Assembly (NCBI RefSeq): GCF_921293095.1
Contig: NW_025791658.1
Location: 7,750,001-7,814,000, forward strand
Direction of reading: 5' to 3'
From: Ischnura elegans
Lineage: Eukaryota; Arthropoda; Insecta; Odonata; Coenagrionidae
DNA: 64,000 nucleotides
Shown here: positions 1 to 64,000 of the stretch, in pieces
Layout of the letters: the number at the start of each line of letters is the position of its first letter
Numbering within the stretch: the stretch's first letter is position 1
Notes under the pieces: model-generated
The model's input: only the letters and a program-made list of their open reading frames with translations
Told to the model about the DNA's origin: nothing
Database searches by the model: none
Made by a program: the position numbers and the translations under genes

Positions 1-3000
1 AAAAGTAAAAATTGAAAAAAGGAAATTTTGAAAAAAGGAAATTTTGAAAAAAGAAAGTATAGAAAAAAGGAAATATTGAAAAGAGGAAATATTGCGAAAG
101 GAAATATTGAAAAAAGGAAATATCAAAATAAGAAAATATTTAGAAAGGAAATATTGACAAAAGGAAATATTGAAAATAGTAAATTTTGAAAAAAGGAAAT
201 ATTGAATAAAGGAAATATTGAAAAAAGAAGTATGGAAAAAATGAAATATTGAGAAAGGAAATATTGAAAATAGTAAATTTTGAAAAAAGGAAATATTGAA
301 TAAATGAAATATTGAGAAAGGAAGTATGGAAAAAATGAAATATTGAGAAAGGAAATATTGACAAAAATAAATATTGAAAATAGGAAATTTTGAAAAAAGG
401 AAATATTGAATAAACGAAATATTGAAAAAAGAAAATATTGAGAAAATGAAGTATTGAGAAAAGGAAGTATTGATAAAAGGATATATGGAAAAAAAGAATA
501 TATATAAAAAAAGGAAATATTGAGAAAGGAAATATTTAAAAAAGGAAATATTGAATAAGAAATATTTACAAAAGGAAATAATGAATAAAGGAAATATTGA
601 AATAAGGAAATATTGAAAAAAGAAGATATGGAGAAAGGAAATATTGAGAAATGAAATATTGAAAAAAGGAAATATTGACAAAAGGAAATATTGAAAAAAG
701 GAAATATTGAAAAAAGGAAATATTGAAAAAAGGAAATATTGAAAAAAGGTAATATTGAAAAAAGGAAATATTGAAAAAAGTAAATATTGAAAAAAGGAAA
801 TAATGAAAAAAGGAAATATTGAAAAAAGACAATATAGAAAAAAGGAAATATTGAAAAAAGGAAATATCAAAATAAGAAAATATTTAGAAAGGAAATATTG
901 ACAAAAGGAAATATTCAAAATAGTAAATTTTGAAAAAAGGAAATATTTAATAAAGGAAATATTGAAAAAAGAAGTATGGAAAAAATGAAATATTGAGAAA
1001 GGAAATATTGTAAATAGTAAATTTTGAAAAAAGGAAATATTGAATAAAGGAACAATTGAGAAAGGAAGTATGGAAAAAATGAAATATTGAGAAAGGAAAT
1101 ATTGACAAAAAGAAATTTTGAAAATAAGAAATTTTGAAAAAAGGAAATATTGAATAAGGGAAATATTGAAAAAAGAAAATATTGAGAAAATGAAGTATTA
1201 AAAAAGGAAGTATTGATAAAAGGATATATGGAAAAAAAGGAAATATTGAAAAAAGGAAATATTGAGAAAGGAAATATAGACAAAAGGAAATATCGAAAAA
1301 AGGAATAATTGAAAAAAGGAAATATTGAAAAGAGGAAATATTGAAAAAAGAAAATATTTAAAAAAGGAAATATTGAATAAGAAATATTTACAAAAGGAAA
1401 TAATGACTAAAGGAAATATTGAAATAAGGAAATATTGATAAAAAGGAAATATTGAGAAAGGAAATATTGAGAAATGAAATATTGAAAAAAGGAAATATTG
1501 ACAAAAGGAAATATTGAAAAAAGGAAATATTGAAAAAAGGAAATATTGAAAAAAGGAAATATTGAAAAAAGGAAATGTTGACGAAAGGAAATATTGCAAA
1601 AAGGAAATATTGAAAGAAGGAAATATTGAAAAAAGGAAATATTGAAAAAAGGAAATATTGAGAAAAGAAAATATTGAAAAAAGGAAATATTGATAAACGT
1701 AAATATTGAAAAAAGGAATAATTAAAAAAAGGAAATATTGAAAAAAATAAAAAAATATTGACAAAAGGAAATATTTTGAAAGGAAATATTGTCAAAAGGA
1801 AATATTGAAAAAAGGAAACATTAAAAAAGGAAATATTGAGAAAGGAAATATTGATAAAAGGAAATATTGCAAAAAGGTAATATTGAAAAAAGGAAATATT
1901 GGAGAAAGGAAATATTGAAAAGTCGAAATATTAAAAAAGAAGAAATATTGAAAAAGGAAACCTTAAAAAAAAGGAAATATTGACAAACGGAAATATTGAA
2001 AAAAGGAAATATTGACAAAAGGAAATATAGAAAAAAGGAAATATTGACAAAAGGAAATATTGAAAAAAGGAAATATTGCAAAAAGGAAATAATGAAAAAA
2101 GGAAATATTGAAAAAAGGAAATATTGAAAAAACGACATATTGAAAAGAGGAAATATTGAAAAAAAGGAAATATTGAAAAAAGGAAATATTGAGAACGGAA
2201 ATATTGACAAAAAGAAATATTGAAAAAAGGAAATTTTGAAAAGAGGAAATATTGAATAAAGGAAATATTGAGAAAGGAAGTATGGAAAAAATGAAATATT
2301 GAGAAAGGAAATATTGACAAAAAGAAATATTGAAAATAGGAAATTTTGAAAAAAGGAAATATTGAATAAAGGAAATATTGAAAAAAGAAAATATTGAGAA
2401 AATGAAGTATTTAGAAAAGGAAGTATTGATAAAAGGATATATGGAAAAAAAGGAAATATTGAAAAAAGGAAATATTGAGAAAGGAAATATGGACAAAAGG
2501 AAATATCGAAAAAAGGAATAATTGAAAAAAGGAAATATTGAAAAGAGGAAATATTGAAAAAAGAAAATATTTAAAAAAGGAAATATTGAATAAGAAATAT
2601 TTACAAAAGGAAAAAATGAATAAAGGAAATATTGAAATAAGGAAATATTGAAAAAAAGGAAATATTGAGAAAGGAAATATTGAGAAATGAAATATTGAAA
2701 AAAGGAAATATTGACAAAAGGAAATATTGAAAAAAGGAAATATTGAAAAAAGGAAATATTGAAAAAAGGAAATATTGAAAAAAGGAAATATTGAAAAAAG
2801 TAAATATTGAAAAAAGGAAATTTTGAAAAAAGGAAATATTGAAAAAAGAAAATATAGAAAAAAGGAAATATTGAAAAGAGGAAATATGGAGAAAGGAAAT
2901 ATTGAAAAAAGGAAATATCAAAATAAGAAAATATTTAGAAAGGAAATATTGACAAAAGGAAATATTGAAAATAGTAAATTTTGAAAAAAGGAAATATTGA

Positions 3001-5230
3001 ATAAAGGAAATATTGAAAAAAGAAGTATGGAAAAAATGAAATATTGAGAAAGGAAATATTGAAAATAGTAAATTTTGAAAAAAGGAAATATTGAATAAAG
3101 GAAATATTGAGAAAGGAAGTATGGAAAAAATGAAATATTGAGAAAGGAAATATTGACAAAAATAAATATTGAAAATAGGAAATTTTGAAAAAAGGAAATA
3201 TTGAATAAACGAAATATTGAAAAAAGAAAATATTGGGAAAATGAAGTATTGAGAAAAGGAAGTATTGATAAAAGGATATATGGAAAAAAATAATATATTG
3301 AAAAAAGGAATTATTGAGAAAGGAAATATGGACAAAAGGAAATATCGAAAAAACGAATAATTGAAAAAAGGAAATATTGAAAATAGGAAATATTGAAAAA
3401 AGAAAATGTTTAAAAAAGGAAATATTGAATAAGAAATATTTACAAAAGGAAATAATGAATAAAGGAAATATTGAAATAAGGAAATATTGAAAAAAAGGAA
3501 ATATTGAGAAATGAAATATTGAAAAAAGGAAATATTGACAAAGGGAAATATTGAAAAAAGGAAATATTGAAAAAAGGAAATATTGAAAAAAGGAAATATT
3601 GAAAAAAGGAAATATTGAAAAAAGGAAATATTGAAAAAAGTAAATATTGAAAAAAGGAAATATTGAAAAAAGGAAATATTGAAAAAAGACAATATAGAAA
3701 AAAGGAAATATTGAAAAAAGGAAATATTGAGAAAGGAAATATTGAAAAAAGGAAATATTAAAATAAGAAAATATTTAGAAAGGAAATATTGACAAAAGGA
3801 AATATTGAATATAGTAAATTTTGAAAAAAGGAAATATTGAATAAATGAAATATTGAAAAAAGAAAATATTGAGAAATAGAAGTATTGAGAAAAGGAAGTA
3901 TTGAAAAAAGGATATATTGAAAAAAAGGAAATATTGAGAAAAGGAAATATTGAGAAAGGAAATATGGACAAAAGGAAATATTGAAAAAAGGAATAATTGA
4001 AAAAAGGAAATATTTAAAAGAGGAAATATTGAAAAAAGAAAATATTTAAAAAAGAAAATATTGTAAAAGAAATATTTACAAAAGGAAATAATGAAAAAAG
4101 GAAATATTGAAAAAAGGAAATATTGAAAAAAAGGAAATATTGAGAAAGGAAATATTGAGAAATGAAATATTGAAAAAGGAAATATTGACAGAAGGAAATA
4201 TTGAAAATAGGAAATATTGAAAAAAGGAAATATTGAAAAAAGGAAATATTGAAAAAAGGAAATATTGAAAAATGTAATTATTGAAAAAAGGAATTACTGA
4301 AAAAAGGAAATATTGAAAAAAGAAAATATAGAAAAAGGAAATATTGAAAAGAGGAAATATTGAGAAAGGAAATATTGAAAAAAGGAAATATTAAAATAAG
4401 GAAATATTTAGAAAGGAAACTTTGACAAAAGGAAATATTGAAAAAGGAAGTATTGAAAAAAGGAAATATTGAGAAAGGAAATACTGAAAAAAGAAAATAT
4501 TAAAATGAGGAAATATTGACAAAGGAAATATTGACAAAAAAAATATTGAAAAAGAAAGAATTGACAAGAGGAAATATGGAAATAAGGAAATATTGAAAAT
4601 AGGAAATATTGAGAAAGGTAATATTGTTTAAAGGAAATATTGAAAAAAGGAAATATTGAAAAAAGGAAATATTGAAAAAGGAAATATTGACAAAAGGAAA
4701 TAATGAAAAAAGGAAATATTGAAAAAAGAAAATATTGAAAAAAGGAAATATTAAGAAATAAATAATTGAAAAAAGGAAATATTGAAAAAAAAAATATTGA
4801 GAAAGGAAATATTGACAAAAGGAAGTTTTGAAAAAAGGAAATATTGAAAAAAGGAATTATTGAGAGAGGAAATATTGACAAAAAGATGTATGGAAAAAAG
4901 GAAGTATTGAAAAAAGGATATTGAAAAAAGGAAATATTGATAAAAGGAAATATAAAAAAGGAAATATTGATAAAAGGAAAAATTGAAAAAAGGAAAAATT
5001 GAAAAAAAGAAATATTGGAAAATGGAATAATTAAAAAAAGGAAATATTGAGAAAGGAAATATTGACGAAAGGAAATATTGAAAAAAGGAAATATTGACAA
5101 AAGGAAATATTGAAAAAAAAAATAATAAAAAAAAGGAAATCATGAAAAAAAAGAATGTATAGAAAGGAAATTTTGACAAAAGGAAATATTGAAAAAAGGA
5201 GATATTTAAAAAAGGAAGTATTGAAAAAAG
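1..5230. repeat. 16-bp purine-rich minisatellite array
   Basis: Tandem array of a degenerate 16-bp unit, GAAAAAAGGAAATATT, running from the window edge to about 5230, roughly 325 units. The plus strand has almost no C. Variant units recur in a fixed order: the landmark GGATATATGG lies at about 479, 1222, 2435 and 3274 (a variant at 3910), and a run containing TCAAAATAAG lies at about 125, 870 and 2918. The array therefore has higher-order blocks of about 0.64 to 1.2 kb. Units become more degenerate after about 4500. No gene is present. The complementary strand has no stop codon in any phase of the unit, which creates long meaningless open frames. Confidence 0.95.
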
Positions 5231-5635
5231 GGTTTATAAACATTCTGTAATTTCTTTTGTTTATGCATATTCCCATATGTGCGTAAAAAGTAGCTTCTTC
5301 TCGTATCATCAATTAATGGTTAATTCTAACAAAACTATATAGAATACCTTGAGATAAAAATTATTTGGATGACGCATTTTAAAAATCCATACAATTTCAG
5401 TATTCTTGGGCTTTTAAACATTCTGTAATTCCTTTTGTTCATGCATATTCCCATATGTGCTTAAAAAAAGTATCTTCTCGTATCGTCAATTAATGAGTTA
5501 TTCTAACAAAACTATATCGAATGCCTTAGGGCACTTATTATTTGGATGATGCATTTATAAAAATCCATGCAATTTCAGTAAGTTTGGGTATTTACACATT
5601 CTGTAATTCCTGTTGTTTATGCATATAACCATATA
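5231..5635. repeat. 179-bp satellite, left fragment
   Basis: About 2.3 monomers of the AT-rich satellite that fills the rest of the window, recognised by TATGCATATTCCCATATGTG and GCATCTTCTCGTATCGTC. It starts mid-monomer directly after the 16-bp minisatellite and is cut at 5635 by the Helitron-like insertion. The monomer resumes at 18346. Confidence 0.93.
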
Positions 5636-6130
5636 CTCGCACGCTCCGCGCGCTCGTTAAGGGGCTCCGCCCCTTAAAACCCCGGTTCCGGCTCTGCCGT
5701 CAACATTTGTGGTCGTTCGAAGACTTTTGAAGATCGAATACACTCAACACGGCTAGGGGCCGGCTTAGCCGGCCAGGGGGTAGGGATGTGCCCCACTCAT
5801 TCCTCGGAACGGCTTCGCCATTCCTCACTGAAGGGCGGCTTCGCCGCCTGGGGGTTTAGTGTGCCAGAGGGCGAGGGCATTTCGGAACTGTTTCACCGTC
5901 ATTCGTTTAAGGGGCGGCTTCGCCGCCCAGAGGTGGGGGGAGTCCACAGCGGTTGCGCCGCTTGAACATCGGGGCGGCTACGCCGCCCGGGGGTTGCTGA
6001 AGCTCCCCTTCGCCTACGCCAGTTCCTCGTTGTGGGGCGGTTTCGCCGCCTTGGGGTTGAGGAGCCCCCCCGCGGCTGCTCCGCCTAGCCCTTATAAATG
6101 GTCTTCCCCACCGAGAGGGGTGCCCAGGGG
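5636..6130 (-). repeat. GC-rich hairpin array, unit A
   Basis: Stretch with repeated short inverted repeats such as GGGCGGCTTCGCCGCC and GGAACGGCTTCGCCATTCC, separated by about 20-60 bp. Most have a 3-nt loop. Read on the element's sense (minus) strand, the core is GGC-GAA-GCC. The open frames here (arginine- and proline-rich) are by-products of the repeats. Confidence 0.85.
5657..5677 (-). other. 3'-terminal hairpin, unit A
   Basis: Perfect 9-bp stem TTAAGGGGC with loop TCC (plus strand), 21 nt from the unit's 3' end at 5636. Its position matches the hairpin that precedes Helitron 3' ends and is thought to signal the end of rolling-circle replication. Confidence 0.75.
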
Positions 6131-7100
6131 GATTCGGGGATTTTAATGTGTTATGCATGCGGTGACCAAAAGTGCACAGTGATCATGTAGCGATGATTGT
6201 AAAAGGTAGTGCAATGCGGATTAATAGTGGCGACAAGTACCCATAAAAGAAGACTTAATGGCAAGTTTTTCATTTTTTTTTCGGGGGGTTCCTACGGAAT
6301 ACCGGGGGTTTTATACTTGTGTTAAACCAGTGGTCACTAAAAGTTCTCATAAATTCCGTGCCGATAAGTCCTAGGGGACCGGAAGAGTGGTCTTACGATT
6401 CTTTTCCCTGGAGAGGCTATTTATTAGAAATTTTTTGGGAGGTTTCACGGGGTTATCGGGGGTTTTAATAAGTGGTAGGGGCACCGGTTAAATTGTGTCG
6501 AAAACTATTCGGAAAGGCGAGTTTAAAATTCATTAATTTTTTAGCGATGTTCCAGGAGGTGATCGGGGGTTTCTGGTATTTTTTCTCGTATGGTTTACGG
6601 TTGCTCGCCCTCACCAAATATTCCGGATCTAGACCTCAGAGGGGACGGGTAGTGCGGCGTAATGTTTGCGAGAAGTTCCCAAATAGGAGACTAAATGACA
6701 CATTTTACATTTGGGGGGGATTTCACGGGGATACCGGGGGTTTAAATGTGTGTACTCCTGGCGTTCACCATCCATTCACATAAATTTCGGGGGGATGAGT
6801 CGTTGGGGGCGGTGGAATAGTCACGAAAAGTACCGAAAAAGTAGACTTATTTGAAAATTTTTTTTTGGGGGGGGGGGTATGTGGGTTTACCGGGGGTTTA
6901 TAGGTTTTTACTGCCAGCGGTCATCAATCGTCCACATCAATTCCGTAGCGATGAATGGTAAGGATTGGAAAAGCGGCGGAATTGTGACGAAAGGTACCCG
7001 ACAAGGCTACTTATATGCTAATTTTAATTTTTTAGGGGGTTTTTGGGGGTTAAAAGATGACGGTACTATATGGTCACATTCATTTACTGTCATGTCTAAA
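6130..7100. repeat. Degenerate ~150-170 bp modules in unit A body
   Basis: Loose tandem modules marked by ACCGGGGGTTT-like strings (about 6302, 6451, 6559, 6731, 6889, 7037) and by CCGTAGCGATGA-like strings (about 6190, 6352, 6940). The same modules occur in unit C (about 11720-12620 and 13360-13690). Traces occur near 9465-9545 and 16570-16650 in units B and D. Poly-G tracts of 5-10 bases punctuate them. No function is recognised. Confidence 0.6.
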
Positions 7101-7875
7101 AGAATTGTGCCCTATGACATCCATATTTCGAAAGTAATACAATAAAAAGCAAACCAGTCCCTGAAAAATGTTAGCAGTGCCCGCCATTTTTATTTTTTCG
7201 CGGTTAAATCCATTAAACTATTATTAAAATGTTTATGTTTTCTGAAAGACAATGCATAGTTGTATGTAACTACAAAGTTTGAAAGAAATCGGTTGAGTTA
7301 AAATTGACAAAACCTTGTGTTAATCTTTTGAAAATCGTAATTTTCGGTGATTTCGGAATATTTTAATTTTATTCTCAGTAACCAAGGACGATGAAAGAAA
7401 AACGTTACCTACATTTCGAAGACTATTTTATGAGCATATATAATAATCATTTTCAATATCCTACACATGTAATTACGACTAGGGGAGCGGAAGTTATGAA
7501 ATATTTTTCGAAAACCCAATTTTTGGACGCCATTTTGGCAGCAAATTTCTTAAAAAGAAACTTAAAACATAACATAATTACGTTACTACATTTACCAGCT
7601 TTCAGAAAATGCATTAACGATCCGTGTGGCATGCACGGTTCGCGCGCAGTAAAATAAAAACCGGAAGACGGTCCCCGGAAAAAGCGCGATTTCGGCCATT
7701 TTGTCGTTCTAGCGACGACACGTGGCAGAAACTTCCGGTTTTCGGATTTTTCCTCCGAATCATTTCAGGTTCCCCGCACGCGTGCCAAATTTCAGCTCTC
7801 CAGCACTTCTAGAAGTGGTCGGGAATTTGTATTCATCAGTGAGTCAGTCACCACGAGGGCTGTATATAGTTAGGA

Positions 7876-9340
7876 CTCGCCGCGCTGCGCGCGCTCGTTA
7901 GGGGGCTACGCCCCCTAAAACCCCCCGCATCCGGCTTCGCCGGCTGCCCCCGCCGGCTGCCCCCGCCGGACGGCTTCGCCGTCCACCCCGCGACTACTCG
8001 GAACGGCTGAGCCGTTCCTCGCCAAGGGGTCGTCTTCGCCGCCCATATATTTAGGCAGCCCTCCGACAGACAGCAGCTGGTTCCTCGAAAGGGCTTCGCC
8101 GTTCATCGTGTGAGGGCGGCTTCGCCGCACAAATGTTACCCGAGTCCCACCTAGGCGTGGACTCCTGGGAACGGCATCGCCCTTCCTCGTGCCGGGGCGG
8201 CTTCGCCACCCAAGGTTTACCGGTGTTCCCCCGAGACTGCGACAACTCGGAACGGCTGCGCCGTTCCTCGCCGCCCCCACCGGACGGCTTCGCCGTCCCA
8301 CCCGGGACTCCTCGGAACGGCTTCGCCGTTTCTCGTTGTGGGTCAGCTTCGCCGCCCATATATTGAGGCAGCCCTCCAACAGACACCAGCTAGCACCTCG
8401 GAACGGCTTCGCCGTTCATCGTGTTAGGGCGGCTTCGCCGCCCAAGGGTTACCCGAGTCCCCCAGAGGCGTGGACTCCTGGGAACGGCATCGCCCTTCCT
8501 CGTGGCGGGGCGGCTTCGCCGCCCAAGGTTTACCGGTGTTCCCCCGCGCCTTCGACAACTCGGAACGGCTGCGCCGTTCCTCGCCTGTGGGCGGCTTCAC
8601 CGCCCAAGGGTTATCTCGTCGTAATGGGGCGGCTTCGCCTCCCAAGGTTTACCTATTTCCCCGAGCCATCGCCTCCTCGGAACGGCTGAGCCGTTCCTCG
8701 CGTGGGGGCGGCTTCGCCGCCCAAGGGTTATCGGCGCCCTCCCTCGTAAGCTTCCTCGTAATGGGGCGGGTTCGCCGCCCAGGGTTTACCCGTGTTCCCC
8801 CGAGGCGTCGAATCCTGGGAACGGCGTCGCCCTTCCACGTGATAGGGCGGCTTCGCCGCCCAAGGTTTACTGTGTCCCCCCGAGCCGTCGACTCCTCGGA
8901 ACGGCTTCGCCGTTCCTCGTCTGTGGGCGGCTTTGCCGCCCAAGGGTTATCGGCGCCCTCCCCCCGTAAGCTTCCTGGTGATGGGGCGCCTTCGCCGCCC
9001 AAGGTTTACCCGTGTCTCCCCGAGGCGTCGACTCCTGGGAACGGCATCGCCCATCCGCGTGATGGGGCGGCTTCGCCGCCCAAGGTTTACTGTGTCCCCC
9101 CGAACCGTCAACTCCTCGGAACGCATTCGCCGTTCCTCGTCTTTGGGCGGCTTCGCCGCCCAAGGGTTATCGGCGCCCTCCCCCCTCGTAAGACACCCAT
9201 TCGGCTGCCCCACGTGTTGGAGCGGATTTGCCGCCCGAGGGTTCTCGGAGGTTTTCCGCGCCTCTGACTCCTTGGAATGTCTCCGTCGTTCCTGGGGCGG
9301 GGGCAGCTTCGCCGCCAGGGTTTTCACTCCTCACAGAGCA
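7876..9340 (-). repeat. GC-rich hairpin array, unit B
   Basis: Alternating hairpins of two main kinds: GGGCGGCTTCGCCGCCC (7-bp stem) and GGAACGGCTTCGCCGTTCC (8-bp stem), each about every 80-90 bp from roughly 7925 to 9160. Spacers are conserved, for example AAGGTTTACC and GTCGACTCCT. Stems vary in paired positions, including GGACGGCTTCGCCGTCC near 8283. No protein-coding signal is present: long frames on both strands merely follow the repeat. Confidence 0.88.
7898..7918 (-). other. 3'-terminal hairpin, unit B
   Basis: Perfect 9-bp stem TTAGGGGGC with loop TAC, 22 nt from the 3' end at 7876. Compared with units A and C, the fourth stem pair is G-C instead of A-T: a compensated change. Confidence 0.75.
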
Positions 9341-11125
9341 ATGCGTACTACCAGCTAACCCCCATCGTTTACAAAGGCTACCGGGGGATAATGAGGCAGA
9401 ATGTAGACGCATGCTAGCCGTGATTGTGGCATTTTAGCTAATGACCATGTTTCGAAGGCGGTCCGGGGGGTTTCCAGGGGTTTTTATGAGTGTACTGACA
9501 ACGGTCACAATCATCCAAATGAATTCCTTAGCGATGAGTCATAGGAGAAGGGAAATACTGCTAAAATATGCGAAAACACCGAAGAACATGCTATTAACAG
9601 AAAAAGAAGAATTTTTTCCCCGGTCTTATAGGAAGCCACGTGAAATTTCGAGGGGTTTTCTTGCATAAAAGGTCTTTGTCTACCTACAGTAAAAATTCCA
9701 GCGATCTAACTGTAGGGGAACAATGAATTTTCCCGTATTACCCACATTTAGATTACCAATTCTGTGATCTCCACATAGCGGTTCATAGGCGCTGTAATAA
9801 GGCATAACTAAAGTGAATTTCGTAGCCGTACCTTATGGGGAAGTGGTTAAAAAAATCGGTTTTAGGTGTCCTTGTCCTGGAAGCCCTTTTATTACTCTAC
9901 TATTTTGTTAAGAAATGTACATTTAAAAATTTGAAGTTTTATTGCGGGTGTGTAATTGCGGCAGGATAATTGAACATGACGCGTAAATATAGCCGACACA
10001 ATTCCCATTCGGAATCAATAAAAACGATACAACTGGGATGAATGGTACACGAAATATACGACTTATTATGTAATTTTTATTTTTTTGGGGGGGTCACAGG
10101 GGGTTTTCGAGGGACCTAAAGTGCTTGTTCTATATGACGCGGCATCGTTTACCTTGGATAAACATTTCGGCTCTGTAGCTGTAGTGTAAGCATGCTTTTT
10201 CGACGGTGTCACCCGTTAAAATTAAATATTCTGCGTTCTCCTGGTAGCGGCGCGTAGGGGCACGAGAAAGACGTCAATCACCTGAATTTGGTGTCCGTAC
10301 CACGTCGGGAAGTGGTAAAAAAAAATTCGGAAAAATTTAAAATCGTGTGTTGAGGGAATGCAAACTTCACGGCGGATGTGTTGTAAGTTACCAAACGTTG
10401 TAGGAGTCGCAATTTCAATGGAAATACATAATCGTTAATAACTCGAAATTCTTTCGTCCTTTGGATACATGAAGATAGCCGAAAAATTGAATAAAAAATC
10501 TAGTATCTTGCATTAAAGTGAATTTGTCCTACGATTATTGCAAATTGGTGAAAAAAATTCCGAAATTCGGCCCATAAGAAACGCATTGAAAATTTGAAAA
10601 AGTTAAAAAAAATACTTTTAATCAAAATATTGCAAAGAAAACGACACTACAAAATCAACCAAAAAATCTAGTATCTCATACGTGAAGGACTTATTCCTAC
10701 AACGATTTAAAGTTGGTTTAAAAAAAATCCAAAGATAGGCCCATAAGAAAAGCATTGGAAATTTAAAAAAATTATAAAAAATACTTATGATCAAAATACG
10801 GCTAAATGGTTCACATCAAAAAATCGGCCAAAAAACCTAGTTTCCGTCAGTGAAATTTCACGTTCCCGTGACGTTTGCAAGTATGCGAAGAATGGAAAAC
10901 GTTTTAGTCCCATAAGGCTCCAATGTTAATTCGGATCGATATATCTCGAAAACCGATCGACTTTTTCCAGTTTTCGGACTTTTCCCCTCGATGAATATTT
11001 TTTCTCCACGGCCTGTAAAAATTTCGTCTTCCCAGCACGTCCGGAAGTGGTCGGGAATTTGTATACGTGAATCAGTCAGTGGTCAGTGAGCTATCTGTCA
11101 CACATCGGGTTGTATATAATATAGA

Positions 11126-11720
11126 CTCGCTGCGCTCCGCGCGCTCGTTAAGGGGCTCCGCCCCTTAAAAACCCCGGGTCCGGCTTCGCCGTCTACATTT
11201 GTGATTCTTCGAAGAATTTTAGTTCGAATAATCTCACCTCAGCTAGTGGCCGGCTTCGCCGGCCAGGGGGTAGGGAAGCGCCCCACTCATTCCTCGGAAC
11301 GGCTACGCCGTTCCTCGTTGAGAGGCGGTTTCGCCGCCCAGGGGTTGAGTGTGCCCCCCCGGGGCTACCCCGCTTTATACTCGGAACGGCTTCGCCGTTC
11401 CTCGTCAGGGGTCGGCAAAGCCGCCCAGAGGGCAAGGGCATTTTGGAACTGTTTTACCGTCATTCGTTTAAGGGGCGGCTTCGCCGCCCAGAGGCAGAGG
11501 GAGCCCACAGCGGCTGCGCCGCTTTAACGTCGGGGCGGCTTCGCCGCCCAAGGGTTACTGAAGCTCCCCCTCGCCTACGCCAGTTACTCCTCGGAACGGC
11601 TTCACCGTTCCTCGTTGTGGGGCGGCTTCGCCGCCTTGGGGATAATGAGCCCCCCGCGGCTGCTCCACGTAGTCCTCATAAATGGTCCTCTCCACCGAGA
11701 GGGTGCCCAGGGGGATTAGG
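11126..11720 (-). repeat. GC-rich hairpin array, unit C
   Basis: Counterpart of the unit A array. It contains GGCCGGCTTCGCCGGCC near 11250, GGAACGGCTACGCCGTTCC near 11297, GGAACGGCTTCGCCGTTCC near 11384 and several GGGCGGCTTCGCCGCC copies. Stem sequences differ between hairpins but remain self-complementary. Confidence 0.86.
11148..11168 (-). other. 3'-terminal hairpin, unit C
   Basis: Stem TTAAGGGGC with loop TCC, the same as in unit A, 22 nt from the 3' end at 11126. Confidence 0.75.
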
Positions 11721-12176
11721 GGGTTTTCATGTGTTATACATGCGGTCATCAATCGTCCACAGTGATCATGTGGCGATGATTTTAAAGGGTAGTGCAATGC
11801 GGCGTAATAGTGGCGACAAGTACCCATAAAAGAAGACTTAATGGCAAGTTTTCATTTTTTGCTGGGGGTTCCAACGGAATACCGGGGGTTTTATGCGTGT
11901 GAAAACCAGTGGTCACAAATCGTTCTCATAAATTCCGTGCGGATAAGTCCTAGGGGTCTGGAACAGTGGCAGAATTCTGACGATTGTTTTACCCGGATAG
12001 GCGATTTATTAGAAAAAATTTTCTGGGAGCTTTCACGGGGTTATCGGGGGTTTTAATAAGTAGTAGAGGCACCAGACAGTAGTAGAGTAAATAGTGACGA
12101 AAACTACTCGGAAAAGCGCCTTTGACATTTTTTTATTTTTTTTCGGCGAGGTTCCAGGAGGTGATCGGGGGTTTTC

Positions 12177-14400
12177 TGGTATTTTTTTCCGTTTTATTTA
12201 CGGTGGCCCGCCCTCATCAAATATTCCGGATCTAGAGCTCAGAGGGGAGGGGTAGTGCGGCGTAATGTTTGCGAGAAGTTCCCAAATAGGAGACTTAATG
12301 GCACACTTTACATTTGGGGGGATTTCAGGTGGATACCGGGGGTTTATATGTGTGTACTCCTGGCGGTCACCATCCGTTCACTTGAATTCCGTAGGGATGA
12401 GTCGTTGGGGTAAGAACCAGCGGTGGAAAGTCACGAAAAGTACCGAAAAAGTAGACTTATATGCAAAACTTTATTTTTTGGGGGGTGTATGTGGGTTTAC
12501 CGAGGTTTATAGGTTTTTACTACCAGGGGTCATCAATTGTCCACATCAATTCCGTAGCGATGAGTGGTAAGGCTAGAAAAGCGGTGGAATTGAGATGAAA
12601 AGTACCCAAAAAGGCTACTTATATTCAAATTTTAATTTTTTAGGGTTTTCAGGGGGTTTAAATATGGCCTTGTTATATGGTCACATGCATTTACTATCAT
12701 AACTAAGAGAAGTTGCCCCTATGACATCCATATTTCGATAGTAGTACAATAAAAAGTAAACCTCTCCCCGGAAAAAATTAGTACTGTCCGCCATTTTTAT
12801 TTTTCCGCAGTTATATCGACTGCAACATTTATTAAATTCTTATATTTTCGGAAACCATATGAATAGATGTATGTAATTGTAGAGTTTAAAAGAAACATTG
12901 AAGAAATCTTGTGTCAATCTTTTGAAAATCGTAATTTTCGGTGATTTTGGGAACGTTTTTATTTTTTCTGGAAAACCATGGACGAAAAAAAGAAAATTGT
13001 TACCTACATATCGTAGACGATGTTATGAGCATATATAATAATCATTTTCAGTATCCTACACCTGCAATTACGACGAGGGGAGAGGGAGTTATGAAATTTG
13101 TTTCGAAAAAGCTTTTCGGACGCCATTTGTGCAGCAATTTACTTTAAAATTATCTAAATCCATTACATAATTACGTGACTACATTCATCAGCTTTCAAAA
13201 CGTACATAAACTATCCGCGTGGCACACACCGTTCACGCGCAGTAAAATACAAACCGAAATACCGTCCCCGGAAAAGGCGCGATATCGGCCATTTTGTCGT
13301 CCTAGCCATGACACGTGGCGGAAACTTCTGGTTTTCGGATTTTTCCTCCGGAGGTTTTCTGGTATATTTTCCCGTATGGTTTACGGTGGCCCGCCTTCAT
13401 CAAATATTCCGGATCTAGAGCTCAGTGGGTACGGGTAGTGCGGCGTATTGTTTGCGAGAAGTTCCCAAATAGGAAACTTTTATGAAATTTTTTATTTTTT
13501 GGGGGGTGTATGTGGGTTTACCGGGGATTTATAGCTTTGTACTGCCAGGGGTCATCAATTGTACACATTAATTCCGTAGCGATGAGTGGTAATTCTTGGG
13601 AAAGCGGTGGAATCGTGACGTAAAATACCCGAAAAGGCTTCTTATGTGAATATTTTTATTTTTTAAGCGGTTTCGGGGGGTTTAAAGATGAAAATACTAT
13701 ATGGTCACATTCATTTACTTTCATATCTAACAGAAGTGAGCCCCATGACATCCATATTTCGAGAGTAATACAATAAAAAGCAAACCAGTCCCCGAAAAAA
13801 GTGAGTAGCATCCGCCATTTTTATTTTTTCGCGGTTAAATGCGTTGAATCATTTATTAAAAATTCATGTTTTCTGAAAGACAATGCAAAGTTGTATGTAA
13901 CTACAAGGCTTGAAAGAAATCGGTAAGGTTAAATTTGACAAAATCTTGTGTTAATCTTTTGGAAATCGTAATTATCGGTGATTTTCGAAATATTTTATTT
14001 TTTTTCTGAGTAACCAAGGACGACGAAAAAAAATTGTTGCCTACATTTTGTAGACAATAATATAAGCATATATAATAATCATATTCGTTACCCTACACCT
14101 TAAATTAACTCGAATGGAGCGGAAGTTATGAAATTTTATTCGAAAAATAAATTTTTGGACGCCATTTTGGCTGCAATTTTCTCACTTGGAAACTAATAAA
14201 TTTACTTTAATACATGCCCACGTTCATCAGCTTTCAAAAAAAGCATTAGTGACCCGTGTGTCACGCATAATTCGCGCGCAGTAAAATAAAAACCGAAAGA
14301 CTGTCCCCGAAAAAAGCCCGATTTCGGCCATTTAGTCGTTCTAGCGACGACACGTGGCGGAAACTTCCGGTTTTCGGATTTTTCCTCCGGATCATTTCGG
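12177..14400. repeat. Internal ~1.1-1.2 kb duplication in unit C
   Basis: The sequence beginning GGTATTTTTTTCCG near 12177 and running to TTTTTCCTCCGG near 13350 is repeated from about 13356 to 14390. The shared landmarks are TCAAATATTCCGGATCTAGA, GAGCATATATAATAATCATT and GACACGTGGCGGAAACTTC. Unit A carries only one copy (about 6570-7770). Confidence 0.75.
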
Positions 14401-14544
14401 GTTCCCCACACGCGTGCCAAATTTCAGCTCTCCAGCACTTCTAGAAAAGGTCGGGAATTTGTATCCATCAGTGAGTCAGACACCACGAGGGCTGTATATA
14501 GATAGGATGTATATAGATAGGACTCGCCGCGCTGCGCGCGCTCG

Positions 14545-14565
14545 TTAGGGGGCAACGCCCCCTAA
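14545..14565 (-). other. 3'-terminal hairpin, unit D
   Basis: Stem TTAGGGGGC with loop AAC, the same stem as in unit B with a different loop, 22 nt from the 3' end at 14523. Confidence 0.75.
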
Positions 14566-14984
14566 ATCCCCCCGCATCCGGCTTCGCCGGCTGCCCCCAC
14601 CGGACGGCGAAGCGGCTTCGCCGCACAAGGGTTACCCGAGTCGCCCCAAGGCGTGGACTCCTGGGAACGGCATCGCCCTTCCTCGTGCCGGGGCGGCTTC
14701 GCCGCACAAGGTTTACCGGTGTTCCTCCGAGACTGCGACAACTCGGAACGGCTGCGCCGTTCCTCGCCGCCCCCACTGGACGGCTTCGCCGTCCAACCCG
14801 TGACTCCTCGGAACGGCTTCGCCGTTTCTCGTTGTGGGTCGGCTTCGCCGCCCATATATTGAGGCAGCCATCCAACAGACACCAGCTAGTACCTCGGAAC
14901 GGCTTCGCCGTTCATCGTGTTAGGGCGGCTTCGCCGCCCAAGGGTTACCCGAGTCCCCCCGAGGCGTGGACTCCTGGGAACGGC

Positions 14985-15930
14985 ATCGCCCTTCCTCGTG
15001 GGGGGGCGGCTTCGCCGCAAGAGGTTTACTGGTGTTCCCCCGCGCCTTCGACAGCTCGGAACGGCTGCGCCGTTCCTCACCTGTGGTTATCTCGTCGTAA
15101 TGGGGCGGCTTCGCCTCCCGAGGTTTACCTATTTCCCAGAGCCATCGCCTCCTCGGAACGGCTGCGCCGTTCCTCGCGTGAGGGCGGCTTCGCCGCCCAA
15201 GAGTTATCGGCGCCCTCCCTCGTTAGCTTCGTCGTAATGGGACGGGTTCGCCGCCCAGGGTTTACCCGTGTTCCCCCGAGGCGTCGACTCCTGGGAACGG
15301 CATCGCCCTTGCTCGTGGGGGGGCGGCTTCGCCGCCCAAGGTTTACTGGTGTTCCCCCGCGCCTTCGACAGCTCGGAACGGCTGCGCCGTTCCTCACCTG
15401 TGGTTATCTCGTCGTAATGGGGCGGCTTCGCCTCCCGAGGTTTACCTATTTCCCCGAGCCATCGCCTCCTCGGAACGGCTGCGCCGTTCCTCGCGTGAGG
15501 GCGGCTTCGCCGCCCAAGAGTTATCGGCGCCCTCCCTCGTTAGCTTTGTCGTAATGGGACGGGTTCGCCGCCCAGGGTTTACCCGTGTTCCCCCGAGGCG
15601 TCGACTCCTGGGAACGGCATCGCCCTTCCTCGTGGAGGGGCGGCTTCGCCGCCCAAGGTTAACCGGTGTTCCCCCGCGCCTTCGACAGCTCGGAACGGCT
15701 GCGCCGTTCCTCACCTGTGGTTATCTCGTCGTAATGGGGCGGCTTCGCCTCCCGAGGTTTACCTATTTCCCCGAGCCATCGCCTCCTCGGAACGGCTGCG
15801 CCGTTCCTCGCGTGAGGGCGGCTTCGCCGCCCAAGAGTTATCGGCGCCCTCCCTCGTTAGCTTCCTCGTAATGGGACGGGTTCGCCGCCCAGGGTTTACC
15901 CGTGTTCCCCCGAGGCGTCGACTCCTGGGA
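14985..15930. repeat. 317-bp tandem triplication in hairpin array D
   Basis: The marker CTGTGGTTATCTCGTCG is found at 15081, 15398 and 15715, an exact 317-bp period. The copies are nearly identical and the third is truncated. Each carries several hairpins. Unit B has one equivalent, near 8587. This is a recent local expansion. Confidence 0.9.
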
Positions 15931-17472
15931 ACGGCGTCGCCCTTCCGCGTGATAGGGCGGCCTCGCCGCCCAAGGTTTACTGTGTCCCCCCGAGCCGTCG
16001 ACTCCTCGGAACGGCTTCGCCGTTCCTCGTCTGTGGGCAGCTTCGCCGCCCAAGGGTTATCGGCGCCCTCCCCCCGTAAGCTTCCTGGTGATGGGGCGCC
16101 TTCACCGCCCAAGGTTTACCCGTGTCCCCCCGAGGCGTCGACTCCTGGGAACGGCATCGCCCTTCCGCGTGAAGGTGCGGCTTCGCCGCCCAAGGTTTAC
16201 TGTGTCCCCCCGAACCGTCGACTCCTCGGAACGCGTTCGCCGTTCCTCGTTTTTGGGTGGCCTCGCCGCCCAATGGTTATCGGCGCCCTCCCCCCTCGTA
16301 AGACACCCATTCGGCTGCTCCACGTGTTGGAGCGGATTTGCCGCCCGAGGGTTCTCGGAGGTTTTCCGCGCCTCTGACTCCTCGTTATGTCTCCGTCGTT
16401 CCTGGGGCAGGGGCAGCTTCGCCGGCGGGGGTTTCACTCCTCACAGTGCAATGCGTACTACCAGCTTTCCCCGATCGTTTACAAAGGCTGCCGGGGGAGA
16501 ATGTGGCTGAATGTAGACGCATGCTAGCCGTGATTGTGGCATTTTAGCTTATGACGATGTTTCGAAGGGAGTCCGGGGGGTTTTCAGGGGTTTTTATGAG
16601 TATACTGACAACGGTCGCAATCATCCAAATAAATTACTTAGCGATGAGTCATAGGAGAAGGGAGTTACTGCTAAAATATGCGAAAACACCGAGGAACATA
16701 CTATTCATAGAAAAGAAATACTTTTTTCCCTGGTCTTCTTCGAAGCCACGTGAAATATCGAGAAGTTGTCTTGCATAAAAGGTCTTTGTCTACCTACAGT
16801 AAAAATTCCAGCGATCTAACTGTAGGGGAACAATGAATTTTCCCCTATTACTCACATTTAGATTACCAATTATGTGTTCTCCACATAGCGGTGCATAGGC
16901 GCTGAAATAAGGCATAATTAATGTGAATTTCGTAGCCGTACCTTATGGGAAAGTGGTTAAAAAAATCGGTTTTAAGTGTCCTTGTCCTGGAACCCCTTTT
17001 ATTACTCTACTATTTTGTTAAGAAATGTACATTTAAAAATTTGAAGTTTTATTGCGGGTGTGTAATTGGGGCAGGATAATTGAACAAGACGCGTAAATAT
17101 AGCCGACACAATTCCCATTCGGAATCAATAAAAACGATACAACTGGGATGAATGGTACACGAAATATACGACTTATTAAGTAATTTTTATTTTTTTAGGG
17201 GGGTCACAGGGGGTTTTCGGGGGACCTAAAGTGCTTGGTCTGTATAACGCGGCATCGTTTACCTTGGATAAAATTTTCGGCTCTGTAGCTGTAGTGTAAG
17301 CATGCTTTTTCGACGGTGTCACCCGTTAAAATTAAATATTCTGCGTTCTCCTGGTAGCGGCGCGTAGGGGCACGAGAAAGACGTCAATCACCTGAATTTG
17401 GTGTCCGTACCACGTCGGGAAGTGGTAAAAAAAAATTCGGAAAAATTTAAAATCGTGTGTTGAGGGAATGCA

Positions 17473-17573
17473 GGCCATCGAAACGTTGGCAGCAATGGCC
17501 ATCATCACCCGGCTGATTTCCCGAGAAGAGTTCATCAACAGCATTCGCCGGGAAAGAACCAAATCCTTCTTCA
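17473..17573 (+). other. Coding-like fragment captured in unit D
   Basis: Units B and D match on both sides, but D has about 100 extra bp here, replacing three bases of B (10363-10365). The fragment is GC-richer than its surroundings. On the plus strand it reads through without a stop from an ATG at 17468, with many C or G third codon positions. It includes the residues EEFINSIRRERTKSFF. This looks like a piece of exon, and capture of gene fragments is well known for Helitrons. I do not recognise the source protein. It lies antisense to the element. Confidence 0.5.
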
Positions 17574-18345
17574 TTCACGGCGGATGTGTTGTAAGTTACC
17601 AAACGTTGTAGGAGTCGCAATTTCAATGGAAATACATAATCGTTAATAACTCGAAATTCTTTCGTCGTTTGGATACATGAAGATAGCCAAAAAATTGAAT
17701 AAAAAATCTAGTATCTTGCATTTAAGTGAATTTGTCCTACGACTATTGCAAATTGGTGAAAAAAATTCCGAAATTCGGCCCATAAGAAAAGCATTGAAAA
17801 TTTGAATAAGTTAAAAAAAATACTTTAAATCAAAATATTGCAAAGAAAACGACACCAAAAAATCAAACAAAAAATCTAGTATCCCATACGTTAAGGACTT
17901 ATTCCTACAACGATTTAAAGTTGGTTTTAAAAAAATCCAAAGATAGGCCCATAAGAAAAGCATTGGAAATTTAAAAAAATTATAAAAAATACTTTAAATC
18001 AAAATATGGCAAAATGTTTCACATCAAAAAATTGGCCAAAAAATCTAGTTTCTGTCAGTGAAATTTCACGTTCCCGTGACATTAAAAGTAGGCGAAGAAT
18101 GGAAAAAGTTTTAGTCCCATAAGGCTCCAATGTTAATTCGGATCGATATATCTCGAAAACCGATCGACTTTTTCGAGTTTTCGGACTTTTCCCCCCGATG
18201 AATATTTTTTCTCCACGACCCGTAAAAATTTCGTCTTCCCAGCACGTCCGGAAGTGGTCGGGAATTTGTATACGTGAATGAGTGAGTGAATGAATGAGTG
18301 AGCTATCTGTCACACATCGGGTTGTATATATTATAGATAGATAGA

Positions 18346-21300
18346 TGCGTAAAAAGTGGCATCTTCTCGTATCGTCATTTAACGGTTAATTCTAACAAAA
18401 ATATATAGAATACCTTAAGACATATATTATTTGGCGGATGCATTTATAAAAATTCATACAATTTCAGGATTTTTTGGTTTTTAAACATTCTGTGATTCCT
18501 TTTAATTATGCATATTCCCATAAGTGCGTAAAAAGTAGCATCTTCTCGTATCGCCAATAAGTGGTAAATTCTAACTCAACTATATAGATAACCTAATGAC
18601 ACATATTATTTGGATGATGCATTTATAAAATTCCATACCATTTCAGTATTTTTGGGTTTTTAAACATTCTGTAATTTCTATTGTATATGCATATTCCCAT
18701 TTGTGCGTAAAAAATAGCTGCTTATCGTATCGTCAATTAATGGTTAATTCTAACAAAACTTTATAGATAACATTATGACACATATTATTTCGATGATGCC
18801 TTTATTAAAATCCATACAATTACAGTATTTTTGGGTTTTTAAACATTCTGTAATTCCTGTTTTTATGCATATTCCCATATATGCGTAAAAAGTTGCATCA
18901 TCTCGTATCGTCATTTATTGGTTAATTCCAACAAAACTATATAGAATACCTTAAGACACATATTATTTGGATGATACATTTATAAAAATCCAAACAATTT
19001 CAGTATTTTTGGGTATTTACACATTTTGTAATTCCTTTTGTTTATGCATATTCCCATATGATCGTAAAAAGTAGCATCTTCTCGTATCGTCGATTAATGG
19101 TTAATTCTAACAGAACTATACAAATTACCTTATGACATATATTATTTGGATGATGCATTTATAAAAATCCATACAATTTCAGTATTATTGGGTTTTTAAA
19201 CATTCTCTTATTCCTTTTGTTTATACATATTCCCATATGTGCGTAAAAAGAAGCATCTTCTTGTATCGTCATTCAATAGTTAATTTTATGAAAACTATTA
19301 AGAATACCTTAGACACACATTATTTGGATGATGCGATTATAATAATCCATACAATTTCGGTATTTTTGCGTTTTTTAACATTCTGTAATTTCTTTTGTTT
19401 ATGCATATTCCCATTTGTGCGTAAAAAGTAGCATCTTCTCGTATCGTCAATTAATGGTGAATTCTAACGAAACTATATAGTTACCCTTATGACACATATT
19501 ATTTGGATGTTGCATTTATAAAAATGCATACAATTTCAGGATTTTTTGGTTTTTAAACATTCTGTTATATATTTGTTTATGCATATTCCAATATTTGCGT
19601 AAAAAGTAGCTTCTTCTCGTATCGTCAATTAATGGTTAATTCTAACAAAACTATATTGAATACCTTAGGACACAAATTATTAGGATGATGTATTTCTAAA
19701 AATCCTCACAAAATCAGTATTTTTGGGTTTTTAAACATTCTGTAATTCCTTTTGTTCATGCATACTCCCATATGTTCGTAAAAAGTAGCATCTTCTCGCA
19801 TCGTCAATTAATAAGTTATTCTAACAAAACTATATCGAATACTTTAGGACACATATTATTTGGATGATGCATTTATAAAAATGCATACAATTTCAGTAAG
19901 TTTGGGTATTTACACATTCTGTAATTCCTGTTGTTTATGCATATTACCATTTATGCGTAAAAAGTGGCATCTTCTCGTATCGTCATTTAACGGTTAATTC
20001 TAACAAAAATATATAGAATACCTTAAGAAATATATTATTTGGCGGATTCATTTCTAATAATGCATACAATTTCAGGATTTTTTTTGTTTTTAAACATTCT
20101 GTGATTCCTTTTAATTATGCATATTCCCATAAGTGCGTAAAAAGTAGCATCTTCACGTATCGCCAATAAGTGGTTAACTCTAACTCAACTATATAGATAA
20201 CCTTATGACACATATTATTTGGATGATGCATTTATAAAAATCCATACAATTATAGGACTTTTGGGTTTTTAAACATTCTGTTATTCCTTTTGTTTATGCA
20301 TATTTCCGATGTGCGTAAAAAGTAGCATCTTCACGTATCGCCAATAAGTGGTTAATTCTAACTTAACTGTATAGATAACCTTATGACACATATTATATGG
20401 ATGATGTTTTTATAAAAATCCATACAATTTCAGTATTTTTTTGTTTTCTAACATTCTGTTATTCCGTTTGTTTATGCATATTCCCATATGTCCGTAAAAA
20501 GTAGAATCTTCTAATATCATCAATAAATGGTTAATTCTAACAAAACTATATAGAATACCTTAAGACACATATTATTTGGATGATGTTTTTATAAAAATCC
20601 ATACAATTTCAGTATTTTTTTTTTTTAACATTCTGTTATTCCGTTTGTTTATGCATATTCCCATATCATCTTAAAAAGCAGCATCTTCTCGTATCGTCAA
20701 TTAATGGTTTATTCTAACAAAACTATATAGAATACCATAAGACACATATTATTTGGATGATGAATTTATAAAAATCCATACAATTACTGGACTTTTGGGT
20801 TTTTAAACTTTCTGTTATTCCTTTTGTTTATGCATATTCCCATATGTGCGTAAAAAGTAGCATCTTCACGTATCGCCAATAAGTGGTTTATTCTAACTTA
20901 ACTGTAAAGATAACCTTACGACACATATTATATGGATGATGTTTTTATAAAAATTCATACAATTTCAATATTTTTTTGTTTTTTAACATTCTGTTATTCC
21001 GTTTGTTTATGCATATTCCCATATGTCCGTAAAAAATAGAATCTTCTCATATCGTCAATAAATGGTTAATTCTAACAAAGCTATATAGAATACTTTAAGA
21101 CACATATTATTTGGATGATACATTTTTAAAAATCCATACAATTTCAGGACTTTTGGGTTTTTAAACATTCTTTAATTCCTTTTAATTATGCATATATTCC
21201 CATATTTGCGTAAAAAGTAGCATCTTCTCGTATCGTCAATTAATGTTTAATTTCAACAAAACTATATAGATAACTTTATGACAAATTATTTGGATGATGC

Positions 21301-24300
21301 ATTTATAAAAATTTATACAATTTCAGTATTTTTTGGTTTTTAAACATTCTGTTATTCCTTTTGTTTATGCATATTCCCATATGTGCGTAAAAAATTGCAT
21401 CTTCTCGTATCGTCAATTAATGGTTAATTCTAACAAAACTATATTGAATACCTTAAGACAAATTATTTACATGATGCATTTCTAAAAATCCTTACAATTT
21501 CAGTATTTTTGGGTTTTTAAACATTCTGTAATTCCTTTTTTTCATGCATATTCCCAGATGTTCGTAAAAAGTAGCATCTTCTCGTATCGTCGAATAATGG
21601 TTAATTCTAACAAAACTATATAGATAACCTTATAACACATATTATTTCGATGATACCTTTATAAAAATCCATACAAATTCAGTATTTTTGGTTTTTTACA
21701 CATTCTGTAATTCCTTTTGTTTATGCATATTCCCATATATGCGTAAAAAGTAGCATCATCTCGTATCGTCAACTAATGGTTATTCTAACAAAATATATAT
21801 AGAATACCTTAAGACAAATATTATTTGGATGATGCATTTATAAAAATCCATACAATTTCAGTATATTTGGGTTCTTAAACATTCTGTAATTCCTTTTGTT
21901 TATGCATATTCTCATATGTGCGTAAAAAGAAGCATCTTCTCGTATCGTCATTTAATAGTCACTTTTAACAAAACTATAAAGAAAACCTTAGGACACACAT
22001 TATTTGGATGATGCATTTCTAAAAATCCATACAATTTCAGTATTTCTGGGATTTTAAACATTCTGTAGTTCTTGTTGTTTATGCATATTCCCATATGTGC
22101 GTAAAAAGTAGCATCTTCTCGTATCGTCAATTAATGGTTAATTCTAAGAAAACTATACAGAATACCTTAAGACACATGTTATTTGGATGATGCATTCATA
22201 AAAATCCATAGAATTTCAGTTTTTTTTGGTTATTAAACATTCTGTTATTCCTTTTGTTTATGCATATTCCCATATGTGCGTAAAAAGTAGCATCTTCTCG
22301 TATCGTCAATTAATGGTTAATTCTAACAAAACTATATTGAATATTTTAAAACACAAATTATTCGGATGATGCATATCTAAAATGCCTTATAATTTCAGTA
22401 TTTTTGGGTTTTTAAACATTCATCAATTCCTTTTGTTTATGCATATTTACATATGTACGTGAAAGTAGCATCTTCTCGTATCGCCAATTAATGGTTAATA
22501 CTAACAAAACTTTATACATAACCTTACGACACATATTAATTGGATGACGCAATTATAAAAATAAATAGAATTTCAGTATTTTTGGGTTTTTAAACATTCT
22601 GTTATTCCTTTTGTTGATGCATATTCCCATAAAAGCGTAAAAAGTAGCATATTCTCGTATCGTCAATTAATGGTTAATTCTAACAAAACTATATAGAGTA
22701 CCTTGAGACACATTATTTGGATGAAGCATTTATGAAAATATATACAATTTCAGTATTTTTGGGTTTTTAAACATTCTGTAATTCCTTTTCCTTATGCATA
22801 TTCCCATATGTGCGTAAAGAGGAGCATCTTCTCGTATCGTCAATTTATGGTTAATTCTAAGAAAACTATACAGAATACCTTAAGACACATGTTATTCGGA
22901 TGATGCAATCATAAAAATCCATAGAATTTCAGTATTTTTAGGTTTTTAAACATTCTGTTATTCCTTTTGTTTATGCATATTCCCATATAAGCGTAAAAAG
23001 TAGCATCTTCTCGTATCGACAATTAATGGTTAATTCTAACAAAACTATATTGAATACCTTAGGACACAAATTATTTGGATGTAGCATTTTTAAAAATCCA
23101 TAAAATTTCTGTATTTTTGGGTTTTTAAACATTCTGTTATTCCTTTTTTTTTTGCATATTCCCATATGTGCGTAAAAAGTAGCATCTTCTCGTATCGTCA
23201 ATTAATGGTTAATTCTAACAAAACTATATTGAATACCTTAGGACACAAATTATTCGGATGATGCATTTCTAAAATGCCTTATAATTTCAGTATTTTTGGG
23301 TTTATAAACATTCATCAATTCCTTTTTTTTATGCATATTCCCATATGTACGTAAAAGTAGCATCTTCTCGTATCGTCAATTAATGGTTAATTCAAACAAA
23401 ACTATATTGAATACCTTAAGTCACATATTATTTAGATGACGCATTAATAAATATCCATACAAATTTTTTATGTTTGGATTTTTTTTACATTCTGTACTTC
23501 CTTTTGTTTATGCATATTCCTATATGTGCATAAAAAGTAGAATCTTCTCGTATCGTCAATTAATGTTTAATTCTAAGAAAACTATAAAGAATACCTTAAG
23601 ACACATATTATTTGGATGATGCATTCATAAAAATCCATAGAATTTCAGTATTTTTGGGTTACTAAACATTCTGTTATTCCTTTTGTTATTGCATATTCCC
23701 ATATAAGCGTAAAAAGTAGCATCTTCTCGTATCGTCAATTCATGGTTAATTCTAACAAAACTATATTGAATACCTTAAGACACAAATTATTTGGATGATG
23801 CATTTCTAAAATGCCTTATAATTTCAGTATTTTTGGGTTTTTAAACATTCTGTAATTCCATTTGTTTATGCATATTCCCATATGTGCGTAAAAAGTAGCA
23901 TATTCTCGTATCGTCAATTAATGGTTAATTCTAACAAAACTATATAGAATACCTTAAGACACATATATTTCGGATGATGCATTTACAAAAATCCATACAA
24001 TTTCAGTATTTTTGGGTTTCTAAACATTCTGTAATTCCTTTTTTTATATATATTCCCATATTTGCGTAAAAAGAAGCATCTTCTCGTATCGTCATTTAAT
24101 AGTTAATTTTAACAAAACTATAAAGAATACCTTGAGACACACATCATTTGGATAATGCGTTTATAAAAATCCATACAATTTCAGTATTTCTGGGTTTTTA
24201 AACATTCTGTAGTACTTGTTGTTTATGCATATTCCCATATGTGCGTAAAAAGTAGCATCTTCTCGTATCGTCAATTAATGGTTAATTCTAACAAAACTAT

Positions 24301-24557
24301 ATAGAATACCTTGAGATACATTATTTGGATGAAGCATTTATAAAAATATATACAATTTCAGTATTTTTGGGTTTTTAAACATTCTGTAATTCCTTTTAAT
24401 TATGCTAATTCCCATATGTGCGTAAAAAGTAGCATCTTCTCGTATCGTCAATTAATGTTTAATTCTAACAAAACTATATAGATAACCTTATGACACATAG
24501 TACTTTAATGGTGCATTTCTAAAAATCCATAAAATTTCAGTATTTTTGGGTTTTTAA
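18346..24557. repeat. 179-bp satellite array, block 1
   Basis: About 35 monomers of roughly 179 bp. The monomer includes TATGCATATTCCCATATGTG, GCATCTTCTCGTATCGTC, TTAATGGTTAATTCTAAC, TTATTTGGATGATGCATT and CAATTTCAGTATTTTTGGG. Monomers here are more divergent than those after 38 kb. Starting within a monomer broken at 5635, the block ends at the TTAA target of piggyBac copy 1. No gene is present. Confidence 0.95.
19876..20000. other. Paralogous empty site of the Helitron-like insertion
   Basis: This monomer matches both flanks of the insertion. Its left half resembles 5563-5635 (shared TTCAGTAAGTTTGGGTATTT and TAATTCCTGTTGTTTATGC). Its right half resembles 18346 onward (GTGGCATCTTCTCG, CATTTAACGG). 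The insertion point corresponds to the A/T step near 19955. No bases are duplicated. Confidence 0.75.
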
Positions 24558-24818
24558 CCCTAGAGTGGTGACTCCCGGTCTCACAGACCGAAGATTATTT
24601 CTCATCGGTGTCTCAAGCGAAGTATATAATGTTGCTGTTTTTGCTTTTCGGTAGCTTCCTATTTCACGCTGCTCTTCCGATACATGACCGAAAAAATCAC
24701 TTCGTCAGAGTAATTTGGTACTTATTGCTACTTTCGTTCTGCGAGACCGCGCGTCACCACTCATGTTCAGAAATTTTACTTTGTTGCCGGAGTGGTGACG
24801 CCCGGTCTCACAGACCGA
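24558..24818. repeat. Subterminal repeats of piggyBac copy 1 left end
   Basis: GAGTGGTGAC occurs at 24563 and 24790 in direct orientation and at 24753 inverted. Each direct copy is followed by the small hairpin CGGTCTCACAGACCG (24576-24590 and 24803-24817). The right end has GTCACCACTC at 27470 and a terminal variant at 27502-27511. These are candidate transposase-binding sites. The open frame across this region starts only at GTG and is not a gene. Confidence 0.7.
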
Positions 24819-24913
24819 AAGTGTAACATTAATGTATCATGAAAATAGATTACAATGATGCCGCTTTCACCATCCCTTGGATTCAAATTTCGTCTTGGAA
24901 GTTACATGAACCC

Positions 24914-24950
24914 TATATAAGGCCAAGGAATACTTTTTCCACGAGTCAGT
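24914..24950 (+). promoter_or_regulatory. Core promoter of piggyBac copy 1
   Basis: TATATAA at 24914-24920 is followed about 32 bp downstream by TCAGT at 24946-24950, an arthropod-type initiator. It precedes a short noncoding exon ending in ACAG/GTACGT at 25034/25035. Equivalent sites lie at 30016-30052 and 35474-35510. Confidence 0.65.
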
Positions 24951-25422
24951 CACTGTGTGCGCGCAGTTGTTAGACATGCTTGTGGATCGACGCCGCTGTC
25001 CAGGAAAAACATCCAAGCACAACGACACCAACAGGTACGTTATAAATTTTGGAGTGCATTCATTGGAAATTGCTTATTAACTTCACGCAAATAATTTATT
25101 TTACAATATACGAGTATATAATTTCTTTTGGTTAGCACGTATCTCTGGTTCATAATAACTGAACGAGATGAATGGCATTATATGTAATAACTTATAGTTT
25201 TATCATTATCTCGACGGGGTATAATCTGCCCATGTACTCTTTTTTGTGAATCTCCTTTTGCAACTCTTGCGAGAGCTCAGACTGCACTTGGTGAGTAACT
25301 TGGTGAGTACGCTACGCAGCTATTTCACCTTTGAATTTTTATACCTTATGCCGTACATTGTTCCATATGTTGCATCCCATTTTCCTCTAAATATGTTTTT
25401 ATTACCGATATTAGTTGGAGTG

Positions 25423-27140
25423 ATGAGTTATGAAAAGGAAAAACAGAGGCTGTCACGGTTGCTGTCCGAAGTAGATAAAGAACCGCAAGAATCCCTGCAT
25501 TTTGATGACGACGATGACGAAGATCCTTTGGAGGTGCAAGAAGAGAGCAGTGACTCGGAACAAGACTGGGACATGGAGGACGGAGATGCAATGAAAGAGG
25601 ATGATATCTTCACCGGGAAAGATGGGACCACCATATGGAGAAAGAAAACACCAAAACAAAGCGTAAGAACGCGTTCAAAAAATATAATTACAAAATTACC
25701 AGGGCCTAGAGGAAAAACGAAAGGAATAACAAGTTCTATAGAATAATGGCGATGTTGTTTTTGACAGTTCAATAATAAATATGATTACCGATTGTACTAA
25801 CAAAGTCATTGATAAGGTTTCTCCTAATTACGGGCGTAGCACGTACGCAAGACCTGCTAATGTTCATGAAATTGAAGCACTAATGGGATGCTGCTGCTTT
25901 ATTGTATCAATAAAAGTAATCACGAAAATGCCGAAGACCTCTTTAGTACCAAAGGCAATTCAATTGAAATATTTCGTCTTGTCATGTCAATTCAGCGTTT
26001 CCGATTTTCTGCTGCGTCATCTAACTTTTGATGACAAAGAAACTAGAGATGAAAGACGTAAAGTTGATAAGCTTGCCCCCGTGCGAGAGGTATTTGATTT
26101 GTTTGTTGAAAACTGCGAAAATAATTTCAGCTTATCTGCCCAGGTTACCATAGACGAGAAGTTGGAGGCATTTTGAGGTCGCTGTGGGTTTCGTCAGTAT
26201 ATACCAAATAATCCCGCCAAATATGGAATAAAAACATTTCCTTCGCAATGCAAAAATGCATTACACGTCCAACTTAGATGTTTACGTTGAAAAACAACCC
26301 GATGGGCCGTATTCAATGGACAATAGAGCATTTGCCGTGGTTGAACGCTTGTGTGAGCCAATTTATAACACTAACCGTAATGTTACCATGGACAACTGGT
26401 TCACTAGCATTGAGCTTCTTGAGAGACTGCTGAATATCTATCAGCTGACTTCAGTGAGCACAATCAGAAAAAATAAACGCGGCTTACCTCCAGAATTCGT
26501 TCAAGAAAAGGGAAGTAAAGTGAAATCATGTCTGTTTAGTTTTAGGAAAAATTGTACATTAGTTTCGCACGTCCCCAGAAAAGGAAAAAATGTTCTCTTG
26601 ATTTCAAGCATTCACGACTTAGACCAAGTGGATGCAATAACTACAAAACCTGATATCATTTTCACCTATTACAGCACAAAAGGTGGAGTAGATGTCGTGG
26701 ATAGGTTGTGTGCTAACTACAATTGCGCTAGACCAACAAGGCTTTGGCTAATGGTCGTGTTTTATTCATTATTGAATATATCAACAATAAGGTCTCAAGT
26801 AATATACACTATCAACAACAAGAAAGAAAGCCTTGTACTGCGTAAATTTATTGAAGGAATTGCATTTTCCCTGATTGAAAAACATCTTAGGAATCGTGCA
26901 TCTATGGAAAACTTACCACGAATCGCTCGTTTACGGATAAATGAACTACTGACCATTAAGCCATAAGAATTACCTCCTAATCCTACTGAAGGGCAGATTG
27001 GGCGCTGTAAATATTGTGACAGTAAGAGGAGTCGTAAAACGCGATACTCTTGTAAAATTTGTAACTCATTTCTCTGCCTTGAACACGTAACCTTGCAATG
27101 CGAAAGGTGCTATGCCAAAAATTCAGAAGCCTTCTTTTGA
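25423..27140 (+). pseudogene. Broken piggyBac transposase, copy 1
   Basis: Remnant of a DDD transposase (PGBD type). It starts at ATG 25423 with an acidic N-terminal region (DDDDDEDP), and ends with a cysteine-rich domain (27011-27140, CKYC, CKIC and CERC motifs), typical of piggyBac C termini. The three catalytic aspartates are still readable in TIDEKL (26153), MDNWFTS (26391) and GGVDVVD (26691). Reading is broken by stops at 25744-25746 and 25762-25764, a frame change before 25781, a stop at 26174-26176, a frame change near 26245 and a stop at 26964-26966. No functional product is expected. An upstream extension from GTG 25246 is not supported, because a splice acceptor at about 25414 lies before the ATG. 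Confidence 0.93.
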
Positions 27141-27511
27141 CATTGACATTCCTGAAAAATTCCTGATTATATATGATTGAATATGTTTTTAATGTATGGC
27201 ATGTAATTTAAATTAAATCTACTGTTAATTATCAATACCGTGTATCGTATTTTTTTGGTACTAATGAAAAGATGACGATGTATAAATATTTATTCCTGTT
27301 CTTCAACATTTAAATGAATAAAAGTTGAAAAATTGTGTATGTAATGAAAATGTGAAATAAATATTTATAATTAACAATAAAATTTCGTATTATGAAGATA
27401 ATTCAAAGTAATTCAACTCAATTAAACTTCCAAACAGCATACGAGACCACATCGGTCCAGGAGACCGACGTCACCACTCGAAAACCAAAAATTCACGTCA
27501 CCGCTCTAGGG

Positions 27512-29659
27512 TTAAACATTCTGCTATTTCTTTTGTTTATGCATAATCCCATATGTGCGTAAAAAGTAGCATCTTCTCGTATCGTCAATTAATGGTTAAT
27601 TCTAACAAAACTATATTGAATACCTTAAGACACAAATTATTTGAATGATGCATTTCTAAAATGCCATATAATTCCAGTATTTTTGGGTTTTTATACATTA
27701 ATTAATTCCTTTTGTTTATGCATATTCCCATATGTACGTAAAAGTAGCATCTTCTCGTATCGTCAATTAATGGTTAATACTAACAAAACTATATAGATAA
27801 CCTTAAGACACATATTATTTGGATGATTCATTTATAAAAATCCATACAATTTCAGTATTATTGTGTTTTTAAACATTTTATAATTTCTGTTGTTTATACA
27901 TATTACCATAGATGCGTAAAAAGTAGCATCTTCTCGTATCGTCATTTATTGGTTAATTCTAAAAAAACTATAAAGAATACTTCAAAACACATATTGTTTG
28001 GATGATGTATTTATAAAAATCCATACAATTTCAGTATTTTTGGGTTTTTAAACATTCTGAAATTCCTTTTGTTTATGCATATTCCCATATAAGCGTAAAA
28101 AGTAGCATCTTCTCGTATCGACAATTAATGGTTAATTCTAACAAAACTATATTGAATACCTTAGGACACAAATTATTTGGATGTAGCATTTTTAAAAATC
28201 CATAAAATTTCTGTATTTTTGGGTTTTTAAACATTCTGTTATTCCTTTTTTTTTTGCATATTCCCATATGTGCGTAAAAAGTAGCATCTTCTCGTATCGT
28301 CAATTAATGGTTAATTCTAACAAAACTATATTGAATACCTTAGGACACAAATTATTCGGATGATGCATTTCTAAAATGCCTTATAATTTCAGTATTTTTG
28401 GGTTTATAAACATTCATCAATTCCTTTTTTTTATGCATATTCCCATATGTACGTAAAAGTAGCATCTTCTCGTATCGTCAATTAATGGTTAATTCAAACA
28501 AAACTATATTGAATACCTTAAGTCACATATTATTTAGATGACGCATTAATAAATATCCATACAAATTTTTTATGTTTGGATTTTTTTTACATTCTGTACT
28601 TCCTTTTGTTTATGCATATTCCTATATGTGCATAAAAAGTAGAATCTTCTCGTATCGTCAATTAATGTTTAATTCTAAGAAAACTATAAAGAATACCTTA
28701 AGACACATATTATTTGGATGATGCATTCATAAAAATCCATAGAATTTCAGTATTTTTGGGTTACTAAACATTCTGTTATTCCTTTTGTTATTGCATATTC
28801 CCATATAAGCGTAAAAAGTAGCATCTTCTCGTATCGTCAATTCATGGTTAATTCTAACAAAACTATATTGAATACCTTAAGACACAAATTATTTGGATGA
28901 TGCATTTCTAAAATGCCTTATAATTTCAGTATTTTTGGGTTTTTAAACATTCTGTAATTCCATTTGTTTATTCATATTCCCATATGTGCGTAAAAAGTAG
29001 CATATTCTCGTATCGTCAATTAATGGTTAATTCTAACAAAACTATATAGAATACCTTAAGACACATATATTTCGGATGATGCATTTACAAAAATCCATAC
29101 AATTTCAGTATTTTTGGGTTTCTAAACATTCTGTAATTCCTTTTTTTATATATATTCCCATATTTGCGTAAAAAGAAGCATCTTCTCGTATCGTCATTTA
29201 ATAGTTAATTTTAACAAAACTATAAAGAATACCTTGAGACACACATCATTTGGATAATGCGTTTATAAAAATCCATACAATTTCAGTATTTCTGGGTTTT
29301 TAAACATTCTGTAGTACTTGTTGTTTATGCATATTCCCATATGTGCGTAAAAAGTAGCATCTTCTCGTATCGTCAATTAATGGTTAATTCTAACAAAACT
29401 ATATAGAATACCTTGAGATACATTATTTGGATGAAGCATTTATAAAAATATATACAATTTCAGTATTTTTGGGTTTTTAAACATTCTGTAATTCCTTTTA
29501 ATTATGCTAATTCCCATATGTGCGTAAAAAGTAGCATCTTCTCGTATCGTCAATTAATGTTTAATTCTAACAAAACTATATAGATAACCTTATGACACAT
29601 AGTACTTTAATGGTGCATTTCTAAAAATCCATAAAATTTCAGTATTTTTGGGTTTTTAA
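27512..29659. repeat. 179-bp satellite array, block 2
   Basis: About 12 monomers between piggyBac copies 1 and 2. The first 0.5 kb matches the right flank of the other copies; the rest repeats the left flank of copy 1. No gene is present. Confidence 0.95.
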
Positions 29660-32613
29660 CCCTAGAGTGGTGACTCCCGGTCTCACAGACCGAAGATTAT
29701 TTCTCATCGGTGTCTCAAGCGAAGTATATAATGTTGCTGTTTTTGCTTTTCGGTAGCTTCCTATTTCACGCTGCTCTTCCGATACATGACCGAAAAAATC
29801 ACTTCGTCAGAGTAATTTGGTACTTATTGCTACTTTCGTTCTGCGAGACCGCGCGTCACCACTCATGTTCAGAAATTTTACTTTGTTGCCGGAGTGGTGA
29901 CGCCCGGTCTCACAGACCGAAAGTGTAACATTAATGTATCATGAAAATAGATTACAATGATGCCGCTTTCACCATCCCTTGGATTCAAATTTCGTCTCGG
30001 AAGTTACATGAACCCTATATAAGGCCAAGGAATACTTTTTCCACGAGTCAGTCACTGTGTGCGCGCAGTTGTTAGACATGCTTGTGGATCGACGCCGCTG
30101 TCCAGGAAAAACATCCAAGCACAACGACACCAACAGGTACGTTATAAATGTTGGAGTGCATTCATTGGAAATTGCTTATTAACTTCACGCAAATAATTTA
30201 TTTTACAATATACGAGTATATAATTTCTTTTGGTTAGCACGTATCTCTGGTTCATAATAACTGAACGAGATGAATGGCATTATATGTAATAACTTATAGT
30301 TTTATCATTATCTCGACGGGGTATAATCTGCCCATGTACTCTTTTTTGTGAATCTCCTTTTGCAACTCTTGCGAGAGCTCAGACTGCACTTGGTGAGTAA
30401 CTTGGTGAGTACGCTACGCAGCTATTTCACCTTTGAATTTTTATACCTTATGCCGTACATTGTTCCATATGTTGCATCCCATTTTCCTCTAAATATGTTT
30501 TTATTACCGATATTAGTTGGAGTGATGAGTTATGAAAAGGAAAAACAGAGGCTGTCACGGTTGCTGTCCGAAGTAGATAAAGAACCGCAAGAATCCCTGC
30601 ATTTTGATGACGACGATGACGAAGATCCTTTGGAGGTGCAAGAAGAGAGCAGTGACTCGGAACAAGACTGGGACATGGAGGACGGAGATGCAATGAAAGA
30701 GGATGATATCTTCACCGGGAAAGATGGGACCACCATATGGAGAAAGAAAACACCAAAACAAAGCGTAAGAACGCGTTCAAAAAATATAATTACAAAATTA
30801 CCAGGGCCTAGAGGAAAAACGAAAGGAATAACAAGTTCTATAGAATAATGGCGATGTTGTTTTTGACAGTTCAATAATAAATATGATTACCGATTGTACT
30901 AACAAAGTCATTGATAAGGTTTCTCCTAATTACGGGCGTAGCACGTACGCAAGACCTGCTAATGTTCATGAAATTGAAGCACTAATGGGATGCTGCTGCT
31001 TTATTGTATCAATAAAAGTAATCACGAAAATGCCGAAGACCTCTTTAGTACCAAAGGCAATTCAATTGAAATATTTCGTCTTGTCATGTCAATTCAGCGT
31101 TTCCGATTTTCTGCTGCGTCATCTAACTTTTGATGACAAAGAAACTAGAGATGAAAGACGTAAAGTTGATAAGCTTGCCCCCGTGCGAGAGGTATTTGAT
31201 TTGTTTGTTGAAAACTGCGAAAATAATTTCAGCTTATCTGCCCAGGTTACCATAGACGAGAAGTTGGAGGCATTTTGAGGTCGCTGTGGGTTTCGTCAGT
31301 ATATACCAAATAATCCCGCCAAATATGGAATAAAAACATTTCCTTCGCAATGCAAAAATGCATTACACGTCCAACTTAGATGTTTACGTTGAAAAACAAC
31401 CCGATGGGCCGTATTCAATGGACAATAGAGCATTTGCCGTGGTTGAACGCTTGTGTGAGCCAATTTATAACACTAACCGTAATGTTACCATGGACAACTG
31501 GTTCACTAGCATTGAGCTTCTTGAGAGACTGCTGAATATCTATCAGCTGACTTCAGTGAGCACAATCAGAAAAAATAAACGCGGCTTACCTCCAGAATTC
31601 GTTCAAGAAAAGGGAAGTAAAGTGAAATCATGTCTGTTTAGTTTTAGGAAAAATTGTACATTAGTTTCGCACGTCCCCAGAAAAGGAAAAAATGTTCTCT
31701 TGATTTCAAGCATTCACGACTTAGACCAAGTGGATGCAATAACTACAAAACCTGATATCATTTTCACCTATTACAGCACAAAAGGTGGAGTAGATGTCGT
31801 GGATAGGTTGTGTGCTAACTACAATTGCGCTAGACCAACAAGGCTTTGGCTAATGGTCGTGTTTTATTCATTATTGAATATATCAACAATAAGGTCTCAA
31901 GTAATATACACTATCAACAACAAGAAAGAAAGCCTTGTACTGCGTAAATTTATTGAAGGAATTGCATTTTCCCTGATTGAAAAACATCTTAGGAATCGTG
32001 CATCTATGGAAAACTTACCACGAATCGCTCGTTTACGGATAAATGAACTACTGACCATTAAGCCATAAGAATTACCTCCTAATCCTACTGAAGGGCAGAT
32101 TGGGCGCTGTAAATATTGTGACAGTAAGAGGAGTCGTAAAACGCGATACTCTTGTAAAATTTGTAACTCATTTCTCTGCCTTGAACACGTAACCTTGCAA
32201 TGCGAAAGGTGCTATGCCAAAAATTCAGAAGCCTTCTTTTGACATTGACATTCCTGAAAAATTCCTGATTATATATGATTGAATATGTTTTTAATGTATG
32301 GCATGTAATTTAAATTAAATCTACTGTTAATTATCAATACCGTGTATCGTATTTTTTTGGTACTAATGAAAAGATGACGATGTATAAATATTTATTCCTG
32401 TTCTTCAACATTTAAATGAATAAAAGTTGAAAAATTGTGTATGTAATGAAAATGTGAAATAAATATTTATAATTAACAATAAAATTTCGTATTATGAAGA
32501 TAATTCAAAGTAATTCAACTCAATTAAACTTCCAAACAGCATACGAGACCACATCGGTCCAGGAGACCGACGTCACCACTCGAAAACCAAAAATTCACGT
32601 CACCGCTCTAGGG
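29660..32613 (+). mobile_element. piggyBac-family transposon, copy 2 (dead)
   Basis: Same 2954-bp element as copy 1, with TTAA at 29656-29659 and 32614-32617 and identical termini. It differs from copy 1 at only a few bases, for example CGTCTCGG versus CGTCTTGG near 29996 and AATGTTGG versus AATTTTGG near 30150. Its satellite flanks equal those of copy 1. Confidence 0.95.
30525..32242 (+). pseudogene. Broken piggyBac transposase, copy 2
   Basis: Same remnant as in copy 1, with the same stops and frame changes at equivalent places (stops at 30846-30848, 31276-31278 and 32066-32068). Catalytic aspartate codons lie at 31255, 31493 and 31793. The shared lesions show that it was copied after inactivation. 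Confidence 0.93.
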
Positions 32614-35117
32614 TTAAACATTCTGCTATTTCTTTTGTTTATGCATAATCCCATATGTGCGTAAAAAGTAGCATCTTCTCGTATCGTCAATTAATGGTTA
32701 ATTCTAACAAAACTATATTGAATACCTTAAGACACAAATTATTTGAATGATGCATTTCTAAAATGCCATATAATTTCAGTATTTTTGGGTTTTTATACAT
32801 TAATTAATTCCTTTTGTTTATGCATATTCCCATATGTACGTAAAAGTAGCATCTTCTCGTATCGTCAATTAATGGTTAATACTAACAAAACTATATAGAT
32901 AACCTTAAGACACATATTATTTGGATGATTCATTTATAAAAATCCATACAATTTCAGTATTATTGTGTTTTTAAACATTTTATAATTTCTGTTGTTTATA
33001 CATATTACCATAGATGCGTAAAAAGTAGCATCTTCTCGTATCGTCATTTATTGGTTAATTCTAAAAAAACTATAAAGAATACTTTAAGACACATATTATT
33101 TGGATGATGCATTTATAAAAATCCATACAATTTCAGGATTTTTGGGTTTTTAAATATTCTGTAATTCCTTTTAATTATCCAAATTCCCACATGTGCGTAA
33201 AAAGTAGCATCTTCTCGCATCGTCAATTAATGGTTAATTCTAAGAAAACTCTACAGAATACCTTAAGACACATATTATTTGGATGATGCATTCATAAAAA
33301 TCCATATTTTTTCACTATTTTTGGGTTATTAAACATTCTGTTATTCCTTTTGTTTACGCATATTCCCATATAAGCATAAAAAGTAGCATCTTCTCGTATC
33401 GTCAATTAATGGTTAATTCTAACAAAACTATATTGAATACCTTAAGACACAAATTATTTGGATAATGCATTTCTAAAATGCCTTATAATTTCAGTATTTT
33501 TGGGTTATTAAACATTCTGTAATTCCTTTTGTTTATGCATATTCCCATATGTGCGTAAAAAGAAGCATCTTCTCGTATCGTCAGTTCATGTTTAATTCTA
33601 ACAAAACTATATAGATAACCTTATGACTCATAGTACTTTAATGGTGCATTTCTAAAAATCCATAAAATTTCAGTATTTTTGGGTTTTTAAACATTCTGCT
33701 ATTTCTTTTGTTTATGCATATTCCCATATGTGCGTAAAAAGTAGCATCTTCTCGTATCGTCAATTAATGGTTAATTCTAACAAAACTATATAGAATACCT
33801 TGAGACACAGTATTTGGATGATGCATTTAAAAAATATATACAATTTCAGTATTTTTGGGTTTTTAAACATTCTATATTTCCTTTTGTTTGTGCATATTCT
33901 TATATGTGCGTTAGAAGTAGCATCTTCTTTGTATCGTCGATTAATGGTTAATTCTAACAAAACTATATAGAATACCTTAAGACACATACTATTTGGATGA
34001 TGCATTTATAAAAATCCCTACAATATCATTCTTTTTGGGTTTTTAAACATTCTGTAATTTCTTTTGTTTATGCAAATTCCCATACGTGCGTAAAAAGTTG
34101 CATCTTCTCGTATCGTCAATTAATGGTTAATTCTAACAAAACAATATAGAATACCATAAGACACATATTATTTGGATGATGAATTTATAAAAATCCATAC
34201 AATTTCAGTATTTTTGGGTTTTTAAACATTCTGTAATTCCTTTTGTTTATGCATATTCCCATATGTGCGTAAAAAAAGCATCTTCTCGTATCGTCAATTA
34301 ATGGTAAATTTTAACAAAACTATATAGAATACCCAAAGACACATATTATTTGGATGATGCATTTAAAAAAATCCATACAATTTCAGTATTTTAGGGATTT
34401 TATACATTCTGTTTTCTTTTACTTTACGCATATTCCCATATGTGCGTAAAAAGTAGCATCTTCTCGTACTGTAAATTAATGGTTAATTCTAACAAAACTA
34501 TATAGAATTCCTTAAGACACACATTATTTGGAAGATGCATTTATAAAAATCCATACAATTTCAGTATTTTTGGGTTTTTAAACATTCTGTAATTCCTTTT
34601 GTTTATGCATATTCCCATATGTGTGTAAAAAGTAGCATCTTCTCGGATCGTCAATTATTGGTTAATTCCAACAAAACTATATAGAATACCTTAAGACACA
34701 TATTATTTGGATGATTCATTTATAAATATCCATACAATTTCAGTATTTTTGGGTTTTTAAACATTCTGAAATTCCTTTTGTTTATTCATATTCCCATAGG
34801 TGCGTAAAAAGTAGCATCTTCTCGTATCGTCAATTATTGGTTAATTCTAATAAAACTATATAGAATACCTTAAGACACATACTATTTGGATGATGCATTT
34901 ATAAAATCCCTACAATATCATTCTTTTTGGGTTTTTAAACATTCTTTTATTTCTTTTGTTTATGCATATTCCCATATGTGCGTAAAAAGTCGCATCTTCT
35001 CGTATCGTCAATTAATGTTTAATTCTAACAAAACTATATAGATAACCTTATGACACATAGTACTTTAATGGTGCATTTCTAAAAATCCATAAAATTTCAG
35101 TATTTTTGGGTTTTTAA
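32614..35117. repeat. 179-bp satellite array, block 3
   Basis: About 14 monomers between piggyBac copies 2 and 3. Near 33586-33730 it contains an uninterrupted version of the piggyBac target monomer. Its first 0.86 kb is repeated after copy 3 (38072-38930). No gene is present. Confidence 0.95.
33586..33730. other. Paralogous empty site of piggyBac
   Basis: The left part matches the sequence just before all three copies (AGTACTTTAATGGTGCATTT, CCATAAAATTTCAG). The right part matches the sequence just after them (ACATTCTGCTATTTCTTTTG). They are joined through one TTAA near 33689 with nothing inserted. A partial second example lies near 38935-38985. Confidence 0.85.
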
Positions 35118-38071
35118 CCCTAGAGTGGTGACTCCCGGTCTCACAGACCGAAGATTATTTCTCATCGGTGTCTCAAGCGAAGTATATAATGTTGCTGTTT
35201 TTGCTTTTCGGTAGCTTCCTATTTCACGCTGCTCTTCCGATACATGACCGAAAAAATCACTTCGTCAGAGTAATTTGGTACTTATTGCTACTTTCGTTCT
35301 GCGAGACCGCGCGTCACCACTCATGTTCAGAAATTTTACTTTGTTGCCGGAGTGGTGACGCCCGGTCTCACAGACCGAAAGTGTAACATTAATGTATCAT
35401 GAAAATAGATTACAATGATGCCGCTTTCACCATCCCTTGGATTCAAATTTCGTCTTGGAAGTTACATGAACCCTATATAAGGCCAAGGAATACTTTTTCC
35501 ACGAGTCAGTCACTGTGTGCGCGCAGTTGTTAGACATGCTTGTGGAACGACGCCGCTGTCCAGGAAAAACATCCAAGCACAACGACACCAACAGGTACGT
35601 TATAAATTTTGGAGTGCATTCATTGGAAATTGCTTATTTACTTCACGCAAATAATTTATTTTACAATATACGAGCATATAATTTCTTTTGGTTAGCACGT
35701 ATCTCTGGTTCATAATAACTGAACGAGATGAATGGCATTATATGTAATAACTTATAGTTTTATCATTATCTCGACGGGGTATAATCTGCCCATGTACTCT
35801 TTTTTGTGAATCTCCTTTTGCAACTCTTGCGAGAGCTCAGACTGCACTTGGTGAGTAACTTGGTGAGTACGCTACGCAGCTATTTCACCTTTGAATTTTT
35901 ATACCTTATGCCGTACATTGTTCCATATGTTGCATCCCATTTTCCTCTAAATATGTTTTTATTACCGATATTAGTTGGAGTGATGAGTTATGAAAAGGAA
36001 AAACAGAGGCTGTCACGGTTGCTGTCCGAAGTAGATAAAGAACCGCAAGAATCCCTGCATTTTGATGATGACGATGACGAAGATCCTTTGGAGGTGCAAG
36101 AAGAGAGCAGTGACTCGGAACAAGACTGGGACATGGAGGACGGAGATGCAATGAAAGAGGATGATATCTTCACCGGGAAAGATGGGACCACCATATGGAG
36201 AAAGAAAACACCAAAACAAAGCGTAAGAACGCGTTCAAAAAATATAATTACAAAATTACCAGGGCCTAGAATAAAAACGAAAGGAAAAACAAGTTCTATA
36301 GAATAATGGCGATGTTGTTTTTGACAGTTCAATAATAATTATGATTACCGATTGTACTAACAAAGTCATTGATAAGGTTTCTCCTAATTACGGGCGTAGC
36401 ACGTACGCAAGACCTGCTAATGTTCATGAAATTGAAGCACTAATGGGATGCTGCTGCTTTATTGTATCAATAAAAGTAATCACGAAAATGCCGAAGACCT
36501 CTTTAGTACCAAAGGCAATTCAATTGAAATATTTCGTCTTGTCATGTCAATTCAGCGTTTCCGATTTTCTGCTGCGTCATCTAACTTTTGATGACAAAGA
36601 AACTAGAGATGAAAGACGTAAAGTTGATAAGCTTGCCCCCGTGCGAGAGGTATTTGATTTGTTTGTTGAAAACTGCGAAAATAATTTCAGCTTATCTGCC
36701 CAGGTTACCATAGACGAGAAGTTGGAGGCATTTTGAGGTCGCTGTGGGTTTCGTCAGTATATACCAAATAATCCCGCCAAATATGGAATAAAAACATTTC
36801 CTTCGCAATGCAAAAATGCATTACACGTCCAACTTAGATGTTTACGTTGAAAAACAACCCGATGGGCCGTATTCAATGGACAATAGAGCATTTGCCGTGG
36901 TTGAACGCTTGTGTGAGCCAATTTATAACACTAACCGTAATGTTACCATGGACAACTGGTTCACTAGCATTGAGCTTCTTGAGAGACTGCTGAATATCTA
37001 TCAGCTGACTTCAGTGAGCACAATCAGAAAAAATAAACGCGGCTTACCTCCAGAATTCGTTCAAGAAAAGGGAAGTAAAGTGAAATCATGTCTGTTTAGT
37101 TTTAGGAAAAATTGTACATTAGTTTCGCACGTCCCCAGAAAAGGAAAAAATGTTCTCTTGATTTCAAGCATTCACGACTTAGACCAAGTGGATGCAATAA
37201 CTACAAAACCTGATATCATTTTCACCTATTACAGCACAAAAGGTGGAGTAGATGTCGTGGATAGGTTGTGTGCTAACTACAATTGCGCTAGACCAACAAG
37301 GCTTTGGCTAATGGTCGTGTTTTATTCATTATTGAATATATCAACAATAAGGTCTCAAGTAATATACACTATCAACAACAAGAAAGAAAGCCTTGTACTG
37401 CGTAAATTTATTGAAGGAATTGCATTTTCCCTGATTGAAAAACATCTTAGGAATCGTGCATCTATGGAAAACTTACCACGAATCGCTCGTTTACGGATAA
37501 ATGAACTACTGACCATTAAGCCATAAGAATTACCTCCTAATCCTACTGAAGGGCAGATTGGGCGCTGTAAATATTGTGACAGTAAGAGGAGTCGTAAAAC
37601 GCGATACTCTTGTAAAATTTGTAACTCATTTCTCTGCCTTGAACACGTAACCTTGCAATGCGAAAGGTGCTATGCCAAAAATTCAGAAGCCTTCTTTTGA
37701 CATTGACATTCCTGAAAAATTCCTGATTATATATGATTGAATATGTTTTTAATGTATGGCATGTAATTTAAATTAAATCTACTGTTAATTATCAATACCG
37801 TGTATCGTATTTTTTTGGTACTAATGAAAAGATGACGATGTATAAATATTTATTCCTGTTCTTCAACATTTAAATGAATAAAAGTTGAAAAATTGTGTAT
37901 GTAATGAAAATGTGAAATAAATATTTATAATTAACAATAAAATTTCGTATTATGAAGATAATTCAAAGTAATTCAACTCAATTAAACTTCCAAACAGCAT
38001 ACGAGACCACATCGGTCCAGGAGACCGACGTCACCACTCGAAAACCAAAAATTCACGTCACCGCTCTAGGG
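35118..38071 (+). mobile_element. piggyBac-family transposon, copy 3 (dead)
   Basis: Third 2954-bp copy, with TTAA at 35114-35117 and 38072-38075. It has slightly more differences from copies 1 and 2, for example two residue changes just before the first stop (near 36270-36290). The immediate satellite flanks are again the same as for copies 1 and 2. Confidence 0.95.
35983..37700 (+). pseudogene. Broken piggyBac transposase, copy 3
   Basis: Same disrupted DDD transposase with the same stop and frame-change pattern (stops at 36304-36306, 36734-36736 and 37524-37526). Catalytic aspartate codons lie at 36713, 36951 and 37251. The C-terminal cysteine-rich domain, after the last stop, ends at 37700. 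Confidence 0.93.
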
Positions 38072-41000
38072 TTAAACATTCTGCTATTTCTTTTGTTTAT
38101 GCATAATCCCATATGTGCGTAAAAAGTAGCATCTTCTCGTATCGTCAATTAATGGTTAATTCTAACAAAACTATATTGAATACCTTAAGACACAAATTAT
38201 TTGAATGATGCATTTCTAAAATGCCATATAATTTCAGTATTTTTGGGTTTTTATACATTAATTAATTCCTTTTGTTTATGCATATTCCCATATGTACGTA
38301 AAAGTAGCATCTTCTCGTATCGTCAATTAATGGTTAATACTAACAAAACTATATAGATAACCTTAAGACACATATTATTTGGATGATTCATTTATAAAAA
38401 TCCATACAATTTCAGTATTATTGTGTTTTTAAACATTTTATAATTTCTGTTGTTTATACATATTACCATAGATGCGTAAAAAGTAGCATCTTCTCGTATC
38501 GTCATTTATTGGTTAATTCTAAAAAAACTATAAAGAATACTTTAAGACACATATTATTTGGATGATGCATTTATAAAAATCCATACAATTTCAGGATTTT
38601 TGGGTTTTTAAATATTCTGTAATTCCTTTTAATTATCCAAATTCCCACATGTGCGTAAAAAGTAGCATCTTCTCGCATCGTCAATTAATGGTTAATTCTA
38701 AGAAAACTCTACAGAATACCTTAAGACACATATTATTTGGATGATGCATTCATAAAAATCCATATTTTTTCACTATTTTTGGGTTATTAAACATTCTGTT
38801 ATTCCTTTTGTTTACGCATATTCCCATATAAGCGTAAAAAGTAGCATCTTCTCGTATCGTCAATTAATGGTTAATTCTAACAAAACTATATTGAATACCT
38901 TAAGACACTAATTATTTGGATAATGCATTTCTAAAATCCATAAAATTTCAGTATTTTTGGGTTTTTAAACATTCTGCTATTTCTTTTGTTTATGCATATT
39001 CCCATATGTGCGTAAAAAGTAGCATCTTCTCGTATCGTCAATTAATGGTTAATTCTAACAAAACTATATAGAATACCTTGAGACACAGTATTTGGATGAT
39101 GCATTTAAAAAATATATACAATTTCAGTATTTTTGGGTTTTTAAACATTCTATATTTCCTTTTGTTTGTGCATATTCCTATATGTGCGTTAGAAGTAGCA
39201 TCTTCTTTGTATCGTCGATTAATGGTTAATTCTTAAAAAACTATATAGAATACTTCAAAACACATATTGTTTGGATGATGTATTTATAAAAATCCATACA
39301 ATTTCAGTATTTTTGGGTTTTTAAACATTCTGAAATTCCTTTTGTTTATTCATATTCCCATATGTGCGTAAAAAGTAGCATCTTCTCGTATCGTCAATTA
39401 AAGGTTAATTCTTATAAAACTATATATAATACCTTAAGACACATACTATTTGGATGATGCATTTATAAAAATCCCTACAATATCATTATTTTTGGGTTTT
39501 TAAACATTCTGTAATTTCTTTTGTTTATGCAAATTCCCATACGTGCGTAAAAAGTTGCATCTTCTCGTATCGTCAATTAATGGTTAATTCTAACAAAACA
39601 ATATAGAATACCATAAGACACATATTATTTGGATGATGAATTTATAAAAATCCATACAATTTCAGTATTTTTGGGTTTTTAAACATTCTGTAATTCCTTT
39701 TGTTTATGTATATTCCCATATGTGCGTAAAAAAAGCATCTTCTCGTATCGTCAATTAATGGTAAATTTTAACAAAACTATATAGAATACCTAAAGACACA
39801 TATTATTTGGATGATGCATTTAAAAAAATCCATACAATATCAGTATTTTAGGGATTTTATACAATCTGTTTTCTTTTTCTTTACGCATATTCCCATATGT
39901 GCGTAAAAAGTAGCATCTTCTCGTACTGTAAATTAATATTTAATTCTAACAAAACTATATAGAATTCCTTAAGACACATATTATTTGGAAGATGCATTTA
40001 TAAAAATCCATACAATTTCAGTATTTTTGGGTTTTTAAACATTCTGTAATTCCTTTTGTTTATGCATATTCCCATATGTGCGTAAAAAGTAGCATCTTCT
40101 CGGATCGTCAATTATTGGTTAATTCCAACAAAACTATAAAGAATACCTTAAGACACATATTATTTGGATGATTCATTTATAAATATCCATACAATTTCAG
40201 TATTTTTGGGTTTTTAAACATTCTGAAATTCCTTTTGTTTATTCATATTCCCATAGGTGCGTAAAAAGTTGCATCTTCTCGTATCGTCAATTATTGGTTA
40301 ATTCTTATAAAACTATATAGAATACCTTAAGACACATACTATTTGGATGATGCATTTATAAAAAAGCCTACAATATCATTCTTTTTGGGTTTTTAAACAT
40401 TCTTTTATTTCTTTTGTTTATGCATATTCCCATATGTGCGTAAAAAGTCGCATCTTCTCGTATCGTCAATTAATGGTTAATTCTAACAAAACTATATAGA
40501 GAACCTTAAGACACATATTATTTTGATGATGAATTTATAAAAATCCATACAATTTCAGTATTTTTGGGTTTTTAAACATTCTGTAATTCCTTTTGTTTAT
40601 GCATATTCCCATATGTGCGTAAAAAAAGCATCTTCTCGTATCGTCAATTAATTGTAAATTTTAACAGAACTATATAGAATACCTAAAGACACATATTATT
40701 TGGATGATGCATTTATAAAAATCCATACAATTTCAGTATTTTAGGGATTTTAAACATTCTGTTTCCCTTTTGTTTATGCATATTCCCATATGTGCGTAAA
40801 AAGTAGCATCTTCTCGTATTGTAAATTAATGGTTAATTCTAACAAAACTATATAGAATTCCTTAAGACACATATCATTTGGTAGATGCATTTATAAAAAT
40901 CCATACAATTTCAGTATTTTTGGGTTTTTAAACATTCTGTAATTCCTTTTGTTTATGCATATTCCCATATGTGCGTAAAAAGTAGCATCTTCTCGTATCG

Positions 41001-44000
41001 TCAATTATTGGTTAATTCTAACAAAACTATATAGAATACCTTAAGACACATATTATTTGGATGATTCATTTATAAAAATCCATACAATTTCAGTATTTTT
41101 GGGTTTTTAAACATTCTGAAATTCCTTTTGTTTATTCATATTCCCATATGTGCGTAAAAAGTAGCATCTTCTCGTATCGTCAATTATTGGTTAATTATTA
41201 TAAAACTATATAGAATACCTTAAGACACATACTATTTGGATGATGCATTTATAAAAATCCCTACAATATCATTCTTATTGGGTTTTTAAACATTCTGTAA
41301 TTTCTTTTGTTTATGCATATTCCCATATGTGCGTAAAAAGTAGCATCTTCTCGTATCGTCAATTAATGGTTAATTCTAACAAAACTATATAGAGAACCTT
41401 AAGACACATATTATTTGTATGATGCATTTATAAAAATAATACAATTTCAGTATTTTTGGGTTTTTAAACATTCTGTAATTCCTTTTGTTTATGCATATTC
41501 CCATATGTGCGTAAAAAGTAGCATCTTCTCGGTACGTCAATTAATGGTTAATTCTACTAAAACTATATAGAAAACCTTAAGACACATATTATTTGGATGA
41601 TGCATTTATAAAAATCCATACAATTTCAGTATTTTTGGGTTTTTAAACATTCTGTAATTCCTTTTGTTTATGCATATTCCCATATTGGCGTAAAAAGCAG
41701 CATATTCTCGTATCGTCAATTAATGGTTAATTCTAACAAAACTATATAGAATACCTTAAGACACATATTATTTTGATGAAGCATTTATAAAAATCCATAC
41801 AATTTCAGTATTTTTGGGTTTTTAAAAATTCTGTAATTCCTTTTGTTTATGCATATTCCCATATGTGCGTTAAAAGTAGCATCTTCTTGTATCGTCAATT
41901 AATGGTTAATTCTAACTAAACTATATAGAATACCTTAAGACACATATTATTTGGATGATGCATTTTATAAAAATCCATACAATTTCAGTATTTTGGGTTT
42001 TTAAACATTCTGTAATACCTTTTGTTTATGCATATTCCCATATGTGCGTAAAAAGGTAAAATATTCTCGTATCGTCAATTAATGGTTAATTCTAACAAAA
42101 CTATATAGAATACCTCAAGACACATATTATTTGGATGATGCATTTATAAAAATCCATACAATTTCAGTATTTTTGGGTTTTTAAACATTCTATAATTCCG
42201 TTTGTTTATGCATATTCCATATGTACGTAAAAAGTAGCATATTCTCGTATCGTCAATTATTGGTTAATTCTAACAAAACTATATAGAATACCTTAAGACA
42301 CATAATATTTGGATGATGCATTTACAAAAATTCAAACAATTTCAGTATTTTGGGTTTTTAAACATTCTGTAATACCTTTTGTTTATGCAAATTCCCATAT
42401 GTGCGTAAAAAGTAGCATCTTCTTTTATCGTCAATTAATGGTCAATTCTAAAGAACTATATAGAATACTTTGAGACACATATTATTTGGATGATGCATTT
42501 ATAAAAATCCATACAATTTCAGTATTTTTGGGTTTTCAAACATTCTGTAATTCCTATTGTTTATGCATATTCCCATATGTGCGTAAAAAGTAGCATCTTC
42601 TCGGTACGTCTATTAATAGTTAATTCTAACAAAACTATATAGAATACCTTAAGACACATATTATTTTGATGATGCATTTTATAAAAATCCATACAATTTC
42701 AGTATTTTGGGTTTTTAAACATTCTGTAATACCTTTTGTTTATGCAAATTCCCATATGTGCGTAAAAAGTAGCATCTTCTCGTATCGTCGATTAATGATA
42801 AATTCTAACAAAACTATATAGAATACCTTAAGAAACATATTATTTGGATGATGCATTTTATAAAAATCCATACAATTTCAGTATTTTGGGTTTTTAAACA
42901 TTTTGTATTTCCTTTTGTTTAAACATATTCCCATATGTGCGTAAAAAGTAGCATATTCTCGTATCGTCAATTATTGGTTAATTCTAACAAAACTATATAG
43001 AATACCTTAAGACACATATTATTTGTATGAAGCATTTATTAAAATTAATACAATTTCAGTATTTTTGGGTTTTTAAACATTCTGTATTTCCTTTTGTTTA
43101 TGCATATTCCCATATGTGCGTAAAAAGTAGCATCTTCTCGTATCGTCAATTAATGGTTAATTCTAACAAAACTATATAGAATACCTCAAGACACATATTG
43201 TTTGGAATGCATTTATAAAAATCCATACAATTTCAGAATTTTTTGGTTTTTAAACATTCTGTAATTCCTTTTGTTTATGCATATTCCCATATGTGCGTAA
43301 AAAGTAGCATATTCTCCTATCGTCAATTATTGGTTAATTCTAACAAAACTATATAGAATACCTTAAGACACATAATATTTGGATGATGCATTTACAAAAA
43401 TTCAAACTATTTCAGTATTTTGGGTTTTTAAACATTCTGTAATACCTTTTGTTTATGCAAATTCCCATATGTGCGTAAAAAGTAGCATCTTCTCGGTACG
43501 TCAATTAATGGTTAATTCTAACAAAACTATATAGAATACCTTAAGACACATATTATTTGGATTATGCATTTATAAAAATCCATACAATTTCAGTATTTTT
43601 GGGTTTTTAAACATTCTGTATTTCCTTTTGTTTATGTATATTCCCATATGTGCGAAAAAAGTAGCATCTTCTCGTATCATTTTTTAATGGTTAATTCTAA
43701 AAAAATTATATAGAATACCTTAAGACACATATTATTTGGATGATGCATTTCTAAAAATCCATACAAATTCAGTATTTTTGGGTTTTTAAACATTCTGTAT
43801 TTCCTTTTGTTTATGCATATTCCCATATGTGCGTAAAAAGGTAAAATATTCTCGTATCGTCAATTAATGGTTAATTCTAACAAAACTATATAGAAATCCT
43901 TAAGAAACATATTAATGGGATGATGCATTTATAAAAATCCCTACAATTTCAGTATTTTTGGGTTTTTAAACATTCTGTTTTTCCTTTTGTTTATGCATAT

Positions 44001-45744
44001 TCCCATATGTGCGTAAAAAGTAGCATCTTCTCGTGTCGTCAATTAATGTTTAATTCTAACAAAACTATATAGAATACCTTAAGACACATATTATTTGGAT
44101 GATGCATTTTATAAAATCCATACAATTTCAGTATTTTGGGTTTTTAAACATTCTGTAATACCTTTTGTTTATGCATATTCCCATATGTGCGTAAAAAGTA
44201 GCATCTTCTCGTATCGTCAATTAATGGTTAATTCTAACAAAACTATATAGAATACCTCAAGACACATATTGTTTGGAATGCATTTATAAAAATCCATACA
44301 ATTTCAGTATTTTTGGGTTTTTAAACATTCTGTAATTCCTCTTGTCTATGCATATTCCCATATGTGCGTAAAAAGTAGCATCTTCTCGTATCGTCGAATA
44401 ATGATAAATTCTAACAAAACTATATATAATACCTTAAGACACATAATATTTGGATGATGCATTTATAAAAATCCATACAATTTCAGTATTTTTGGGTTTT
44501 TAAACATTCTGTAATTTCTTTTGTTTATGCATATTCCCATATGTGCGTAAAAAGTAGCATCTTCTCGTATCGTCAATTAATGGTTAATTCTAACAAAACT
44601 ATATAGAATACCTTAAGACACATATTATTTGGATGATGTATTTATAAAAATCCATACAATTTCAATATTTTTGGGTTTTTAAACATTCTATAATTTTTTT
44701 GTTTATGCATATTCCCATATGTGCGTAAAAAGTAGCATCTTCTCGTATCGTCGATTAATGATAAATTCTAACAAAACTATATATAATACCTTAAGACACA
44801 TATTATTTGGATGATGCATTTATAAAAATCCATACAATTTCAGTATTTTTGGGTTTTTAAACATTCTGTTATTTATTTTTTTATGCATATTCCCATATGT
44901 GCGTAAAAAGTAGCATCTTCTCGTGTCGTCAATTAGTGGTTAATTCTAACAAAACTATACAGTATACCTTAAGACACATATAATTTGGATGATGCATTTA
45001 TAAAAATCCATACAATTTCAGTATTTTTGGGTTTTCAATCATTCTGAAATTTCTATTGTTTATGCATATTCCCATATGTGCGTAAAAAGTAGCATCTTCT
45101 CGTGTCGTCAATTAATGTTTAATTCTAACAAAACTATATAGAATACCTTAAGACACATATTATTTGGATGATGCATTTTATAAAATCCATACAATTTCAG
45201 TATTTTGGGTTTTTAAACATTCTGTAATACCTTTTGTTTATGCATATTCCCATATGTGCGTAAAAAGTAGCATCTTCTCGTATCGTCAATTAATGGTTAA
45301 TTCTAACAAAACTATAAAGAATACTCTAAGACTCATATTATTTGGATGATGCATTTATAAAAATCCCTACAATTTCAGTATTTTTGGGTTTATAAACATT
45401 CTGTAATTCCTCTTGTTTATGCATATTCCCATATGTGCGTAAAAAGTAGCATCTTCTCGTATCGTGGATTAATGATAAATTCTAACAAAACTATATAGAA
45501 TACCTAAAGACATATTATTTGGATGATGCATTTATAAAAATCCATACAATTTCAGTATTTTTGGGTTTTTAAACATTCTGTAATTTCTTTTGTTTATGCA
45601 TATTCCCATATGTGCGTAAAAAGTAGCATCTTCTCGTATCGTCGATTAATGGTTAATTCTTACAAAACTATACAGTATACCTTAAGACACATATAGTTTG
45701 GATGATGCATTTATCAATATCAATACAATTTCAGTATTTTTGGG
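38072..45744. repeat. 179-bp satellite array, block 4
   Basis: About 43 monomers, becoming more homogeneous to the right. Marker variants (CTCGGTACGTC near 43494, CATTTTTTAATGG near 43679, AAAAGGTAAAATATTCTCG near 43837, TTAATGGGATGATGC near 43912) recur in the same order after 52.2 kb, showing a higher-order repeat of about 2.9-3.0 kb. The last 12 bases are the LINE target. No gene is present. Confidence 0.95.
45733..45744. repeat. LINE target site duplication, left
   Basis: AGTATTTTTGGG, a normal part of the satellite monomer, duplicated at 51451-51462 on the far side of the LINE. Confidence 0.9.
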
Positions 45745-46347
45745 CCCCGCACGGGGGAAAGAGAGTAATCTCTTCCTTTGGGGAGCCGCGCCCCCACGGA
45801 CCCGAGCCCACCGGGGAGACAACCTCGTCAAAAAACCCTTCGCACGCTAGGATAGCGTCCAGACAGCATGTGACTCTGCTGTGCTGAGTAGCCGATACAT
45901 CTGGCGTCCAGATTCACCCACGTGTTTGCCGTGCGTGGAGACCCGTACAAGGGGGAGAAGGGGATCCTGGTGGGTGAGTTCTCCGGCTCCCAGCTGGGCG
46001 TCGGAAACCCGGTATGGGCCGGAGTTCAATACCCCACTTCGGCCCTGGATTCCCCGAAAAACGGGCGGCCGAGAAGAGCCCAGCTCGGTCAATCGGCTCC
46101 TGGCGGCTGGGGAGCTTGGCGGCTCCTTCCGAGCGTACGCCAGGACGGGTTAGTGCTGGAGATATGGGGGTCTCCGTAGGGCGGCCGAAGGTGCGTGGGT
46201 TCGGAGGGCCCCCGCGCTGGAGGTTCTAACCCAAAAGAGACCCCCTATCAAAGGTTCCTATATCCCTTGGGTAGCCCTGGCGACCACACCGGATCTCGGT
46301 GTGGCGTCCCGAATGTGTGGCTCCGTGGTGGGTGGGGAGCCCAGGGG
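45745..46347 (+). promoter_or_regulatory. LINE 5' UTR with likely internal promoter
   Basis: A 603-bp GC-rich leader starting CCCCGCACGGGGG, which can fold into a short hairpin. LINEs of this group carry an internal promoter in this position, but no single motif can be proved here. An in-frame extension of ORF1 upstream to 46195 begins only at GTG and is not needed. Confidence 0.55.
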
Positions 46348-47523
46348 ATGAATTATGTTCTTACTTTCATGGAGACGATTACTCTTCCTCCACCAAAAAG
46401 ATCCCGCCCGGACACGGGCGGAGGAGAAAAGTCTTTTGAAAGCTCGAAGCGTTTTTTGTCTATGAAATGCGCCAAAGAAGGTGACACTCTGAAAAAGGTG
46501 TCTCCCTTTTTCATAAAAAAAGCTATGCAATCGATAATTACTGGAGAGCCAAATTCGGTGAAAAAACTAAGAGATGGTACCCTACTAATAGAGACTGCGA
46601 ACAACATCCAAGCTGAAAAATTGCTTAAAACTGAAAAATTACACGACATCCCAGTTAAAGTCGAGATCCACCGCACTCTAAATACCTCTAAGGGAGTAAT
46701 AAGTCACTACGACCTTCTTTACGTGGAACCAGAAGAGATCAAGAGAGAGATGGCCCCCCAGGGCGTCATCGACTGCCGCAGACTGACTACGAAGCGAAAC
46801 GGTGAAGTGATAAATACCACGTCAGTAATTCTCACGTTCGCTCTAGACAAACTGCCCGTTAAAGTCTTCTTAGGATACGAATCTGTAACTGTGCGACCAT
46901 TCTTCCCTCAACCGATGCGCTGCTTCCAATGCCAAAAATTCGGCCACATCGCACCGCGATGTGAGGGCAAGGCCACCTGCCCGCGCTGCGGCAAGGACAA
47001 GCACGATGGGGACAAATGTGCGGAAGCGGCCTGCTGCGTGAATTGCGAGGGTACCCACGCGGCTTACTCTCGCGATTGCCCGAAAATGAAAGAGGAACGG
47101 AAGATTATGGAAATAAAAACTATGGAAAAAATATCTTACCTGGAGGCAAGGAAAAAGTTCAAAGCCCTTAGTGCCCCCTCTTTCTCGCGTTCCTTTGCCG
47201 CAATCGCCTCTGCTCCAGTTAAGAAGTGCACCATTTCTACACAGACGGAACCTGAAAAGCAGATAGATTTATTAAAAAAAACAAATGCGAGTAACAATAG
47301 CAATACTAAAAAAAACACCCCTAACTCCTCCGTAGTGTCTCCCAAAAATACAACAAAGAAAACCACCAGAAAACCTGACCAGCGAGAGAAAACTCCCTCT
47401 CCTGGTCCCTCCGGCAAAGGTATGGAACCGATGCAGGAGGACATAGACGAAGATCTCTGTATTTCGGACACAGAGATCGAAAAAGTCAGGAATAAGGGAA
47501 GGAAAAGTCGCTTAAAGCGATGA
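46348..47523 (+). CDS. LINE ORF1, Gag-like zinc-knuckle protein
   Basis: Intact 391-residue frame from ATG 46348; a second ATG seven codons on (46369) is an alternative start. The central part (VKVFLGYESVTVRPFFPQP) is typical of the conserved region before the knuckles in Jockey/I Gag-like proteins. Three knuckles follow: CFQCQKFGHIAPRC and CPRCGKDKHDGDKC, both CX2CX4HX4C, and CVNCEGTHAAYSRDC, CX2CX3HX6C. The C-terminal third is lysine-, serine- and threonine-rich and low in complexity. The family role is to bind the element RNA and form the ribonucleoprotein with ORF2. It ends 98 nt before ORF2, across a T-rich gap, so ORF2 is probably translated by reinitiation or another non-standard route. 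Confidence 0.92.
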   Translation: MNYVLTFMETITLPPPKRSRPDTGGGEKSFESSKRFLSMKCAKEGDTLKKVSPFFIKKAMQSIITGEPNSVKKLRDGTLLIETANNIQAEKLLKTEKLHDIPVKVEIHRTLNTSKGVISHYDLLYVEPEEIKREMAPQGVIDCRRLTTKRNGEVINTTSVILTFALDKLPVKVFLGYESVTVRPFFPQPMRCFQCQKFGHIAPRCEGKATCPRCGKDKHDGDKCAEAACCVNCEGTHAAYSRDCPKMKEERKIMEIKTMEKISYLEARKKFKALSAPSFSRSFAAIASAPVKKCTISTQTEPEKQIDLLKKTNASNNSNTKKNTPNSSVVSPKNTTKKTTRKPDQREKTPSPGPSGKGMEPMQEDIDEDLCISDTEIEKVRNKGRKSRLKR

Positions 47524-47621
47524 TTCCACAGACTTCCGGGCTAATGCTGCTCCAAGTTTCAATATTGACATCCTTTTTTTTTCTGTTTTTATTTATCTTT
47601 TACCCTTTTTAAACCCTTTTT

Positions 47622-50600
47622 ATGAATTTTATATTACAATGGAATTGTAATGGATTTTATCGGCATAAGGAGGAGCTGGCTGTTTTAATAAATGATTTTA
47701 ACCCTTTCTGTATATGTTTGCAGGAAACGCGTTTTAAAGATACAGACAAGGGATATTTAAAACATTTTAACACTTTTAGACTGGACGATACTAGTGGCCA
47801 ACGAGCCCATGGTGGAGTTTCGGTTTTTGTCCGGGAGGCTCTTTACACCTCCCGAATAAATCTTAACACACCGTTCCAAGCGGTAGCGGTGACGGTGCAC
47901 GCTCCCGAGGCGATAACGGTGTGCAACGTTTACCTGCCGGAGGGTGCACCCGTCACCCGTTTTAATCTAGAATCCCTTGTTCACCAGCTACCTCAGCCTT
48001 TTATTTTACTCGGAGATTTTAATGCTCACGATCGTCTATGGGGAAGCACCCCGGAACAGTGCAACCGCAGGGGACGTATTTTATCAAGTTTCATTAGTGA
48101 TTTTAACCTTTTTTTACTCAATAACGGCGAGAAAACCCGTTTTAACTCTTATAGCGGCGATTCTTCCTCCATTGACTTGAGTATTTTATCGACTAGTTTG
48201 GTCAATAAACTCAAACTCTCTGTGCATAAGGATCTTAGTGGGAGCGATCACTTTCCCCTTTTAATCAAAAGGGAGCAAAATATAAACCCCGATTTTATTA
48301 GACCAGGCTGTTGGATTGTCCGGAAAGCTGATTGGCATCTTTTTAACTCAAATTTTAACTACGTGTGGGATAAAAACAACGACTGTGTAACAAACGTAAA
48401 TCTTTTGACATCCAGCATCATTCAAGCCGCCGAAATTAGCATACCACGATCTCGAAGCATCCTTCCAAGAAATGCGGTGCCATGGTGGAATGAAACCTGC
48501 GCAGAAGCCATTAAAAAACGTAAGAAAGCTCTCCGAATTTTCAACAAGTATCCTACAGCAAATAATCTCTCCGCTTTTCGGCGACTAAGAGCGAAAGCGC
48601 GTCAGGTAATAAAGGACGCAAAGAGGATTTCTTGGATGAATTTTGTCTCCGGTGTCAACCACAGGACTCCACTTGCACAGGTATGGCGTAAGGTGAGGAG
48701 CATATCGGGTAGCAGCCAGCATCTAGGTATATCCTTCCTAGAAGTCGAAGGAAAGGTTATCACTTCTCCAGCTGCGATAGGGAACGTATTCGCCCAATTA
48801 CTCGCCAAAGTGAGCAGCGACGAATGCTATGACCCTTCTTTTGCGATCCTCAAGAAAAGGCTCGAGAACGTCCCTATATCCTTTATGGAGCCTAAAACAA
48901 CGGCAGACTACAATATGCCATTTACCATTTGGGAGCTGAAATCTGCCATTCATGACTCCCACGACACGTCCCCAGGACCCGACGAGATCCACAATGCCTT
49001 CCTCCGAAATCTATCGGAATCGGCGTTGCTGGAAATCCTTGAAACTTTTAATCAGCTCTGGGCCAATGGGGATTTTCCTCCGTCCTGGCGGGAGTCCGTC
49101 ATTGTCCCCATCCCAAAACATGGAAAAGACCGAGCTGATCCGAATTCTTACCGGCCGATTTCTCTCACCAGCTGCCTGTGCAAGTTAATGGAGCGAATGG
49201 TAAATCGACGTCTCATTTGGTGGCTGGAGCGTCGAAAACTCCTCTCTAGGATACAATGCGGATTCAGACGGAACCGTTCCACAATGGACCACTTGGTCAG
49301 AATTGAAAATTTCATCCAAGAAGCCTTCCTTCTCCGCCAACACGTAGTCGGTGTATTTTTCGACTTAGAGAAGGCTTACGACCGGGTCTGGCGACGTAAG
49401 ATTCTACGCGTATTACGCGAGTGGGGTTTTAGAGGCTGTTTGCCCATTTTTATACAAAATTTTTTAACCAACCGTGTTTTTAAAGTAAGGACGGGACAGT
49501 TGTTGTCAAATTTTTACCCTCTTGACAACGGAGTTCCCCAAGGCTCGGTTCTGAGCGTGACGTTGTTCGCTATTGCGATCAACGACATAGCTCACTGCAT
49601 CAAGGAGCCAGTGTTAGGGTCACTGTTTGTGGATGATCTCGCGATTTTCTGCAGATCATCTAGGGTCGTGAATGCATCGCGTATGGCGCAACTCACCATC
49701 AATAAACTTCACAAATGGACCCAAAATAACGGCTTCCTTTTCTCTTTGGAGAAAACAAAGTGCGTTCACTTTTCTCGCACTCGGGGCGTCCATGTAAATC
49801 CCACGTTACACCTAGGTGGTAGAAACCTCCCATTTGTGGAATCAGTCCGTTTTCTGGGGATGACCCTCGACCACAAACTCAACTGGAAGGAGCACATTAA
49901 TTCTGTCAAGGTAAACTGTTTGAAGTCTTTAAACATTTTAAAGTTTTTAAGCCACGCATCTTGGGGAGCAGACCGCACCACCTTAATTTTACTTTACCGC
50001 ACACTGGTGCGGTCGAAATTAGACTACGGCTCATTCGTGTATGCGTCCGCACGCGAGACGTATTTGAAAGCACTTAATTCAGTGCACAACGCAGGTCTGC
50101 GACTATGCACTGGGGCGTTTAGGACCAGCCCGATTCCCAGTATATATACCGACGCAGGCGAGCCTCCTCTATGCTACCGAAGGACCTGGCTTCTTTGTAG
50201 CTACGTTTCCAAAATTTTAGCAATGACGAGTCACCCATGTTATAGTTTACTTTTTAAACCCCGTTTTATTAATGTTTTTAACCGAAGGACTAAAGCAACC
50301 AGACCAGTAAGCGTTCGTTTTAACGATTTTATTCGCGGATGCGAATTCACGCTACCTGAAGTGTATCCTGTTTCATTCTCGGAACACCCCCCTTGGATTA
50401 CTCCCACTCCGGTGGTGAATATTCTTTCACGATCTCGACCGAAGTCTTCCACAACTCCCTCGGAGTACCAGCGTTTGTTTGCCATGTTCCGATGGAATCA
50501 CCCCAACCTTACCCCCGTTTACACTGACGGTTCGAAAGATAACTCTGCTTGTGCATGTGCAGTGGTCTCCCCTATCCACGGGAACATCAGAGCAAAGCTT

Positions 50601-51323
50601 CACCCGATGTGCAGTGTGTACACGGCGGAGCTTTATGCCATAAGGACAGCTCTAGAAGCCCTAGATGACCACGGCGGCTCCTTTGTGATATGCACTGACT
50701 CCAGGAGCTCGCTACAAGCCATCTCTGGCTTCTCACCCGTGCACCCGATCGTGCAAGAAATACACTCTCTCCTGCTGACCCTTTCGAGAAAGGGTTTGAA
50801 TATCCATTTTCTGTGGGTACCGGGACATGAGGGGATAGCCGGGAATGAGATAGCAGACGCTATGGCCAAGGAAGCTCTGAATAACGAAGTTCTAGTCTCA
50901 ACGCTGGTTCCCCACGAGGACTTACGAGCATCTCTAAGAAACGTGGTATTTGGAAAATGGAGGGAGTCATGGAGGATTCTAAATAATAACAAGCTCCGTG
51001 GCATCAAGGACACGGTAGCAGCGTGGCCCTCCTCAGCTCGTAGTAATCGGAGAGAGGAAGTAGTACTTACACGATTGAGGATAGGGCACAGCCCCCTGAC
51101 CCATGCGTATCTCTTTGCTGAAGAGAAGGAACCTCCCCAATGTGGGGATTGTAAATGTCCATTAAGTATTAGACACATCATGCTAGATTGTGTTAAGTAC
51201 CGCGAAGCGCGAAGGCGAAATAATCTAGGGGGAGACCTAAAAACCCTTTTAGGAGACCACCCTACCAACTTAATCTGTACATTTCGGTTTCTCAGAGAAA
51301 TAAACATTTTTAATAAAGTCTAA
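47622..51323 (+). CDS. LINE ORF2, endonuclease-reverse transcriptase-RNase H
   Basis: Intact 1233-residue polyprotein, the enzyme of target-primed reverse transcription. Residues about 1-225 are an apurinic-type endonuclease (QWNCNG at 6, LQETRF near 34, GDFNAH at 131, SDHFP near 209). Residues about 435-745 are the reverse transcriptase (SYRPISLTS near 509, FDLEKAYDRVW near 580, GVPQGSVLS near 637, catalytic FVDD at 669-672). Residues about 960-1095 are RNase H with all four acidic residues (D969, E1003, D1026, D1079) and the HEGIAGNEIAD box. A CX2CX7HX4C knuckle lies at 1174-1190. No stop or frame change interrupts it, so the copy looks coding-competent. The clade within the I/Jockey group is not certain. 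Confidence 0.96.
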   Translation: MNFILQWNCNGFYRHKEELAVLINDFNPFCICLQETRFKDTDKGYLKHFNTFRLDDTSGQRAHGGVSVFVREALYTSRINLNTPFQAVAVTVHAPEAITVCNVYLPEGAPVTRFNLESLVHQLPQPFILLGDFNAHDRLWGSTPEQCNRRGRILSSFISDFNLFLLNNGEKTRFNSYSGDSSSIDLSILSTSLVNKLKLSVHKDLSGSDHFPLLIKREQNINPDFIRPGCWIVRKADWHLFNSNFNYVWDKNNDCVTNVNLLTSSIIQAAEISIPRSRSILPRNAVPWWNETCAEAIKKRKKALRIFNKYPTANNLSAFRRLRAKARQVIKDAKRISWMNFVSGVNHRTPLAQVWRKVRSISGSSQHLGISFLEVEGKVITSPAAIGNVFAQLLAKVSSDECYDPSFAILKKRLENVPISFMEPKTTADYNMPFTIWELKSAIHDSHDTSPGPDEIHNAFLRNLSESALLEILETFNQLWANGDFPPSWRESVIVPIPKHGKDRADPNSYRPISLTSCLCKLMERMVNRRLIWWLERRKLLSRIQCGFRRNRSTMDHLVRIENFIQEAFLLRQHVVGVFFDLEKAYDRVWRRKILRVLREWGFRGCLPIFIQNFLTNRVFKVRTGQLLSNFYPLDNGVPQGSVLSVTLFAIAINDIAHCIKEPVLGSLFVDDLAIFCRSSRVVNASRMAQLTINKLHKWTQNNGFLFSLEKTKCVHFSRTRGVHVNPTLHLGGRNLPFVESVRFLGMTLDHKLNWKEHINSVKVNCLKSLNILKFLSHASWGADRTTLILLYRTLVRSKLDYGSFVYASARETYLKALNSVHNAGLRLCTGAFRTSPIPSIYTDAGEPPLCYRRTWLLCSYVSKILAMTSHPCYSLLFKPRFINVFNRRTKATRPVSVRFNDFIRGCEFTLPEVYPVSFSEHPPWITPTPVVNILSRSRPKSSTTPSEYQRLFAMFRWNHPNLTPVYTDGSKDNSACACAVVSPIHGNIRAKLHPMCSVYTAELYAIRTALEALDDHGGSFVICTDSRSSLQAISGFSPVHPIVQEIHSLLLTLSRKGLNIHFLWVPGHEGIAGNEIADAMAKEALNNEVLVSTLVPHEDLRASLRNVVFGKWRESWRILNNNKLRGIKDTVAAWPSSARSNRREEVVLTRLRIGHSPLTHAYLFAEEKEPPQCGDCKCPLSIRHIMLDCVKYREARRRNNLGGDLKTLLGDHPTNLICTFRFLREINIFNKV

Positions 51324-51450
51324 TTATGTACACTTTCAACGAAGACATCAGATGCATTAGATTACTTTATACATAACAATTGTAATTAAATAGCACAGTA
51401 GTGGTGCAAAATGACCTTGCCGTCGACGCACCCTAAATCCAAACACTACT
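51324..51450 (+). other. LINE 3' UTR
   Basis: 127 bp after the ORF2 stop, AT-rich at first and ending GCACCCTAAATCC and AAACACTACT next to the target duplication. There is no poly-A or simple-repeat tail. Confidence 0.8.
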
Positions 51451-51462
51451 AGTATTTTTGGG
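51451..51462. repeat. LINE target site duplication, right
   Basis: Exact copy of the 12 bases at 45733-45744. The satellite monomer continues from here. Confidence 0.9.
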
Positions 51463-53264
51463 TTTTTAAACATTCTGTAATTCCTTTTGTATATTCATAT
51501 TGCCATATGTGCGTAAAAAGTAGCATCTTCTTGTATCGTCAATTAATGGTTAATTCTTACAAAACTATACAGTATACCTTAAGACACATATAGTTTGGAT
51601 GATGCATTTATCAAAATCCATACAATTTCAGTATTTTTGGGTTTTTAAACATTCTGTAATTCCTTTTGTATATTCATATTGCCATATGTGCGTAAAAAGT
51701 AGCATCTTCTCGTATCGTCGATTAATGATAAATTCTAACAAAACTATATATAATACCTTAAGACACATATTATTTGGATGATGCATTTATATAAATCTAT
51801 ACAATTTCAGTATTTTTGGGTTTTTAAACATTCTGTAATTCCTCTTGTATATGCATATTGCCATATGTGCGGAAAAAGTATCATCTTCTCGTATCGTCAA
51901 TTAATGGTTAATTCTAACAAAACTATATAGAATACCTTAAGACACATATTATTTGGATGATGTATTTATAAGAATCCCTACAATTTCAGTATTTTTGGGT
52001 TTTTAAACATTCTGTAATTCCTCTTGTTTATGCATATTCCCATATGTGCGTAAAAAGTAGCATCTTCTTTTATCGTCAATTAATGGTTAATTCTAAAAAA
52101 AATATATAGAATACCTTAAGACACATAATATTTGGATGATGCATTTACAAAAATTCAAACAATTTCAGTATTTTGGGTTTTTAAACATTCTGTAATACCT
52201 TTTGTTTATGCAAATTCCCATATGTGCGTAAAAAGTAGCATCTTCTCGGTACGTCAATTAATGGTTAATTCTAACAAAACTATATAGAATACCTTAAGAC
52301 ACATATTATTTGGATTATGCATTTATAAAAATCCATACAATTTCAGTATTTTTGGGTTTTTAAACATTCTGTATTTCCTTTTGTTTATGTATATTCCCAT
52401 ATGTGCGAAAAAAGTAGCATCTTCTCGTATCATTTTTTAATGGTTAATTCTAAAAAAATTATATAGAATACCTTAAGACACATATTATTTGGATGATGCA
52501 TTTCTAAAAATCCATACAAATTTAGTATTTTTGGGTTTTTAAACATTCTGTATTTCCTTTTGTTTATGCATATTCCCATATGTGCGTAAAAAGGTAAAAT
52601 ATTCTCGTATCGTCAATTAATGGTTAATTCTAACAAAACTATATAGAAATCCTTAAGAAACATATTAATGGGATGATGCATTTATAAAAATCCCTACAAT
52701 TTCAGTATTTTTGGGTTTTTAAACATTCTGTTTTTTCTTTTGTTTATGCATATTCCCATATGTGCGTAAAAAGTAGCATCTTATCGTGTCGTCAATTAAT
52801 GTTTAATTCTAACAAAACTATATAGAATACCTTAAGACACATATTATTTGGATGATGCATTTATAAAAATCCATACAATTTCAGTATTTTTGGGTTTTTA
52901 AACATTCTGTAATTCCTCTTGACTATGCATATTCCCATATGTGCGTAAAAAGTAGCATCTTCTCGTATCGTCGAATAATGATAAATTCTAACAAAACTAT
53001 ATATAATACCTTAAGACACATAATATTTGGATGATGCATTTATAAAAATCCATACAATTTCAGTATTTTTGGGTTTTTAAACATTCTGTAATTTCTTTTG
53101 TTTATGCATATTCCCATATGTGCGTAAAAAGTAGCATCTTCTCGTATCGTCAATTAGTGGTTAACTCTAACAAAACTATACAGTATACCTTAAGACACAT
53201 ATAGTTTGGATGATGCATTTATCAAAATCCATACAATTTCAGTATTATTGGGTTTTTAAACATT

Positions 53265-53420
53265 CTGTAATTCCTCTTGTATATGCATATTGCCATATGT
53301 GCACAAAAAGTATCAACTTCTCGTATCGTCAATTAATGGTTAATTCTAACAAAACTATATAGAATACCTTAAGACACATATTATTTGGATGATGTATTTA
53401 TAAAAATCCATACAATTTCA
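53265..53420. other. Probable empty site of the Kolobok-like element
   Basis: This monomer carries the variant combination seen left of the element (CCTCTTGTATATGCATA, AAGTATCA) and right of it (GGATGATGTATTTATAAAAA), joined through ACCTTAAGACAC. A similar monomer lies at about 51838-51990, so which one is closest is not settled. Confidence 0.6.
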
Positions 53421-54289
53421 ATATTTTTGGGTTTTTAAACATTCTATAATTTTTTTGTTTATGCATATTCCCATATGTGCGTAAAAAGTAGCATCTTCTC
53501 GTATCGTCGATTAATGATAAATTCTAACAAAACTATATATAATACCTTAAGACACATATTATTTGGATGATGCATTTATAAAAATCCATACAATTTCAGC
53601 ATTTTTGGGTTTTTAAACATTCTGTAATTTATTTTTTTATGCATATTCCCATATGTGCGTAAAAAGTAGCATCTTCTCGTGTCGTCAATTAGTGGTTAAT
53701 TCTAACAAAACTATACAGTATACCTTAAGACACATATAATTTGGATGATGCATTTATAAAAATCCATACAATTTCAGTATTTTTGTGTTTTCAATCATTC
53801 TGAAATTTCTATTGTTTATGCATATTCCCATATGTGCGTAAAAAGTAGCATCTTCTCGTATCGTCAGTTAATGGTCAATTCTAACAAAACTATATAGAAT
53901 TACTTAAGACACATATTATTTGGATGATGCATTTATAAAAATCCCTACAATTTCAGTATTTTTGGGTTTTTAAACATTCTGTAATTCCTCTTGTTTATGC
54001 ATATTCCCATATGTGCGTAAAAAGTAGCATCTTCTCGTATCGTGGATTAATGATAAATTCTAACAAAACTATATAGAATACCTAAAGACATATTATTTGG
54101 ATGATGCATTTATAAAAATCCATACAATTTCAGTATTTTTGGGTTTTTAAACATTCTGTAATTTCTTTTGTTTATGCATATTCCCATATGTGCGTAAAAA
54201 GTAGCATCTTCTCGTATCGTCGATTAATGGTTAATTCTTACAAAACTATACAGTATACCTTAAGACACATATAGTTTGGATGATGCATT

Positions 54290-54370
54290 TATCAATATCA
54301 ATACAATTTCAGTATTTTTGGGTTTTTAAACATTCTGTAATTCCTTTTGTATATTCATATTGCCATATGT
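54290..54370. other. Paralogous empty site of the LINE
   Basis: The variant string TTATCAATATCAATACAATT occurs just before the LINE (about 45710-45730), and TTTTGTATATTCATATTGCC occurs just after it. Here the two are joined in one continuous monomer with a single AGTATTTTTGGG. Confidence 0.85.
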
Positions 54371-56768
54371 GCGTAAAAAGTAGCATCTTCTTGTATCGTC
54401 AATTAATGGTTAATTCTTACAAAACTATACAGTATACCTTAAGACACATATAGTTTGGATGATGCATTTATCAAAATCCATACAATTTCAGTATTTTTGG
54501 GTTTTTAAACATTCTGTAATTCCTTTTGTATATTCATATTGCCATATGTGCGTAAAAAGTAGCATCTTCTCGTATCGTCGATTAATGATAAATTCTAACA
54601 AAACTATATATAATACCTTAAGACACATATTATTTGGATGATGCATTTATATAAATCTATACAATTTCAGTATTTTTGGGTTTTTAAACATTCTGTAATT
54701 CCTCTTGTATATGCATATTGCCATATGTGCGGAAAAAGTATCATCTTCTCGTATCGTCAATTAATGGTTAATTCTAACAAAACTATATAGAATACCTTAA
54801 GACACATATTATTTGGATGATGCATTTATAAAAATCCATACAATTTCAGTATTTTTGGGTTTTCAAACATTCTGTAATTCCTATTGTTTATGCATATTCC
54901 CATATGTGCGTAAAAAGTAGCATCTTCTCGTATCGTCGATTAATGATAAATTCTAACAAAACTATATAGAATACCTTAAGACACATATTATTTGGATGAT
55001 GCATTTATAAAAATCCATACAATTTCAGTATTTTTGGGTTTTTTAACATTCTGTAATACCTCTTGTTTATGCATATTCCCATATGTGCGTAAAAAGTAGC
55101 ATCTTCTTGTATCGTCGATTAATGATAAATTCTAACAAAACTATATAGAATACCTTAAGACACAAATTATTTGGATGATGCATTTATAAAAATCCATACA
55201 ATTTCAGTATTTTTGGGTTTTTAACATTCTGTAATTCCTCTTGTTTATGCATATTCCCATATGTGCGTAAAAAGTAGCATCTTCTCGTATCGTCAATTAA
55301 TGATAAATTCTAACAAAACTATATAGAATACCTTAAGACACATATTATTTGGATGATGCATTTATAAAAATCCATACAATTTCAGTATTTTTGGGTTTTT
55401 AAACATTCTGTAATTTCTTTTGTTTATGCATATTCCCATATGTGCGTAAAAAGTAGCATTTTCTCGTATCGTCAATTAATTGTTAATTCTAACAAAACTA
55501 TATAGAATACCTTAAGACACATATTATTTGGATGATGTATTTATAAAAATCCATACAATTTCAGTATTTTTGGGTTTTTAAACATTCTATAATTTTTTTT
55601 TGTTTATGCATATTCCCATATGTGCGTAAAATGTAGCATCTTCTCGTATCGTCGATTAATGATAAATTCTAACAAAACTATATATAATACCTTAAGACAC
55701 ATATTATTTGGATGATGCATTTATAAAAATCCATACAATTTCAGTATTTTTGGGTTTTTAAACATTCTGTAATTTCTTTTGTTTATGCATATTCCCATAT
55801 GTGCGTAAAAAGTAGCATCTTCTCGTATCGTCAATTAGTGGTTAATTCTAACAAAACTATACAGTATACCTTAAGACACATATAGTTTAAATGATGCATT
55901 TATCAAAATCCATACAATTTCAGTATTTTTGGGTTTTTAAACATTCTGTAATTCCTCTTGTATATGCATATTGCCATATGTGCGTAAAAAGTATCATCTT
56001 CTCGTATCGTCAATCAATGGTTAATTCTAACAAAACTATAGAGACTACATTAAGACACATATTATTTGGATGATGCATTTATAAAAATCCATACAATTTC
56101 AGTATTTTTGGGTTTTCAATCATTCTGAAATTCCTATTGTTTATGCATGTTCCCATATGTGCGTAAAAAGTAGCATCTTCTCGTATCGTCAATTAATGGT
56201 CAATTCTAACAAAACTATATAGAATACCTTAAGACACATATTATTTGGATGATGCATTTATAAAAATCCCTACAATTTCAGTATTTTTGGGTTTTTAAAC
56301 ATTCTGTAATTCCTCTTGTTTATGCATATTCCCATATGTGCGTAAAAAGTAGCATCTTCTCGTATCGTCGATTAATGATAAATTCTAACAAAACTATATA
56401 TAATACCTTAAGACACATATTATTTGGATGATGCATTTATAAAAATCCATACAATTTCAGTATTTTTGGGTTTTTAAACATTCTGTAATTTCTTTTGTTT
56501 ATGCATATTCCCATATGTGCGTAAAAAGTAGCATCTTCTCGTATCGTCAATTAATGGTTAATTCTTACAAAACTATACAGTATACCTTAAGACACATATA
56601 TATGGATGATGCATTTATCAAAATCCATACAATTTCAGTATTTTTGGGTTTTTAAACATTCTGTAATTCCTCTTGTATATGCATAATGCCATATGTGCGT
56701 AAAAAGTATCATCTTCTCGTATCGTCAATTAATGGTTAATTCTAACAAAACTATATAGAATACCTTAA

Positions 56769-57393
56769 GGGGGAACCTGCGCTTCGAAATACTATTTTCA
56801 TACGATAAAAAGTTTATGTGTTTATGAGTTGATTCTGGTTTAAAATGCTTTTTTTATATTTAGTTAGCACTACTAAAAAGACATGATGGCAATATACCAT
56901 GGTAAATTTGCAAAAAGAAACTTTAACACTTCTAATGTAAACTAAAGGTTATGTTGACTTCAGCAGCAGCAGTTATTACTTTAGCATTTTAATTCAAGAA
57001 TAATTAATGAATTGAGGATAAGGAAAAAATATTTTCTGATGATAAATATTTTAAAATGTGAATAAAAGGTTTAATTTTGCGATATAATGTAATGAAAACT
57101 TATGACATAAATATTTGGCAACATTGAGATTGGTAAACAGTAGACTGTGACATAGCAACGCGCCCTGTGGTATCTTGTTATGCTTGATTAAACGTGGTGT
57201 GTGTCATCTTCGTGTTTTGAGGTTTTCAAGAGCGTTTAATTGCGCATAATTTATTGCGTTCATCATTTTCCTTTTTTCACCCTTCATTTCAATCATTCGT
57301 TCGTGGTCTCTTTCATCTACATCCCTTCACCATTTTCACTATCGCTCATCTTCGCCATCATCATATTGTCATCGTTAGAATCCATTTTACGCA
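56769..57393 (+). other. 5' noncoding part of the Kolobok-like element
   Basis: 625 bp from the left end to the transposase ATG, including the 9-bp terminal repeat. It is AT-rich, and no open frame joins the gene: TAG at 57376-57378 is in frame just before the ATG. It presumably holds promoter and 5' UTR, but no clear TATA box was identified. Confidence 0.6.
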
Positions 57394-60300
57394 ATGGATA
57401 ATCTCCGAGCTCGTCACAAGGGCAGATTTGCTAAAGCAAAAAAAGCCAAACGATTTGAAAACCTGAAGATTTGCTCGGCGCGGGAGAAGTCAGAAGTTTC
57501 TGGTGACAACAACATCATACTTGAAGGAAGCAGAATTGTTGATGTGATGTTCCTCGCGCAGCAACTGATTTGCTCGGGCTGTGATAATGTTTTATCACTC
57601 CTGGATATAGTGTCGGAGAGTGTAATTGGTCTTGCCAGCAAATGGACCATCAATTGCCGGCAATGTGGTATTGATAAATCTGTCTGTACCTCAAAAAGTA
57701 ATACCAATCCAGAGACGAATCGCATATCGTATAGCATCAATATAAAGGCTGCTTTAGGTAAGATAATGAAATATTTTGACTGTGAAGGTGCTTTGTGGTT
57801 TAATTACGCTGTATAAAATAGACAATTTCTATGATTTTAACTAATCCTTTCGTTTTAATATGCTGTTAATAATCAGGAATGCTTGACGCTGGCATTGGCC
57901 CTACTCATGCCAACGCATTCCTTACCTGCCTTAATGTGCCTGCCGTAACCGAGTCACTGTTAAAGAGAAGTGAAAGGATAGTTGGACCTGCTATCGAAGA
58001 TGTTGCGAACAAGAGCTGCCTACTATCGTCTACACTTGAAAAAACATTGGAGGCATCTATAACTCAAGGTATTCTTCGATTTGATTACTTGAATGCCCGT
58101 TTCTTTGGGTATTTATTTCATTCAATGTTTTAATAAGCTTTTCTTATTGTTCTAGAATCTGTGGAGTCAAACGAGCTGGCATTGCCTTTTGCTGGTGATG
58201 AAACATCAATCGAGGGAGAGTAAGTATTAACTAAATATCATTTTTGCTAGTATTGGTCTCAATTCTTCTACTATATAGTAAAACATTGCCGAAAGTGTGG
58301 TAAATTTGGTGAGAGTTTTGCTGTGGATAAACATTTTGCACAGTACACACAAACTTGTTTCACTATGCATGGTACCAACAAGATGTGACAATAATAATAA
58401 TAATAATAATAATAAATGCCTAATAAATAATAAAATAAATAAATTTTTTATTTACAGTGGAGCAAGTAATGTGGTATCCCCTGGCCTTGAAACCACCGTA
58501 GCTGCCTCCTATGATATGGGATGGCAAAAGAGGGGAAATGGGAGAAGTTATTCTAGCCTCACTGGACATGGATGTCTCATTGGCATCCATTCAAAAAAAG
58601 TTCTATCTTTTGGAACTAGGAATGCAGCTTGCAAGGCCTGCTCATATTCCAATGTTGACCATGACTGTCGCAGGAATTGGTCTGGCAGTGCTAAGGCTAT
58701 GGAGGCGGATTTGGCAGTAGAGCTTTTAACCACCAGCACTCCTCTAAAGGCAGCTCAAGTGAAGGTGGGAACTATTGTCTGCGATGAAGATTCTTCCACC
58801 ATAGCCAAAATTAGGAGGGATGTAGGCAATGTGGAAAAGGTGTCTGACATCAACCATGCAAAAAAGAATTTGGGGAATGCATTGTATGGTTTGAGGATGA
58901 CACACAAGCAGTTGACCCCAACTGTAATTAAATATTTGCAGAGGTGTTTTGGTTATGCACTCCAACAGAATAGGGGAAATCCAGCAAGCCTCAGGAAAGC
59001 TATTATGAATATTGTCCCTCACTCCTTTGACTGTCATGGAGAATGTGGCCCATGGTGTGGGTTTGTTAAAGACCCAGTAACATATTTCCATCGAGGACTT
59101 CCCAGGGGATTAGGTTTGGAGGGTGAAACTTTGTGTGCAAGTCTCAACAAAGTTTTTGAGAAATTTGGAAATATTGCTAATAGTTTGGCTCCTTGTGGCT
59201 CCACCCAAGGCAATGAGAGCTTCAATGCCATTGTAGCCAGCAAAGCCCCTAAATCTAGGCATTATGGCTCTTCGGAATCGAACGATTACAGAGTCGCTGC
59301 AGCAGTTTGCCAGAAGAATGTTGGTGTTGGGTATGTGGCAGATGTGAAGAAGTCCCTGATGCTATCTCCAGGGTCCAACACAAATAAGCACAGGCAGTGG
59401 CTGGCTAGAAAGCGAATGGCTGTTATGGAGAAAAAGAAGAGTTTGAGCTTCAAGAGGAGGAGACTTTTCAAAAACCTAAAGAAGGGAGCAATGGTGAAGA
59501 GTCGGGAAGCTCGGGAAGGGGAGACATATAGGAGTGGGATGGGCATGGATGGTGATGCCACTCTCATTTCACCCCAAGTGCTTGTTCCGGTCACACGTGA
59601 ATATTCTCTGATAATATTTGATGTGGAAACCACAGGCCTGTGTAATTCATCTGAAATTATTCAGGTTGGTGCTGTGGGAGCATCAGAATTCTCTGTGTAT
59701 ATTAAACCTTCAGGGCCTATTCCTGAGCGGATAAGTGAATTGACTGGGCTAAGTGTGAGGGATGGGGAAATGTGGCGTGGAGGAAAGAAGCTTGTGCACC
59801 ACAGTGCTGTTGAGGGGCTGAAGGCCTTCATTCAATTTCTGTCAAAGTCAGAGAGAGGTGCCTTGTTGGTGGGCCATAATGTAAATTTTGATGCAAGGAT
59901 GATTGTGGCGGCCATCCAGAAGGCCAACTTGTTGGAGGACTTTATGTCGGTTGTCGTGGGGTTTGCAGATAGCTGCCCCATATTTAAAAAGCTTCTCCCT
60001 GGTAGACAGTCCTATCGACAGGAATGTCTTTTTAAAGACATTATAGGGGAGTCAGTGTCTTTGGATCCTCATAATGCCCTCAATGATTCATTAGCACTGA
60101 AAATGCTGATGTCGCATATGGACATAAATAATGAGCACATTATTAAAGAAAGCTTTTCTCTGGACTCATTTATTCGAAGGCGTGAGTTTTTGGGGAAAAG
60201 AAAGTCCATATTGCTCAGTCTGTCTGTGCTCCGGGATATGGGGATATCCCAATACATGGTTGGAAGGCTTGCGGATGAAGGACTCAGCTTTGGGTGCTTA

Positions 60301-60423
60301 AGAGAAGTATATAGGGCAAGTGGTGAGGAAGGAGTCAAAGATTTAATTCTAAAAAAAAAAGTCACAAAAAGTGCTATGATTGTAAATAAATTGCAAGCTA
60401 TTATGAAAAAATGTTCTGAATAA
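57394..60423 (+). CDS. Transposase fused to DEDDh 3'-5' exonuclease
   Basis: Four exons (57394-57757, 57877-58068, 58156-58219, 58458-60423) with GT-AG introns of 119, 87 and 238 bp give an uninterrupted 861-residue protein. All exon phases fit. ATG 57394 has a good context (GCAATGG) and an in-frame stop upstream. Residues 5-22 are basic, a possible nuclear signal. Residues about 43-480 match the Mutator-like transposase domain: C60/C63 and C88/C91 zinc-type pairs, AALG-MLDAGIG across the first splice, YDMGWQKRG, HDCRRNWSG, SDINHAKKNLGNALY and GNESFN. Candidate DDE residues are D226, D316 or D318, and E460 (inference). Residues about 587-765 are a complete DEDDh exonuclease: D595 and E597 (DVETTG), D685 (NFDAR), H745 and D750 (HNALND). 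The last 95 residues are basic and probably helical. The fusion is genuine, because both domains lie in exon 4. The exonuclease may trim or proofread transposition intermediates, but its role is unknown. Confidence 0.9.
58390..58455. repeat. AAT microsatellite in intron 3
   Basis: Eight or nine AAT repeats followed by a TAAATAA-rich tract and T-run, just upstream of the exon 4 acceptor TTTACAG (58451-58457). A frame running through it is intronic. Confidence 0.85.
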
Positions 60424-61649
60424 AAATTGAAGTGAATATTTTATGGTTTATTCCTTTGGAAAAAATCCTTTTGAGAATGTTCATGTTGCTCAAACTGCTG
60501 TCACAACACAAGATGGTTAGTTGTATCCTGTATTTCAACATTTGAATGTACATTATCGCTGTCTTGACCTTGGAGCAAATACAGGTAATTATTACGTATG
60601 TTGTAAGATGGTATAAAGTTAATATTCATTAGGTTACAATTTCTATAACTTTTTCTTAATATTTGGCCTAGTTATTAGTACAGATATTCATGGGTTTGCA
60701 ACATAACGTGAATTTAGGAGGACCTTTACTGACAGAGATAAGATGCAAATTGTAAGTATATCTCGTCTAGTGAATACGAATTATAACAAAATGGAAGTTG
60801 GCCCTTGGTAATCGTCCGTGGAATTGATTTCCGTTACGTTAAAATAATTGCAATACATCGTTACCATATAGTTCATAACTTAAGGTGGTTAGTAGTCCAT
60901 TCATTTAAAACACCGTATCTACTGAAAAAAGGATGTCATAGCTTAGTTTCTATTAGGCTGGCGTATGTTTCATTGTTTTCGCATTCCAAAAAAAACTCCA
61001 TTTTCATGAGCCACATAACATATTTAAGCTATTGTATGAATTGCCATTCCAAATTATCGAAAATTTTACAATTACGGAATAATTAATGATTTTGGCTTGA
61101 GTGCACCATTAAAAGAACGTTCCGATATGAACTAAATATCCGTTTAATGAATTCGTAGAAAAATGACTCCGAAAAATCCAATTAACTGGAATTACGCAGC
61201 AGTCGACAGGTGCAATATCGCTCTTCATATTTTACCTCCGTATACTTTGCAACGTTGCCACTACCTCCGCAGCATAATGGCTTCGCACTCTGTAGAAAAC
61301 CGGAAGTATGTTCTTTAAACTTAAATACTGACGCTAACATATCGGTAACCCCTTCTAAAAAAATATATATATTGGGCATCGATGCCTATTCTATGCTGTG
61401 TTAATTTTTCAACGATATTTTTCGGGCCAAATTCGAGATAAAAAATGTTTTACAGGGGAAGGTCATCATTCTCCCATAAAGACAATGTATTTCAAGGTGA
61501 AAATCCGTCATTTTCAAATCCATAAATCTTTCTTAAATGGCCGGTGACAGAGTAATATTTTTTCACAATTCGATAGAAAAAATAATGAGCAACAACATAT
61601 GTAAAAATAAGGGGAGGTTTTCGGGCATGTCTGTAATGATGGTTCCTCC
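60424..61649 (+). other. 3' noncoding part of the Kolobok-like element
   Basis: About 1.2 kb between the transposase stop and the right terminus. AATAAA overlaps the stop codon (60419-60424) and could be a polyadenylation signal; another ATTTTATGG-type AT-rich stretch follows. Small frames (about 93 residues at 60805, 64-66 residues near 61200-61690) have no recognisable features and are probably chance. Confidence 0.6.
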
Positions 61650-64000
61650 TTAAGACACATATTATTTGGATGATGTATTTATAAAAATCCATACAATTTC
61701 AGTATTTTTGGGTTTTTAAACATTCTGTAATTCCTCTTGTTTATGCATATTCCCATATGTGCGTAAAAAGTAGCATCTTCTCGTATCGTCGATTAATGAT
61801 AAATTCTAACAAAACTATATAGAATACCTAAAGACATATTATTTGGATGATGCTTTTATAAAAATCCATACAATTTCAGTATTTTTGGGTTTTTAAATAT
61901 TCTGTAATTTCTTTTGTTTATGCATATTCCCATATGTGCGTAAAAAGTAGCATCTTCTCGTATCGTCAATTAATGGTTAATTCTAACAAAACTATATAGA
62001 CTACCTTAAGACACATATTATTTGGATGATGCATTTATAAAAATCCATACAATTTCAGTATTTTTGGGTTTTTAAACATTCTGTAATTCCTTTTGTTTAT
62101 GCATATTCCCATATGTGCGTAAAAAGTAGCATATTCTCGTATCGTCAATTATTGGTTAATTCTAACAAAACTATATAGAATACCTTAAGACACATATTAT
62201 TTGTATGATGCATTTATAAAAATTAATACAATTTCAGTATTTTTGGGTTTTTAAACATTCTGTATTTCCTTTTGTTTATGCATATTCCCATATGTGCGTA
62301 AAAAGTAGCATCTTCTCGTATCGTCAATTAATGGTTAATTCTTACAAAACTATATAGAATACCTCAAGACACATATTGTTTGGAATGTATTTATAAAAAT
62401 CCATACAATTTCAGTAATTTTGGGTTTTCAATCATTCTGAAATTCCTATTGTTTATGCATATTCCATATGTGCGTAAAAAGTATCATCTTCTCGTATCGT
62501 CAATTAATGGTTAATTCTAACAAAACTATATAGAATACCTTAAGACACATATTATTTGGATGATGTATTTCTAAAAATCCATAAAAATTCAGTATTTTTG
62601 GGTTTTTAAACCTTCTGTATTTCCTTTTGTTTATGCATATTCCCATATGTGCGTAAAAAGTAGCATCTTCTTTTATCGTCAATTAATGGTTAATTCTAAA
62701 AAAAATATATAGAATACCTTAAGACACATATTATTTGGATGATGCATTTATAAAAATCCATACAATTTCAGTATTTTTGGGATTTTAAACATTCTGTAAT
62801 TCCTCTTGTTTATGCATATTCCCATATGTGCGTAAAAAGTAGCATCTTCTCGTATCGTCGATTAATGATAAATTCTAACAAAACTATATAGAATACCTTA
62901 AGACACATATTATTATGATGATGCATTTATAAAAATCCATACAATTTCAGTATTTTTGGGTTTTTAAACATTCTGTAATTTCTTTTGTTTATGCATATTC
63001 CCATATGTGCGTAAAAAGTAGCATCTTCTCGTATCGTCAATTAATGGTTAATTCTAACAAAACTATACAGTATATCTTTAGACACATATTATTTGGATGA
63101 TGCATTTATAAAAATCCATACAATTTCAGTATTTTTGGATTTTCAATCATTCTGAAATTCCTATTGTTTATGCATATTCCCATATGTGCGTAAAAAGTAG
63201 CATCTTTTCGTATCGTCAATTAATGGTGAATTCTAACAAAACTATATAGAATACCTCAAGACACATATTGTTTGGAATGCATATATAAAAATCCATACAA
63301 TTTCAGTATTTTTGGGTTTTTAAACATTCTGTAATTCCGTTTGTTTATGCATATTCCATATGTGCATAAAAAGTAGCATCTTCTTGTATCGTCAATTAAT
63401 GGTTAATTCTAACAAAACTATAAAGAATACCTTAAGACACATAATATTTGGATGATGCATTTACAAAAATTCAAACAATTTCATTATTTTGGGTTTTTAA
63501 ACATTCTGTAATACCTTTTGTTTATGCAAATTCCGATATGTGCGTAAAAAGTAGCATCTTCTTTTATCGTCAATTAATGGTCAATTCTAAAGAACTATAT
63601 AGAATACTTTGAGACACATATTATTTGGATGATGCATTTATAAAAATCCATACAATTTCAGTATTTTTGGGTTTTCAAACATTCTGTAATTCCTATTGTT
63701 TATGCATATTCCCATATGTGCGTAAAAAGTAGCATCTTCTCGGTGCGTCAATTAATGGTTAATTCTAACAAAAGTATACAGAATACCTTAAGATACATAT
63801 ATTTTGGATGATGCATTTATCAAAATCCATACAATTTCAGTATTTTTGGGTTTTTAAACATTCTGTAATTCCTCTTGTTTATGAATATTGCCATATGTGC
63901 GTAAAAAGTATCATCTTCTCGTATCGTCAATCAATGGTTAATTCTAACAAAACTATATAGAATACCTTAAGACACATATTATTTTGATGATGTATTTATA
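61650..64000. repeat. 179-bp satellite array, block 6
   Basis: About 13 monomers continuing the monomer interrupted at 56768 and running off the window. Some variants (AAGAACTATATAG near 63588, CTCGGTGCGTC near 63738) resemble those near 42445-42610. No gene is present. Confidence 0.95.

Follow-up and report, generated by a model that had tools for sequence, protein, structure and literature searches.

Most of what is known about how Helitrons recognize their 3' end comes from a single reconstructed element of bats, Helraiser (Helibat1), whose 3' hairpin is named the terminator in the parts of the report on which we draw (PMC4778049). There, swapping the stem of this hairpin retains about 90% of activity, and altering the loop (together with its closing pair) is as harmful as deleting the hairpin. 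In vitro, according to sections of PMC5876387, precise RTS-LTS junctions came overwhelmingly from the plus strand, which was also the only strand cut in a junction oligonucleotide. Helentrons and DINE-1 (HINE) elements are also rolling-circle elements that have non-autonomous partners and internal tandem repeats. Sections of PMC4067079 give L in the motif RG(L)PHxH as the rule for Helitrons, whereas Helentrons are said to have an endonuclease domain, to show S at that place in RG(S)PH and to insert at T-rich targets. Tandem plant Helitrons likewise form head-to-tail arrays (Xiong et al. 2016, as given in part of PMC12628747), many of which are described as truncated copies in which several 5' ends share one 3' end.

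The elements of Ischnura elegans described here share with Helraiser the RepHel protein, the 5' TC, the A|T target and a hairpin just before the 3' end, but Helraiser has a single palindrome of 19 bp, its loop being ATT, and a 3' CTAG (PMC4778049, in part), whereas in the present elements the autonomous ends that were seen bear two or five hairpins and the units under study 6 to 33, mostly with GNA loops, and the 3' end is GCGAG. The window that we analysed is a stretch of 64,000 nucleotides (contig NW_025791658.1, positions 7,750,001 to 7,814,000), and all coordinates below are positions within it. The sense strand of all four units is the minus strand.

5636..18345, minus strand: four head-to-tail non-autonomous Helitron-like units within a 179-bp satellite (junctions read and checked; satellite by TRF; ends compared with other genomic copies)
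14523..18345, minus strand: unit X1, 3,823 bp, 5' TCTATC... and 3' ...GCGAG, ends read in the sequence
11126..14522, minus strand: unit Y1, 3,397 bp, with TCCTATCTATATACA occurring twice at its 5' end, ends read
7876..11125, minus strand: unit X2, 3,250 bp, ends read
5636..7875, minus strand: unit Y2, 2,240 bp, ends read
18319..18345, minus strand: array 5' end, TCTATCTATCTATAATATATACAACCC, with a host A before it on the sense strand, junction read

X1 and X2 are 88% identical over 2.4 kb, and Y1 and Y2 are 82-85% identical over their two longest matches. The unit order is X-Y-X-Y, with unlike families alternating, and all four units keep both ends, which sets them apart from many of the plant arrays. 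No frame of at least 150 aa was found in 5636..18345 except frames through the hairpin arrays, and the window units hold no RepHel gene.

A first-pass annotation of this DNA had called the units Helitron-like, and both their termini and the genes of related copies bear this out. TC begins the four window units and other copies (the patterns used began with TC), insertion is at A|T without target duplication, and a terminal hairpin and a last short hairpin lie 21-22 and 5-6 nt upstream of the 3' end respectively. Instead of CTRR, this end reads ...GCGAG in all four units of the window. The 51 ends that were fetched all read likewise, but the motif used to fetch them itself demands GCGAG, so that ends of other form could escape. 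The genome has 119 Helitron_like_N matches, several of them open over 1,481-1,925 aa. One RepHel frame of about 1,870 aa, read as two pieces (loci L039 and L040), matches PF14214 (1.3e-31) and PF05970 (5.8e-50) and displays the HUH motif RGLPHAH (in L039), YLFKY and a PIF1 helicase, and there is no endonuclease family among the Pfam matches of either ORF piece (E <= 0.001). With RGLPH, no fused endonuclease match and the target A|T, these elements differ from Helentrons. The L039/L040 3' end carries five hairpins in 106 nt (CCCGAC-GAA, AACGGC-GAA, GCGGCCGGC-GCA, CTAGGGGGC-GTA and CGCGC-GCA), with five unlike stems and a GNA loop in 5/5, and an identical set stands in L075, which was paired with a second frame of 1,870 aa because it lies at the corresponding distance from it. 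Because the RepHel gene carries the same 3' end, we take the window hairpins to be Helitron 3' terminator hairpins. Mobilization of X and Y by the L039/L040 RepHel would rest on this shared 3' end, because TC-pattern and similarity comparison did not locate the 5' end of the autonomous copy; the similarity of L040 to L078 (79.6% over 319 bp) stops at L040:2516.

Other RepHel copies have simpler ends. Paired by distance with a 1,816-aa frame that lies 4.9 kb upstream, the 3' end in L077 reads AGGGGGC-GGA-GCCCCCT ... GCGAG|TC; this family shows just two such hairpins, one of them with loop AAA, so that a long array seems dispensable. Downstream by 2 kb of a 1,756-aa RepHel (L076) there was no GNA hairpin among those listed, and the 3' end was not located there. 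In a viral contig collection we found no RepHel relative, none of 9 pattern-matching stretches being confirmed, and the terminal-hairpin motif GGGGCGNAGCCCCYTARCGAGC occurred 0 times in the viral contigs and 0 times in prokaryotic genome contigs, an absence that says little on eukaryotes because that genome collection is prokaryotic.

The flanks bear on how the units came to be stacked. All 33 distinct flanks have T directly after the 3' end, with that base left free in the pattern; 24 of these flanks were not recognized as the 5' end of a further unit, although the 24 include the doubled 5' end of Y1. A precedes the 5' end in three of the four flanks that are not unit ends (L043, L047 and the window; G in L041). 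Positions 2-13 of 22 3' flanks are A+T rich, like the element's 5' end, and, in one class, 487 of 860 5' ends directly adjoin the GCGAG 3' end of another unit. Together with the alternation of neighbours that differ from each other, these data are consistent with stacking that arises because new copies readily insert at the element's 5' end (A|TC..TATATAC), rather than by read-through of the terminator. Four units on contig C1 that are spaced at exactly 2,205 bp argue the other way, suggesting rolling-circle or unequal-exchange amplification, and for Helraiser, which too prefers A+T-rich targets, the portions of PMC4778049 used here report no clustering of new insertions around donor sites. 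We consider insertion into 5' ends a plausible account of the stacking, at somewhat short of an even chance.

The hairpins themselves are confined to the 3' part of each unit, namely about the last 1.7 (X1), 1.25 (X2), 0.5 (Y1) and 0.35 kb (Y2), apart from isolated hairpins farther upstream (two in Y1 and one in Y2); they are not spread along the units as had first been thought. Each array finishes in a terminal hairpin, adjoining the GCGAG|T 3' end. Elements of this type ordinarily have one hairpin near that end; the arrays here reach about thirty.

14545..16275, minus strand: X1 hairpin array, 33 triloops with at least 6 pairs and at most 1 mismatch
11148..11635, minus strand: Y1 hairpin array, 9 detected within the final 0.5 kb
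7898..9163, minus strand: X2 hairpin array, 24 found; decayed ones seem to reach about 9320
5657..5988, minus strand: Y2 hairpin array, 6 detected within the final 0.35 kb, and a decayed hairpin at about 6040
14545..14565, minus strand: X1 terminal hairpin, TTAGGGGGC-GTT-GCCCCCTAA, loop non-GNA
11148..11168, minus strand: Y1 terminal hairpin, TTAAGGGGC-GGA-GCCCCTTAA
7898..7918, minus strand: X2 terminal hairpin, TTAGGGGGC-GTA-GCCCCCTAA
5657..5677, minus strand: Y2 terminal hairpin, TTAAGGGGC-GGA-GCCCCTTAA
14528..14540, minus strand: X1 last short hairpin, CGCGC-GCA-GCGCG, 5 nt from the 3' end
11132..11142, minus strand: Y1 last short hairpin, GCGC-GGA-GCGC, 6 nt from the 3' end, the matching place in autonomous copies
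7881..7893, minus strand: X2 last short hairpin, CGCGC-GCA-GCGCG, 5 nt from the 3' end
5641..5651, minus strand: Y2 last short hairpin, GCGC-GGA-GCGT, outer pair G-T

In other respects the first-pass annotation described the hairpins well: every stem that it named is present, and both the density of triloops and the prevalence of GNA on the element's own strand, which it had reported, are evident in the counts. Perfect triloop hairpins with a stem of at least 6 pairs number 52 in 5636..18345 against a mean of 3.6 in 20 dinucleotide shuffles, with 45 against 1.55 for stems of at least 7 and 24 against 0 for at least 8. Loop sizes 2, 4 and 6 showed no excess over shuffles, and sizes 5 and 7 were in excess mostly as triloop hairpins recounted with the inner pair opened. 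Read on the minus strand, 43 of the 52 loops are GNA (GAA 28, GCA 10, GTA 3, GGA 2), and the nine exceptions are TCA (2), TAA, TTT, AAA, GCT, GTT, CCG and GAG, the TTT, GCT and CCG loops having a closing pair other than C-G. The loop tabulation that had been proposed as a check, extended to CGGC-NNN-GCCG sites genome-wide, gave GNA in 20,532 of 28,864 (71%) against 7.9% in a reversed control, and shuffles and reversed control rule out chance or composition as the origin of the hairpins. As the X arrays were amplified by tandem duplication, raw hairpin counts are not independent; we therefore also give distinct hairpin contexts, 52 of them collapsed from 49 fetched 3' ends (a-type and b-type, with a pattern requiring T after GCGAG), and the majority loop was GNA in 48.

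Orientation of the GNA/TNC cores is shared in two sets of loci (8/8, and 5/5 hairpin-bearing loci) and is single in 25 of the 30 loci L045-L074, the remaining five having one sense-strand TNC core each. In bacterial REP/BIME sequences, too, short hairpins form arrays, and the HUH protein TnpA reads them on one strand; the window hairpins, by comparison, are the terminal part of a Helitron, and the likeness is one of pattern that does not imply kinship. That the hairpins are independent mobile palindromes, of the bacterial REP or organellar type, settled in Helitrons would accord with the 20,532 genomic cores, but it is hardly credible in view of this orientation and of the distribution of the first 100 listed CGGCNNNGCCG sites, all on contig C1, 95 of which lie at 1.258-1.414 Mb, where Helitron 3' ends cluster, the remaining five being isolated and before 1.0 Mb. 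Folding of both strands, another check that had been proposed, found each more stable than shuffles (z about -4 to -7; -3.1 to -3.8 in another run), but is unable to reveal a strand preference because the energy set scores GNA and TNC loops equally.

Covariation of the stems, as first claimed, holds between hairpin kinds and is weak within them. Among the GNA contexts, picked by core and loop alone and not by pairing, outer pairs 2 and 3 are each paired in 35 of 48, against 16.5 and 19.8 respectively with shuffled 3' arms, and the observed level was reached in 0 of 2,000 shuffles. We also aligned 24 of 28 distinct a-type 3' ends (near-duplicates L008, L060, L069 and L073 omitted; a doubtful consensus hairpin, GCCCC-GGG-GGGGC, excluded before the count). 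Of 1,486 cells in these homologous copies, 43 are broken and 3 are two-sided changes, most stem changes being uncompensated; the 3 compare with a mean of 0.6 in 3'-letter shuffles (3/500 reach 3) and with 1-3 in slid controls, and the covariation score of the homologous array was matched by 9 of 500 letter shuffles. Loop readings in the same copies comprise 185 of 209 with the majority triplet, 12 with a change of the middle base only and 12 with a lost G or A, the G and A being no better kept than the middle base. Stem covariation is thus strong between paralogous hairpins, whereas young copies of a single hairpin show it weakly if at all.

Such change of loops and stems in young copies, free of evident constraint, would be expected if the last one to five hairpins work and the remainder are a passive expansion, by polymerase stalling with slippage or unequal exchange, in which GNA is kept through youth. 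Both X arrays have tandem periods of 80-81, 117, 139-140, 220 and 317 bp at 75-95% match (TRF), the arrays are about 0.35-1.7 kb long with decayed hairpins throughout, and tandem arrays within Helitrons are described as common in the sections of PMC12628747 drawn on here. The paralogous hairpins, however, have several different stems that are still paired, TRF gave no tandem-repeat row for the Y arrays, and a single recent duplication cannot yield the autonomous set, with its five unlike stems and one loop class. We consider passive expansion a fair possibility, though less likely than not.

Our preferred reading, to which we give a probability of about one in two, is that non-autonomous Helitron-like rolling-circle units are stacked head to tail and that their GNA hairpins are multiplied copies of the 3' terminator, read by the loop and free in the stem. 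Stems that vary around three-letter loops of mostly one class suggest that the transposition enzyme reads the loop. RepHel would nick the sense strand at the 5' TC, and the nicked strand would peel off single-stranded, so that each hairpin could fold; the enzyme would then take the loop with its closing C-G pair, irrespective of the stem, for a stop or docking signal and next cut after GCGAG. Extra hairpins would be born by tandem duplication of the 3' segment and kept in transposing lineages, through surer docking or termination at the 3' end or by drawing the shared enzyme from other copies, and in an inserted copy, freed of constraint, they would decay. Among the points against this reading, the two-hairpin 1,816-aa family, the sense-strand TNC cores and the weak constraint in homologous copies are joined by X-array length, which varies by tandem duplication, as in neutral repeats, and by the GTT loop in the terminal hairpin of X1 itself. 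That the arrays may be multiplied terminators was already proposed in the first-pass annotation; a unit ending at an inner hairpin was found just once, its junction has a single genomic copy, and a microhomology deletion may be its origin.

A function at the RNA level, with folded transcripts whose hairpins protect, process or silence the element, is very unlikely. RNA of either strand could presumably form the same stems, but no Rfam family reached its gathering score within the window, and the arrays adjoin the DNA cut site, with the last hairpin 5-6 nt before it. We also think it unlikely that hairpin number is under selection, with a RepHel that reads C-GNA-G whatever the stem, non-autonomous elements made into stronger parasites by multiplying this loop from five to about thirty in the manner of single-strand iteron arrays, and their own 5' end serving as a target that stacks competing families; if true, hairpin multiplication would be the eukaryotic single-strand counterpart of iteron arrays. 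A full-text literature search with five hairpin sequences gave no match, and no title or abstract opening among the listed Helitron and hairpin matches reports multiplied 3' hairpins. The natural series of two to about thirty hairpins provides many terminator variants in one genome beside long-frame RepHel genes, and because these coexist, both what the enzyme reads and competition between copies are directly testable. The rest of the window has 97 triloop hairpins of the same stem class, of which 59 have loop TGG, and the 31 listed of these 97 are satellite, piggyBac-end or AT-rich sequences.

The stretch 5636-18345, in which the first-pass annotation had reported GNA-triloop hairpins, coincides at both outer borders with an insertion within a 179-bp satellite. 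This insertion consists of four non-autonomous Helitron-like units arranged head-to-tail, with the minus strand as the sense strand:

18345-14523, minus strand, unit X1
14522-11126, minus strand, unit Y1
11125-7876, minus strand, unit X2
7875-5636, minus strand, unit Y2

Each of these units opens with TC and a TATA-rich stretch and closes with ...GCGAG, directly after which comes the TC of the next unit. X1 and X2 are 88% identical across 2.4 kb and Y1 and Y2 are 82-85% identical in their two longest matches; similarity between X2 and Y2 is limited to the hairpin arrays and to approximately 60 bp at either end (81% and 83%). About 100 bp of X1 (17474-17574), missing from the corresponding place in X2, is a dispersed repeat with 1,366 first-look candidates, 40 of which were scored, and its full-length matches are 99-100% identical. 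It often adjoins an inverted copy of part of its own sequence and is probably a small mobile element. Near the 5' end of units, starting 59 or 74 nt in (locus L041, 7796 and 2534), there is also a palindrome, CACTTCTAGAAGTG in Y-type units and an imperfect CACTTCCGGACGTG in X-type units, which is possibly a second transposase site.

The hairpins themselves proved real, and their earlier description accurate in most points. We counted 52 perfect triloop hairpins with a stem of at least 6 in 5636-18345, compared with 3.6 in shuffled sequence, and when the loop triplets were tabulated 43 of the 52 were GNA (GAA, GCA, GTA or GGA) on the sense strand, as had been claimed. DNA hairpins of the form GCGNAGC have extra stability. 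Three isolated hairpins aside, they are confined to the closing part of each unit, which measures about 1.7 kb in X1, 1.25 kb in X2, 0.5 kb in Y1 and 0.35 kb in Y2. Folding gave z values of about -4 to -7 for three array stretches and of 0 to +1 for two control stretches (one mid-unit, one 5' end); each strand, folded separately against shuffles, forms structure, under an energy set that does not distinguish GNA loops from the opposite-strand form, TNC.

Across the genome searched (1.72 Gb, 110 contigs, eukaryotic judging by what it contains, with the window at C15:7750001-7814000), CGGCNNNGCCG has 28,864 sites, of which CGGCGNAGCCG accounts for 71% (9,937 + 10,595), against 7.9% (978/12,347) for a reversed-pattern control; copy number inflates these counts. 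Forty-nine 3' ends, some of them in overlapping loci, supplied 521 instances of GGC-NNN-GCC, which we collapsed into contexts less than 80% alike, and the resulting 52 contexts comprised GAA (37), GCA (5), GTA (4), GGA (2) and TAT, GAT, AGA and AAA (one each). TNC stood on the sense strand at one core in five of 30 loci (L045-L074). The GNA rule is also reversed in an inner hairpin of Y-type arrays (e.g. L050, L052, L054, L056 and L057), aligned in A1 as GGGCGGC-TNN-GCCGACC, whose sense-strand loop is TAT, TTT or TTC.

Covariation of the stems, also put forward at first pass, held between hairpin kinds and was at most weak among homologous copies. Of 1,486 cells read across 24 homologous 3' ends of Y type, 97.1% were paired and 43 broken, and three two-sided changes were found, which is more than in 3'-letter shuffles (mean 0.6; 3/500 reach 3) and does not exceed slid controls (1-3). 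Among 209 loop readings in the same copies, 185 had the majority loop, and loss of the G or A was as frequent as a middle-only change (12 each), so young copies leave the loop unguarded. In 48 paralogous contexts, selected by core and loop alone, outer pairs 2 and 3 were each paired in 35, whereas shuffling of the 3' arms gave 16.5 and 19.8 (0/2,000 reach the observed values). G-C, A-T and C-G all occur in these outer pairs; no excess pairing was seen past the fifth outer pair, and independent pairing events are few because two hairpin kinds predominate. The terminal hairpin shows paired changes among families (TTAAGGGGC/GCCCCTTAA, TTAGGGGGC/GCCCCCTAA and CTAGGGGGC/GCCCCCTAG).

Helitron_like_N matches 119 places in the genome, many with long open frames, and one of them, the presumed autonomous partner (L039/L040, RepHel of ~1,870 aa), carries HUH, the double tyrosine and PIF1. 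Its 3' end carries five hairpins with five stems within 106 nt, with loops GAA, GAA, GCA, GTA and GCA, and then ...GCGAG|TCC of the following unit. An identical set of five at L075 is assigned to a second 1,870-aa frame by its matching distance. A 1,816-aa frame is followed after 4.9 kb by L077, where a GGA-loop and an AAA-loop hairpin precede GCGAG|TC, and on contig C1 an 1,800-aa frame has the 3' end motif 6.5 kb further downstream in the same orientation, both associations being by position. A search for a 5' end in the 1,870-aa family found none, so its link to X and Y depends on the 3' end. The N-terminal part of the RepHel frame (L040 3-2069, minus strand) matches Herpes_teg_N (PF04843, 1.9e-07, above cut-off), which may be a protease-like domain carried by a Helitron.

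In Helraiser the 3' hairpin is a terminator, a swapped stem keeps ~90% of activity, and altering the loop and closing pair is as bad as deleting the hairpin (PMC4778049). The pattern between kinds in the present arrays, free stems with a single loop class, is the expected trace of such a rule. The arrays are a variant of the known Helitron 3' hairpin, multiplied and with a loop rule, a combination for which we found no published report in the literature searched. We have moderate confidence that what is recognised is the loop, and low confidence that the multiplication is adaptive. The inner hairpins are putative terminators likewise; the sole unit seen ending at one of them has a junction unique in the genome, which may have arisen by deletion between GGCGA repeats.

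The genome has 1,680 occurrences of the 3' end motif and none of the motif read backwards. The base after GCGAG, where nothing was required, was T in all 33 distinct flanks, and the base before TC was A in three of the four flanks other than unit ends. Downstream positions 2-13 are A+T rich (22 flanks), a feature also reported for Helraiser (PMC4778049). In one class of 5' ends, 487 of 860 abut a GCGAG end. Among the 87 3' ends listed on C1, 42 lie no more than 6 kb from a neighbour on the same strand, where a uniform spread would give 0.27. Unlike neighbours suggest that head-to-tail stacking arises via repeated insertion at resident 5' ends, and one array with a 2,205-bp period suggests that unit amplification contributes as well. 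Among the matches listed, 3' ends are crowded toward contig ends, with 40 of 87 in the outer 10% of C1 and at least 13 in the first 155 kb of contig C2, as far as the 100 places listed extend.

Other repeats and frames in the window are as follows:

1-5231, ~330 copies of the 16-bp satellite AAAAGGAAATATTGAA, adjoining the 179-bp satellite
25225-26966, 30327-32068 and 35785-37526, nearly identical pairs of piggyBac-type transposon frames, three in all, within the 179-bp satellite
46180-51323, non-LTR retrotransposon, apparently open, with 447-aa and 1,236-aa frames
58282-60423, 713-aa frame with a Mutator-like transposase domain fused with an RNase T-type exonuclease domain

The piggyBac-type pairs lie ~5.1 and 5.5 kb apart, and the sole pair scanned (25225-26966) matches DDE_Tnp_1_7. 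In the retrotransposon, the 447-aa frame has no Pfam match and the 1,236-aa frame contains endonuclease, reverse transcriptase and RNase H.
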